In this document: positions 1 through 64,000 of the stretch, in pieces
Position numbering within the stretch: position 1 is the first letter of the stretch
Layout of the letters: each line of letters begins with the position of its first letter
Assembly: GCF_030867145.1 (NCBI RefSeq)
Contig: NC_134415.1
Location: forward strand, 7,542,417 to 7,606,416
Length of the DNA: 64,000 nt
Source of the DNA: Opisthocomus hoazin
Lineage: Eukaryota > Chordata > Aves > Opisthocomiformes > Opisthocomidae
Direction of reading: 5' to 3'
The notes under the pieces: model-generated
The model's input: only the letters and a program-made list of their open reading frames with translations
Databases searched by the model: none
Told to the model about the DNA's origin: nothing
Position numbers and translations under genes: made by a program

Positions 1-898
1 CGTAGTGCATTGAATTGTCGAGCTGCTATTTGTCCACAATACACACATTCCTGCGTTGCATGGTAGACAGTTTGAACGAATCCTGTATTTGGAAAGCCAG
101 TATTTCAGTTAATGCTTACTTAGAAAATGGTGGTATCAGAGGCGTAACACAGTCCTGCCAGGGTTTGTGTACATCTCAAAGTAGTTGGCTGGCTCTGTAA
201 TAATATGTGATGGTAAAGTCATAGTCTGTGTGCATCGCACGTCCTCTCTGTTTTCCCCTGGTGCTGTTGGCTGTGCTTGGTGAAGGAGCTGAGGGATATT
301 TCACCTGTTAGTCTCTGACAAGATTAGAGGAGGAGGTGGTAAGAGCTTACATGGTTTGAAAGAAGACGGTTAATCAGTCAGCAGTTCTCATAGCTACTAG
401 AGAGGGATGCGTTTTCAGTGTAGCGGTGTGCCTATAGGTAATACCTCTCGACAGAGCTTTAGGTGCAGTAATGGCATGACTTCTCTAATTTGGTCAGTTC
501 TGTAATGAAGACATGCAGCGTAGATCTCCCAGCTCTGGGAAATTCAGGATTGGTTTTGTAAATTTTGCATTATTTCTCCTATTATTAATACTATCAGTAT
601 TAGTAGTGTGATTAATAAAACTTTTCATATTCAATTTGTAAGTCTCTCTCCCTTTTCCTCCTTTACCCTTCCTCTGGTGGGAGGGTGAGGTGTTAATAGA
701 GCGTCTGCCACTGAGTTTGTTGCCGCCCTGCTTGAAGTGGTGACATGGAGTTTCTCTTTGCCATCAGAAGTAAGCTCGTGGGGAATATACAATATAGTAA
801 ACATGTTCTATTAGATAGATGCATTCTTTGCTATTTCAGTATACTGTATGTTCGTACCTCAACTGGCCCTTTCCTCTCTTCTTTTATTTTGTCCGCAG

Positions 899-1049
899 GG
901 TTTGGAATACTGTGGCGAAAAGTACAGTTTAGATCTCGCGGATGGAGTCCTTCCCTTGAGAGGGCAGACCAGCAATATCAAGCTACTCAGCTGTCAGACT
1001 GTAGAAAAATTTTGCAACCACGTTAATGGAGACGAAAGCGTTAATGAAG
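899..1049 (+). CDS. AHCTF1: ELYS exon 8, copy 1 (beta-propeller)
   Basis: 151 nt, the first exon visible in the left unit. By eye it is identical to 25781-25931 ([34 protein letters not shown]). Acceptor TTGTCCGCAG and donor GTGTGT are intact. Exons 1-7 of this copy are expected to the left of the window. Confidence 0.92.
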
Positions 1050-1397
1050 GTGTGTTGTGATGTCCATGTGTGGCTATTCTAAAAGAAATGGTTTTGGAAT
1101 CTAAGCAATGAATGCTGTTCTGTACCCGAGTCCAAAAGTCTTAAATATCAGTAGAGACATGCTTGTTTGGGTTATTGAAAAAGAAAAATCGGGTGCTTAA
1201 GTTGTGTGTGACTTCTTTAAAGGAAAAAAATAGGTTTTCTTGTATGCTGGCTGACAGGCTATAGCGATGTATGGTGGGGTCATCTGTATAATGCTGGTCA
1301 GTCGTTTTATTCCTCCAGCTGTCATCTTTGAAGCATGAGAGAACTCCCTCCTTTGCTTAGGAACGCTACCTGAATTTTTTTTTCCCTGTTCAAACAG

Positions 1398-2142
1398 GGC
1401 AGCTAGTTACAAGTGGTGTTCCTCAGGGCTCAGTATCAGGGCCAGTTCTGTTTAATATCTCTGTCAGTTGTCTGGACGAGGGGATCGAGTGCACCCTCAG
1501 TGAGTTTGTAGAAGACACTAAGGTAGGTGGGAATGTTGATGTACTTGAGGGTAGGGAGGCTCTACAGAGGGGTCTGGACAGGCTGGATCTATAGGCTGAG
1601 GCCATTGCATGAGATTCAACACAGCCAAGTGCCGGGTCGTGCGCTTAGGTCACAACAACCGTGTGTAATGCTTCAGGCTTGGGGCAGAGTGTCTGGAAAG
1701 CTGCCTGGAGGAAAAGGACCTGGGAGTGCTGGTTGAGAGTCGGGTGAGTATGAGCTGGCCGTGCGCCCAGGTGGCCAAGAAGGCCAACGGCCTCCCTGCT
1801 TGTAGCAGAAATAGTGTGGCCAGCAGCAGCAGGGTAGGGATCATCCCCCTGTACTGGGCCCCGGTGAGGCCTCACCTTGAAGAACAGCTTTACTTTAGGC
1901 TCCTCACTACAAGAAAGACCTTGAGTTGCTGGAGCGTGTCCAAAGAAGAGCAGCAAGGAAGCTGTTTAAGCATTGGAACAGGCTGCCCAGGGAAGTGGTT
2001 GAGACACCATCCCTGGCGGTATTGAAAAGATGTGTAGAGGTGGTGCTTAAGGGCGTGGTCTGGTGGTGGACTTGGCAGGGTTAGGTTTACGGCAGGGCTC
2101 GATGATCTTCAGGGTCTTTTCCAGCCTAAATAATTCTATGAT
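1398..2142 (+). mobile_element. CR1 LINE, 5'-truncated, 3' half of ORF2 and 3' end (intron 8, copy 1)
   Basis: It starts with reverse-transcriptase sequence [19 protein letters not shown] (CR1 has GVPQGSVLGPVLFNI), followed by [18 protein letters not shown]. It continues with frame-broken ORF2 and ends with the CR1 3' tail ending TAATTCTATGATC. Several stops and frameshifts show it is dead. The same element is at 26279-27023, so it inserted before the duplication. Confidence 0.93.
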
Positions 2143-3721
2143 CTACCTGTCCATTTTTTCCTCTCTAAATCTAATAGGTTCCTACACCTGCAAGTTTTGA
2201 AAGCGATAGATTTCCTTGTCCACATAGACAGTCGAAACTCTGGTGGTGTCTTTCATTATGTTGCAATAATTAAATACATATCTCTGGGTTTACAAATTTG
2301 ATTCTGCTCTGACCATATCTTTGAGCCTGCTGCAGTGGTGGCTTTCACAGCCTTTTGTTCTGACTGCATTCTTCACCTTCTGTCTCTCCTTACTGGCCTT
2401 ACCTTCTGCCTGACGTTGTAAAGAAGACACTTGCATGGTGTTTCTAGGCTATTTCTGTTCATTAGGGTTGATTTAGTCCTGAACTGGCAACTTCCGTCTC
2501 TTTTGTGATGCCATCCTTGATCAACAGCGTGTCAAAATCGAATTAAAACACCTCTGGATTTTCTCCACTCGTGTCATGTTTCTGAGGAGAGTGCCTTCCA
2601 ACGGCTTGTTAAAACCAACCAAGCAACCAACCATCACTCTGCCACCCCCCAAAAATGCCCCGAACAAGACAAGAACCAAAACCCCCTTTCTGTCTCCTTT
2701 TTATGAAGCAGGTGGCGTGGAGAAATATCTGCAACTTTTCTGGTGGTTTCTAATCAGCTTTTATTCAGAATCTGTTGAAGTGAAGTTCTAGGCACACGTG
2801 AGCTTGTGTTGGATGTGGGTTGAGGCTAGCAGTGACGCTGTCTTCTGAATGGTGAAAAGAATGGATAGCTTGCTAGGCAGTTTCAGCGGCTAAGAAAACG
2901 CAAGTGGTGCAGAAGTTCACAAGGAAACACAGGAAAGTGGGTGAGGATCCCTAAAGGGTGCTGATGAATTCAACAGAGAGCAGAGAAACGTTTTGCCAAG
3001 CAAAGTGTCGTCGTCTTCCCTACTCCGTTAGGGTAAATGATGTACCACACGCTGTGCTTCCATCTCGAGAAAGCGTTCTCCCCAGAGAAGACAGACCGTT
3101 CCGCTTCTCGAGAGAACAGGAGTACAATATCGTGGATGTTTTGTGTGAAAACCTTGATCCCGATTTCCTGTTTGTTGAGTTTGGGTTTTTTCTGTTTCTT
3201 TTGTGTGATACTTGTCGTCTTTCATTCCGAATATGCTGGCAAGGAGCTATCCTTAAAATCATAATGGAGTCAGATCTGGAACTTCATAATGCCAGCTGAG
3301 TGATACAAGTGTGTCCAATAATCATCTGTATGCTTTCTAAAAGTAGCAATGTATGTGTTCCAAGCATACTTTGTTTTGTCAAACTGGTCATCTAGCTAAG
3401 GGTCTCTTGATCAACTCTTCATGTATGGAAAACTTCAGCAGCTAATAATTGTGTGTTGGCTTTGGCTTGGAACCGATGCAGTCTGCACAAGAAAAAGGGG
3501 CAGTATGACTGGAACTTATCACAGAGATGTTTGCTAGTCCGTAATTTTGTTTTCATTAATCTTTTTAATTACAAAATGATTTCATGATTTAACTTATCTT
3601 AGGAATCGCAGTGTTTCACGAGTGGTAAAAGAGAACGAAGCCAAGCCAGAAAGTGGTGTTTTAAAACGATCAGCTATCTCCTATTTTCTACCTCTAAGAA
3701 ACAATGTCTTGTCTTTTACAG

Positions 3722-3854
3722 TAATATCTCCTGAAACCAGTGTATCAGTCTTCAGCTGGCAAGTGAATACGGCTGGTCAGGGAAAACCATCGACTTATTT
3801 GTGTGTGTTTGACATTAATTGCTGGTATCGTGCTCAAATGCCAGAATCACTAAG
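3722..3854 (+). CDS. AHCTF1: ELYS exon 9, copy 1
   Basis: 133 nt, phases as in copy 2. It reads [17 protein letters not shown] and [16 protein letters not shown]. It differs from copy 2 by V for I in VSVFSW (copy 1 is the family-like state) and R for H in WYRAQMP (copy 2 is the family-like state). Donor GTAGAT. Confidence 0.9.
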
Positions 3855-3942
3855 GTAGATTTTTTATGGAGTTGTTTTCCATACCCCTACAAAGAAGTCG
3901 TTTGAAAGTTGGCGTGTAGCTTATGCACCTGCTTTCTTGAAG

Positions 3943-4124
3943 GCCAGAAGAATTCCTTGATGACTGCCCCTATTTTGCGCTGTGGTCACCGGATCCTGTA
4001 ATAAGCATGACGTCTCCAAACCTCATTTTGGATGTTCTGGTACACAAGCGGAGTCTAAGATGGGGAGTTTCACCTTCTCGTCTGCCACCTGAGCATTTTT
4101 TTCGTCCAAGCACCTATAATTTTG
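3943..4124 (+). CDS. AHCTF1: ELYS exon 10, copy 1
   Basis: 182 nt. It reads [20 protein letters not shown], then [18 protein letters not shown] and PSTYNF. The RWGV tryptophan replaces the family arginine (NRGV) that copy 2 keeps. Acceptor after 3942, donor GTAGGT at 4125. Confidence 0.88.
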
Positions 4125-4601
4125 GTAGGTATTTCACTGCTTTTAATAGTGGTGAGCTTCAGTGGAGGTCAGGTGCCATTTAGTGGTTCTCATGTTCATT
4201 GTTTGTCACTCAAAAGGCAAACCAAAACCCAGCAACCCTCCCCCCCTCCCCCAAGCCAACTCTGATTATGTTGTAGTGAGAAGGTATTTAATATTGTGAA
4301 ACCTGTCTGGGAGTCTGCTGAGTTTTGGCGTTTGGTGCTTTTGTAATGTAGCCTGTGAAGTGGGGATGGTGATAAAATGAAATGACTTTGAACTGAAGCT
4401 CAAAGCGCAGCACCTCCACAGAACTAGAGATGAAATTTCCTCAAGCAGTAATGATTTTTTTGGACAAGTTTGGAAGTGATCTGATGAAGCAAATGGGTGC
4501 TCAGTTCTAGCTTTCCAGATGCTGCGATTTCAAACATGTAAACTGGCCATGACATAACAGTGAGAGTACGGAAGGTTGTCAAACGTTCATTGTTTCTGCA
4601 G

Positions 4602-4663
4602 ATGGGATGTGCTTGCTGAGCTCCGGAGTTGTTCACGTGACTTGCATCGTCTTCCAGAAGGAG
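4602..4663 (+). CDS. AHCTF1: ELYS exon 11, copy 1
   Basis: 62 nt reading [19 protein letters not shown]. The family CTGFQKE has become CIVFQKE through changes at adjacent codons. Copy 2 retains the family sequence. Splice sites are intact. Confidence 0.88.
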
Positions 4664-5264
4664 GTGATCTTTTCCTGTGTCTTTCTGGAGAATGTCAAGA
4701 GATGTGCCTTTTCTGGGTTTTCTATTGCACTCCTTTCAGTGCCAGAGAGCATTGTCTGCTCGTCCTGCCCATACGCACGCATAATTGCAGCTATATGCCT
4801 CCGGTTTGATGCAAATGGTAATGTTTTATGCCAGTATTTCTGGCATAAATCAGCTTCTGCACAAACAAGCATGGAAAGGGTCTTCTAAATTGTGATTTCA
4901 AGTTGTGTGTTAGTTTCAGCTTTTCTAGAGTGTAGTTTATGCCAATGCTGAGGGAAAAAGAAAGGCCTGCGTATTGACAGAGAAGCTAGGAGATACTTAA
5001 TAAAGCATTGCAAGGGCTGATGTTTGGTGTTAAGGGACTTTCTTTGATAAACTGTAGCTGTTACTTTGGCTGCCTGCACTGTGTGAGACTCTAGGCAGTA
5101 ATGCTTACTCAGATTGCTAACCTGAAGCGTATTACTGATGCAAACTTTCTGACAAGTGTGACAAGTGTGAGTGAACACCTACATTCTTTCTCTTAGTGGT
5201 TCTCCAGAACCTGCATGATTAAATAAAATGGTTGTCCTAACCTGTATTTTGACTGATGTTTCAG

Positions 5265-5393
5265 ACCTTGAATTTTTTAAAGAAATCTGGTCCTGCAATA
5301 AGCAAAGCCATTCTTGGGAGCTACAATAAGTGCCTTGTACCTGGCTTGCTGTCTCCAACACCGATGGATGTCGTGCCATCCAGCTTGAGTCAG
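5265..5393 (+). CDS. AHCTF1: ELYS exon 12, copy 1 (end of the beta-propeller)
   Basis: 129 nt, phase 0 to phase 0: [42 protein letters not shown]. The family arginine of YNRCL is K here. The donor GTGAGT at 5394 is followed by a 741-bp intron that replaces all the helical-domain exons. Confidence 0.9.
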
Positions 5394-5500
5394 GTGAGTG
5401 CGTATCAGGGAGTCAAGGGGGAGCTACATCCGTCTAGTCTGAGAGGGCCATAGAGGCTACGAGACATGGTCATCTGATTTTCATCTTCTTTGCCAGTTGC

Positions 5501-5743
5501 TTTGAAATGCAGGTGTTGACTTTACTTAGCAGAAGTAGTAGTAGTCTTAGATCCAAACTACGGAGTTTGACTGGGAACAGCCCTGCCAGAGCTGTCTTTA
5601 GAGACCCGTCTGTTAGTTCTGTGCCACAGGTCCACACAAGGAAGCGTGCAGTCAGTGCTGGTCATGCGCAATCGAAAGCATCTTTCCCTCAGAACAACCT
5701 CCCACCCCGTCAGGTTCTCAAAGAGTTCAGTTCAGTGCAGTAG
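5501..5743 (+). other. Unrecognised open stretch inside intron 12, copy 1
   Basis: From a possible acceptor at 5496 or 5511 an open frame runs to TAG at 5741. It reads [20 protein letters not shown] and later [18 protein letters not shown]. The serine/arginine-rich composition resembles the disordered ELYS tail, but I cannot align it with a known exon. I see no good donor inside it. Copy 2 has a stop (TAA at 30403-30405) in the same frame, so it is not under shared constraint. A relic of a tail exon is one possibility, chance another. Confidence 0.3.
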
Positions 5744-6134
5744 CTGACGATGTGGGTGTCTCGGATGCATGCGAGCTATTGCAAACAGGAGCTTGCTGCA
5801 GCTTATGTGATCATTGGCTTCCAAGGAAGTGGGCTGTGATAAACTATTGTCAGCTCTACCTGACAATTTCATCACCGCTTCCCCTCATGTTTCCTTCATC
5901 GGTAGGCTTTTCTGCAGCCCCTCAAAGCAGGCCTTCACCTCTGTCGCCTTTGCCTTGTGCTGCATTGGCCCCATTGGCTCCTCTTAGAGAACCTGCTGCC
6001 GTTCTGTGCAGTGGACGTGTTCCACTATACCTGTTGAGGACATTTCTTCACTACTTAGAAATAGCACAGTTAGTTCTGTGCAATGAAATTCCTGGAATTA
6101 GTTAACTTTTTGCTTTGCGCTTTTGCTTCACCAG

Positions 6135-6282
6135 AATGATCGTGATCCTTGCTTCAGAGAGAGAGCAGTTGCCAGACATTCCCTGTCACACCAGTATGGC
6201 AAGAGCCTTCCCAGAGTTCAAAGGAAGCTGGCTGTAGAGAGAGCCAAGCCTTATCGTTTGCCTTCATCGGCCTTAACAGAAG
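6135..6282 (+). CDS. AHCTF1: ELYS exon 13 (NDRDP exon), copy 1
   Basis: 148 nt starting [20 protein letters not shown] and ending [18 protein letters not shown]. It keeps RER and AKPY, which copy 2 has lost, but has F where copy 2 keeps the family leucine. The exon starts in phase 0, so joining exon 12 directly to it keeps frame. Confidence 0.9.
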
Positions 6283-6366
6283 GTAATTTTTAGGGGGGAC
6301 CATGATGGGCAACTAACCATCACTTGGATGACCCCAGGCTGATATATTTTCACTCTTGCTTTACAG

Positions 6367-6517
6367 TCGTACGACCAAAGCCTTTATCAACTATAACAAA
6401 ACAAGACAATGGAGGAAAACCGCATTCAGTGGTAACTTTGATCAGGAACATGCTGTCCAAAATCAGAGAAGTACAGGTAGCAAATGAGCAGAAAACCAGG
6501 TTCTCGCACTGTGATAG
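6367..6517 (+). CDS. AHCTF1: ELYS exon 14, copy 1
   Basis: 151 nt, [19 protein letters not shown] and [19 protein letters not shown], ending FSHCD in phase 2. It retains the RPKPLS motif of ELYS. Acceptor CTTTACAG, donor GTAAGC at 6518. Confidence 0.87.
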
Positions 6518-7415
6518 GTAAGCCGCCTTTTAACACAGTTCAGTCTTGAGCTACGTGTTTGGAGAGAGAGAGAAAAATCCATTTGAATTAGGTTAGTGTT
6601 TTGGAGGGCAGGTGCACCTGAATAAAGCTTTGTTTGGCTTTTTTTTGCACATACAATATATGACACTTAAGAATCAAGACGTCATAAGTAATATGTGTCG
6701 AGAGAGACTTTTTCTGCTGTGATAACCGAATTGATGCAAATACATGTATTTGCATTGTGGTGACTGAGTTTACCGAATTTCAGCTAGCTGCAACTAAACC
6801 TATGATTACCCTCCAGCTGTTGGTGTATGAATTTTGACAGGCTGGACTGTGTGATCAAATAGCAACCTTACACCACTTCCTGCCCAGTTTCTGCCTCATT
6901 TCTGCCCTTTTGCAGTTCGAAATAGGCAGAATTTTAAAGAGCGGAAAAGAGCCTCATAGTTGTCTGATGATTTTCCTACAGGTGGTACGGTGAAAGAAAC
7001 TCGACCTTAAATTCTGTTTTCTGTGCATGCTCAATTAGGACCTGTTTGTTTATGGAAAGGGAAGCAGCTTTCTCACCAGATATTTTTAAAGCTGCAGCTG
7101 CTTAGTGGTAAAGACAGAGAAGGATCGTAACGAAATCATCATTGATTTCAAGTGGTAACAAATACTGGGACAGACTTTTGTTGAGTTCGTTCACAACCTC
7201 CAACGTAGCAACTGCTGTCTACAGAAGACTAATAGCAGATTGTTCTTTAAGAGAGCTCTGTTGTTATGTTGTTATGTAGTGTTGGATAGCTGGGAAGAAT
7301 GTGAAGCCCTTGATTCATTGCATAATGGGAGCCACAACTTGGAGGTAGATATGCTGGTAAAGGACTTCCTAATTGTTCTTAGTTCTTTCTGTTTTGAAAC
7401 TTGAAGATTTCACAG

Positions 7416-7667
7416 TGAGCAAGTAATCGGTAGAGCTCCTCCAGGTTTGTTGTGCAGCTTGATGATGAATTTTTCTCGTTCTGTTGATGAAGTGAAACAA
7501 ACCACCAGGAGTCCAAAATGTCCTCTTCAGAAAATGGCCTTAAGGGGAAGTGTGTGTGTTCATCTGAAGAACGTAATCGAGGAGCAGCTGAAGTTGAAGG
7601 AAATGTTCCTTTTCCCCAGGAAGAAACAACTGCTTCTAACAATCTTCCTACAACAGAGGAAAGTAGG
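7416..7667 (+). CDS. AHCTF1: ELYS-like exon 15, copy 1 (open in two frames)
   Basis: 252 nt with the same dual-frame structure as copy 2. The spliced frame reads through [18 protein letters not shown] to the donor at 7668. The alternative frame, from 7518, reads [20 protein letters not shown] and NLPTTEESR. The frame switch is shared by both copies, so it predates the duplication. Confidence 0.6.
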
Positions 7668-8223
7668 GTAAGTGAACTATTTTCCCATCTTCTACAAAAA
7701 CGAAAACACTTTGCCAGTTGAGGACACTCCTGTCTTACCGATAGTTAGAAAAAAACACAAAACCATCTGAGATTTTTTAGCTGCTTAACACAAGTTCAAA
7801 CCTCATTACGTAAGGGCAGATTTTCTTTTTTTTTTTTTTTTTTATGTTTTTCTGCTGTGCGTTTTCTGTACCTCGATCACACAGAGTAGAAGCTGCCAAG
7901 ATCTGGGCCTCCGAGAGCTGTAGTAGTACAAGAAAAGGGCCTGCACTATTTTTGAAAATAACCGTGCATTCATTTGGTTTACTAGAACTTGAACATTTCT
8001 TATTTGACTTAAAAAAGAAATAGTTTTAACGCTAAAGATAATAAGCTATGTTGGGGAGTGCAGCTTGTCGAACTTGGGTGGCATTTGCCAAAGGAGAAAA
8101 TGCTGAGGGAAGCAAACTCATTGTCAGAATGATTTAGGTGCTTAGGTCCTTTACTGTTTGTTCCTCATTAACATAAACACAACTCCCAGTTATGAGTTAA
8201 TTTCAGTGTCAAGATATTTCCAG

Positions 8224-8552
8224 ATACCTAACACACTTTACTGAAACTGCTGTCAAGGATGAAGAGATGCAGCCTAGGGACGAGCTCCTTTTACCTGTGC
8301 CATCTAAAAGAGGCAGAAGAAGACCACCGAGTTCATCAGAAGTGTCAGAAAATGCTGACCTGCGTCTGTCTAAATCAGCGCTTCCTCAACCCGAAGTGAC
8401 GCTTCCTGTCACTCCTAGAGGAAATGCTAGGAAGAGGGCACAAAATCTCTTGGCGGCAGACACAGAAGCCGTCTCTGCTCAGGATGGCTTCCGTTCATGT
8501 GGGAAGGTGGAAATCTCTCCTCCTCTGACAAAGCTGAGAAAGAAATGTAAAG
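8224..8552 (+). CDS. AHCTF1: ELYS exon 16, copy 1 (basic tail, AT-hook-like)
   Basis: 329 nt, phase 2 in and phase 1 out, reading [20 protein letters not shown] and later [19 protein letters not shown]. By eye the protein is the same as copy 2. The basic clusters fit the DNA-binding disordered tail of ELYS. Donor GTAGGG at 8553; reading through it would hit a stop at 8666. Confidence 0.75.
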
Positions 8553-9329
8553 GTAGGGGCACTATGTTTATATGCAAAGTGGGGCACAATGCGTTTTTTT
8601 GTAAGCCACAGAAAACGGACTGTGGGGTTGGCTTTAAGTATTGTAAAGAATGTAGCCATGCAACATAAAAAATTTGTAAGAGGCAATTCAGCTTTTTCCC
8701 TAACTCTACGTGACTGGCTGGCTAGCTGCGATGGAAGCAGAGGATGAGGCTCATCTGAGTAGAGTGAATGGAATTTTGAGCTTCTTTTTTTTTCATGACC
8801 ATGATTTCTGTCAGTTTTGAAAACTGGAGGTTATCTGTTAGTATGTGATTGCCATCCCAACAGAGAGATAAAGGAGGCACGCTTCCAAATTCTGCTTGGT
8901 TTGTAAGTTAAGATGAGCTGCATCTTACAACAAACTATAGAGCTGTTTAATTATGTGATTGTTTTTCATGGGCATGTACTTTGTAGGTGAAGTTACTGCT
9001 CATAGGATTCTTTTTATTTGAGTACATGATCAAAAAATGTTTTTGAGATGTGTGGGGACTGTTGCTGCCTCTTGAGCAGAAGAGCTTTGATCATGTAAGT
9101 GCAGGTAAAAATCACTCCAGTGGCTTACTTCTGTTTCACAATTTACTTGAAAAGAATGGATCCCAAGAGGCAGTTATGGGGGAGAAATACCTCCACACCG
9201 AGCGTTTATAAACATGATTGGACCTTTTATTTCAGCAAGCTATTGTGCTCTTGATGATCAGCTTTCATTTCTCATCGCTGTCCTTTGTGTATATTGCACG
9301 TGCATGTTAACAATACGTTGTCATTTTAG

Positions 9330-9463
9330 GTGGAAAAGCAGCCCATCCTGTGCAGCCTAAGGATTTAGACCCGGACTTGTCTGTTCAGTTTGTCTTTTCA
9401 CCCCGTCTTTTGAAGTCAAGGAGAACAAATGTACCTAGCGTTTCCCGAATTGTGAAGGAACCG
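9330..9463 (+). CDS. AHCTF1: ELYS exon 17, copy 1
   Basis: 134 nt reading [20 protein letters not shown], close to ELYS DLSSQFVISPPALRSR. Copy 2 has LLRSR. Acceptor CATTTTAG, donor GTAAGT at 9464. Confidence 0.87.
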
Positions 9464-9921
9464 GTAAGTAAAAGCTCTAGTTGTCTCATGTTCTTGATTT
9501 TTGCTCGGTACTGCTTTTGGAAACCATACTTTGCAATGCCTTGCCTTTTTCCTTGGAAGTATAACTAAAAAGGGAGCTCTAAAGTAATCAGCTAAAGAAT
9601 TTATTTTCTTTCATGAAAACTAGCTATAAAAGGAAGTTTTGTGTCTGTGTTAGTCAAGAATTAAGAACTACGGCTTTGCCTTTCACAAAAGACACAGTGG
9701 CTTTCTTTCAACTTACTTGATGCGTTTTCTGCTCATTTCAGAATTTGAACTTTTAGGATGGTAGAGTAAGTTGAGATGGAAGGTTTGTTTTCTGTGGAGA
9801 GAAACTGTAGTGCTTTGGGAAATAACTTTGGCATGACTTCTTCATGTAAGAAAGGTGCCGTTGTATTTTGTAGAAATGTCAGAACTTGTGGATGAGTGAC
9901 GTTTCTGTTTCCTTAACATAG

Positions 9922-10028
9922 GAGCTTCCAACTAAAGAGGAAGAGGATTCCAAATCTATGGAGTCTGTGGGAAAGCAAAAACTGAAGCGAGGTAGAACTG
10001 CAAAATCAAAAAAGAAGAAAGCAAGCAA
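9922..10028 (+). CDS. AHCTF1: ELYS exon 18, copy 1
   Basis: 107 nt reading [20 protein letters not shown] followed by [15 protein letters not shown]. Phase 2 out at donor GTACGA (10029). The match to ELYS QSVETLGKPKAKRIRTSK is clear. Confidence 0.85.
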
Positions 10029-10544
10029 GTACGAAATTCTTTTTGAACACTTCTGTGCGTTCCTTTATTGTGGTAGTGATTTGGCTGTTAGCCACCTAAC
10101 TTCCTCACTTGGCTGTGCAGTTCTGCTCTGACTTTACAAGCCTGTCGAGCTTGCTGGTCTGATAGAGACCTGTTTCCCCACTTAACGGTTTAGTTTTCTG
10201 ATGGAAACAGAAGAGGGAGGGGACAGAAAAGGGCAAGTGGGTACTGCTTTTTTCAAGGATGGCGTGCCCTTGTATTGTCTTATTCCGCCTGATGAAACCA
10301 CGCTCCTACGGTCTTTAGTTCCCCATAGAAGGCAGGAGGGGGTCAGAGAATGGGTAGAGAGAGCTTCTTGTTTCCGGACATGTTTTCTGGTTCCTTGTGG
10401 AGTACTGTTTGAGGGTGTTTGCTTCTTGAAAGCTGGGAGAGGGGGCTCTAAAAGCCCATAGGAATAGTGACTGAGAATGCTTGGGACAGTCTGGTAAGGA
10501 ATGAAAAAGGAAGCTTATTTATGTACCTTTTTTGCCTTGACCAT

Positions 10545-10755
10545 ATGTACAAAGAAGCCCAGAAATACTTCTTTGGCATTGATTTTGTTATTCCACGGGG
10601 GTTTTGTTGTTCTCTACTAAATACTCTTGGTACTAACAAACCAATTTGATATGTACAAAGAAGCCAATAAATAATTCTTTGGCAGTGATTTTGTCATTCC
10701 ACGGGGTTTTTTTTCCTCTACTAAATACTGTTGGTACTAAAAAATCAGTTTGATA
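10545..10755 (+). repeat. 106-bp tandem duplication in the last intron, copy 1
   Basis: Two adjacent units (10545-10650 and 10651-10755), each running from ATGTACAAAGAAGCC to AGTTTGAT or AATTTGAT. They differ at several positions. The same pair is in copy 2 at 35426-35636, so it predates the segmental duplication. Confidence 0.9.
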
Positions 10756-10772
10756 CTTCCCTTTCTTTACAG

Positions 10773-10788
10773 AACCACCAGAAAATAA
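10773..10788 (+). CDS. AHCTF1: Start of ELYS terminal exon 19 with early stop, copy 1
   Basis: In-phase reading T-T-R-K then TAA at 10786-10788. The same stop occurs in copy 2 at 35667-35669, so it is ancestral to both. Confidence 0.7.
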
Positions 10789-10967
10789 GGTTCTTGGTCA
10801 CCTCCACTCAACGGAAATAACATTTGTCTTCCATTAAAATTGGAAGTCCAGTGGATGGAACAAAAAGCAAACAGAAAGAAGATGCAGACATGGCAGAGAA
10901 GACTCTACGGAAGAACAAAAAAAGACTGTCTAATTTTCCAAAGCCAGTTGTGCGCCGGAAGATGCTC
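10789..10967 (+). pseudogene. AHCTF1: Relic of the conserved ELYS C-terminus, out of frame, copy 1
   Basis: The frame from 10824 reads SSIKIGSPVDGTKSKQKED, then LRKNKKRLSNFPKPVVRRKM and L, the conserved end of ELYS. Copy 1 keeps RRKML. The usual stop after ML is missing and the frame continues to 11066. Upstream pieces of the same exon lie in other frames, so at least two indels separate it from the spliced frame. Confidence 0.82.
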
Positions 10968-11030
10968 TATCTGTTTCTGAACTTTATAATGTACACGACT
11001 GTTTGTAAAGTCATCAAAATTGTGTGGATT

Positions 11031-11036
11031 AATAAA
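11031..11036 (+). promoter_or_regulatory. Candidate poly(A) signal, copy 1
   Basis: AATAAA 63 nt after the relic RRKML codons. The partner in copy 2 is at 35912-35917. Other A/T-rich matches lie further downstream, for example near 11989, so usage is uncertain. Confidence 0.4.
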
Positions 11037-12132
11037 AAGAAAAAAAATGTAATTTGTAAGAGATAATTTATATAAATTATTGTAAAATTTCATAAACAAA
11101 TGGTCTCAATAAGTAACTCCATATGGAGTGTGATTTCCTTAGTCACTGCAGTTCTCTATTTTATATTAAGAGTTCTTACATTTATATAATATGTAAATAC
11201 AGCTTATTTTAGGAATGTTCAATACAAATGTGTAATTCACGGTGTGCTTAATGTCTGACGGCTTTTTGAGGGAATAGTGGGTTGAGTGGCCGGTATTGCT
11301 TAGAAATTATGCTGTTGGTTTACAAGAGTTGCTGACCCTCAGAAGTAAAGCCAAAAGCTTTTGAAGCTTTGTAAAAGTTTGCGTAGAATTTCTATAACAA
11401 GCCAAAATTTAAAACAAACTACTTCCAGTTTTATAAATGATGTTGGACCTTCTGGCACAAAGAACTGGGCTGACGATACAACCTGGTCATTCCTCACATT
11501 CACGGTTAAGTTGTACTAGGCTGAAGTCAGACCGTAAACAGTTGTCTTTATGGCTGTGCAATATTTCTTTGTATTTGTCTTAAACTTTGGGAAAGCTGCT
11601 CCTTAGTTCATAAAACTCGATCACACCTCAGATGTTTCACTATTTTTTACAGTTTGTTGTCAGCAAAAATGAAGCGTAGAGAGGGTGTGATGCTTAGAAT
11701 AAGATCTCAAATTTAAAGGGATATTACCCACATACTTTGAAATTTGAGCCAAAATGATTGCCATAAGGTTACTAGGAATGCTACTCTAGTTGAAGTAGTT
11801 CTTGTCTGCAATACTGGAAGGCTGCATATCACAGCACTGAAAACCTGATGGTAAAGCTCACGCAGTAGTCTGAACAAGGTACAAAAGTGTACAGAAATCT
11901 TAGTTACAAACCATATTTTTGAGTAATAATTTCTTTAATAATCTGGGGTTATGGAGTAAATGTCCTTATAAAGCTTCAATCTGTCAAAATAAATTCAAAA
12001 AATCTATTCTTTTAACAGTGGACATGGAAGTACTGTTCTGATGTGCAGTCTTTTAGACTATGGATTATTTTTATGTATGTTAATTTATGTATGGATGCAG
12101 CTTTGAAGACTACAGAATGGTGGAACCTGACA

Positions 12133-12888
12133 GCTAGGGAAGGAGCACTGATGGACTTGTTGTTTGTGAGCAGAGAAGGACTTGTGGGTGATATGATGGT
12201 TGGAAGCCGTCTTGGGCATAGTGATCGTGAAATGATGGAGTTTTCAATTCTTGGAGAAGTTAGGAGGGGTGTCAGCAGAACTGCTACAGTGGACTCCTGG
12301 AGGGCGGACTTTGACCTGTTTAGGACACTGGTTGAGAGAGTCCCTTGGGAGGCAGTCCTGCAGGGCAAAGGGGTCCAGGAAGGCTGGACATTCTTCAAGA
12401 AGGAAGTCTGAAAGGCACAGGAGCAGGCTGTCCCCATGTGCCGAAAGATGAGCTGGCAGGGAAGCAGTGGCCTGGCTGAACAGCGAGCTTTGTCTGGAAC
12501 TCAGGAAAAAAAAGGAGAGTTTATGACCTTTGGAAGAAGGGGTAGGCCACTCAGGAGGACTACAAGGATGGCATGAGGTTATGCAGGGAGCAAATTAGAA
12601 ACGCCAAAGCCCAATTAGAACTTAATCTGGCTACTGCTGTAAAAGACAATCAAAAATATTTCTATAAACGCATTAGCAACAGAAGGAGGGCTGAGGATCC
12701 GTTAGGGGATGCGGGGAGAAACATAGTGACAAAGGATGAGGAAAAGGCTGAGGTACTTAATGCCTTCTGTGCCTCAGGAGTACCCAGCACCCTGAGCTGC
12801 AAGACAGGGAGCAGAATGAAGCCCCCGTAATCCAAGTGGAAATGGTTAGCTACATCACTTAGACTCACACAAGTCTATGGCCCCCGGA
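12133..12888 (+). mobile_element. CR1 LINE ORF2 fragment starting at the duplication junction
   Basis: It carries CR1 ORF2 sequence: FSILGEVRRGVSRTATVDSW, then FRTLVERVPWEAVLQGKG, AQLELNLATAVKDNQKYFY and KDEEKAEVLNAFCAS. It corresponds to the region between the endonuclease and reverse-transcriptase domains. It is broken by several frameshifts. Both ends are truncated: the left at the unit junction (12132/12133) and the right at the LTR-like segment near 12889. Confidence 0.9.
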
Positions 12889-13575
12889 TGCGCATACCAA
12901 GATGCCCGCTCCGAAGGCGTGTCACACGGCTGAGTCCCGCTTCTGACGACACAACGTTCCATGCCAAGAGCCAATCGATACACAATAATTGACTTAGTCC
13001 CACCTTGCAAAAAGATTTCCAAACATATAAAAATTGGCACTTGAAAACTCACTTTGGGAGGAGGAGCCAAGCGAGAACTTCACCTGATGGACGGGTCGAC
13101 GGGCTTGAACCTATCTTCCCCCCCCAAGAAAGGACGCCTTTTTGCTAAGAGTCGCTCCTCTGACTTTGTCAGACATAGCCCCGGGAACACATTGTTAACT
13201 AAAACGCTAAACTATTACTTTGAGCTCAACTTTTGTAGACAGTGCATTTATCAACAGCAATTCTGAATCTGTGATAACTGTCGCTTGAATAAATCACCTA
13301 TTGTTTCAACTTTGCAAAACTGTTTCAGTGAAAGTCCTTGGAGGGGCTCTGGCAGGCAAGTTGAATCTGAGAAGTGGCTGCACACTTAACCATTTAGACA
13401 TAAACCGTTGACCAAGTCTGGGACTAGGAGTTGATCCAGCCGCCCTTAGACTCTCCTCTGAGAGAGAGTTTAGAAAGCAAGGGGGTCTCCTCTGAACCTC
13501 GTGACTCAACGGGAGGGCTCTCCTTTTGCCACTTCTCAGACTTCCCTTACCCGCCTTTAACGCGACAGGGTGCCA
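12889..13575 (+). mobile_element. Probable avian endogenous retrovirus LTR (solo or partial)
   Basis: The segment directly follows interrupted CR1 sequence. It has a TATA-like CATATAAAA at about 13022-13030 and an AATAAA at about 13289, in LTR-like order (U3, R, U5). It begins near a TG and could end at a CA (13567 or 13575). I see no clear target-site duplication and no internal retroviral genes, and the CR1 does not resume after it. The family is not identified and the borders are approximate. Confidence 0.5.
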
Positions 13576-14038
13576 CAATCAAAACTAACAAATGGCAAAT
13601 GCCATAAAAAAGAATAACGTCACAAACAGTATGATACATGGTCGTTTTAATGTCTCTATTATTCTTCTGTTTGATGTACACTGGCAGCCTCATAGCTTTC
13701 TTAACTTCTGCTCCGCACTGAACATACAGTTTCACTGAGATACTCTACAGACACTAATACACAAAGATGGTTCCCAGGTAAAAGTTGTCATTCTTAAACC
13801 AGCTATTTGTATGACACATGTTTATCCAGTGCTAATGGCTGTATTGTTGCTGAAATTATGTTTCCCAACACTGCTATATAGCCAGGGAGGAGAGGCTGTA
13901 TAATATTTGGGTGAGGAGACACTCATATACAATTCAGATTTCCACTTCTGTAAGTATTTAGGAGTTTGTGTCAATGGGATGTCCAAAAGAGAAAGGGCGC
14001 ATTTTATACAAACACGTCTTTCCTATTTCTTTTCATAG
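13576..14038 (+). other. Intron-like sequence before the relic exon at 14039
   Basis: No open frame, repeat or motif stands out. It ends in a polypyrimidine tract and CATAG acceptor at 14034-14038, so it is probably remaining AHCTF1 intron. Confidence 0.4.
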
Positions 14039-14236
14039 AGAGCTAAAGTTTTGGCCACGTCTGCTTCTGCCTTTCCTGGCTTTACACCGAAGTCTATTCT
14101 GAAATCCAGGCTTCGCACCGCATGCCCAGCAAGTCCCTGTGCATCTCCAAGACAATCAGTTACTCCCCCTCTACGAGCAAAGGAACCTAAACTATCTTTC
14201 GTGGAAGAGAACTCCAATGCAAAATGGACTATTGGG
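14039..14236 (+). pseudogene. AHCTF1: Displaced ELYS exon, present only in the spacer
   Basis: 198 nt (66 codons, phase 0 to 0) with CATAG acceptor and GTAAGC donor. It reads RAKVLATSASAFPGFTPKSI, then LKSRLRTACPASPCASPRQS and EPKLSFVEENSNAKW, matching ELYS KAKSLAMS..GFSEFTPQSILRSTLRSTPLASPSPSP..RISFVEED..KW. In the normal gene this lies after exons 13-14. Here it precedes a copy of them, and neither unit has it in its proper place. The frame is intact. Confidence 0.85.
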
Positions 14237-14431
14237 GTAAGCTGGGCTGCAGTCGGTGATTTTTGTATGAATTTGTAAAATCCATGTAAAGGCCCTATAG
14301 ACTGCGACCTGCTTTAAGTTTGTTTTTTTTTTTTTAAAGTTTGTAAACAGCAGTGTCACTGAATTTGTCACTTTGCCACTTAATCTTCTTGGAATTAGTT
14401 CACTTTCTGATTTACGCTTTTCATTCATCAG

Positions 14432-14579
14432 AATGATCGTGATCCTCGCTTGAGAGAGAGAGCAGTTGCCAGACATTCCCTGTCACACCAGTACGGCAAG
14501 AGCCTTCCCAGAGTTCAAAGGAAGCTGGCTGTAGAGAGAGCCAAGCCTTATCGTTTGCCTTCATCGGCCTTAACAGAAG
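14432..14579 (+). pseudogene. AHCTF1: Third copy of ELYS exon 13 (NDRDP exon) in the spacer
   Basis: 148 nt with intact splice sites, reading [20 protein letters not shown] and [18 protein letters not shown]. It keeps [10 protein letters not shown], the family state, where both units have PC(F/L). It therefore branches before the C substitution shared by copies 1 and 2. Intron homology to the units starts near 14350. Confidence 0.88.
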
Positions 14580-14664
14580 GTAATTTTTAAGGGGGGACCA
14601 TGATGGGCAACTAATCATCACTTTGATGACCCCAGGCTGATATATTTTCCCTCTTGCTTCACAG

Positions 14665-14815
14665 TCGTACGACCAAAGTCATTATCAACCATAACAAAGC
14701 AAGCTAATGCAGAACGTGTGCGTAAAAGTGCAACTTTGATCAGCAGTGTGTTGTCCAAAATCAGAGAAGTACAGGTAGCAAATGAGCAGAAGACCAGTTT
14801 CTAACCATATGACAG
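14665..14815 (+). pseudogene. AHCTF1: Third copy of ELYS exon 14 in the spacer, with a stop
   Basis: 151 nt, VVRPKSLSTITKQANAERVR, then SSVLSKIREVQVANEQK. An in-frame TAA at 14802-14804 ends it, where the units read TTC TCG. The middle differs strongly from copies 1 and 2, so it is an older duplicate. Homology to the units' intron ends near 14850. Confidence 0.85.
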
Positions 14816-14849
14816 GTAAGCAGCCTTTTAACAAAGTTCAGTCTTGAGC

Positions 14850-16597
14850 TGCCGGTCCTCTTCTCGGACGGGGTTTGCTATTTCACACATAGATACCCTG
14901 GTTAAAGCTGTCTCTCTGTGCAGGAAAGGTGCGTGTTTTGCTGGCTGAGAACAAGCGGCGGATCCAGAGCACGCAGGCAACGGGGGAGTCCTGACTGGAG
15001 GAAGACTGGAAGCAGTGGGAGCACCAGCACGGTGCTGTGGCTCGGGAGAGTTTCCCGGTAATGGGCATCTTGGCCACATACTGAAACCTCTGGTCTTCTG
15101 TGTCTGGTGTTTTCTGCTTCTTGTCATCTTTCAGATTTGTTGCTCAGGCACTTCTCTGCCAGCAATGCACCGACGAGACCCTCCAGGGGCTTATAAGCTT
15201 GGGTAAAGTGGCAATAACGTAGCCCTTGGTTAAGGGTCCACAGCGTCATATCCAGTCTCTCATCAGTTCAGCTAACAGAACGTTCTGTCTCTGCTTCTAA
15301 CGACATGATCGTTTCTTGGTTTCATTTTCTAATTCTGAGAACTTGTGACTGAAAGAAAAAATGGCAGTGAATGCACCGAGCCGTGTCAAAGCAGCTCAGA
15401 CTGTGTTGTTTCAAAGTCTTGGACAGGGAGAACCAAAGATCAACCCTTTAAAACCAGTCATGAGAGAAACACCCTAGAACTTGGTCCAGCTGTGTTCTTT
15501 GTTCTCTGTTTTGAAAAAATTAACACTGCTTGTACCTTTGGGTGTGTTTCTGAAAGCAACCAATGTCAAAGTGACTGATTTAGCCAGGCAGAAGCATTTC
15601 AGCAGGCGGCTGTGGTGTGCCAGAGCCAAGGAGCGCACGACGAGCTGCTCTGGGAAAGCAGGGGTCTGATGGTGACCTGATATACAGCAATAAATCAGTC
15701 AAGGCACAGCTTCGCTGAGAGGCCGTACGCTGCTTCCCTCCCCGTTGCTCTTCAAGAACCATTTCTTTGCTTCAACACGGGTAACCGCCCAACGGGGGAG
15801 GCGGGAAATTCGCTGTCTGCGTGGAGCGGCGATTGCGGGACGAGGACTGGGTGTAATGGGGAGAGCACAGCTTTACAGGAATGCAGGGCGTGTTGAGGGC
15901 TTCTCTTCAGTTTGGCGTGAAGCACGCATCACGCAGCAAAGCTGCTGACTAAACAGAAGTGCTGGATTTCTTCCTGCATAAACCATGACCCCAGGTCTGG
16001 AGCTTCTGCCAGCAGCAAGAAGTATGGTGCCAGCCTTTCGGGTCCAATATCTGCTTCCTGGACACATTTGGACAGGTTATGGGCAATTCTGGGCTTAATT
16101 CTGCCGGGAATGCTGAACGCTGTTTGGGGTGTATGGCTAAACGTGGTCGTTCAGGTGCCTTCTTCGGCCCATCAGCGTGGGTGATCCTATCGGTCTCGGC
16201 TGGCAGCTGGCACACGCGTTCGGGCACACAACACGGTGTCCTGTTGTGCTCCTCATTCACTTGCTGCGTCAACTGCTTCTCCTGCATTGGTTTGCCTGGG
16301 GCCTGCTTTTCTGAGACAGTGAAACGAACTGAGCCAGGCTTCTGTTAGTTCCATGTCTTCCACCTCGAGAGCTGTTGGATACAGTTTTAGAGAACTAATG
16401 GTGACAAGGCTTTGCTGCTGTGGCATTGTTTTGCTTGTGTGGTGGAGAGAATACTTCAGTGGGTCGGAGAGAGTCACCAAACACCTGGGCGTGTTGCCCG
16501 TGCTGCAAATGTTTTTGCAGTTCCACTTGTCAGCTTGCTGTTTGTAAAAGTCTGTGTTGGAAGGAGACAGTCCCAAGCCGCCTGGACATGGTCTAGG
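14850..16597 (+). other. Spacer upstream of the copy 2 coding start
   Basis: No coding exon is recognised. GC content rises from about 15590 to 15900 and again around 16670-16790, which fits promoter or first-exon sequence. An E2F-type site is listed separately. Short open frames here have no recognisable homology. Confidence 0.4.
15800..15808 (-). promoter_or_regulatory. E2F-type site in a candidate promoter
   Basis: GGCGGGAAA is the reverse complement of TTTCCCGCC, a consensus E2F/DP site typical of S-phase and mitotic gene promoters. It sits in a GC-rich stretch (about 15780-15860) 1.1 kb before the ATG exon, where a non-coding first exon would be expected. Single-motif evidence, so tentative. 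Confidence 0.4.
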
Positions 16598-16652
16598 CGT
16601 GCTCTAGGTGCCCCTGCTTGAGCAGGGGGGCTGGGCCAGATGACCTCCAGCG
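16598..16652 (+). mobile_element. Short CR1 3'-end fragment
   Basis: Contains GTGCTCTAGGTGCCCCTGCT, then TTGAGCAGGGGGGCTGG and CCAGATGACCTCCAG, which is the CR1 3' region next to its tail. Only about 55 bp is clear. Confidence 0.75.
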
Positions 16653-16920
16653 TTCTGGAAGGCTCTCTCTGCCGTGTGATTGGTGGGGCTGGTGTCCCGC
16701 GGCAACGCTTCGTTACCTCCGGTCTCCCTCTGCGAGGAAGGCTGCGTGTGTGCGCTGCGCTGAGACCCTTCGCACCTGCGTCTGTCCCAGTGCCATCTTT
16801 TAAGGAAAAGCTGTGTAGGAGGTTATTGACTGCACACTGATGAAACTTCTGTCAATGTCAAAAACCTTTATGGCTGCTGTGAGCCCATTTTTGTGTTTTT
16901 TTCTTTCTTTACAGTGAAGA

Positions 16921-17041
16921 ATGCAAGGCCTAACAGATCGGGTATCCAGCAGCCTGCTGCAGTTTCCAGAGGCGACTGTTCAGGCCCTTGGGGACGATGA
17001 GAACACCCCACGTTCTGTGCTGCGTGGGAATCTTTTTAGAG
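16921..17041 (+). CDS. AHCTF1: ELYS exon 1 (first coding exon), copy 2
   Basis: The acceptor is at 16911-16914 and the exon starts at 16915. The ATG at 16921 opens [18 protein letters not shown], which resembles the start of vertebrate ELYS (M-x-L-x-x-V-[TS]-S). It continues [18 protein letters not shown], matching the family's TLQALGEDE..SVLRG. The donor GTGAGC is at 17042 and the exon ends in phase 1. The start is chosen because homology begins exactly at this methionine, as in mammals, where the start also sits just inside an internal exon. A non-coding first exon must lie upstream. Confidence 0.85.
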
Positions 17042-20000
17042 GTGAGCGTTTTCCCATAAACTTGGTCTTGGTATGAAGTTGTCATTGCCTGGAGGTTACC
17101 TGCAGCATCGGGTCGTAGTATCAGCTGTGTCAGGTTGGTGCAGTTAAGGTGACTCCCCAGGTTTAGAGAGAGCAGAAATGGTGTTTTATCGATTATAAAT
17201 GCCAATATTAAAACTTGAGTATAGTTAAACTTTGAAATTACAAGCACCTGCACCAGTCTTGTGCTATTCAAAGAATTTCCGTGAACACGCAAAGTCAGTG
17301 AGCCCTCCTCAATTTCTGATGAAATAAAAGGCAGTTTTTGCAAAAGTACGAGTGTTGTTTGGGGCCGTTTTCATTTGCACCGTCAAGCTCTGTGACCATG
17401 ATAGCATCGCAGGCAGAAATCATTCTACGGCAATGTTCCAGAGGCAAACCCCTTTGCTCTTTCTTTTCTGGTCTGAATAGAAACAGGAGGAAGGGGACAA
17501 GGCTGTTGAGCGCTGCAGCCGTATTTCCAAAGTATTTACTAGGGTGCTGATGAGTACGCAGTGCGAGCTGCTGACAGTGGCTAAGCAGATGAGGTAGTTG
17601 CCTTTCTAGGCTATCTGAAAGTGGAGCTGGGTGCTTGTCTGGATGTCTTGGCTTCTTTTAAGACCAGGTAGAATCTGTCTACCTGGCTGGAAATGCAGGA
17701 CTCGAGTTAATACTTCCTTTGAGCTTGAAGGAGTTGAGCACAAAGGAATGTGTAAACATCCCATGTAGAAGTGTAAATTTCCGAACACAGTGCCCATTCT
17801 AAGGTCTGAAGCCCAAATCCCTGCCAAAGCAGGCATGCGTCAAGTACAATTAATAAACTAGAAATGGATTGGCTTAGAGTTGTTCTACTGGAAGTACACT
17901 GCAAGGCTTGTATTCCCATACGCATCTAGATGACTTCTAGCAAAACTAGAAACAAAACAAAGCTGCAGATGGTAGAAAGAGTTTAGATCAATGTATTGTC
18001 ATCTTTATCCCAGACAGTCAAGTGGAAAATAATAAGGTTGTTGATTTTAAGATGTATGGCTTGAGAATTTCAATGGGTGATTTGAAAGAACTGACCGGGA
18101 TTCGGTAAGGCGGTACTTTTATTGAAGGAAAGGGGCAGTGACTGTGATTTTTTCAGTTGTTTCCAATCTTCCGTTGGAAATGTGCTTTAGTCAGCTTCCG
18201 TTTCTCTTACAGGGAGAAATGGGCTAGCATGGCTGGCACGTGGTCCTCATCTTGAGGTAGTGAACTCTGTGACAGGAGAGCGGCTCTCTGCATACCGTTT
18301 CAGGGGGGCAAAGAAGCAGCCTCCCACTGTTCGTGCGGTAAAGGAGTTTTCCTGGCAGAAGAGAACTGGACTGCTGGTTGGGCTGGAAGAAGCAGAGGGA
18401 AGTGTTCTCTGTCTGTACGACCTTGGAATATCACGAGTGGTTAAAGCAGTTGTTCTTCCAGGAAAGGTACGTACTTTTTCATCAGTTGCATGAGGGAGAT
18501 TTTCTATACCACAGAGAAGTGGTTCAGGAGAAACTATGAAGAAGCCTTGGTGGGACAACTCGGTAGTTGTGTGCTGAAGGTTATGAATTCTGGAATAAAG
18601 CCAAAGCTTGTCTGATCTTTTGCTCCTATGCCCTGACTGCTCCTGATTCCAAGCATATTTGGTCTGTTGCTTTCTTTTTGCTACTGGAGAAGTTAGATCA
18701 GCAGAGACAGAGCACAGGTATTGCTGGCTGGACTGTTAACTTCGAAACTGTGAGTGGGAGTAAGCGCAAGAAAAACCAAGCCAACAAAACTTGCACTTAG
18801 CCACTGTCCATATGATCTGAATTTGTCCTCTAACTCTTACTTCCAAAGTAGACAGAACATCATACATATTTTTAATCTGCCCAACTGTTGCTCTGATTTT
18901 CACACGGATTGTTTTTTCAAGTCAAATGCAGATCTGTTCTTCACATCACTTTCTGCACTGTTTGTCATGACTGTTTTAAAGGCTTTAATCAGCACCTGAA
19001 TTTAGGGACTGTTTTCCGTGTGGGTGTGTGTTCTGTGGACAACGAAGTGGTACAGGTTAACGCTAACTTCGAGTACCTCTGGGCCAAGGTGTCAAGCCAT
19101 TAGTCTATTAATACAGGGTATTTCTAGTGACTGTACGACTGCCTTTCGGTCCAAATGTGTTTGAAAGTCCTTGGAGTAGCACAGAAGATTGGAAATTGAA
19201 TTGGATTTCTAGGAAATCTGAAACAAAGACAAGTCGTCTGAGTTACCATAGGTCTTTCTAAAGATTCGAATGCTTGTGAGCAAGAGGAAAGGTCAATTGT
19301 GTGGCAGACTGCCAGGGAGTGTAGCCATAGCAAGTGCTGGATCTGGGAGAGGAGAAACCTTTGGGGCTGAGGACTTTGGTTATTTTTCCCTAGCTGCGGA
19401 GGCAAAAGAAGTGTATATAAAACCATGCACTACCTTGTGATGCTCACTTCTTTCTTTTCTTTTCATGTACAACTTTGTTGGTGGTTATAACTCCCTGTTT
19501 CTGTTGTGTTGCATTTTGTAAGCAGGCGAAAGGATAGCCCGTGTTCTTTTGTTGTATGGCTTTAGTGCAGGAGTCTTCAGGTGCTTGTCTCTCTGCTCTA
19601 GCAGTCAGTGTTGTCCTGGGATGTGTTGCAGGTGCTGGCAGGTCTGCCTTTGCTTTGTCGTAAAGCCGCATGCAGAGCGCTTTGCGTGTTCAAGAGCGGT
19701 GTGCACGTCTCCCTTAGCTGGAGCTGGCTTTTCCCCTAACACGCTGCTGTTCTCTTTGCCATTGCTTTAGGCTGGCTTTTTAAATTTTGGTTCACATTCC
19801 TAGACGTGCTGGTGTGCATTTAAAACTGCTTCTACTTTATCGGGTGGTTATTTTCATTCTAAGTGAGGACTAGTGTACGGTTTACCAAGCCGCTGTCTCC
19901 CGTCAACACTTTCCAGAAGTGTTTCATTCGCATGGAAGTGGTGCGTCTGCCGTGCAACTCAGCCGCTGCCTCGCCTGACGTACAGCCACGATTCATCCTA

Positions 20001-23000
20001 AGAGCTATTTGGCAAAGAAGGCATAGACGGTACCACAGAGCTGATGGGCTGTGAGCAGTGGGAGAACTCGATTTACTTTTATCCTTCAGTCCCTTCAACA
20101 TGATCGAGTTTCTTGCATATGACTAATTTTTTCTGTTTTCTTGGAGTTCGTTATTTCTAAGCAGGTGATGGACGTTGGTAGGCCGTAATACTAGAATGCA
20201 GCATTGAAGTTAATTCAGTGAAATAACCACAGGAAATCTAGTAAATGGAAGGCAGCAACAGATTTTTGTACAGGCCTCCCGCCCCCCGTCCCTCTCTTTT
20301 TGATGTGATTGGGAAACAATGCTCTTTTTGAAGTCTTATGATCCTGTGTTTACTTTCTTGTTTGTGACGTGCTAATTCTGCCTTCACCTTGGAGTGATTT
20401 CTATTTAGCTTGTCAAAGAGCTTCACTGTTAACTTGTAGTTTTCCTGTAGGTAACTGCTATAGAACCCATCACTAGTCACGGAGGACCCAGTGTGAGCTC
20501 TCAGCACCTTCACCAGAGTCTGCAATGGCTCTCTGGAGTGGCAGCAGTGGCTACAGATGTTGGTCATCTGCTTCTGGTTGACCTTTGTTTGGATGATTTA
20601 TATTACAAACAGAATGAGCTAGAAGCATTGGGTAAGCTTGCAGTTTTCAAACTTGCGTTTAACAGTAAGACAAGGTGTGTCTTTGCAATAAACAATATGC
20701 ATCCCACTTTGAAGGCAGGAGCGTGCAGCCATTCGCGACTACTCGTTACAGACGGTGGGCTGTCATCGTGCAGTCCTGAACTGACGAAAACGGGAGTGGC
20801 TGAACACTCCTTCTAATGCCGTAAGCGCCTCCCTGCTGCCAAGATCCCTCCGTCACGACGATTCTTGCCAGTGAGGTGTAGAAGTTTTACCGTGTGTGTC
20901 AGTGCAGCTGCCTGATAGGCGGTTGTGTCAGAGGTGCCCTATTTCTCAGGAAAGTTCTGCTGCTTCTGTTAATTGAGTTGGGGCAAATTTTAGGCTTGTT
21001 TTTTAAAATAGATCTGACTTCTCAAAAATCGTGCCTTTGGACGAATAACTTCAAATAGCTTCATCAGGAGGCCCAAACTCCTGATTTACAGAGTCCAAGA
21101 AGAATTTGCTATGAAGGTTAGACTTTTACCTGGTTTTGAAATAGGAGTGAGAATACCTGTCCGATCGGAGAGTTCTTCTGCTCTTTGAAGAGGTCCAAAA
21201 TGGAAGTGGCAAAGAAGTGTTGCATCAGTGGGTATTTTGCCTGGGATGGTAGAATGAGATTCTACGTGTTGTCATGTCAGTGTTTAGCATGCAATGTAAA
21301 TGGCATAACACATTCCTTTGTTGTGTGGTTCTGTGTGCATAGATCTAGAAGTTTTCACTAGAATTCCTGCTGAAGTTCCACAGAGAAGAGCAGCTGTGAC
21401 CGGAGAAGGGAGACATCTCTCTTTCCAACTACAAAATCCTTCAGGATCAGCAATATCAACCCTGCACTACATCAGCAGAAGCAATCAGCTCGTTGTGGGT
21501 TTTTCAGATGGCTACCTGTCCCTATGGAACATGAAAACATTGAAGAGGGAGTAAGTAGGCCTTTACACTTGGCCATGCCTGGAGGTGCAGAGGTCTGTTT
21601 GTAGCTGTTGTAAATTTGTTTGGAAGATATGTTGCATTTTAAATTCAATATTTATGTACGCTACAAGAATAGCAAGAACCTTTTTGCTTGGCAACTGAAG
21701 GGATCAGTTATGTTGCATATCCTCAGGCAGAGGAGGACATAAATCCAGGTTATTGTGTTAGATAGGCAGTAATTTCCTCACCTCTTGACTGTTGCCTAAA
21801 ATGTAGTAGCTACCTTGACTCACTTGTTTGAGATGGAAGTCTGACTGTCTGTTCGTTGAGGATAAGCATGTAAGGTGCTGTTTTCTCAGGAGATGCTTTG
21901 ACAATTCTACAAACAGTAGGGTCACCTTTTCTATTTTTTCTCTTTTTTTTTTTTTCTTAACTCTGTAGGCACCACTCTCAGCTTGAAGGAGGAAGGATTC
22001 CTGTCTATGCTGTCACGTTTCAAGAGCCTGAGAACGATCCTCGCAATCGTTGCTACTTGTGGGCTGTTCAGTCTACACAAGAAAGGTGAATACAAACTTA
22101 CTATGAGTCACTGTTGTGGTTTTTTTAAATGTTTCTTCACATACAGATGATACATGTGCGTTTGTTTTGTTTCTTTAGTTGTGCAGGAGATTCTCTCGGG
22201 TATGTAATGTGTTACGATGCAATGTTTACAGGATTGACCAGACATGAAGGGTGAGCTGATAGTTTGTGCCTTGTGGAAGAAGGCAAAGCAACAGTGGCTG
22301 TATTAGTTTGTGCTTGCCTTCTTCATGGCTTTCCTTTGTTTCTTGATGACTGCTTCATGATCTGTTTGATATTTGCACCATGGTATTAAAATAGCATTAG
22401 ATCGCCGTTCAGCAGAAGAGTCAGTGGTTTCCTGCTGGGCTAATGAATGGAATTAGTGTGTGGAAGGGCTCGGTGTATGCAAGAGAGGGACTGGAACTTG
22501 CTGGGAAGGGAAGGAAGAAGAGGAGAAAGATCTCTCTCTCCTTCAGCATCAGCAAGCTATTGAATCAGCTCAGCCATTCGTAGAGTGACAATCTTTTAAA
22601 GTTTGACTTTAAAGCAGTTTTGATCAAGACCTCTCCACCGTGAAGAGCAAGTTCCAATAATGTTGAGTTCATGCAAGAGGTTAAGGCTTTCAAATTGCAT
22701 GGTTAGCATTTGCCCCTGCAGCTGTTAGTGTCAACACTGCCTTCTTCATGTTTCAGTGGCTAAATGTGACCAATTACCAGGTTGTGGGAAGCGGTGTTTT
22801 TCTTTTCAGCAAGAGCCTACTATGAAGAAGTGAAAATGAGGACTATAAAGCAGCTCTATAATCAAATGTCATCGTTTATACCTTTTTCAGTGAAGGTGAT
22901 GTTGTGAGCTTGCATCTGTTGCAGTTAGCATTTGGTGACAGAAAACGCTTGGCATCAGGACAAGTCATGTATGAGGTAAGACGTGCATGTATGTGAAAAG

Positions 23001-26000
23001 ACGAAAAGAGTCAGTGAGTAGCAGTTAAAGTGTCAGGGCAAATCTTTACCATTAAAATTCAGAGATGCCTAGCAAGAAAAAATAATCTTTGGCTGAGTCT
23101 TCTTGGGCATGGCCTTTGTCCTTTCCTAAAATACGGTCCTATATCTTTTGTTTTATATTCTTGTTTTTCTTTTGCGCTCTCTTAACTGGACTTCTGATGA
23201 AATGTACCTGCAGTGTCTCTTCAGTGTTGATCCTGAAACTTAGTTGCTATAAAGATAGCTCGTTCTACTTTTTGGCTGGGTTACCTACGACATCTACTCT
23301 TAAAGCCAGCAAGAGAAGTCAAGACAGCACACAGTGGTATGACTTGGTCTAAAGAGGATACATAAATTTTTAGAACCGGCTCCAAAAATGTTGTGTTTAA
23401 AATAGAGAGGAGGTATCATTATATCTCAGCTGTCAAACAGATTGAAGATGCATCTGTGTAACGTCTGATTCCATTCAGTAATATGCTTGAAACTCTTCCA
23501 AAATCAGTCAGAGCAATTCTTTCCTCCTGTTTTTATACTTTCTCTTGCATAGTTTCAGTAGGTACGGAACGAAATAGGGGTGATTCTTGTATCATGGTCC
23601 TCTGTTTTTTTAGGGACTATGCGTTGTTTTATTTCTTGGGATGAGATGAAGTTTTGACCTTGGTCATCGCATATAGGACAGGTCTTTCCTCATTTGTAAA
23701 TGTTGCTTTTGAATAGAGAAAGGTTGGTGTTTGGAAAAGGTGGTGTTTCTTTAAAAGGCATTGTCTCTCAGGGCACCAAGGTGTAAATATCTTCAAGTGA
23801 TTCCGCAGGTTCTAAATATGGATGTCATCTCTTTATGGGCATTTTTTTTCTGACCTAAATATACAGTGCTCTGGAGGCACGGAGCAGCCTGACTGGCTTT
23901 TTAGTTGTAAAAGGGCTTTCGTTGCAGTGCACTTCTGCATCTCTTGTAGTGCCCTATAAGCCCTGTGGCAGGTTGATAGGAGAAAGTGCCTTTAATACTT
24001 CTTCAGTTTCATTTTTGAACTTCTGCTTTGGTTTATCCTCTTTCAAAAGTTCTTTGTGAGTACAGTCTTCGCAGTGGCCAAGACAAGACCTTGTAGTGCG
24101 GGCTGCTTTGCAAGAAACACCCAGTTGCCTATAGCCATTCCTCTCGTGGCTATTTTATTCTGTCTTGACACTTTCATGTTAAAATGTGGGACCTTTTCCT
24201 ACTTGGCAGTTCTTTGCCCTGGTCATCTTCCTTTCCTGAACAAGATGTGCCGAGTGTCAGTTTTCACCTCTGAGGGCTGAAATGTTTCAGCAGCTTTTAA
24301 ATGTGGGTCTGCTAGAAATTCGACTTGACGCTCTTTTAGAAAGGCACCCAAAGTGATTAAATGAGGTTCTTGTGTTTGTGACCGGCGACAGCGGTGGGGT
24401 GGTTAATGGAAGACTTTCAACCCTCTGCAGACTGCGCAACCAGTAATACATTGCCAGGCTTCTAGGAGGTGTGAGGCACCAGTCTCTGCATTTGGGATAT
24501 TTTTACTCCCCTGCTGTTTCTGCTTCCCTGTGAGGAGCGTTGTGGAAGATGGAACCAGGAACCAATCTTACAAGGTGTTGCAAGGAAGAACTGAACAGCC
24601 AGGCCCTCTGTGGAGAAAAGACAGGTTCTTCAGCCACCTTCCAAATATACTACAGCAGCGCTTTACATTCCAGGAATCAGACTTGTGGCTATGAAACAGG
24701 GCATCTTTGACTTTGTATCGCAGTAATAAGTCACAAACAGGACTTGTGGAACACATGGCACAAATGAGCGTCAACTGTTGCTTTCAAGGCTGTTGTAAGT
24801 CTGTGCTCAAGTGATTAGCCTAACAGTGTATTTATGATCTGCTTTCAAAGACCTTTTTTGCACCATCTCAGCAGTTGCTAAACGTAGTGCATTGAATTGT
24901 CGAGCTGCTATTTGTCCACAATACACACATTCCTGCGTTGCATGGTAGACAGTTTGAACGAATCCTGTATTTGGAAAGCCAGTATTTCAGTTAATGCTTA
25001 CTTAGAAAATGGTGGTATCAGAGGCGTAACACAGTCCTGCCAGGGTTTGTGTACATCTCAAAGTAGTTGGCTGGCTCTGTAGTAATTTGTGATGGTAAAG
25101 TCATAGTCTGTGTGCATTGCACGTCCTCTCTGTTTTCCCCTGGTGCTGTTGGCTGTGCTTGGTGAAGGAGCTGGGGGATATTTCACCTGTTAGTCTCTGA
25201 CAAGATTAGAGGAGGAGGTGGTAAGAGTTTACATGGTTTGAAAGAAGACGGTTAATCAGTCAGCAGTTCTCATAGCTACTAGAGAGGGATGCGTTTTCAG
25301 TGTAGCGGTGTGCCTATAGGTAATACCTCTCGACAGAGCTTTAGGTGCAGTAATGGCATGACTTCTCTAATTTGGTCAGTTCTGTAATGAAGACATGCAG
25401 CGTAGATCTCCCAGCTCTGGGAAATTCAGGATTGGTTTTGTAAATTTTGCATTATTTCTCCTATTATTAATACTATCAGTATTAGTAGTGTGATTAATAA
25501 AACTTTTCATATTCAATTTGTAAGTCTCTCTCCCTTTTCCTCCTTTACCCTTCCTCTGGTGGGAGGGTGAGGTGTTAATAGAGCGTCTGCCACTGAGTTT
25601 GTTGCCGCCCTGCTTGAAGTGGTGACATGGAGTTTCTCTTTGCCATCAGAAGTAAGCTCGTGGGGAATATACAATATAGTAAACATGTTCTATTAGATAG
25701 ATGCATTCTTTGCTATTTCAGTATACTGTATGTTCGTACCTCAACTGGCCCTTTCCTCTCTTCTTTTATTTTGTCCGCAGGGTTTGGAATACTGTGGCGA
25801 AAAGTACAGTTTAGATCTCGCGGATGGAGTCCTTCCCTTGAGAGGGCAGACCAGCAATATCAAGCTACTCAGCTGTCAGACTGTAGAAAAATTTTGCAAC
25901 CACGTTAATGGAGACGAAAGCGTTAATGAAGGTGTGTTGTGATGTCCATGTGTGGCTATTCTAAAAGAAATGGTTTTGGAATCTAAGCAATGAATGCTGT

Positions 26001-29000
26001 TCTGTACCCGAGTCCAAAAGTCTTAAATATCAGTAGAGACATGCTTGTTTGGGTTATTGAAAAAGAAAAATCGGGTGCTTAAGTTGTGTGTGACTTCTTT
26101 AAAGGAAAAAAATAGGTTTTCTTGTATGCTGGCTGACAGGCTATAGCGATGTATGGTGGGGTCATCTGTATAATGCTGGTCAGTCGTTTTATTCCTCCAG
26201 CTGTCATCTCTGAAGCATGAGAGAACTCCCTCCTTTGCTTAGGAACGCTACCTGAATTTTTTTTTCCCTGTTCAAACAGGGCAGCTAGTTACAAGTGGTG
26301 TTCCTCAGGGCTCAGTATCAGGGCCAGTTCTGTTTAATATCTCTGTCAGTTGTCTGGACGAGGGGATCGAGTGCACCCTCAGTGAGTTTGTAGAAGACAC
26401 TAAGGTGCGTGGGAATGTTGATGTACTTGAGGGTAGGGAGGCTCTACAGAGGGGTCTGGACAGGCTGGATCTATAGGCTGAGGCCATTGCATGAGATTCA
26501 ACACAGCCAAGTGCCGGGTCGTGCGCTTAGGTCACAACAACCGTGTGTAATGCTTCAGGCTTGGGGCAGAGTGTCTGGAAAGCTGCCTGGAGAAAAAGGA
26601 CCTGGGAGTGCTGGTTGAGAGTCGGGTGAGTATGAGCTGGCCGTGCGCCCAGGTGGCCAAGAAGGCCAACGGCCTCCCTGCTTGTAGCAGAAATAGTGTG
26701 GCCAGCAGCAGCAGGGTAGGGATCATCCCCCTGTACTGGGCCCCGGTGAGGCCTCACCTTGAAGAACAGCTTTACTTTAGGCTCCTCACTACAAGAAAGA
26801 CCTTGAGTTGCTGGATCGTGTCCAAAGAAGAGCAGCAAGGAAGCTGTTTAAGCATTGGAACAGGCTGCCCAGGGAAGTGGTTGAGACACCATCCCTGGCA
26901 GTATTGAAAAGATGTGTAGAGGTGGTGCTTAAGGGCATGGTCTGGTGGTGGACTTGGCAGGGTTAGGTTTACGGCAGGGCTCGATGATCTTCAGGGTCTT
27001 TTCCAGCCTAAATAATTCTATGATCTACCTGTCCATTTTTTCCTCTCTAAATCTAATAGGTTCCTACACCTGCAAGTTTTGAAAGCGATAGCTTTCCTTG
27101 TCCACATAGACAGTCAAAACTCTGGTGGTGTCTTTCATTATGTTGCAATAATTAAATACGTATCTCTGGGTTTAAAAATTTGATTCTGCTCTGACCATAT
27201 CTTTGAGCCTGCTGCAGTGGTGGCTTTCACAGCCTTTTGTTCTGACTGCATTCTTCACCTTCTGTCTCTCCTTACTGGCCTTACCTTCTGCCTGACATTG
27301 TAAAGAAGACACTTGCATGGTGTTTCTAGGCTATTTCTGTTCATTAGGGTTGATTTAGTCCTGAACTGGCAACTTCCGTCTCTTTTGTGATGCCATCCTT
27401 GATCAACAGCGTGTCAAAATCGAATTAAAACACCTCTGGATTTTCTCCACTCGTGTCATGTTTCTGAGGAGAGTGCCTTCCAATGGCTTGTTAAAACCAA
27501 CCAAGCAACCAACCATCACTCTGCCACCCCTCAAAAATGCCCCGAACAAGACAAGAACCAAAACCCCCTTTCTGTCTCCTTTTTATGAAGCAGGTGGCGT
27601 GGAGAAATATCTGCAACTTTTCTGGTGGTTTCTAATCAGCTTTTATTCAGAATCTGTTGAAGTGAAGTTCTAGGCACACGTGAGCTTGTGTTGGATGTGG
27701 GTTGAGGCTAGCAGTGACGCTGTCTTCTGAATGGTGAAAAGAATGGATAGCTTGCTAGGCAGTTTCAGTGGCTAAGATAACGCAAGTGACGCAGGAGTTC
27801 ACAAGGAAACACGGGAAAGTGGGTGAGGATCCCTAAAAGGTACTGATGAATTCAACAGAGAGCAGAGAAACGTTTTGCCAAGCAAAGTGTCGTCGTCTTC
27901 CCTACTCCGTTAGGGTAAATGATGTACCACACGCTGTGCTTCCATCTCGAGAAAGCGTTCTCCCCAGAGAAGACAGACCGTTCCGCTTCTCGAGAGAACA
28001 GGAGTACAATATCGTGGATGTTTTGTGTGAAAACCTTGATCCCGATTTCCTGTTTGTTGAGTTTGGGTTTTTTCTGTTTCTTTTGTGTGATACTTGTCGT
28101 CTTTCATTCCGAATATGCTGGCAAGGAGCTATCCTTAAAATCATAATGGAGTCAGATCTGGAACTTCATAATGCCAGCTGAGTGATACAAGTGTGTCCGA
28201 TAATCATCTGTATGCTTTCTAAAAGTAGCAATGTATGTGTTCCAAGCATACTTTGTTTTGCCAAACTGGTCATCTAGCTAAGGGTCTCTTGATCAACCCT
28301 TCATGTATGGAAAACTTCAGCAGCTAATAATTGTGTGTTGGCTTTGGCTTGGAACCGATGCAGTCTGCACAAGAAAAAGGGGCAGTATGACTGGAACTTA
28401 TCACAGAGATGTTTGCTAGTCCGTAATTTTGTTTTCATTAATCTTTTTAATTACAAAACGATTTCATGATTTAACTTATCTTAGGAATCGCAGTGTTTCA
28501 CGAGTGGTAAAAGAGAACGAAGCCAAGCCAGAAAGTGGTGTTTTAAAATGATAAGCTATCTCCTATTTTCTACCTCTAAGAAACAATGTCTTGTCTTTTA
28601 CAGTAATATCTCCTGAAACCAGTGTATCAATCTTCAGCTGGCAAGTGAATACGGCTGGTCAGGGAAAACCATCGACTTATTTGTGTGTGTTTGACATTAA
28701 TTGCTGGTATCATGCTCAAATGCCAGAATCACTAAGGTAGATTTTTTATGGAGTTGTTTTCCATACCCCTACAAAGAAGTCATTTGAAAGTTGGCGTGTA
28801 GCTTATGCACCTGCTTTCTTGAAGGCCAGAAGAATTCCTTGATGACTGCCCCTATTTTGCGCTGTGGTCACCGGATCCTGTAATAAGCATGACGTCTCCA
28901 AACCTCATTTTGGATGTTCTGGTACACAAGCGGAGTCTAAGACGGGGAGTTTCACCTTCTTGTCTGCCACCTGAGCATTTTTTTCGTCCAAGCACCTATA

Positions 29001-32000
29001 ATTTTGGTAGGTATTTCACTGCTTTTAATAGTGGTGAGCTTCAGTGGAGGTCAGGTGCCATTTAGTGGTTCTCATGTTCATTGTTTGTCACTCAAAAGGC
29101 AAACCAAAACCCAGCAACCCTCCCCCCTCCCCCAAGCCAACTCTGATTATGTTGTAGTGAGAAGGTATTTAATATTGTGAAACCTGTCTGGGAGTCTGCT
29201 GAGTTTTGGCGTTTGGTGCTTTTGTAATGTAGCCTGTGAAGTGGGGATGGTGATAAAATGAAATGACTTTGAACTGAAGCTCAAAGCGCAGCACCTCCAC
29301 AGAACTAGAGATGAAATTTCCTCAAGCAGTAATGATTTTTTTGGACAAGTTTGGAAGTGATCTGATGAAGCAAATGGGTGCTCAGTTCTAGCTTTCCAGA
29401 TGCTGCGATTTCAAACATGTAAACTGGCCATGACATAACAGTGAGAGTACGGAAGGTTGTCAAACGTTCATTGTTTCTGCAGATGGGATGTGCTTGCTGA
29501 GCTCCGGAGTTGTTCACGTGACTTGCACCGGCTTCCAGAAGGAGGTGATCTTTTCCTGTGTCTTTCTGGAGAATGTCAAGAGATGTGCCTTTTCTGGGTT
29601 TTCTATTGCACTCCTTTCAGTGCCAGAGAGCATTGTCTGCTCGTCCTGCCCATACGCACGCATAATTGCAGCTATATGCCTCCGGTTTGATGCAAATGGT
29701 AATGTTTTATGCCAGTATTTCTGGCATAAATCAGCTTCTGCACAAACAAGCATGGAAAGGGTCTTCTAAATTGTGATTTCAAGTTGTGTGTTAGTTTTAG
29801 CTTTTCTAGAGTGTAGTTTATGCCAATGCTGAGGGAAAAAGAAAGGCCTGCGTATTGACAGAGAAGCTAGGAGATACTTAATAAAGCATTGCAAGGGCTG
29901 ATGTTTGGTGTTAAGGGACTTTCTTTGATAAACTGTAGCTGTTACTTTGGCTGCCTGCACTGTGTGAGACTCTAGGCAGCAATGCTTACTCAGATTGCTA
30001 ACCTGAAGCGTATTACTGATGCAAACTTTCTGACAAGTGTGACAAGTGTGAGTGAACACCTACATTCTTTCTCTTAGTGGTTCTCCAGAACCTGCATGAT
30101 TAAATAAAATGGTTGTCCTAACCTGTATTTTGACTGATGTTTCAGACCTTGAATTTTTTAAAGAAATCTGGTCCTGCAATAAGCAAAGCCATTCTTGGGA
30201 GCTACAATAGGTGCCTTGTACCTGGCTTGCTGTCTCCAACACCGATGGATGTCGTGCCATCCAGCTTGAGTCAGGTGAGTGCGTATCAGGGAGTCAAGGG
30301 GGAGCTACATCCGTCTAGTCTGAGAGGGCCATAGAGGCTACGAGACATGGTCATCTGATTTTCATCTTCTTTTCCAGTTGCTTTGAAATGCAGGTGTTGA
30401 CTTAACTTAGCAGAAGTAGTAGTAGTCTTAGATCCAAACTACGGAGTTTGACTGGGAACAGCCCTGCCAGAGCTGTCTTTAGAGACCCGTCTGTTAGTTC
30501 TGTGCCACAGGTCCACACAAGGAAGCGTGCAGTCAGTGCTGGTCATGCGCAATCGAAAGCATCTTTCCCTCAGAACAACCTCCCACCCCGTCAGGTTCTC
30601 AAAGAGTTCAGTTCAGTGCAGTAGCTGACGATGTGGGTGTCTCGGATGCATGCGAGCTATTGCAAACAGGAGCTTGCTGCAGCTTACGTGATCATTGGCT
30701 TCCAAGGAAGTGGGCTGTGATAAACTATTGTCAGCTCTACCTGACAATTTCATCACCGCTTCCCCTCATGTTTCCTTCATCGGTAGGCTTTTCTGCAGCC
30801 CCTCAAAGCAGGCCTTCACCTCTGTCGCCTTTGCCTTGTGCTGCATTGGCCCCATTGGCTCCTCTTAGAGAACCTGCTGCCGTTCTGTGCAGTGGACGTG
30901 TTCCACTATACCTGTTGAGGACATTTCTTCACTACTTAGAAATAGCACAGTTAGTTCTGTGCAATGAAATTCCTGGAATTAGTTAACTTTTTGCTTTGCG
31001 CTTTTGCTTCACCAGAATGATCGTGATCCTTGCTTGAGAGAGACAGCAGTTGCCAGACATTCCCTGTCACACCAGTACGGCAAGAGCCTTCCCAGAGTTC
31101 AAAGGAAGCTGGCTGTAGAGAGAGCCAAGTCTTATCGTTTGCCTTCATCGGCCTTAACAGAAGGTAATTTTTAGGGGGGACCATGACGGGCAACTAACCA
31201 TCACTTGGATGACCCCAGGCTGATATATTTTCACTCTTGCTTTACAGTCGTACAACCAAAGCCTTTATCAACCATAACAAAACAAGACAATGGAGGAAAA
31301 CTGCATTCAGTGGTAACTTTGATCAGGAACATGTTGTCCAAAATCAGAGAAGTACTGGTAGGAAATGAGCAGAAAACCAGGTTCTCGCACTGTGATAGGT
31401 AAGCCGCCTTTTAACACAGTTCAGTCTTGAGCTACGTGTTTGGAGAGAGAGAGGAAAATCCATTTGAATTAGGTTAGTGTTTTGGAGGGCAGGTGCACCT
31501 GAATAAAGCTTTGTTTGGCTTTTTTTTGCACATACAATATATGACACTTAAGAATCAAGACGTCATAAGTAATATGTGTCGAGAGAGACTTTTTCTGCTG
31601 TGATAACCGAATTGATGCAAATACATGTATTTGCATTGTGGTGACTGAGTTTACCGAATTTCAGCTAGCTGCAACTAAACCTATGATTACCCTCCAGCTG
31701 TTGGTGTATGAATTTTGACAGGCTGGACTGTGTGATCAAATAGCAACCTTACACCACTTCCTGCCCAGTTTCTGCCTCGTTTCTGCCCTTTTGCAGTTCG
31801 AAATAGGCAGAATTTTAAAGAGCGGAAAAGAGCCTCATAGTTGTCTGATGATTTTCCTACAGGTGGTACAGTGAAAGAAACTCGACCTTAATTTCTATTT
31901 TCTGTGCATGCTCAATTAGGACCTGTTTGTTTATGGAAAGGGAAGCAGCTTTCTCACCGGATATTTTAAAAGCTGCAGCAGCTTAGTGATAAAGACAGAG

Positions 32001-35000
32001 AGGGATCGTAACGAAATCACCATTGATTTGAAGTGGTAACAAATACTGGGACAGACTTTTGTTGAGTTCGTTCACAACCTCCAACGTAGCAATTGCTCTC
32101 TGTCTACAGAAGACTAATAACAGATTGTTCTTTAAGAGAGCTCTGTTGTTATGTTGTTATGTAGTGTTGGATAGCTGGGCAGAATGTGAAGCCCTTGATT
32201 CATTGCATAATGGGAGCCACAACTTGGAGGTAGATATGCTGGTAAAGGACTTCCTAATTGTTCTTAGTTCTTTCTGTTTTGAAACTTGAAGATTTCACAG
32301 TGAGCAAGTAATCGGTAGAGCTCCTCCAGGTTTGTTGTGCAGCTTGATGATGAATTTTTCTCGTTCTGTTGATGAAGTGAAACAAACCACCAGGAGTCCA
32401 AAATGTCCTCTTCAGAAAATGGCCTTAAGGGGAAGTGTGTGCGTTCATCTGAAGAACGTAATCGAGGAGCAGCTGAAGTTGAAGGAAATGTTCCTTTTCC
32501 CCAGGAAGAAACAACTGCTTCTAACAATCTTCCTACAACAGAGGAAAGTAGGGTAAGTGAACTATTTTCCCATCTTCTACAAAAACGAAAACACTTTGCC
32601 AGTTGAGGACACTCCTGTCTTACCGATAGTTAGAAGGCACACAAAATCATCTGAGATTTTTTTAGCTGCTTAACACAAGTTCAAACCTCATTACGTAAGG
32701 GCAGATTTTCTTTTTTTTTTTTTTTACGTTTTTCTGCTGTGCGCTTTCTGTACCTCGAACACACAGAGTAGAAGCTGCCAAGATCTGGGCCTCTGAGAGC
32801 TGTAGTAGTACAAGAAAAGCGCCTGCACTATTTTTGAAAATAACCGTGCATTCATTTGGTTTACTAGAACTTGAACATTTCTTATTTGACTTAAAAAAGA
32901 AATAGTTTTAACGCTAAAGATAGTAAGCTATGTTGGGGAGTGCAGCTTGTCGAACTTGGGTGGCATTTGCCAAAGGAGAAAATGCTGAGGGAAGCAAACT
33001 CATTGTCAGAATGATTTAGGTGCTTAGGTCCTTTACTGTTTGTTCCTCATTAACATAAACACAACTCCCAGTTATGAGTTAATTTCAGTGTCAAGATATT
33101 TCCAGATACCTAACACACTTTACTGAAACTGCTGTCAAGGATGAAGAGATGCAGCCTAGGGACGAGCTCCTTTTACCTGTGCCATCTAAAAGAGGCAGAA
33201 GAAGACCACCGAGTTCATCAGAAGTGTCAGAAAATGCTGACCTGCGTCTGTCTAAATCAGCGCTTCCTCAACCCGAAGTGACGCTTCCTGTCACTCCTAG
33301 AGGAAATGCTAGGAAGAGGGCACAAAATCTCTTGGCGGCAGACACAGAAGCCGTCTCTGCTCAGGATGGCTTCCGTTCATGTGGGAAGGTGGAAATCTCT
33401 CCTCCTCTGACAAAGCTGAGAAAGAAATGTAAAGGTAGGGGCACTATGTTTATATGCAAAGTGGGGCACAATGCGTTTTTTTGTAAGCCACAGAAAACGG
33501 ACTGTGGGGTTGGCTTTAAGTATTGTAAAGAATGTAGCCATGCAACATAAAAAATTTGTAAGAGGCAATTCAGCTTTTTCCCTAACTCTACGTGACTGGC
33601 TGGCTAGCTGCGATGGAAGCAGAGGATGAGGTTCATCTGAGTAGAGTGAATGGAATTTTGAGCTGGTTTTTTTTCATGACCATGATTTCTGTCAGTTTTG
33701 AAAACTGGAGGTTATCTGTTAGTATGTGATTGCCATCCCAACAGAGAGATAAAGGAGGCACGCTTCCAAATTCTGCTTGGTTTGTAAGTTAAGATGAGCT
33801 GCATCTTACAACAAACTATAGAGCTGTTTAATTATGTGATTGTTTTTCATGGGCATGTACTTCGTAGGTGAAGTTACTGCTCATAGGATTCTTTTTATTT
33901 GAGTACATGATCAAAAAATGTTTTTGAGATGTGTGGGGACTGTTGCTGCCTCTTGAGCAGAAGAGCTTTGATCATGTAAGTGCAGGTAAAAATCACTCCA
34001 GTGGCTTACTTCTGTTTCACAATTTACTTGAAAAGAATGGATCCCAAGAGGCAGTTATGGGGGAGAAATACCTCCACACCGAGCGTTTATAAACATGATT
34101 GGACCTTTTATTTCAGCAAGCTATTGTGCTCTTGATGATCAGCTTTCATTTCTCATCGCTGTCCTTTGTGTATATTGCACGTGCATGTTAACAATACGTT
34201 GTCATTTTAGGTGGAAAAGCAGCCCATCCTGTGCAGCCTAAGGATTTAGACCCGGACTTGTCTGTTCAGTTTGTCTTTTCACCCCGTCTTTTGAGGTCAA
34301 GGAGAACAAATGTACCTAGCGTTTCCCGAATTGTGAAGGAACCGGTAAGTAAAAGCTCTAGTTGTCTCATGTTCTTGATTTTTGCTCGGTACTGCTTTTG
34401 GAAACCATACTTTGCAATGCCTTGCCTTTTTCCTTGGAAGTATAACTAAAAAGGGAGCTCTAAAGTAATCAGCTAAAGAATTTATTTTCTTTCATGAAAA
34501 CTAGCTATAAAAGGAAGTTTTGTGTCTGTGTTAGTCAAGAATTAAGAACTACGGCTTTGCCTTTCACAAAAGACACAGTGGCTTTCTTTCAACTTACTTG
34601 ATGCGTTTTCTGCTCATTTCAGAATTTGAACTTTTAGGATGGTAGAGTAAGTTGAGATGGAAGGTTTGTTTTCTGTGGAGAGAAACTGTAGTGCTTTGGG
34701 AAATAACTTTGGCATGACTTCTTCATGTAAGAAAGGTGCCGTTGTATTTTGTAGAAATGTCAGAACTTGTGGATGAGTGACGTTTCTGTTTCCTTAACAT
34801 AGGAGCTTCCAACTAAAGAGGAAGAGGATTCCAAATCTATGGAGTCTGTGGGAAAGCAAAAATTGAAGCGAGGTAGAACTGCAAAATCAAAAAAGAAGAA
34901 AGCAAGCAAGTACGAAATTCTTTTTGAACACCTCTGTGCATTCCTTTATTGTGGTAGTGATTCGGCTGTTAGCCACCTAACTTCCTCACTTGGCTGTGCA

Positions 35001-35669
35001 GTTCTGCTCTGACTTTACAAGCCTGTCGAGCTTCCTGGTCTGATAGAGACCTGTTTCCCCACTTAACGGTTTAGTTTTCTGATGGAAACAGAAGAGGGAG
35101 GGGGCAGAAAAGGGCAAGTGGGTACTGCTTTTTTCAAGGATGGCGTGCCCTTGTATTGTCTTATTCCGCCTGATGAAACCACGCTCCTACGGTCTTTAGT
35201 TCCCCATAGAAGGCAGGAGGGGGTCAGAGAATGGGTAGAGAGAGCTTCTTGTTTCCGGACATGTTTTCTGGTTCCTTGTGGAGCACTGTTTGAGGGTGTT
35301 TGCCTCTTGAAAGCTGGGAGAGGGGGCTCTAAAAGCCCATAGGAATAGTGACTGAGAATGCTTGGGACAGTCTGGTAAGGAATGAAAAAGGAAGCTTATT
35401 TATGTACCTTTTTTGCCTTGACCATATGTACAAAGAAGCCCAGAAATACTTCTTTGGCATTGATTTTGTTATTCCACGGGGGTTTTGTTGTTCTCTACTA
35501 AATACTGTTGGTACTAACAAACCAATTTGATATGTGCAAAGAAGCCCATAAATAATTCTTCGGCAGTGATTTTGTCATTCCACGGGGTTTTTTTTCCTCT
35601 ACTAAATACTGTTGGTACTAAAAAATCAGTTTGATACTTCCCTTTCTTTACAGAACCACAAGAAAATAA
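16921..35669 (+). CDS. AHCTF1: AHCTF1/ELYS-like gene, copy 2, lacking the central helical domain (spliced, 18 coding exons)
   Basis: ELYS is a nucleoporin that binds nucleosomes and recruits the Nup107-160 complex during nuclear pore assembly. Coding exons: 16921-17041, 18213-18466, 20451-20631, 21343-21550, 21969-22085, (cassette 22179-22250), 22891-22975, 25781-25931, 28604-28736, 28825-29006, 29483-29544, 30146-30274, 31016-31163, 31248-31398, 32301-32552, 33106-33434, 34211-34344, 34803-34909, 35654-35669. All have AG/GT borders and matching phases. They total 2760 nt, about 919 residues without the cassette. Residues 1 to about 541 are the whole beta-propeller (Pfam ELYS-bb). The rest is the basic, low-complexity tail. 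The helical ELYS domain is missing, and vertebrate ELYS is normally over 2200 residues. The frame is open, but the normal C-terminus is lost, so a recent pseudogene is possible. Expression cannot be judged from DNA. Confidence 0.8.
18213..18466 (+). CDS. AHCTF1: ELYS exon 2, copy 2 (beta-propeller)
   Basis: 254 nt, phase 1 in and phase 0 out. It encodes [20 protein letters not shown], then [20 protein letters not shown] and [12 protein letters not shown], all nearly identical to vertebrate ELYS blade 1-2 sequence. The polypyrimidine acceptor is at 18201-18212 and the donor GTACGT at 18467. There is no internal stop. Confidence 0.92.
20451..20631 (+). CDS. AHCTF1: ELYS exon 3, copy 2 (beta-propeller)
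   Basis: 181 nt, phase 0 in and phase 1 out. It reads [12 protein letters not shown], then [20 protein letters not shown] and [11 protein letters not shown], matching the ELYS segment in which propeller strands alternate with a conserved VDLCLDDL. The donor is GTAAGC at 20632. Confidence 0.92.
21343..21550 (+). CDS. AHCTF1: ELYS exon 4, copy 2 (beta-propeller)
   Basis: 208 nt, phase 1 in and phase 2 out. It contains [13 protein letters not shown], then [19 protein letters not shown], and [20 protein letters not shown] with a WD-like strand end ([13 protein letters not shown]). This is the clearest propeller blade in the window. The donor is GTAAGT at 21551. Confidence 0.93.
21969..22085 (+). 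CDS. AHCTF1: ELYS exon 5, copy 2 (beta-propeller)
   Basis: 117 nt, phase 2 in and phase 2 out. It encodes [20 protein letters not shown] followed by [12 protein letters not shown], the ELYS signature [18 protein letters not shown]-rich acceptor lies directly upstream and the donor is GTGAAT at 22086. Confidence 0.93.
22179..22250 (+). CDS. AHCTF1: Candidate frame-preserving cassette exon (exon 6) of the ELYS-like gene
   Basis: 72 nt (exactly 24 codons) between an acceptor ending at 22178 (TTTCTTTAG) and a strong donor GTGAGC at 22251. Both sides are phase 2, so including or skipping it leaves the frame unchanged. It reads [15 protein letters not shown] and then [10 protein letters not shown] do not recall this stretch in the mammalian ELYS main isoform, where STQ(E/D)S is followed directly by EGDV. 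It may be a bird-specific or minor-isoform exon. Confidence 0.55.
22891..22975 (+). CDS. AHCTF1: ELYS exon 7, copy 2 (beta-propeller)
   Basis: 85 nt, phase 2 in and phase 0 out. It encodes [20 protein letters not shown] and then ASGQVMYE, matching [18 protein letters not shown] of vertebrate ELYS. Acceptor TTTTTCAG and donor GTAAGA. It is the last exon before the part of the unit whose partner is visible in copy 1. Confidence 0.92.
25781..25931 (+). CDS. AHCTF1: ELYS exon 8, copy 2 (beta-propeller)
   Basis: 151 nt, phase 0 in and phase 1 out. It encodes [20 protein letters not shown], then [18 protein letters not shown], the ELYS segment [21 protein letters not shown]. The sequence of this exon is identical in both copies by eye. 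Acceptor TTGTCCGCAG, donor GTGTGT at 25932. Confidence 0.93.
26279..27023 (+). mobile_element. CR1 LINE, 5'-truncated (intron 8, copy 2)
   Basis: Partner of 1398-2142 with a handful of base changes. Same truncation point and same tail, so it was copied with the unit rather than inserted independently. Confidence 0.93.
28604..28736 (+). CDS. AHCTF1: ELYS exon 9, copy 2 (beta-propeller)
   Basis: 133 nt, phase 1 in and phase 2 out. It reads [15 protein letters not shown], then [20 protein letters not shown] and QMPESLR, close to ELYS SPDTSVSVFTWQVN...FDINRWYHAQMP. Copy 2 keeps the family histidine in WYHAQMP, where copy 1 has arginine, but has I where copy 1 keeps V in VSVFSW. Confidence 0.92.
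28825..29006 (+). CDS. AHCTF1: ELYS exon 10, copy 2 (beta-propeller)
   Basis: 182 nt, phase 2 in and phase 1 out. It encodes [20 protein letters not shown], then [27 protein letters not shown] and PSTYNF, matching ELYS ..YFALWS..ILDILVHERSLNRGV..PPEQFFNPSTYNF. I place the acceptor at 28823-28824 because that phase joins exon 9 without a stop and matches the family spacing. Confidence 0.9.
29483..29544 (+). CDS. AHCTF1: ELYS exon 11, copy 2 (beta-propeller)
   Basis: 62 nt, phase 1 in and phase 0 out. It encodes [19 protein letters not shown], matching [22 protein letters not shown]. Copy 2 keeps CTGFQKE, where copy 1 reads CIVFQKE. The donor GTGATC is weaker than average but shared by both copies. 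Confidence 0.9.
30146..30274 (+). CDS. AHCTF1: ELYS exon 12, copy 2 (end of the beta-propeller)
   Basis: 129 nt, phase 0 in and phase 0 out. It encodes [18 protein letters not shown], then [15 protein letters not shown] and [10 protein letters not shown], matching TLTFLKKSGP..GYNRCLVAGLLSP..PSSLSQ. In normal ELYS the next exon starts the alpha-helical domain. Here the next recognisable exon is the NDRDP exon, only 741 bp away. Confidence 0.92.
30382..30624 (+). other. Intron 12 open stretch, copy 2, interrupted
   Basis: Partner of 5501-5743. The fifth codon after the ATG at 30388 is a TAA stop (30403-30405), from TTA in copy 1. The rest stays open to TAG. No function assigned. Confidence 0.3.
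31016..31163 (+). CDS. AHCTF1: ELYS exon 13 (NDRDP exon), copy 2
   Basis: 148 nt, phase 0 in and phase 1 out. It encodes [20 protein letters not shown], then [19 protein letters not shown], matching [40 protein letters not shown], which normally follows the helical domain. Copy 2 has lost the arginine of RER (now RET) and the proline of AKPY (now AKSY). Copy 1 and the relic at 14432 retain both. Donor GTAATT. Confidence 0.9.
31248..31398 (+). CDS. AHCTF1: ELYS exon 14, copy 2
   Basis: 151 nt, phase 1 in and phase 2 out. It encodes [18 protein letters not shown] and later [20 protein letters not shown], resembling ELYS SRPKPLSAVPKQ...NNVLSKIGEV. The arginine of VRPK in copy 1 is Q here. Acceptor CTTTACAG, donor GTAAGC. 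Confidence 0.85.
32301..32552 (+). CDS. AHCTF1: ELYS-like exon 15, copy 2 (open in two frames)
   Basis: 252 nt. Spliced from exon 14 in phase 2 it reads [20 protein letters not shown], then [20 protein letters not shown], and stays open to the donor GTAAGT at 32553, giving the phase exon 16 needs. The second half in another frame reads [18 protein letters not shown] and [17 protein letters not shown]. That is acidic and serine-rich like genuine ELYS tail, so an old frameshift near 32385-32403 is likely. The NFSRSVDEV stretch may correspond to ELYS NVSQVDDV. Assignment is moderate. Confidence 0.6.
33106..33434 (+). CDS. AHCTF1: ELYS exon 16, copy 2 (basic tail, AT-hook-like)
   Basis: 329 nt, phase 2 in and phase 1 out, the largest exon found. 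It encodes [20 protein letters not shown], then [20 protein letters not shown] and [12 protein letters not shown]. The KRGRRRP stretch resembles the AT-hook-like basic clusters (RRGRRKK, KRGRPRK) in the disordered ELYS tail, which contact DNA. By eye the protein is the same as in copy 1. Donor GTAGGG at 33435. Confidence 0.75.
34211..34344 (+). CDS. AHCTF1: ELYS exon 17, copy 2
   Basis: 134 nt, phase 1 in and phase 0 out. It encodes [20 protein letters not shown] and then [14 protein letters not shown], matching the ELYS tail segment LVSDLSSQFVISPPALRSRQ. The donor is a strong GTAAGT at 34345. Confidence 0.88.
34803..34909 (+). CDS. AHCTF1: ELYS exon 18, copy 2
   Basis: 107 nt, phase 0 in and phase 2 out. 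It encodes [20 protein letters not shown] followed by a lysine-rich run, matching ELYS DDAQSVETLGKPKAKRIRTSK. The donor GTACGA at 34910 leaves AA hanging. With exon 19 this makes K-T-T-R-K and then a stop. Confidence 0.85.
35426..35636 (+). repeat. 106-bp tandem duplication in the last intron, copy 2
   Basis: Partner of 10545-10755, with units starting at 35426 and 35532. It lies just upstream of the exon 19 acceptor. Confidence 0.88.
35654..35669 (+). CDS. AHCTF1: Start of ELYS terminal exon 19 with early stop, copy 2
   Basis: After the acceptor TTTACAG (35647-35653) the in-phase reading is T-T-R-K and then TAA at 35667-35669. The exon DNA itself continues for about 200 nt with recognisable but frame-broken ELYS C-terminal coding sequence. 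The same stop is present in copy 1, so it predates the duplication. Confidence 0.7.
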
Positions 35670-35848
35670 GGTTCTTGGTCACCTCCACTCAACGGAAATA
35701 ACATTTGTCTTCCATTAAAATTGGAAGTCCAGTGGATGGAACAAAAAGCAAACAGAAAGAAGATGCAGACATGGCAGAGAAGACTCTACGGAAGAACAAA
35801 AAAAGACTGTCTAATTTTCCAAAGCCAGTTGTGCGCTGGAAGATGCTC
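35670..35848 (+). pseudogene. AHCTF1: Relic of the conserved ELYS C-terminus, out of frame, copy 2
   Basis: Beyond the early stop, three different frames each show part of the ELYS C-terminus. A frame with W-S-P-P around 35681 recalls ELYS WSPPP. A frame from 35705 reads SSIKIGSPVDGTKSK, then LRKNKKRLSNFPKPVVRWKM, matching ASPADGVKSK...RNRKKLSSYPKQILRRKML. At least two indels are needed to explain the switches. In copy 2 the RRKML end reads RWKML. The normal stop after ML is absent: the frame runs on through YLFLNF to 35947. Confidence 0.8.
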
Positions 35849-35911
35849 TATCTGTTTCTGAACTTTATAATGTACACAACTGTTTGTAAAGTCATCAAAA
35901 TTGTGTGGATT

Positions 35912-35917
35912 AATAAA
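35912..35917 (+). promoter_or_regulatory. Candidate poly(A) signal, copy 2
   Basis: AATAAA in the same place as in copy 1, inside the A-rich stretch after the relic C-terminus. It fits a short 3' UTR for the ELYS-like transcript. Confidence 0.4.
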
Positions 35918-37013
35918 AAGAAAAAAAATGTAATTTGTAAGAGATAATTTATATAAATTATTGTAAAATTTCATAAACAAATGGTCTCAATAAGTAACTC
36001 CATATGGAGTGTGATTTCCTTATTCTCTGCAGTTTTCTATTTTATATTAAGAGTTCTTACATTTATATAATATGTAAATACAGCTTATTTTAGGAATGTT
36101 CAATACAAATGTGTAATTCATGGTGTGCTTAATGTCTGACGGCTTTTTGAGGGAATAGTGGGTTGAGTGGCCTGTATTGCTTAGAAATTATGCTGTTGGT
36201 TTACAAGAGTTGCTGACCCTCAGAAGTAAAGCCAAAAGCTTTTGAAGCTTTTTAAAAGTTTGCGTAGAATTTCTATAACAAGCCAAAATTTAAAACAAAC
36301 TACTTCCAGTTTTATAAATGATGTTGGACCTTCTGGCACAAAGAACTGGGCTGATGATACAACCTGGTCATTCCTCACATTCACGGTTAAGTTGTACTAG
36401 GCTGAAGTCAGACTGTAAACAGTTGTCTTTGTGGCTGTGCAATATTTCTTTGTATTTGTCTTAAACTTTGGGAAAGCTGCTCCTTAGTTCATAAAACTCG
36501 ATCACACCTCAGATGTTTCACTATTTTTTACAGTTTGTTGTCAGCAAAAATGAAGCGTAGAGAGGGTGTGATGCTTAGAATAAGATCTCAAATTTAAAGG
36601 GATATTACCCACATACTTTGAAATTTGAGCCAAAATGATTGCCATAAGGTTACTAGGAATGCTACTCTAGTTGAAGTAGTTCTTGTCTGCAATACTGGAA
36701 GGCTGCATATCACAGCACTGAAAACCTGATGGTAAAGCTCACGCAGCAGTCTGAACAAGGTACAAAAATGTACAGAAATCTTAGTTACAAACCATATTTT
36801 TGAGTAATTATTTCTTTAATAATCTGGGGTTATGGAGTAAATGTCCTTATAAAGCTTCAATCTGTCAAAATAAATTCAAAAAATCTATTGTTTTAACAAT
36901 GGACATGGAAGTACCATTTTGATGTGCAGTCTTTTAGACTATGGATTATTTTTATGTATGTTAATTTATGTATGGATGCAGCTTTGAAGACTACAGAATG
37001 GTGGAACCTGACA
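35918..37013 (+). other. 3' flank of the ELYS-like gene, copy 2
   Basis: AT-rich sequence after the candidate poly(A) signal, shared with 11037-12132. It contains further AATAAA-like motifs and no recognised gene. The duplication ends at 37013. Confidence 0.6.
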
Positions 37014-37179
37014 TCAAAGTTTTCATTTACCAAAAACTGTGACAGTTACTCCAAGAAATAGTTTATTGGTTAACTAATATGTTGTACGTAACGAATGAAT
37101 GTGTTAATAACCCACTGAGCTTATAACAGAAATTTCTTCTGGGGCCATGATTTTCCTATCTCGGAACAGGCCGTTCTAG

Positions 37180-37439
37180 ATCAGCAGCAGCTGCGTGCAT
37201 TTAGAGCTGCGTTTTCTTTCTCATTACCCTACTCTGATTTGATTGGTGATAAATTGAACTCATTTTCCCAAGTCATATCTGTTTTGCCCATGACGGTAAT
37301 TGGTGAGTGATCTCTCCCTGCCCTTATCTCGACCCACAAGGCTTTCGTTGTAATTTTTCTCTCCCCTAACCAGTTGAGGAGGGCAGTGATAGAGCAGCTT
37401 TGTTGGGCACCTAGCCTCCAGCCAGGCTAAACCACAACA
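37180..37439 (+). mobile_element. Avian LTR fragment (3' portion)
   Basis: It contains GACGGTAATTGGTGAGTGAT, then TCTCTCCCTGCCCTTATCTC, GACCCACAAGGCTTTCGTTG and AGGAGGGCAGTGATAGAGCA, ending CTCCAGCCAGGCTAAACCAC. This is a familiar U5 end of a common avian ERV LTR. The 5' border is not clear and may be anywhere between 37020 and 37180. It lies just outside the right end of the duplicated unit. Confidence 0.75.
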
Positions 37440-38288
37440 AACTTAAATGAGTCTATGATTCTATTCTATGTTATGGGTTGACCTAGGGTGAAAATCAGTA
37501 TTTGTTGGCACTGTTTATCAAGAAACCTGCATGTAACTGAGCTTGAAATGGTCCTCCCTTTTAGCTTTCTTCTGCAGTCTCATGGTTTGTACTACCCAGT
37601 AGCTCTGCTACTGCACCTGGGAAAAGTTTTGGGTCCTGCTGTAGGATACTTCATCAGCTCTAAGCAGCATATTACGTGAGCTGGTTTTTTTTTTTTCTTC
37701 TTAAATCATGGTTTTATGTACGTTTTGAGACTACTACAGCTTTCTCTGAGAGTTAGAGAAGCTTCGTTTAAGTGATTAACCTCAAAGTCTTTCTTCGTAA
37801 ATTCATGTGGACCTGTAAATTCTTTCCCACTGGCCTTTTGGCTTTTCTACCACGCAGTTCTTTGGCCGTTTCTGCAAATTTACTGCTAGCAGTCTCCTAA
37901 GGGGATTTGATTGGTTTGTTTATTTTGAATGAATCCTATTTTCCTAGCATCCCTTATACCTCCAGCAACCTTCAGAATTTCTTATCTACCTTTGCAGCTT
38001 TCCCTCTGCTGATGACAGTAATCTTATTATAATCTATTCCAGCCTGCAGAGAATTCCAATGAAACCTCTTCAACGTGCCTCAGCACACTTGCTAGAAAGG
38101 CAGGGTGACTCACACACTGAAGTTTTTAAGCAGTGTTTGAGGAGGAGAGAACTGGATAATTCAGAGAATTGGCAAGGTTGTAATGACAACTGCATCAGTT
38201 TTGAGCCTGCAGAGAGGGAATTGAACCCCTGTGGGCTGCTGACTATTTTGCCGGACAATGTGAGATACGATCGCTGCCTTTGCTGAGT

Positions 38289-38505
38289 ATCACAGAATCA
38301 CAGAATGGTTTGGGTTGGAAGGGACCTTATAGATCATGTAGTTCCCACTCCCTGCCTTGGGCAGGGACACCTTCCACCAGTCCAGGATGCTCAAAGCCCC
38401 GTCCAGCCTGGCCTTGAACACTGCCAAGGGCGGGGCAGCCACAGCTTCTCTGGGCAACCTCTGCCAGGGCCTCACCACCCTCACAGTAAAGAAGTATCTT
38501 TCATC
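38289..38505 (-). mobile_element. CR1 LINE 3' end, minus strand
   Basis: It begins with TCACAGAATCACAGAATGGT and TTGGGTTGGAAGGGACCTTA, the reverse complement of the CR1 3' terminus, and continues through GGCAGGGACACCTTCCACCA to CAGTAAAGAAGTATCTTTC. It is a short 5'-truncated copy. Confidence 0.95.
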
Positions 38506-40734
38506 CAGGAATTTCCAAACATTGCACAGGTATTCAGCCACAGGGAACAGAAGGAAACGTGCAGAGCTAAGAGGAAAGCATACAGAGAAGACCTCTATAA
38601 TAGACTGAAATCAAGGACCATGATGCAATATTGTTGAAAACTACTGTGTCAAGCCTGCAACAAATTTGCATTTCTTGATTTTATGCTGCTGACTAATTAG
38701 GCTTAATGTGTTCAGTGTACTCTGAATGAGGTCTTAAACGCACTGAAGAATATGTTTCAGTACTTAAAAGCAATGGAAATAATCCTGTTAAATTTGATTT
38801 GGCCAAGTCCCTGGGTGACATGCATAATGCTGGCAGAAAGTCCAGTAAGCTGAATTACATTTCCTGTATACACAGGAACGGCAACGTTTTTTTGTAAACC
38901 TAATGTGTAGCAAATGAGCAAGGCATCACCTAGAAAAAGATCCTACTTTCTTGCTTCATAGTATTAATATTTTTTCATAATTGAAATCCCATCTAGTAAA
39001 CTATATTAATAAATTGAATCAAACTTAGCAACATTCCTAAGGGGAAAAACATTTAGATAACATTCACCAGACACTTATTTATTTAGCTAAGTGTCTCCAT
39101 TTTATTGGCTTATATCCACACATCTTCCTATGTTCAGAGTACGAATAATTTCTTTTGTTGTTTAAATTTGATTAGTTCATGCTATTTAAAATTTCTATAA
39201 TCATATAAAATACCTGTAGCTCAAAACTCTCAGGCTACAGAAGACACATTACTTTCTCAGGGCTCTTTGATGCTGAATGAGGAACATTTGTCGTAACCAA
39301 TTAAGCGCTTAGGAATTTAAATATAGTGATTATATGTTCTAAGAGAGAAATAAAATCAGATCTATCTATCTTCTCTTATTTAACATAAGTCTATACTTAC
39401 AGATCTGCAGAGATCTTCTATACAGAAGGTCCTTCTAAGCAGAAGAAACCATACTCCCAACTCCCCGACCCACTGAGGACAGTGTAGTATACAAAGCAGA
39501 AAGGAGATCTTCAATCCACATGACTTCAGGCAGGTTCTTACTAAGCTAATGAAGATTTCTCCACGGAATATTGAAGAGAAAGGAACCTATTTATCTTCAA
39601 TAACACACCTAGCTTAACCTTCTGTTCCCATTTCCTGGTCCTGCTACTGCTTCAACGATGCTTATGCCATCCCATCACCTTTCTGGTCATCTTCTGGTCT
39701 CAGTCACGCTCCTTTCACTGGCACATGCATAACTTTAAAATCACTGTTATGACTGTACTCTCGAATCACTCAATGACCTGGGATTCTCAGTGTACTCTAA
39801 GTAATATTATTTCAGATATAACAAGGTTGCACAAATCAAGGTATGGTCAATAGAAGATCGATTTTTTTTTTGCCATGCTAGTTTAAATGAGAGGCAGCCT
39901 TTCATTTTTCAAAAGGGAAGAATCAACTTGAATGAGCCTGAAAGCAAGTACAGTCTCAGTGTCTCAGGATGCTTGTAATGGCTAATCCATGCCCAGAGAA
40001 CTTTTTAAAGTATAAATAAGGTGTAGGCATTTCTTCCTCCAGCGCTCCATTTCCTCTGCTTGTATTTGTGTGGCATGGGCTTTACATTTACAAAGGCTCT
40101 TAATCTTATTGCCTGCTGGGAATCTGTTAATAACTTCAGGAGTGACTGGGGCACATTCTTGTCCCCAGTTGCCATCAAATATTATTAAACCAGAGAGTTC
40201 TTCAGGCCAGCAATTCTGTCCTCACAATGTGTCCTATTTCATCCCAGGGTGAGCAGGTTACCAAATCAATGTCACTAGTAGAGACGCCTGGCACCTTTCT
40301 CATTTTCTCTTCATTTACTTTTGTTTCTGTCTGTCAAGGGCCATTTCTAGGTTTACTCATTAATTATCTATTAAAATGTCTCACCTTTTTCCTAATCTGT
40401 TTTCACACTTGTGAAATGAAGACTGCATCATCACCATAAAAGAGTAGAACAGACTTAGCTGGAGGAATCAAGATCAGTCGTAGGGGACTGATTTCAAGCT
40501 TGCTTAGGTCTAGAACTACTGTAAATTGCTTCAGTGCTGCAAAATGTGTTTGTTGTTTTTTTTCCTAAAATACACATTTTGCTCATGAGAGGTACCAGTC
40601 TTACAATCCCAGAGCTTATGAATACATGAAATACTCCAGTCTTTCACCAGTGATGTGTGGGCAAGAGTGGATCCGCTTCCAGATCGAAATCTTAGTAATT
40701 TCTAAACTGAACTCTGTAATACTTTCCTCTAGAG

Positions 40735-40993
40735 ATCACAGAATCACTGAATGGTTTGAGTTGGAAGGGACCTTAAAGCTCATCTCGTTCCAACCCTGCT
40801 GCCATGGGCAGGGACACCTTCCCCCAGCCCAGGGTGCTCAAAGCCCCATCCAACCTGGGCTTGAACCCTGCCAGGGAGGGGGCAGCCACAGCTTCCCTGG
40901 GCAACCTCTGCCAATGCCTCACAACCCTCATAGTAAAGAATTTCTTCCTCACATCTAATCTAAATCTACCTTATTTTAGATTAAAGCATTACC
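40735..40993 (-). mobile_element. CR1 LINE 3' end, minus strand
   Basis: ATCACAGAATCACTGAATGG, then GTTGGAAGGGACCTTAAAGC and on to TAAAGCATTACCC. Same region of CR1 as 38289-38505 but slightly longer and a separate insertion. Confidence 0.95.
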
Positions 40994-43151
40994 CGTCGTC
41001 TACAGTATTTTGTGCTTTAAATCTGGACTGTGATGTGGCTAAGACTTCTTATCCTTTACAAAGCAGGGACTTTACAGAACCTGGCAATATTTTTCATTTC
41101 AGTCAACTTACCAGAGGACCTTATGTTCTTACAAGAAAGGTTCCCACTACTGGTGACTAGTGTTTGAAATTCATTTTCTGTATTTTTTCAGTGTTTTTTC
41201 ACGACGTTTTAATCCCTTTCTAAAGTCACTGGTAAAATTCCCTGGCCAGCATTAAGCACCAAACCTGCAGTTCAGATCACAGAAGTCGTCAATGTTCCTT
41301 TTTTTTTGCAAATGTTCAGGGACTGAATTTTGATAGTCCTCACAGCTTTTTCTCTTCTGTTCTGTTCATGCTTGTCCTTAGAGGTGTTCCACCTCGTTAC
41401 TGCATATTATGACAGTTGTGCTTTTGGAAATGTTTTCAGTTGTCTTCGAAACCGTTCTTCAAAGCAGACTGCAGATAAATTGTTCCCCTCAGCTTTTGTT
41501 ACACCTTTTCTTGTACCTCCTCAAGAAGCTAGAATGTTTTCTTGCTGTTGTTTGTTTGGAGATCTCCTTGGTTCCTGTCTTATTTATTTAATAGAACCTT
41601 TCTTGTTCTTTGCCCTATTTTTAGTTTAGTTTAATTAGTCCTATTTTTAGCTGTCCTTTATAACACAAGGATCAGCCTCTTTATTATTACTTTGAGACTT
41701 AAGTTGTCTCATTATATTTAAAACACAAATAGCTGTTCTTTTGACCAGTTAGATTTTACTTCCGCTGCTGTCACAATCTGTCATTTTTATTACATTCTTT
41801 TAGTTTGTCAGAGGCTTTCTGTCAGCATCCGAACTCAGTTTCGAACTATCGTTTCCTTTCAGAGTGATGAACTCTTTGAAGCTGATGGTACCGCACAGCA
41901 GTGTCTGAGGTTTAACATATCACAACAGTGTTTACTCCCTTTCCTTCTTCATTAATGTTTCAAATGTGGTAATTTTAATTTAACTCTATGCCAGGATTCT
42001 GACGGGAGGAGGAAGGGAAGATACTTTCTGCACTCACCTATTCCTTGAAATCTTTTAAATACTACATACCTAAGCCTTGAATAGCAAATGTGGCATAACC
42101 ACGGATCAGAATTTTAGTGACTGATCATGTCAAGTGTCTTAATGGAAAAAGAGTAACTTCTCTACATCGTATTTTTCCTTTAAGAGGTATCTCTGGTCTG
42201 TCTGCATCATGAATACTACACTTCAGATGCATAGCACATTTTCCCACCTGTTGTATTAGATGTAACATTACAGCCATATAAACATACCAGCTGGTTAGCA
42301 TGATTTTCTTGGCCATACTGTTCAGATCATCTACTGTAATTTTTTTTTAATGAGCCTCTTGTGGGAGTTGGTGATTGCAGCAATTTCACGGCCTTTCAAG
42401 CCTACAGTTCATAGCAAAGTTAGGTGTAGAATTATACATTATTTTAGGTTGACTAGTAATTGTTCTAAATTGTGCCTGATGTTCTTTGAAACAAGCAAGA
42501 GCATGAATAACACATTTTCTGTAGCTCTATGAAATACCAAAATTGTTTTTATCTTTCACTGGATTTCATTATTTCTGTAGAAAAAATAGAAGCAAAAGAG
42601 GTTGTTGAGGTCTTGGTTGTTGTAAGCTCTACTGTACAGAACACGTCAGATCTACATTTGGTTTAATCTCAAGTAAAAAATGGCAAAAATATTACAAAGT
42701 GCTACAAATGGTAGAAAAGATTAGATTATAATACATACCATTAATTGAGAAGATGTCTTTGAATATCACTGGTAATCATCCTCCATTAAATGCTGTTTCT
42801 CAAACTGTACGGTATATTTTCCTGAGGTATTTCTACCAACTCAAGTGCACGAGTTACATTTTGTGTTATTTCTTCCTCCATACTTGTGCTATTTAATCAT
42901 TTACCCAACAACCAAGCATTATTGATAATTTCAATCAGTTAGCCCTACCAACCTTTCTCCAATAGCTTTCAAAGAATGACGAAGTCACAGTCACAGCCTT
43001 CCTCCAGTGCACTTGTGGCAGGTTCCAATGAAGCTACCCTCACAAAAGTGAGTATGATGTCACTATGCCAGCAAACAGACTATTATTTTAGACTGTGTAA
43101 GCACCACTGGGCTTCATGACTTGCCCGTGAGTGCCAGCAGTTTCTACATGT

Positions 43152-43589
43152 TGTCCTGGTTTCGGCTGGGGTAGAGTTAATTTTCCTCCCAGTAGCTACT
43201 GTGTTTTGCATTTCATACAAGAAGAATGTTGATAACATCGATGTTTTTAGTTGTTGCTATGAAATCAAGGACCATTTCCAGTCTTTCACATTCACCTAAT
43301 GAGCAGGTGTGCAGGAGCTTGAAGGGAGCACAGCACGATGGCTAGCACAACCTGGGCAATGGAGATATTCCATACCATAAACATCATGCTCAGTTTATAA
43401 ATGGGGGTTGGCCAGGGGACAGGAATTGTCTTTTCTGGGAACTGAACTCTCTTTTTTGCACGAGTCCAAATTTTTTCAGGAGTTCTGCAAAATCCACGAG
43501 TCCCATGATGGCTGCTCGGGGACTGGCTGTGAATCGGTCATTGGGTGGTGAGAAAAAATTGTATAGTGTATTGCTCGTTTTGCATATTC

Positions 43590-43644
<55 letters not shown>

Positions 43645-43794
43645 TCCTGTGTTTTCTTATTCATCTGTCTTCATCTCAACCCATGCATTTTAGCTTTTGT
43701 CCATTCTCCTCTCCATCCCACTGGAGGGGAAGGGGAGGGGTGAGCGAGCGGCTGCCTGGTGCCTAGTTGCTGGCTGTCAGGTTAAACCACGACA
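43152..43794 (+). mobile_element. Solo LTR of an avian ERVL-type endogenous retrovirus
   Basis: It starts TGTCCTGGTTTCGGCTGGGG and TAGAGTTAATTTTCCTCCCA and ends GGTTAAACCACGACA, the standard ends of a very common avian LTR family. Internal landmarks are in order: GATATTCCATACCATA, a TATA-like TTTATAAAT near 43396, GCTCGGGGACTGGCTGTGAA, an ATT run, TCATCTCAACCCATG, and GAGCGAGCGGCTGCCTGGTG. ATGT flanks both sides (43148-43151 and 43795-43798), a plausible target duplication. No retroviral coding sequence is present. Confidence 0.93.
43591..43644 (+). repeat. (ATT)18 microsatellite inside the LTR
   Basis: Eighteen uninterrupted ATT units. This LTR family normally carries a shorter, interrupted ATT/ATC run at this place, so it is an expansion within the element. 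Confidence 0.95.
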
Positions 43795-46700
43795 ATGTTT
43801 ATCTGAAGTTATCAAGAAAAGGTATTGGAGAAATGGCATATGCTCACATAAAGAAAGTCTATTCCAAAACACGAGTCCTGAGAATTAGTTACAATTCAAA
43901 ATGCACTCATGGCTCCAGTAAAAACTTCTTGCTTATGGCAAGTCTTCTTTTTCTTTGTTTCCTTCTTTTCTTTTTATGTCTCTTTGCTTTTCTAGGTCTT
44001 GATATGTTTACTGGTTAGCGATAAAAATTGTTAGCTGAAGTAAATTTTATTCTTTTAATGTGTTTGACCAGAAAGCAGTAGATTGTGCAGCCCATGAACT
44101 TTTGGTCCCCTGAGCTGCACCAACAGTAGCAGATGCTGCCAGCGCTGAATTAGGGCATTGTCTGAGTTTTCAGTGTTTGAGATGAAGGCTGAGAGGAACA
44201 GGCATCCTCCCAAACATCAAATCATTACTGCCTTCAACAACACTGTTTTGTGCCTTTGAGTAAGTTGGTGTTGCTCAAAACAGTTGTCTCCTAGTGTGTC
44301 TCTTATAACTGTACTGTCAAGGCACTGCTCAAACGTGCTAGAAGTCTGATTGAAATTGAAAGATGAAAGGAAGAATCCATAGGTGAGAGGTTTCAGAAAT
44401 ACTTAGAAATAAGAATTGATGACAATAATCTGAGGGCCTTAATTTATTTAGCTCACAAAGAAAAGTAAAAGCCCGGCAATTTTAGTTCCCTTGAAATGAG
44501 CCTGCAGTGGAGGAAATATGTAAGGAAAGTATAACTGTATATGTTTCATACCCACACTCAAACTCCTGTTTGGTTTAAAGCTCCGTAACCACGCAGCTAT
44601 CCATTTGACCCCTCTGATGAATGCTGTAAGGTTGGTTTTCTACTCAGCTGACAGATGAAGCTCTGAGATACAGCCCTGTCTGGGGTGAGCCAGGGTGGCA
44701 GCGAGAGTGCGTTGCAGGACCTAGGGCTGGGCATGGTGAGACGCTGGAGAGAAAGCGGGGTTACCCCATTGCACCTTTCCAGAGCACCCGCAAAAAGCCA
44801 GGCTGTGCCAGGGTGGGTGGCTGTGTGAGGCTGTTTGCTGTTATCAGTGTCCAGCCCAGGACTGATTTGTTTGCCAGGGCTGGGAAAGGGTGGAAGTGAA
44901 AATTTCAGACCTTCTGGTTGGGCTTGCAGAAGGAAGTGCAAGAAAAAATGTTCCCTCCTGTCTCATCTACTCTTGTCAAGGGACAAGTCCACTGAGCAGG
45001 TCCCAGGCAGACTTGCTCTTCTTCACTTTGGCAACAATCTGATGAAAGAAAGCTAAGTGTTTCCTAGGCTCGTAAAGGTTTGACCTTCAAGGCTCTCTTT
45101 TCCTAGGCTCTTAAAGGTTTGACCCCGTGGTACCAAATGGCACCATTTCCTTCACTGACTGACTCGGTAGGTGTAGGGAGGCATGAGCCAGCCTGTGTGA
45201 CATCTGCCTGAGTGACACAGCCCCGAGGAAACACCAGCTTACTTTCTTCAGGCTGCTCCTTCCAATGCTCTGAGTTTTCCCCAAAAATGGAAAGAGGTTT
45301 TAGACCCTCCCCTGGGGTCAGACAAGTCCCATTTCTTCCATAGACCTTAAACATCCCGTTTGACTGCCTGTGAAGGAGCCAAGAGAGCCTTCTGCTGAGA
45401 ATTCCCTGTCAGCACTGGGCTCTGTAGACAGTGGTGATACACCTCAACCCTCTTTGTGGAGGGAGAGACCAGTTCTTGATGGCTGCTGTCCCCTTACCCT
45501 GGCCTTGCCCTCTGGTGAGTGAGAGGTAGTGGTGTATGTGCTACCCTGAGCTCTTCCAGCATCTGCTCACAAGGGTTGAGATGCGGTGGGGTCATCCATC
45601 CCACAGGATTTCAGCACCAGCCAAGAGCCAGAGATTCTCCCCATCACATGCAAAGGTTTGATGAGAGAGTGTGTTTCCCAACTCCTGCTACACTCCCCTG
45701 AGCAAGAACCCCTTCCCCTCTCACAAATAAGGACTTTTTCCTGGGTGAGGCAGCAGCTCCAGGCCTCTGGCTCCTGCTGAGCTCACTGTTCAAGTCATTC
45801 TTCAATGCTGCTCCTCTGGAGTTTAGAATCGTACTCAGAGCTGTATAAGAAAATGCCTTTTTATGAGAAAAAGCCTTTTTCTTTGGTCTAGATCTAATCT
45901 GTGTGGAAAGCATTCAACTAATTTCTTCTTTCTTATGCAATTTATTTAACTGCAACAAAAAGATTTAGCATTAGATGACTCATTAGAGAACTTAGAGCTA
46001 TATCCTGAGCTCATTCAGCCTTCACTCTCGAATGTCCTTCAGTGCAAGGTGCATCAATCATTTTAATCCTGGAGCTGCCTATGCTCCTCAGAATTTATTT
46101 TTCTGTTCATCTCTGCTCTTCAGAATTATTTAGATGGGAATTAAGACGAAAACTGAGTGGATAGCAGGAGTCACCTACCATAGTCCAGGGACTCTGATGG
46201 AAGAAACTCTCCCTGCAAGATCTTTTCTGGTAGATTTGTTGATTGTGACCTTAATGTCTGACCTGTACTAGAGGAATGAACTTCTTTGTACATCACATTC
46301 TCTGTATCACTGGGGACTTTTTGGCATACTGTGTGCTATACCATGCACCTTGGATTCCCTTTGAGAAGGGAGACATTTTTGAGATCTTCAGATGTTTCAT
46401 ATCAGTTTGAGAATACACAAGAATTTGCATTTTAAAATGAAAATACAAAGTATTTATAGAGCTCAGAATGAAATCTCAGGGGAAGCCCTTTCTTTGATGC
46501 TGAGATTCAAAAAGAGGTCATTGCCATGTGGTCCCACAAATATACCAGTTCAGAAAAGTTGATTTCTGATTTCTAAAGGGCTTGAGTTCCCAACTGTGTG
46601 TATGTGTATTCTAAAAATAGGATTTCAGACTAGCAGACGCAAAAGTTTCAGAGGCAACCAGGGATTATTGCATCTTCAAGACATGAGAAAGAGTGTAGAG

Positions 46701-48789
46701 ATAAAGAAGGATAGGGATACTTTCAATTTAAATGCATGAAAACAATACGTGCTGGTTTTCTGGTGTGAGTTGAACACATAGCGCCAGGTGCTGCCAGGAA
46801 CCCAGTAAGAAAAGGGATGGAGCCATCCTGCTCTCTTCATCACTTTGGCCCTGGTCCACACCTGCATCCAGTCAGGAGAGAGCAATAGGGGATGCTACTG
46901 TGGGATAGAACAGGGCTAGGGAGAGGGACAGATGCGTAACAAGAACTGTAGTGTCGCTAAGTCTGTCCTTTGAGCCTCATAGGTGCCACCATAGGAACAC
47001 CCCAGTGATTCAGATTCCTACAGCCACCGCTCAACTGTTTGTGTGCTGAGAAATCCGATCAAAGGCTTCAGAAGTCTTGTCACCAGGGATAGGACACAAG
47101 ACACAGCACGCCTGCTTTCCCATTTTGGACCAAGAAAGACAAGAAATTAATTCCAGAAGTAGAGCTAAAGTTAGCATCTCTCCAGTCGGAGTTTATTCTT
47201 CTGACCTTATTTGCCCCAGATCTCCATTCCCCAAAAGGTACATGGAAATAAGGGGAAAAATACGCCATCAATGCACCCATTTAATTTTTTCCGTTAAAGC
47301 ACAGTTTCACTAGAAACATATTGGTTCATTGAGCTGCCCAGCCTTTGTTCAAAACAGGCTTGTGATTACTCATGACCGGGGATGTTCACATTTGCACTTC
47401 AAAGGCATGAAAGAGAAGCAGATCCAGCGTATGGAGCAACCTTCAAGCCACGCTGTGGCACCAGGACATCAGTTTGCTCACTTGCAACACTTCTTCACAA
47501 ATACAAGTGGGCAAAACAATAGATAATTAGGATTTTTTTTTTTTTTTGTGGGCTAATGGCTAGGAAGGGACAGGGAAAGGCTCATAGATGAGAAGAAAAG
47601 GGAAAGGCAAAGAGGACTAGTGATCGACTCTAGTTTCTCCTTCTCCCCATACGTTTTCCCAGCACCTGTGCCGCATGAGGCTCAGTGGAGGAGACATCTG
47701 TTTGCATCCTGACGATGTGGGGTCAGTTAGACACACGCTTCTCGGACTTGAAATGTATCACCAAAAAAAAGACTTGGCAATGTCACACTACCTGCTTCTA
47801 ATGTGGTGGAGATTTAAACAGACCTGCTGTCTCACTTCTGGCTCTTTGCAGATGCCCTCGTGCAGGAGAACTCTTGATTTCAGCTCTCAGATGGTTCCCA
47901 GCCAGGACACATGCAGGCTTGTGCGGCAGAAAGGCTCCAAAGGTCACCAGCTGTCCTTAATAAATCAATACATTAACTCAGTAAATCCCAATCAAAGCTA
48001 CATGGGACATGTCTCTCGACTTTACATTATTTGATTGCATTTAATACTTTGTTAATTTTCCAGATGTTTTCTTCAGAATTTTAACAGTGCTTCTGCAGCA
48101 GTAAAAATTAATGCTGCTCCTGGATCTGATTGCCTGTTTCAGTGCTGTTCTGTGGAAAACAATCTCACATCATTTAACAGTTTAATTTGCTGAAGACCTT
48201 TAAACAAATTCATTTAACAAGCACTCAGTGGCACTGAAAATATATATTGAAAAGCTTTCAAATAAAAATGCCTGAGAGAAAGGCCAGGCAAATTGATGCA
48301 CTTAGACCTAGGAGTGAATAAGCAATAATGGATGATATTTAGGGTTTGGAAGTTGGAAAGATGAGTGAGGTCTTAGCAGAGAAGAAAGGGAAGGTCAGGG
48401 AAAGAGAGAGAAGGAGGTTCTGCTGGGAGGCTGTAGCTTTCTCTCCTCTGATCCTGAACTGGTGTCATTTAAGTCCCAGCTGAATTATGTGGCTCCAGAC
48501 CACATGATTTCTTTCTTACTTGCTCAGGGCCCTAGCCAAGGGGTGGTTTGACGAATATGTAATTCATAGTGCTGCCTGGATACCCTGTGGGCTTTTAATC
48601 TTATCTCCCTTTAGTTTTTCATATCCGTTTTGACATCAGCTACTCTCATACAATTGCAACTGCACTGAAGCAGGAGCTCTTTGGACTGCTGTGGAAATCC
48701 ACAAAATCCATCAAAAAAATCTTATTGAAACATCAAAAGAACCCATTTCTGTTCAGTGAGATCTTACACTGAACTTCAATAATACTATA
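43795..48789. other. Single-copy DNA without a recognised gene
   Basis: No exon, RNA gene or clear mobile element is recognised. A small direct duplication with TTCCTAGGCTC and TAAAGGTTTGACC occurs at about 45060-45085 and 45101-45125. Short open frames lack homology or exon borders. Confidence 0.55.
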
Positions 48790-49070
48790 ATTGAGTCTGC
48801 GGCCCCAGCTTCTCTCCTCCACTTCCTCTATCTATTCCTTTGTTTTTACGGTCCTTCATCCATCCCTCAAGTACATTGTCTCTTTGATTGCTTTCTCCCT
48901 CTCTTTATTTCTGTTCCTCCCTTTTCCACATGTAAGAACTCCATTTCTCTTCTGCTTTACGCAGTCTTTCTCTTTCCTTTTTTCCCTTACCCTTTGCCTA
49001 CCTTTTATCATTTTTGCCGACACCTTTTTCTTTCCTTCCCTCCCTCCTTCCTCCCCTCACCGCTCCTGGG
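48790..49070 (+). repeat. Pyrimidine-rich low-complexity stretch
   Basis: About 280 bp dominated by C and T on the + strand (runs such as TTTCCTTCCCTCCCTCCTTC). An open frame across it is a by-product of base composition. Confidence 0.75.
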
Positions 49071-52000
49071 GTTCAGCTGTGGCCATCGGTGACTCCACAG
49101 CAGATCCTGAAGTGGCTTACAACCTCGCAGGGATGGCACTCATCCCTGTGCTCTCCCCAGCTCAGCCTGAAAGGGGCAGAAAATCCTCATGTTCTCGTCT
49201 CTCCCCATCGCTTCTCCTTGGGGAAAACTGAGCAGAAGTTGGGCTAGGTGCCCCTGGGGCCGCCTTCCAGCCTGAGGACCACTCATGTTGGAGAATCCCT
49301 CGATGCTTTGTCCTTAGATGTAGGGCACAGCAGCAACCTGACGTAATGTGAAGCTGCAACCAGGGCACGTGGGCAACCAGAGCTCGTGCTGATACTTAGA
49401 CCTCTAGTGAATTGATTTCGGTGCTAAGGGGTGCTGCGGGATGTTGCATCTGCTCACGGGTACTGTTGTGTCTTTGGGGAGAGGAGCTGTACCGGGAGGG
49501 CCGATTTAAAACTTTCCTTCTCCTGCAGCCAAGATCAAATATCTTGTAACAGGGAACATGTCTTGCCTACGGGGCTGGACTGTGTCCTGCTAATAACAAT
49601 ATTCCCTGAATAGATTTTAACATCTTTTTTCTCTTGTTCATTTAAAATTGGTATTTGAAAGGTTCCTTTAAATGCATTTAGACATTTCCCTGGATGATCA
49701 ATTATCTCGATTCATGTAACGTTCTCATGCGTAAGTATTTCCTATGATGGCAATAAATGAAATTCAGTAATAAACTCTCATAAATTTATTAAGGTCCCAC
49801 AGCCACAGATCACCATTGTCAGTTCATATAATGCTTCCCTAGTTACTTAGAAGCCATATTACACACCATTACATTTATAATACCACTTAATATTGGTCCA
49901 CTTAACAACCTCTCAAACATTTGGAACTGAATTTACAGTCTCTCATCAGTGCCTCTCTGAGGTTTATGGCAGCATTTCCTCTCTAAATGTTTTTGTGGTC
50001 TGAGAAAGGATTGTTTTCATTGAAGTGTCATAAGCTTCGCTCAGCAACTCACTTATTTCTCCCCTCTTTATGTCTCTCTCTTTTTCCTCTCAGCTCAGAC
50101 CCTCCTCATTCTGTCTATATTCCACTCAGCGCTAACCCCTCTTTACGCAGACGACAGCCTTAGGTCCTCGTTGTAAATCTTCAATGCAAGTAGCCCCAGA
50201 TCCTGCACGCTGCTTGCAACAGCAGGAAACAGCTTCTGGGAATGTCATTGCCTTGGTAGTATTAGCTGCTGTTATCTTGTGGAATAAACTTTACATCCCT
50301 GCTTTCTGCTGATTATTCCTAAAAACACACAGCAGTCTGAATCTGTGCAATCAAGTGTCTCCTCTTTTCTGAGCCCATTTTCCCCTGCTTACTCTCAACA
50401 CCTCTCCCTGGCCAATGACCTCACGTTCAGGTGGGTCAGGCATGTTGACAGACCAGGGTACGAGTTTCCAGACTGAGATACATGACCAGTTCTCATCTAG
50501 TGTTGCTGGCTAAGTAAAGTTCAGAAAGGCGTTGTGATTAGAAAAGCCTACGGAGCGTACAAACCACAGTGAACTGGAACTACTGGTTTTGTGCTGTCAC
50601 CCTCTGATTTAGATCTGAGTGCTTCTGAATTTGCCAGGTGAGGCGTGACATGGGTTTTACCCTTTCGTCATGCTCTCTGCAGCCGGCTTACGCAGGAAAC
50701 GCATGACAAAGTTCCCCCTGTCTGAACAGGTTCCTGGGCAAGAACAGAACTTCTCGCGTTTATGATGATTTTTCTCTCTGTAGTGCAGTATATCAGTGTT
50801 ATATTGTAACAGCAGCAATCCATTAATGTTATAATATCGTGCTTATGGAAGGACTTTTGTAGAAAATCCTAATGAACCTTTCAGGACCTTTTCAGAGCCT
50901 GAATGCAGATCGAGGATCTGCTTGCCAGGGGCCAGGAAAGATGGATCGAGGTAACTGCTGATCCCGTCTATGTTCTTCCACGCATCCTGGCCCCAGCTTT
51001 TCCCCCGGTGTCACCGCACTGGGCTGCAGGTGTGCAGGCTCCCCGCCTTCCATAGACCTCGCTGCTGGGTCAGCCTGACAGCTGGATAGGGCTCAGCCTG
51101 TCCTGGGCTGCTGCCATCTGAGACCCGACTTTTCCCAGCATGTAGCCAGTGCTAACTTTGTTATGAAATAAACCTTTACTGATGAAACGCTCCAGCTTTC
51201 GTGGAAAGGCAGAGGCACATTGTACATGGTGTATGGACTGGAAAACAACCCCTGCCCGTCAGGCTGGTGGAGAATGTGAGCACTGCTGTGTGATCGATAC
51301 CGGTCTCAGCTTTCTGCAGCTCTGCTCGGCAAGGGGCAGCCAGAAAGCCTCAAAAATCACCAGCAAAAAGCCTTTTCCACTAACACTGTAAAGATCAAAA
51401 CATGGCTTTCTATTCCTGTAGCTGTGCAGAGTTTTAATTGGGGCTTTGTGCCTGGGGGGATTTTTTCTCCTTCACTTGATGCCGTTTTTTCATATTCGTT
51501 GACGAAATGAAACGGTGTCTCGACAAGACACCACAAAAGGGAAAGAAGATCTTTTTCAGCAGAAGAAAACCAGCCTGATGATTAATCTCTGCCATCGGCG
51601 CGGTTGCTCAGGTGCCGACACAGCCAGCCGCCTCCAGGCACTGGTACGTGGCCACGGGGCAGACGGCCGCCACGCTTTGAGCCAGCGTTGCCCCTCCATC
51701 CCCAGCTGCAGGCAGATGGAGGTTGTTGCCTGCTGCAGGCGAGTAGGCAAAGGGGAGCTGAATGCTTCTGCCTTTCAGTTGCTTCCATAGAAAATCCGTC
51801 TGTTTAGCTAAAAACGGCAATAAAGGAGTGCTCGTTCCAGACTTCCAGGAGTTGGGGACATGCCTTGCTCCCCCAGCCCCGCCGCACGGGCAACGCTCTC
51901 TGGCAGAGGGGCCAGCCATGCCGCTGAGGTTGGGACCATGCCAAGCCTCCACAGCCGGCTCCCGAGAGCGGTCCTGCGGCCTCGCCTGCCGTGATTGCCC

Positions 52001-53799
52001 CCGTGGAGATGCTTCCACTCCCGTCCGGCTTGGGCCAGCTCCACGAGCAGCAGGCTGGGCTGGAGCTTCTCCCGGGAAGCAAACGGCAGAGTCAGCACAG
52101 CCTGGCTCTCTAATCTCCTTTTTTTACTGGGGGGTGGGGGGTAATCTGGATTGCTACACAGAAGATTGTACCTCCTGCAGCCTGTCTATTGATAGAATTG
52201 CGCTGGATCGAAAGGTAAACCTTTTCTGCGTAGATAAGATGCAGCATTAGCATTTTTGCAATTTCCTGAAACCCCCTTGCACACTTTCTTCACACAGATG
52301 AAAAATAGGTGGGTGATTATAATTGTAATCTCCTTATTTTGTCTTTGTGGATGCTACAGAAGGGATTCTTTTCTTTTTTTTGCACTTTTTTTTTGGCCTT
52401 GGTATTATTACGCTGAGGTTTTGAACAGCTGAGTTGCCTGGAAATTCATATTTCCCCAGAAGAACCATTTGGCTTGTCTGCTGATGGCAGAGAGTGCGAG
52501 CTGGCTCGCTTACAAAAGAGAAAGCTTATTTTGCCAGCAGCAACTGTGTCTTTCATTCAACCTGGAACAGCAGACAGGAAACCGAGGGACTGTTCAAGAA
52601 GCAATTCCAAGGAAATTACAGTCTGAAATCAGCTTTGAAAGAACTGTGATGGAAAGCAACTGTAATATTTCTTTGAGTTTTCTGTTGCCATTCCTCCCCC
52701 ACTTTTCTTTTTAAAGAGAATACTAGAACGAAACCAACTTTCATTCAGGAGGAAAGTATATCAATTCAGTTTCGTGTCTTTCAGCTTCTTCTCGTCTCTG
52801 ATTTGTGAGCACCTAAAAAGGCACCTTCTGTCACTTCGGTGAGGGGATGTGTCCCATATTTGAAGTTTGCATCATTTCATTTCCTCAGTGATCTCCATGC
52901 CTTAGAAGAAATTGTTTTTTCTTAAAGTATTATATCTGAAACAGGCTTTTGTTTTGTCTAGAGAGATTCTCCCATTCCTTTAATGAAAAAAAATCCATTT
53001 TAATGTGAGCTCATCTTCTTGATTCTCTCACAACTTTATTTCTACTAAACGGAGAACTGTGCCCTGTGGGTACATTTCTCGGGAGGGAAGATGTCACAGG
53101 CAGCAGAAGGTACAAAGTAGTAACACCAGCTAAACAGTCTCCATTTCTCCCAGTTGGTGATATCTGGGAGGCAAGCAAATGTGTTACATGTGCTGAGTGC
53201 TGTGCCTTTGTCGTGTATATGTGCCTTTTCCAGTTTACAATATGCAAAAATTTGGAGGAGCAGAAAACTGTGTAAGAGCTTGCAAAGGGAGGACTGAGAC
53301 AGTAACTGCAGTGCACCCCATGTCTAGGTGGTGTTCTTCTCCACCAAGAGATCAATTCTATAGTTTGCCTTTACACTCTTTTATTACAACAGAGTCCTGA
53401 GGAGGCTGAGCAGGGATGTGCTTCTCCACGTGACCATGCTGGCTGAGGCCACAGAGCCCATCCTGCTCATGGCAGGAGGATGCTGTCACGGTGACCATCC
53501 TGTCGTGACCATCCTGTCATGGTGGCTGCTTGAATGCATGTTCTCGTGCAGTGACTTTACTGTGCAGAAGCAGGCCAGGCCCCAGACAGACTGTCCTGGG
53601 GCCATGGATTGGGCACCCTGGTACCCAACTCAGGGCAGCTGCACCGCTGGGGGCACAACGGACCCATCCAGTTTTCCCTCGGCACCTCAGTGAGCATCTC
53701 TCCCAGCTCTTCCACTACTGTATTGCTCATGATACCAATGCCGGAAATCATCCCGTGGCAGCACAGGGAAGACCATAATTAAAATATAAATGCAACCAT
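49071..53799. other. Single-copy DNA without a recognised gene
   Basis: GC-richer around 51600-52100, where overlapping open frames appear on both strands. None resembles a known protein or has convincing splice sites in series. T-rich runs near 52370-52395. Confidence 0.5.
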
Positions 53800-54340
53800 A
53801 CCAGCTGAGCCCAGAGGTCCATCCAGCATCCTGCCTCCGGCTGGGGCCAGCAACAGGTCCTTATGAAGGAGCGTAAAAAACAGGACAAATACAAAGTGGT
53901 ACCTTCCCAGCTACTGATTTTTTAGGGGCTTCCTGAGCCAGAGGTTGCACCCAGACAGTCACGTTGCCTCACCACTGGTGGACACTCCTGGTTACATGAA
54001 TTTGTCTGAGCCCTTTCTTAATCTATTTGTATGTTTGGCCTCTGCAACTTGCAGTTAGTTTCACAGTTTAATTAGACGTTATGAGAAAAGGTGTTTCCTT
54101 CTCTGTGTTTTAAACCTGCTGCCTGATAATTGGGGTGCTTTCTAATTCTCATAGTGGGTGGAAGATTGAGTAATTGCTCCCTGTTTACTTCAGTTATCAT
54201 CATAAACCTCTGTTATCTCCCCTCTCAGCTGTCTCCTCTTTTCAGCCGGAGAGTCCAAGTCTAATTAGTCTGTCCTCATTTCAGCAAGGCTGAAATCCAG
54301 CCCAAAATAATTGCCAAGTGCGATGCTAGCACACTTGTCC
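53800..54340 (-). mobile_element. Old CR1-like LINE relic
   Basis: Contains CCAGAGGTCCATCCAGCATC, TTTAAACCTGCTGCCTGATA and CCTCTCAGCTGTCTCCTCTT followed by an AGTCTAATTAGTCTGTCCTC stretch. These are recognisable pieces of the 3' region of old amniote CR1/L3-type elements, in reverse orientation. Highly decayed; borders approximate. Confidence 0.6.
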
Positions 54341-57300
54341 AAATCGTACCTACAAACCTCTGGAGGTTATTGTGCTACTTATAAAACCAATGGACATCTT
54401 TACAAGACTTGTTATGAACGCAAAGGTCACATAAGGGGTACTCAGAGCAGAAGGACAGAACAATAAATATGTAACACTTTCACATAATGTCACTTTTGAT
54501 CAGCTACAGTGTGAAACTAAATGTTCTGGTAAAGATCGGGTGTTTCTGTGTATCCAGGAAACTCGCATCTGGCACAGAAATGCCTGAGAAGATGCCAAAT
54601 AAAATACGCTTCAATTCTGATTTCTTCAGAAGGGGAAAAATTAGGAAAGACAGACCTTTAATGGTAAAGTTCAACAAGGGGAGTTCTGTGGTGGTCTCGT
54701 TTTCTGATGTGGTTATGTCCAGCTGCCAAGGAATGGAGTCATTGTACATCAAGAGCTAAGATGCTTTGAAAGGCATTTATAAGTACCTGAATAATTTATA
54801 GTTGTCGAGATTATACAAAATCATATTAGTAAATGCACCATGGATAGCAGAATGAATGGTTTAGACATGCTTCATTTGAACTAGATGGATATCAAGATCC
54901 AACCTGTTTTTGGCTAAATCACAAGGAAGAGTGTTATGTCCTCCATTCTATTCTTCTCCATGTTACGGTAGGTGTTCTTCGCAAACTAATCTTTTAATAT
55001 TCACATCCATTACCATATGTAAAAAAGAGGGAATCATAACCTACTGCATATGTGTATACACACTTTAAAATCAATTTGTGACTTCATAAACCGAATTAAG
55101 AATGAGATTGTGCTGACTACAAAGGGACTCTTCAGGCATGAAGCTACTAATCTGCTGAAATATTTTGTATATATTTCAGGTAAAATGGACTTATATTAAA
55201 TGTCACATGTAACCATGGCACTGCAAAGTACTATATATTCAAAATAATCTCAGCAGCCACAACAGCTCTTTGATCAATATTACATGCAAAATTCTGTGCA
55301 AACACTGATCGGCATCTGAACTTCTGTGCAGAGACCACTTTTCCATCTGACAGTAGCTGTCTCCCCCTCCCCGGCACACAAATTGTGTTTTCACTTCCCG
55401 GGTGGCTCTCAGGGAGCCAGGAGTTCGGGTTGCTCCGGGGACTCGCAGGGCCATGGCTTTTTGGGCTGCTGGTCCACCTCAGTGTAGGCTGTTCCCTTCC
55501 AGTTTGTAGAAGCTTTGGAAGTACTAGGGGACTGTTAGAACTGGAGGAAAACCGGATTTTGAAATGTCTAAATCTTCTGTGAAATAAAGCTATCTTTCTT
55601 TACTCAGCTCTAAATATGAGGCAGATTTTGACTGAATGTTTTATGATGTGCAGAAATTTAATAACCTTTATACACCAGAGATTTAAGTTCTGTAACGAGT
55701 CCCAAAGTTTCAGAAGACTTATAGATTTAGAACATCAGTGTTGTCAGGGCTGCTTAAGGGGGACGGAGGGAGGTTCCTGAATGAGTATATGGTATCTTAA
55801 AAAAAAGGAAAATACAAGCTGAACACTCAGCTATGTAAAGAAAAACAACAGGCAAAGATAGACAAGCAAAAAATTGAAGGTGTGCTGTTTGTACACCCTT
55901 AAGACTAACGAACTGTTCAGATCTTGCAGCTTTACACGTGGAAAAATAGGAGGTGAAAACACAGACAGGCGCCTGAAGGGTGATGCTCCGCCGGCTTCGT
56001 CCTTGCCCCTCGTGGGCCTCCTACACACAGGCAGAAACCAGACAGCGAGGAGCGGGGTGGCCCATGTGCGAGTGCCCGGGCTTTGTTACAAGGGGCTTAG
56101 TCCTGGCTGTCAGAGCAGGTAGGCATCTTTCAGGCAGTTGCTCCACTCTGGAGACAACACTTGGTGGACCTAACCTTGGGGCTTCTGGTTTGAAAAAAAA
56201 AGAAATCAGAACAAAAAAAAGAGGTTATACCGCCTTGCCTTATTTCCCCTTCATTGTCTTGCACAGATCAAGTGCAACTTCATCCAACCAAGTGTGAATT
56301 ATCTCCTAGCTAGTCAGCAGCGCTTGGAAAAATCTTGCTACAGCCAGCAGCTTTAAAACTGCTTAGTATTTTCCACACGATGAAGGTTATTTGTCCAGTG
56401 ACTGCCACCTGCCTCCTCCTTACCCTTCTTTTAAACTAACAAAAACCATAGCTATCAATACATTCAAGGAACCTGGTATAGTCCTTCCTAGATCTTTAAT
56501 GGACATCATGCTATTTGGTTATGAAAAATTAATTCTTGAACTTCTGAAACTGAAAGAAAACTCCCTAGTGCAGGAAAAGCAATCATCCAAATGTTCATTC
56601 AGCAAAACACTAAAAATGAATTCAGACTTTGGGATAGAGTGCCACATCACTGTTTTCTTCTTCGCTTTTCTAAAAGCAACGTAATGTCCTCATTGATCTT
56701 AGAGTAACTATAGTAACGTTCCTGTTCTGGAATTGGGATGTACTTCAAGGCACACATTTGAGGAAATCTAAATCTTGATAGCTCATTGATGGTGAGCTTT
56801 TCAGTCACCGTTAGGATTCATCAGGCTGGCACCGGGGACACCAGTTCTCTGTGAGGCCAATCTCTCAAGCAACCTGCCTCCTGCAGGTAGCTGAAAACAA
56901 AAATCCTGAGGTTTCTGAAGTGTGGGGCTACTGATGAACGGCACATGAAGGCAGATAGAAATGCACTGGTCTTGAGCTTTCGTCTCAGTGTTCCTTATGA
57001 GTGCAAAATGGATTTGCAGCTCAGCTCAGGACAAAACAGTTTTACAAACACTGAGCATGGCTGTAAGCCGTTACCCAGGCTGGGTGTCAGCAGGGAACAG
57101 GTACTCACATGGCAGCAATTTCTTAACTCCTCCCCTCCTTTCTGCTCACCTAGGTATCAAGGAACAAATTGGGATGCATCAGCGGCTCATCCCAAGCCCC
57201 ATGGCAACGTCTTCCATCTCATACATGTGATGCTCTATTATGGAGCTCACAACCTGCTCCCCCAATCTCTATTTTGTTCTGTTCACATTTGGAGCACTAC

Positions 57301-60300
57301 AGGTGTGTTGCACAGCGTAACTACTGAGTAAAGCAATAAGAGAGGAAAGAGTCAAAGCCAACACGGAGGAGTAAGAAACGCATCTGCCAGGGCGTACAGC
57401 CTTCATGTCCAGCGGGTTGTGCTCGCATTGACGTTTGTCAGCACGGTGTATGTTCTTACAAACTTCTGTGTGATTCCTGGTCGTTTTTATTTTATGTGTC
57501 TGTACAAAGACATTGTTTTCCCTGCAGCAGCGCACCCTGGGTAGGTCTGACCCTCCGACAAGGAGCAGAATTAGAGACAGTGGGGCTGTGTCAATACAGC
57601 AGCAGACGTGCTGGGGTGGCAGGATTGTTATCAGCAACTGCTCATAACGCAGCAGGGCAGCTCTCAGAAACACCCGCTGAGGGCCCAGCCCTGAGAAAGC
57701 TGCTTCTAATGTAGCCTGAAGCAAGCAACAAGGTTTATTTTGGTCAGCCTGTGGTTCTTCTAATTACAGATGATTCTGTAATTTTGGAAATCAGATATCC
57801 TCTTTATAAAAAAAGCCCACAACTGTTCACCGAGTGTACAAAAAGGCGTAGAAATGGTGACGTGGAACACAAAGTGCTGGAACATATAGCTTTTATATAC
57901 TGACCATTTTGTGTGTTAACGATCACGAACTTCCGCGCACCGAGAGGCAGGCTTTCCTTGCAGTGCTTAGTGCAGGTCTAGCACAAGGAGAAAAATAGCA
58001 TGTATTGATTCACTGATCTGGTAAGTAATAGATTTTTTGGGCACTATCCCCAAAGAGAAAAAGAAGAAAAGAATGTCATTTATTGCATGCTAGAGAAGAA
58101 ATGCAGAGGCAGTAGATCCCGCAGACAATATTCTGTGTCTCTGTTTCTCATTTCTAACAGCTACACATGTAATAGTAATTTAAAATTCTAGCTTTATGAA
58201 TTGCACTTGCAGTATCTCACCTTCAACTCATTTAGCCAATAATTAGACCTTCCATTAAAATATGCTCAGAATCTCAGGAATTGTATAAATTTAGAAAAAA
58301 TAAAACAGATTTCACTTTCTATTTACATTATTTCAAACAAGTCACTGGATAACTCAGTTGCTGGATAGAGTCAGATGTCTTTTAAGATGAAATGCCAAAA
58401 ACCAGCTGTGATTTATCCACAGATGTGACAGTGGAAACTGGGAAACCAGCCTCACATCCATTTGAAAGGCTCTGTGTAAAGATTCCCCTGGCCTGGTCCA
58501 TGTCACAGTCACTGTGCACCAGTGCTCCTCCACAGAGCTCGCAACCCTGCTCCCACAGCAAAGCGTTTCTGGCTCCTGCAGATCACACTGATGAGTGGGT
58601 CAATTCTCTGACCCACCACTGAAGTGAACTGAGGTATCAATTCCACCGCGGCTGAGCTGATGCTTCCCTTCCTCCTGGTACGCTGGGACGCTAAAGATCC
58701 TCCACGAGTAGGTGGGACGACTCTACTGGCATAAAGCACCTATAGACAGCCCTAAACCAGGCAGGGCAGAAGCTCTGAGGACTGTAGCCTTTCTGCTGCC
58801 AGCACTGGCCACCGCACACCGCATTGCAGGGAGACACTGGGCAACTGCTGGGCCTCTCCTCCCTGCCTGCCTGCCCCAGTTCGCCTCTCCCTGTGTCCAG
58901 CTCAGCAAAGACCCATCTTTGGAGGAGGCCACTGGTGCTGGCCTGCTCCAGTAAGTGAAAGCAGAATTGAATCACCAGTTTGTCAAGGGACTTCCCTATG
59001 AAAACGGCTTTGTTTACATACAGCTGCTGCTTGTGCTCAAAATGCGTAAGCAGAAGAAGAGCATTTCTCTGCAGCAAGCTCTGGCTGAGAATTTACTTTC
59101 CTCCTCTGCACATCCCCTTGGATCTACTTCATTTCCTCCTACTCATTCTGCAATTAACAACTGAAATGGGAACGTGATCGTTCAACCCAGTAGCGAGGCC
59201 TCTGTGGACGGGCACTTCATTTCTCTCGTATCTGTTGTAACAGCAGCTCCCCACATCCCTTCCCCCTGCGCTCTGCCGTACCGCGCTGGGGAGAAAGTCA
59301 TTGCCCTGATCAGGGAATAGCTACGTGGCGTGCAGCTGTCGAAGACCAGCCTGAAAAGACAAAAAGCTGTTACTTCTGAAACAAGAAAGAAAGAAATGGG
59401 AAAGTAATTTTTGGAGGCTGCAGCAGCTTCCTCAAGGACAGCTGTAAATGGCACTTGCTGCATACAAACAGAAGCCAGCGAGGATGACAAGAAAGCAACA
59501 AATAAACAATTCAACAACAATGCCAACAAAAAAGCATTCTGCTGCCAAGAAAATACTTTATTTCTCATTAGCATAATTATTGCTTGGAGTTTCAACTCCA
59601 AATGCCACAAACTATTTAAAAGTTATGTTATGCTTAAATATTTTGTCATTTTTTGGCACGAAGGAAGGCTTAGGGAGAACAGAGTGCGAATGCCATCGCT
59701 TCTTTGTTCTATAAAGTCATCTCACTCATCTGAGGAATTTCCGTCTTACATTGTGGGGCTGATGGCAGCTCCAACCTGACAGAAACCAGCACGACCGCCC
59801 TGAAGCAGAGCAAGTTGTGCCAAGTTGCAGCAGCAGAAGCTCTTTCATTTTAAGCCATACAATGCTGAAAACAGAACCAAAGATTTTCACCAAAGAGAAC
59901 TTTATACTAAACTTTTCACTCCCAGAGTAAGGTTGGGAGAGGCACAGAGCGAAGGTCTGGTCAAGGAAAAGTCCTTAGACTGTTTTTCATGGATATTCCT
60001 TCATTTGCTTCTGTTCTCAAACCTTACAGTGTATGTACACACAGTCTAGGGACCAAGATGGACCGTGAGCAGAAGTTTGGTGTTGTCTTGGAAGGAAGCG
60101 AAAGAGCAGCTGTTGGGAGTTCCCTACGCTAGAGAAAAGAGAGCGGACTGCATTTCACAACCTTCCCAGCCCCACTCGAGGCACTGCTTTCAAACATGTA
60201 TTAAATTATCGCATATCCCTCTGAATATGTATAAAATTATCGCATAACCCTCTAAATGCAACCTCAGATTTCGGCAGTGAATACATGAAGACAGTGATTT

Positions 60301-63300
60301 TGACCTCGCAAGATCCATTCCGTTTACTTAGGAACATAGGTACTGATGTTTTGAGAAGCAATGACAATCCTGAGTCTTTTACTGAACAGCATATTTCTGC
60401 CTAAATACTGCAATTTCTGCTCTTAAGGATGGTCCGCATCTTTTCCAACATAAATTTAAGGGAGCTTTGCTGGTAGCTTCCCTGGGATTAAAGTCCTGAA
60501 GTTGAGTGAGTCATGTTATAATGGATCCACCTTCTGAGAAGTCCCATCAATTACAAACAAGGTATGTTGGGGGAAAGTGCTCTGGCAGCGACTCACTGTC
60601 TGAAGGACCTTTTGGAGTCAAGTCCACCCTTGTTTTATTGCAGGGGGCTGCTGGGGCATTATCTTTGAAAATCAATTCTTAGGCATGACAAATGCTTTCA
60701 GCTTAATGAGCTACGGACTATGGTAGGCATCAAATTTCTGCAACGCTGCTGTGGCTTCTGTTGAGTCTCTCGATGGCTGGCAGCTATAATTAGCAGAGCC
60801 CTTTATGCAACTATCATGTGCCTGAGAGAAATCAATGCTGCAGCATTGTTTTACCTTCCTTCCCCTACATAGACTTCTGTAAATTGAAATGTAAATGCAG
60901 CTGCGAGCATCAGGCTTGGAACCATATTTTATAGAGCTTCACTAATGTATTACAATGTTTCAGCTGTAGTACAAGTTGGTGGGGAATAAAGATGTATGCT
61001 CATGTAATTGCCTAGGGAGACTTCAGGACTGGAAATCTTTAGCAGGTTAGACAGATGTTTATCAGGTGTGACACAGTGTCATTCATCCAATTGGTTGGTC
61101 CAGAAGCCCTCCGGAGGTCCCCGTTTTCCTTATTTTGCAATGATTCTGTCCATGTGGGATGATCATGTTACCTACAAATAGTTTGGTAAACCTGAGGACC
61201 AATAAAGCTTAATTGGGCTCTTGTGTGGATTCACTTACCTCTAACAAAGTGGATGGTACTTACAATCCTTGCAGAAGAAGCATGTACAGAAAACTCTCCC
61301 TCCACACCGTTTTCTGTTGTTGTGAATCTTATAGGACCATGCTACCTTTGAGACCTCCACAGATTTGGTTGAAATTGGCTGTTTAGCACAATAGTTATTA
61401 GACAAGGGCTGACACACCTACAGGCAAGCAAGCACTGAGTGCTCATGTGAGCCTTCTTGCACCATGGAACCAGGCTGAAATGCAAAGGTGATGCAGCAAC
61501 CTCATCTGGCAATTTAACAAGTGACCACTCTACGGGGGAAAGAGGAAGATGTACATAAGCTTTTAATTATACTGATTATGGAGTGGATTTTTGAATGCAT
61601 TGAAGCCATGATTTTGGGATAATCAGGCAAGGCAAAACCACCAGAAGCTGATCTTAACATTTTCTCATTTATTTCATGTCATCAGATTAGGGTAAAGGAA
61701 CCTGAGTGTACCAGTGTAAATGATTCCTTTATAGTAGGCATCACTGGGAAAACAACTAAGGATTGTAATATGCACTAAGGGCTTATTAAGGGTGATTAAA
61801 ACAAGGCATGGATTAGTAGCATGAATTTTACATGGAATTTTATTTTCATATGCTTCAATGCCACCTACACCTGAAGGCAGGATGAGCTCTGCAGGTGATA
61901 AACTTGTGCATGAGTTCAGTGCTGATGATTTCTGCTCACAGACGGTGGAAGTCTTAGGGTACGAGAATGCACCAAGGCGTGCTAGTTACCTATGTTTTTT
62001 CATAAATCTCTCAATAGTGAAAAGTAAAGTGGGGAAAAAATGTTGAGTGGAGAAGTTCTCTGAATCTCAGTGGCTGTCGCAGACAATCATTAAGAAGTGG
62101 GTCTGATCCCTGAAAACAGGGAAGAGGGGTCACATCAGGGAACCTTTCCTCGTTGGGACAGGCAGTGATGCATTTCCCATCCTGTGGAGGAAGAAACTAT
62201 GCCTCTTATCCCACATCTTCTGCTGACACAAGAGGGAAAGCCAGCGAAGCCACAGGAATCACACTGAGACTAGCTCAGAGGAGCTAATGGGACACCATGT
62301 GGACATATCTAAAGAAACACAAGGTACAAAACCAAAACTGACTGAGAGAGTCCAGCTTGTCTTTCTGCTGTGGTCTTTGCTTTTCCCAGTTGGTGCACTG
62401 CTTGTTTTCTCAGTGTACATATATACAGTTTAATGCAAATTTGTCCCCATGATTTCTGAACAAGAAAGGCGTGGATGACCAGCTGGTGTTCATGGCAGAA
62501 TTAGGTGGGAACATTTTGCTCAGCTGTCTTTCATTTGCCTGCAGTAGGTCTTCCCTTCCAACTAAATACCAAAATACTGTCTGTAAAATAACAAGTGAGA
62601 TGTACATGGGAGTTCAATACTGCAAGGAGGCTAAGGAAAAAAATCTCCCACTGACAGCTGCTGGAGATTTTTCTGTAGAGGCTGAAGCTGTTAAAACGAC
62701 CACTCAAGCTTCTCCTGCCTCCCTTTGCACGCATGCGTTAAGAGGAATCAACCAGGGGAAGGCACTGGGATTTGATGTTCCTAGCCTAACTCCAGCTGAT
62801 TTAATGGATAGTGTGGAGGCCAGCGGGAGCAGGCCCTGGAAGCAGAAGTTAATAAAGATTATGTGCCCATTCAGTGGCCTGGGGACTTCTGCTGTCCCGT
62901 CTTACCCACTGATGGCTTTTGCTGGTCTCTGAGATGGAAGGTGACGAGGTAGCATGCGTGCTTCCAGACTGAACTGGGAGCTTGAGATCTTACTCCAGTT
63001 CAAAATGGTGAGGGGAAAAGAGCTGCCTGCGTGCTGCCCACTGCTCTGCCTTTTTCTGGGATGTTTCTGGGGAGCTGGAGGGTTGGACACAGCGTGCTGC
63101 TGGGAACAGCAGCGCATGGAGATCTCTGTCCCACCTGGGTTGCTTAGGAGTGGCAGGGCAGTGAAGAAAATACTTTCTTCTGGGTTTTTTTTGTATGTTT
63201 GGTTTCAATGAGCAGTCTGTAGGAAAAACTGTATGCAAAGTAGTTTTTCCCTTGTTTTCTTAAGCTCCCTGGTCCCACCCATTGATAGCACATGGTGTAC

Positions 63301-64000
63301 TAATGCTGGGTTCGAGCCCACGGTAGCCAGGGTAGGTAGTGTTTTAATATTTCACACATGGTCTGCTTGTCAGAGCTGTTTTCTCTCTTTTCACACCAGT
63401 ACACCAGGGCTTTCCTCATGTGACAAATGGAACGCTCCCTCCAGACTGCCTTGTGAACAGTCACTCTGCACTGCTTTCAGAGCCCAGACAGCGGATGCAG
63501 GTGATCAAGGATGCACACATCTTCGGCAGTGAGGGAAGAAGGCAAGGCTGGTAGACAGTGGAAGGATGAACCAGGGGTCTCTGGATATCTTCTTCTCTTT
63601 TCCTCCCACTGGCTATTCTAGCAGACTCCTCCTATTTCAGGAGCTTTTTGAGGTATGCCAACTCTACAGTTCTCTGCTGATTCCTGTTAACGGAACAGAT
63701 TCTTGCCAGGGATCATTTCTGATGAAAGGATTAAGGCACAAGGATGAAATCGAGAGGGAATCACTTTTGATTTCCTAGTCTTTAGATGCATGAAAGATGT
63801 TTTCTTAGCTCTGGAGTCAGGAAAGCCAAATCTGTGCTGATATGTGTTATGTTCATTTAATCCAGCTGCTGAAGAAAAAAGGCTTCGCTCCCTTTGAAGT
63901 TCATCCTTCTGTGCCTAGTGCTGGTACAAGCAACTGAAGTGGCAGCTTTGTCCTTTGAAGATGCCTCATTTCCGTCTCAGAGTTTCCTTCATTTTTTCCC
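54341..64000. other. Single-copy DNA without a recognised gene
   Basis: No gene, RNA gene or clear mobile element is recognised up to the end of the window, apart from the 31-bp repeat at 60196. The longest open frames (for example 62471-62932 and 57269-57724 on the minus strand) lack homology, exon borders and coding-like composition. Confidence 0.5.
60196..60257 (+). repeat. 31-bp tandem duplication
   Basis: Two adjacent copies, the first from ATGTATTAAATTATCGCATA and the second from ATGTATAAAATTATCGCATA, each ending CCCTCT.AAT, with few differences. Confidence 0.9.

Follow-up and report, generated by a model that had tools for sequence, protein, structure and literature searches.

ELYS (AHCTF1; MEL-28 in worms) initiates the assembly of nuclear pores on chromatin once mitosis is over. 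A window of 64,000 nucleotides of hoazin (Opisthocomus hoazin) DNA, the whole stretch analysed here, carries an ELYS-like open frame, mini-ELYS, in which the propeller runs directly into the tail without the intervening helical domain. The question raised by this locus is whether such a frame belongs to a coding gene for a specialised, perhaps dominant-negative, factor or to a young pseudogene that is still open, both of which had been proposed in a preliminary description of this DNA. All exons, repeat units and homologous segments given below are numbered by window position and lie on the + strand.

Gene model and the missing helical domain

Re-deriving exons, phases and splice dinucleotides from the sequence, we placed the ATG at 16921 and the end of the TAA stop codon at 35669, in agreement with the preliminary description, as were the 18 coding exons, their canonical splice sites and their matching phases. 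The single open frame stood as well, but its size of about 919 codons did not, since the 18 exons amount to 899 codons, or to 923 codons in 19 exons if a 72-bp in-phase candidate exon, E5b (22179-22250), is included. E5b is open here and in P and S, two of four further hoazin ELYS loci that were compared (P, Q, R and S); it is probably no real exon, because the public hoazin model P0001 leaves it out and gaps and a stop alter it in loci Q and R.

The propeller exons (E1, 16921-17041; E2, 18213-18466; E3, 20451-20631; E4, 21343-21550; E5, 21969-22085; E6, 22891-22975; E7, 25781-25931; E8, 28604-28736; E9, 28825-29006; E10, 29483-29544; E11, 30146-30274) have AG/GT splice sites in all nine tandem copies of the gene described below, of which this one is copy 9. 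The Pfam ELYS-bb profile PF16687 spans residues 1-489 of the copy 9 protein at all 489 profile positions (851.8 bits), confirming that the beta-propeller is complete, and PDB entry 4i0o matches across residues 1-494. With this full match, and with frame and splice sites kept in 9/9 copies, the gene model is beyond chance.

The exon ending in PSSLSQ (E11) stops at 30274 and the NDRDP exon (E12) begins at 31016, both in phase 0, so that the helical-domain deletion is bridged by an intron of 741 bp (30275-31015), exactly as first reported. No match to the helical domain, PF13934, was found in the copy 9 protein at E values up to 1; the domain is gone and the frame is kept. The possibility that the helical exons are simply missing from the assembly, raised earlier as a point against the gene, was checked and ruled out, with the same junction found in nine array copies and in the sister locus P, in DNA free of N (as is the array DNA as fetched). 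Array and locus P are collinear at 91% across the junction and, because locus P shares it, the helical deletion predates the array.

The tail comprises E12 (31016-31163), E13 (31248-31398), E14 (32378-32552), E15 (33089-33434), E16 (34211-34344), E17 (34803-34909) and E18 (35654-35669). E14 has a weak acceptor (gatgaag), and its first 33-37 nt match sequence outside the corresponding exon of locus S, presumably intron; E15 opens with 26-33 nt matching a locus S intron and continues with part of the giant tail exon, from whose interior 339 bp are missing without a change of frame. The giant exon has also lost about 390 codons at its front, and in E18 a TAA stop at the position of a CAA in locus S takes off the last 59 codons, with frameshifting indels downstream. 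Of the chromatin-binding tail of the preliminary description, basic tail exons are kept, open and canonically spliced, but the tail is not whole (front codons, 339 bp and end are lost), and two of its "exons" partly match AHCTF1 intron. The usual core of an AT hook is GRP, which is lacking both in the tail motif KRGRRRP and in the matching KRGRRRQ of locus S; basic tail pieces are present, and no Pfam AT-hook match was found in the copy 9 protein.

A nine-copy array and its relatives

The frame is real but does not represent a lone gene: nine mini-ELYS copies stand in tandem, in units of about 24.9 kb with a pairwise divergence of 0.15-1.22%, and this one closes the row. Unit 9 occupies 12133-37013 (C2:7554549-7579429), and the greater part of copy 8 lies in the window too, with E7-E18 at 899-10788 in the 3' part of unit 8 (1-12132), a segment that repeats 24883-37013 at 98.9%. 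All nine copies have a 2700-nt coding sequence with the same exon chain, canonical splice sites, a single terminal stop and no coding indel (E12 and E13 were chosen in each copy with an identity cut-off that excluded the similar E12' and E13'), so that every copy is readable as one putative protein. Frame-disabling mutations are absent from E1-E17 of the nine copies, and a stop and frameshifting indels occur in the last exon. Nine open copies, a helical deletion before the array and a tail trimmed by further deletions are shown from the DNA.

An extra ELYS tail fragment lies at 14039-14815, with an AKVL exon (14039-14236), E12' (14432-14579) and E13' (14665-14815). A stop sits close to the end of E13', and all nine units contain both E12' and E13'. 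A comparison of a tail fragment with phage sequences gave no match. The right flank of the array contains 197 ORFs of 55 aa or more; neither the four tried there nor two others matched a Pfam profile at E 0.01.

Homology with loci P, Q, R and S starts 132 bp before the ATG (16789-16920), and the upstream DNA common to those four loci is absent from the array unit. Weak CpG-rich stretches occur upstream (e.g. 15593-16012: 420 bp, GC 0.56, CpG ratio 0.67), which makes a local promoter possible.

Predicted proteins of Humboldt penguin (P0153, P0125, P0130) and barn owl (P0039) also lack the helical domain and, like the hoazin array, pass from propeller to NDRDP exon directly; P0153 and P0039 further contain a second NDRDP exon behind an AKVL exon, an order that hoazin DNA shows at 14039-14815. 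Unlike the array, P0039 joins from E10 and the penguin forms retain a long tail. These proteins, like the public hoazin models, are predictions, and the hoazin junction is read in DNA. In a propeller tree using 4/9 array copies, from which the chimeric penguin model P0002 was removed, the hoazin copies group together (support 98), apart from owl, and the helical-less forms of the three birds may reflect either common ancestry or parallel rearrangement. The bird "protein ELYS-like" sequences of hoazin (P0003), penguin (P0008) and gull (P0016) are likewise extra AHCTF1 copies, but they keep PF13934 and end soon after the NDRDP exons, whereas the array lacks PF13934 and has tail exons. Database clusters of such bird sequences at 90% identity hold 63 (P0016), 40 (P0101) and 27 (P0034) members, possibly including isoforms or other species, and some such duplicates sit on long branches of the tree. 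Among the matches listed in the open-licence literature, we found no description of ELYS duplication in birds.

Constraint, drift and competing explanations

The preliminary description had named a dN/dS near 1 as evidence against the gene, and this is what we found: omega was 1.01 in the array stem and 1.30, not significantly different from 1, in the array (pooled excess P 0.09; intron-derived spectrum). Amino acids thus change at about the neutral rate, and strong purifying selection was rejected. Positive selection is not claimed; a simple 2:1 ts:tv model had given an omega of 1.2-1.8, which the intron-derived spectrum replaced by the values above. Copies 8 and 9 in the window differ to a like degree within exons (21/1734 positions) and outside them (99/10397), with 16 nonsynonymous to 5 synonymous codons. 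In the tail, 33 of 38 changed codons are nonsynonymous (P 0.032, intron-derived spectrum), and coding variation exceeds noncoding (76/2700 vs 489/22181, P 0.047), an excess that may come partly from gene conversion in E12 and E13, since these resemble E12' and E13'. Replacements showed no significant clustering when five window sizes were used.

The counts of stops, of indels and of changes at conserved sites lean in the opposite direction. Along stem plus array no stop was gained against about 6.2 expected (stem, E1-E11: 73 nonsynonymous, 27 synonymous, 0 stops, 3.3 expected; among copies: 59, 17 and 0, 2.7-2.9 expected), and the array has 0 indels in coding sequence vs 38 outside, where 4.6 coding indels were expected, or 2.7 plus 1.3 with homopolymers set apart, these counts all being post hoc because the open frame picked the finding and ends at its first stop by definition. 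The homopolymer-free test alone gave P 0.065, with five of the 38 indel places, otherwise unplaced, set by hand. Polarised counts leave out codons that differ between S and P or include a stop, and some substitution counts leave out E12 and E13; the lone stop at sites where P, Q, R and S agree is a single-step path at codon 143, where R differs, and occurs in no array copy. At E1-E11 sites unchanged in 21 hand-picked non-bird vertebrate sequences, 17/83 replacements fell against 29.5 expected (P 0.0022). Avoidance was strong for replacements still varying between copies (4/30 vs 10.6, P 0.0065) and weak for those fixed in all nine (13/53 vs 18.8, P 0.06), and the synonymous control stood at 14/35 with 11.3 expected. 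On the R, P and S branches, which have few changes, avoidance was not significant (7/23, 4/17 and 5/19).

We put the probability at about 0.52 that the array is a weakly constrained, fast-evolving and still coding family of helical-less ELYS (AHCTF1) paralogs. The serious rival, which we regard as quite possible although the coding family is favoured, is a young, untranscribed pseudogene array of tandem duplicates cut from their promoter and still open only for lack of time to decay. It would fit the omega near 1 of both stem and array, an exon divergence close to that of introns, the E18 lesions, the lost upstream DNA and a stop at codon 2 of sister locus P, but it sits poorly with the missing stops and coding indels and with recent changes that also avoid invariant sites while the synonymous control is clean.

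A bolder reading, in which an old, so far unrecognised Neoavian helical-less paralog joining propeller to chromatin tail was repeatedly rearranged and amplified, and the hoazin array evolves fast under selection on fold and frame only, as would be expected under genetic conflict over chromosome segregation or the germline, seems unlikely to us. Also improbable is a history in which the constraint signals date from a time when the gene was a more complete ELYS-like one, with the array now dead: the stem covers time before the tail deletions and omega among loci P, Q and R is 0.25-0.28, but the changes still varying between the copies are those that avoid invariant sites most strongly. That the assembly is at fault, through haplotypic or false duplication in tandem or through absent helical exons, is very improbable, for although one assembly was examined, the nine copies carry distinct differences unlike two near-identical haplotypes, the fetched array is N-free and an independent locus has the same junction.

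Expected behaviour and known systems

For the still coding paralog family, we infer that an ELYS duplicate lost its helical exons with phase kept, moved about 6 Mb, was trimmed, and was amplified within the last few million years, with selection now keeping the frame while most residues drift or change fast. The predicted product, if made, would fold as an ELYS propeller, and its basic tail should bring nuclear entry; lacking the helical domain, it should not sit stably in the pore and would act in the nucleoplasm, perhaps as a weak competitor for chromatin or for the contact of the propeller with Nup160. Frog ELYS uses its propeller to touch Nup160, and its helical domain for most of the remaining contacts with the Y complex (excerpts of PMC8976044). 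Stable pore residence and Y complex recruitment are expected to fail by analogy with C. elegans MEL-28, in which deletions of helical-domain residues that spare the propeller abolish targeting to pores and kinetochores and fail to rescue (available text of PMC4920428).

Worm embryo viability requires MEL-28/ELYS (same text of PMC4920428), and fly embryos require a maternal ELYS supply (excerpts of PMC6027884). Natural helical-domain deletions, nine in one bird, amount to a ready-made series of separation-of-function proteins. Should the array be translated, it would show how a core pore component turns into a multi-copy gene under rapid evolution, and would raise the question whether bird pore genes, like those of flies, are drawn into genetic conflict; a dead array would remain a clear example of pore-gene amplification.

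With AHCTF1, mini-ELYS shares a homologous and collinear PF16687 propeller, exon phases, NDRDP region and basic tail exons; it differs in lacking the helical domain, much of the giant tail exon, the last 59 codons and the shared upstream DNA, and in its nine copies. Among drive systems, Segregation Distorter of flies involves a truncated RanGAP. More broadly, duplicated, fast-evolving nuclear transport genes of flies have been linked to meiotic drive (excerpts of PMC8645118). The likeness is one of analogy only: in the hoazin array, as among the drive-linked fly genes, a component of nuclear transport has been shortened and duplicated in tandem.

Copy 9 and its tandem array

Rebuilding the exon chain of the window gene (copy 9) from the sequence, we obtained 18 exons between an ATG at 16921 and a stop at 35669, with GT-AG introns throughout and 899 codons, or 923 if a 72-bp candidate exon at 22179-22250 is added. 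The propeller exon ending in PSSLSQ at 30274 and the NDRDP exon starting at 31016 join in phase 0 on both sides of the helical-domain deletion, bearing out the open frame and junction proposed in the preliminary description. The product was also said to keep a complete propeller and chromatin-binding tail without the helical domain; Pfam indeed matches the ELYS propeller over its full length at residues 1-489 (851.8 bits) and gives no match to the helical domain, but the tail is incomplete, its last 59 residues being gone. Full-length human and frog ELYS chains align to the propeller and then to the NDRDP region of the product, with the human propeller ending near residue 540 and the next aligned residue at 979.

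What had been described as a single gene was correctly observed and in part correctly interpreted, but its context is larger, as it is one of nine tandem copies, an identity that is near certain. By genome search, the window lies at C2:7542417-7606416 (C2 being the contig of the array) of a 1.48-Gb assembly, and window 24883-37013 repeats 1-12132 at 98.9%. The best protein match to the copy 9 product is the hoazin prediction 'protein ELYS-like' (P0001, 95%), whose first 640 residues are array copy 8. Propeller exon 2 occurs at least nine times at ~24.9 kb spacing in C2:7.36-7.56 Mb and at least four further times at 13.39-13.54 Mb, counts that are lower bounds with 87 of 116 candidates scored. 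All exons were located in each of the nine units (unit 3 being 25.65 kb long), and in 9/9 the CDS is 2700 nt with a single terminal stop, canonical splice sites and no indels. Units diverge by 0.15-1.22%, which at an avian substitution rate of ~2e-9 per site and year gives an array age of up to ~3 million years. In units 1, 2 and 8, differences in E13 (window 31248-31398) partly resemble the extra fragment E13' at 14665-14815, suggesting gene conversion within the unit. Right of the array, 38289-38493 and 40735-40940 are two copies of a repeat that we take to resemble avian CR1.

Related loci and the remodelled tail

The propeller exons E1-E11 are present at four other hoazin loci, P and Q on the plus strand and R and S on the minus strand. 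Locus S looks like full-length AHCTF1 by two features, a giant exon in the tail that stays open for 664 codons and a last exon that is intact, and R equals the predicted protein P0003, which carries the helical domain, across 541 residues. Locus P has a stop at codon 2 and shares the array's helical deletion, being collinear across the junction (1003/1102 bases, 91%), so that the deletion is older than the array; tail exons at 13415718-13422372 probably belong to it. In a propeller protein tree that took in P, Q, R, S and 4/9 array copies for hoazin, the hoazin copies cluster (support 98); within that cluster P, Q, R and the array form a group (support 97) that leaves S out. Despite the shared deletion, the P propeller is nearer Q and R than the array, and concerted evolution could be distorting the tree. 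On the plus strand upstream of P, a tail at C2:13377580-13379717, for which no preceding propeller match was found, is probably one more partial ELYS copy of the 13.4-Mb cluster. About 30 Mb from the array, E16/E17 tail matches (77-84%, both strands) at G000:C2:37528700-37560771, in the genome searched, mark what on these matches is another rearranged ELYS fragment cluster.

We reconstructed the array tail by comparison with S. Array E14 starts in sequence outside the matching S exon, past a ~780-bp deletion that appears to have removed the native acceptor. The first 26-33 nt of E15 match S intron, with the acceptor ttaatttcag where S has ttaattttgg; E15 then resumes in the giant exon after loss of ~390 codons and carries an additional 339-bp in-frame deletion. 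In E18, a TAA replaces the CAA of S and is followed by frameshifting indels, hence the loss of 59 residues. The public P0001 model uses the same E14 acceptor and a different E15 acceptor, and continues into the next unit's exons. Upstream DNA is common to P, Q, R and S, and the array match to them starts only at 16789, 132 bp 5' of the ATG. Weak CpG-rich stretches upstream of the array gene, such as 15593-16012, make a putative local promoter possible.

A pattern scan found the helical-less junction in 5/184 retrieved proteins, namely P0001 of hoazin, P0125, P0130 and P0153 of Humboldt penguin, and P0039 of barn owl, which differs in joining from exon E10. P0001, P0039 and P0153 also repeat the NDRDP exon after the AKVL exon, an order seen in hoazin DNA at 14039-14815; the two penguin blocks are almost identical, making lineage-specific duplication or homogenisation possible. 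Parallel loss of the helical domain in separate bird lineages is thus possible at a locus that appears prone to duplication, as suggested by the many-member ELYS-like clusters at 90% identity in several Neoaves (P0016, 63 sequences; P0101, 40; P0034, 27; P0039, 10), although their sizes may count isoforms. In the propeller tree, ELYS-like proteins of gull, cormorant, takahe, owl and sandgrouse have long branches. The predicted proteins P0002 (penguin) and P0099 (razorbill) contain internally repeated propeller exon blocks, which points to duplicated exon blocks in the ELYS-like genes of birds or else to errors in the models.

Selection on the array

Pairwise omega (dN/dS) between the array consensus and P, Q, R and S was 0.74-0.87 by NG86 and 1.07-1.23 by YN00, compared with 0.25-0.28 among P, Q and R and 0.53-0.73 between these and S. 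When 413 polarised changes in introns supplied the mutation spectrum, omega was 1.01 on the stem leading to the array (73 nonsynonymous, 27 synonymous changes; no stop, 3.3 expected) and 1.30 within the array itself (59 and 17; no stop, 2.9 expected). Between the array tail and S, 33 codons differ nonsynonymously and 5 synonymously (dN 0.075, dS 0.041). Array indels numbered 0 in coding sequence vs 38 outside, with 4.6 coding expected, or 2.7 plus 1.3 when homopolymers are separated (P 0.065 for the 2.7 part alone). Against each of P, Q, R and S, E1-E11 showed 0 indels and the introns 30-41, with 5.3-6.8 expected in E1-E11 per pair, about half on the array side.

The placement of replacements is the most telling selection result. 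Sites unchanged across 21 hand-picked non-bird vertebrate sequences (invariant sites) received 17 of the 83 polarised replacements vs 29.5 expected (P 0.0022; 0.0022-0.0121 across five conservation thresholds). The avoidance was seen in replacements still variable between copies (4/30 vs 10.6 expected, P 0.0065) and, weakly, in those fixed in all copies (13/53 vs 18.8, P 0.06), and synonymous changes showed no avoidance of invariant sites. Branches R, P and S, where changes were few, showed no significant avoidance, indicating that the site test has low power. We take these patterns to mean that fold and frame remain under weak constraint and that the rest is little constrained, a reading tempered by small numbers, a frame picked for being open and a broken last exon. 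That the array is translated and functional seems about an even proposition, slightly favoured.

Expected behaviour of the product

In the worm deletion experiments described in PMC4920428, removing helical-domain residues 498-956 or 566-778 while keeping propeller and tail abolished pore and kinetochore targeting, and the proteins stayed nucleoplasmic and failed to rescue. For frog ELYS, the contacts listed in PMC8976044 are Nup160 for the propeller and Nup160, Nup37, Nup85, Nup96 and Nup133 for the helical domain. Taken together with the missing last 59 residues, these data suggest that the array product would likely be nuclear, outside the pore and in weak contact with chromatin, where it might possibly compete with ELYS. 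In the frog assays covered in PMC4920428, nucleosomes are bound by a fragment consisting of the last 128 residues and by neither of its parts alone; the final 59 residues of this end are absent from the array proteins.
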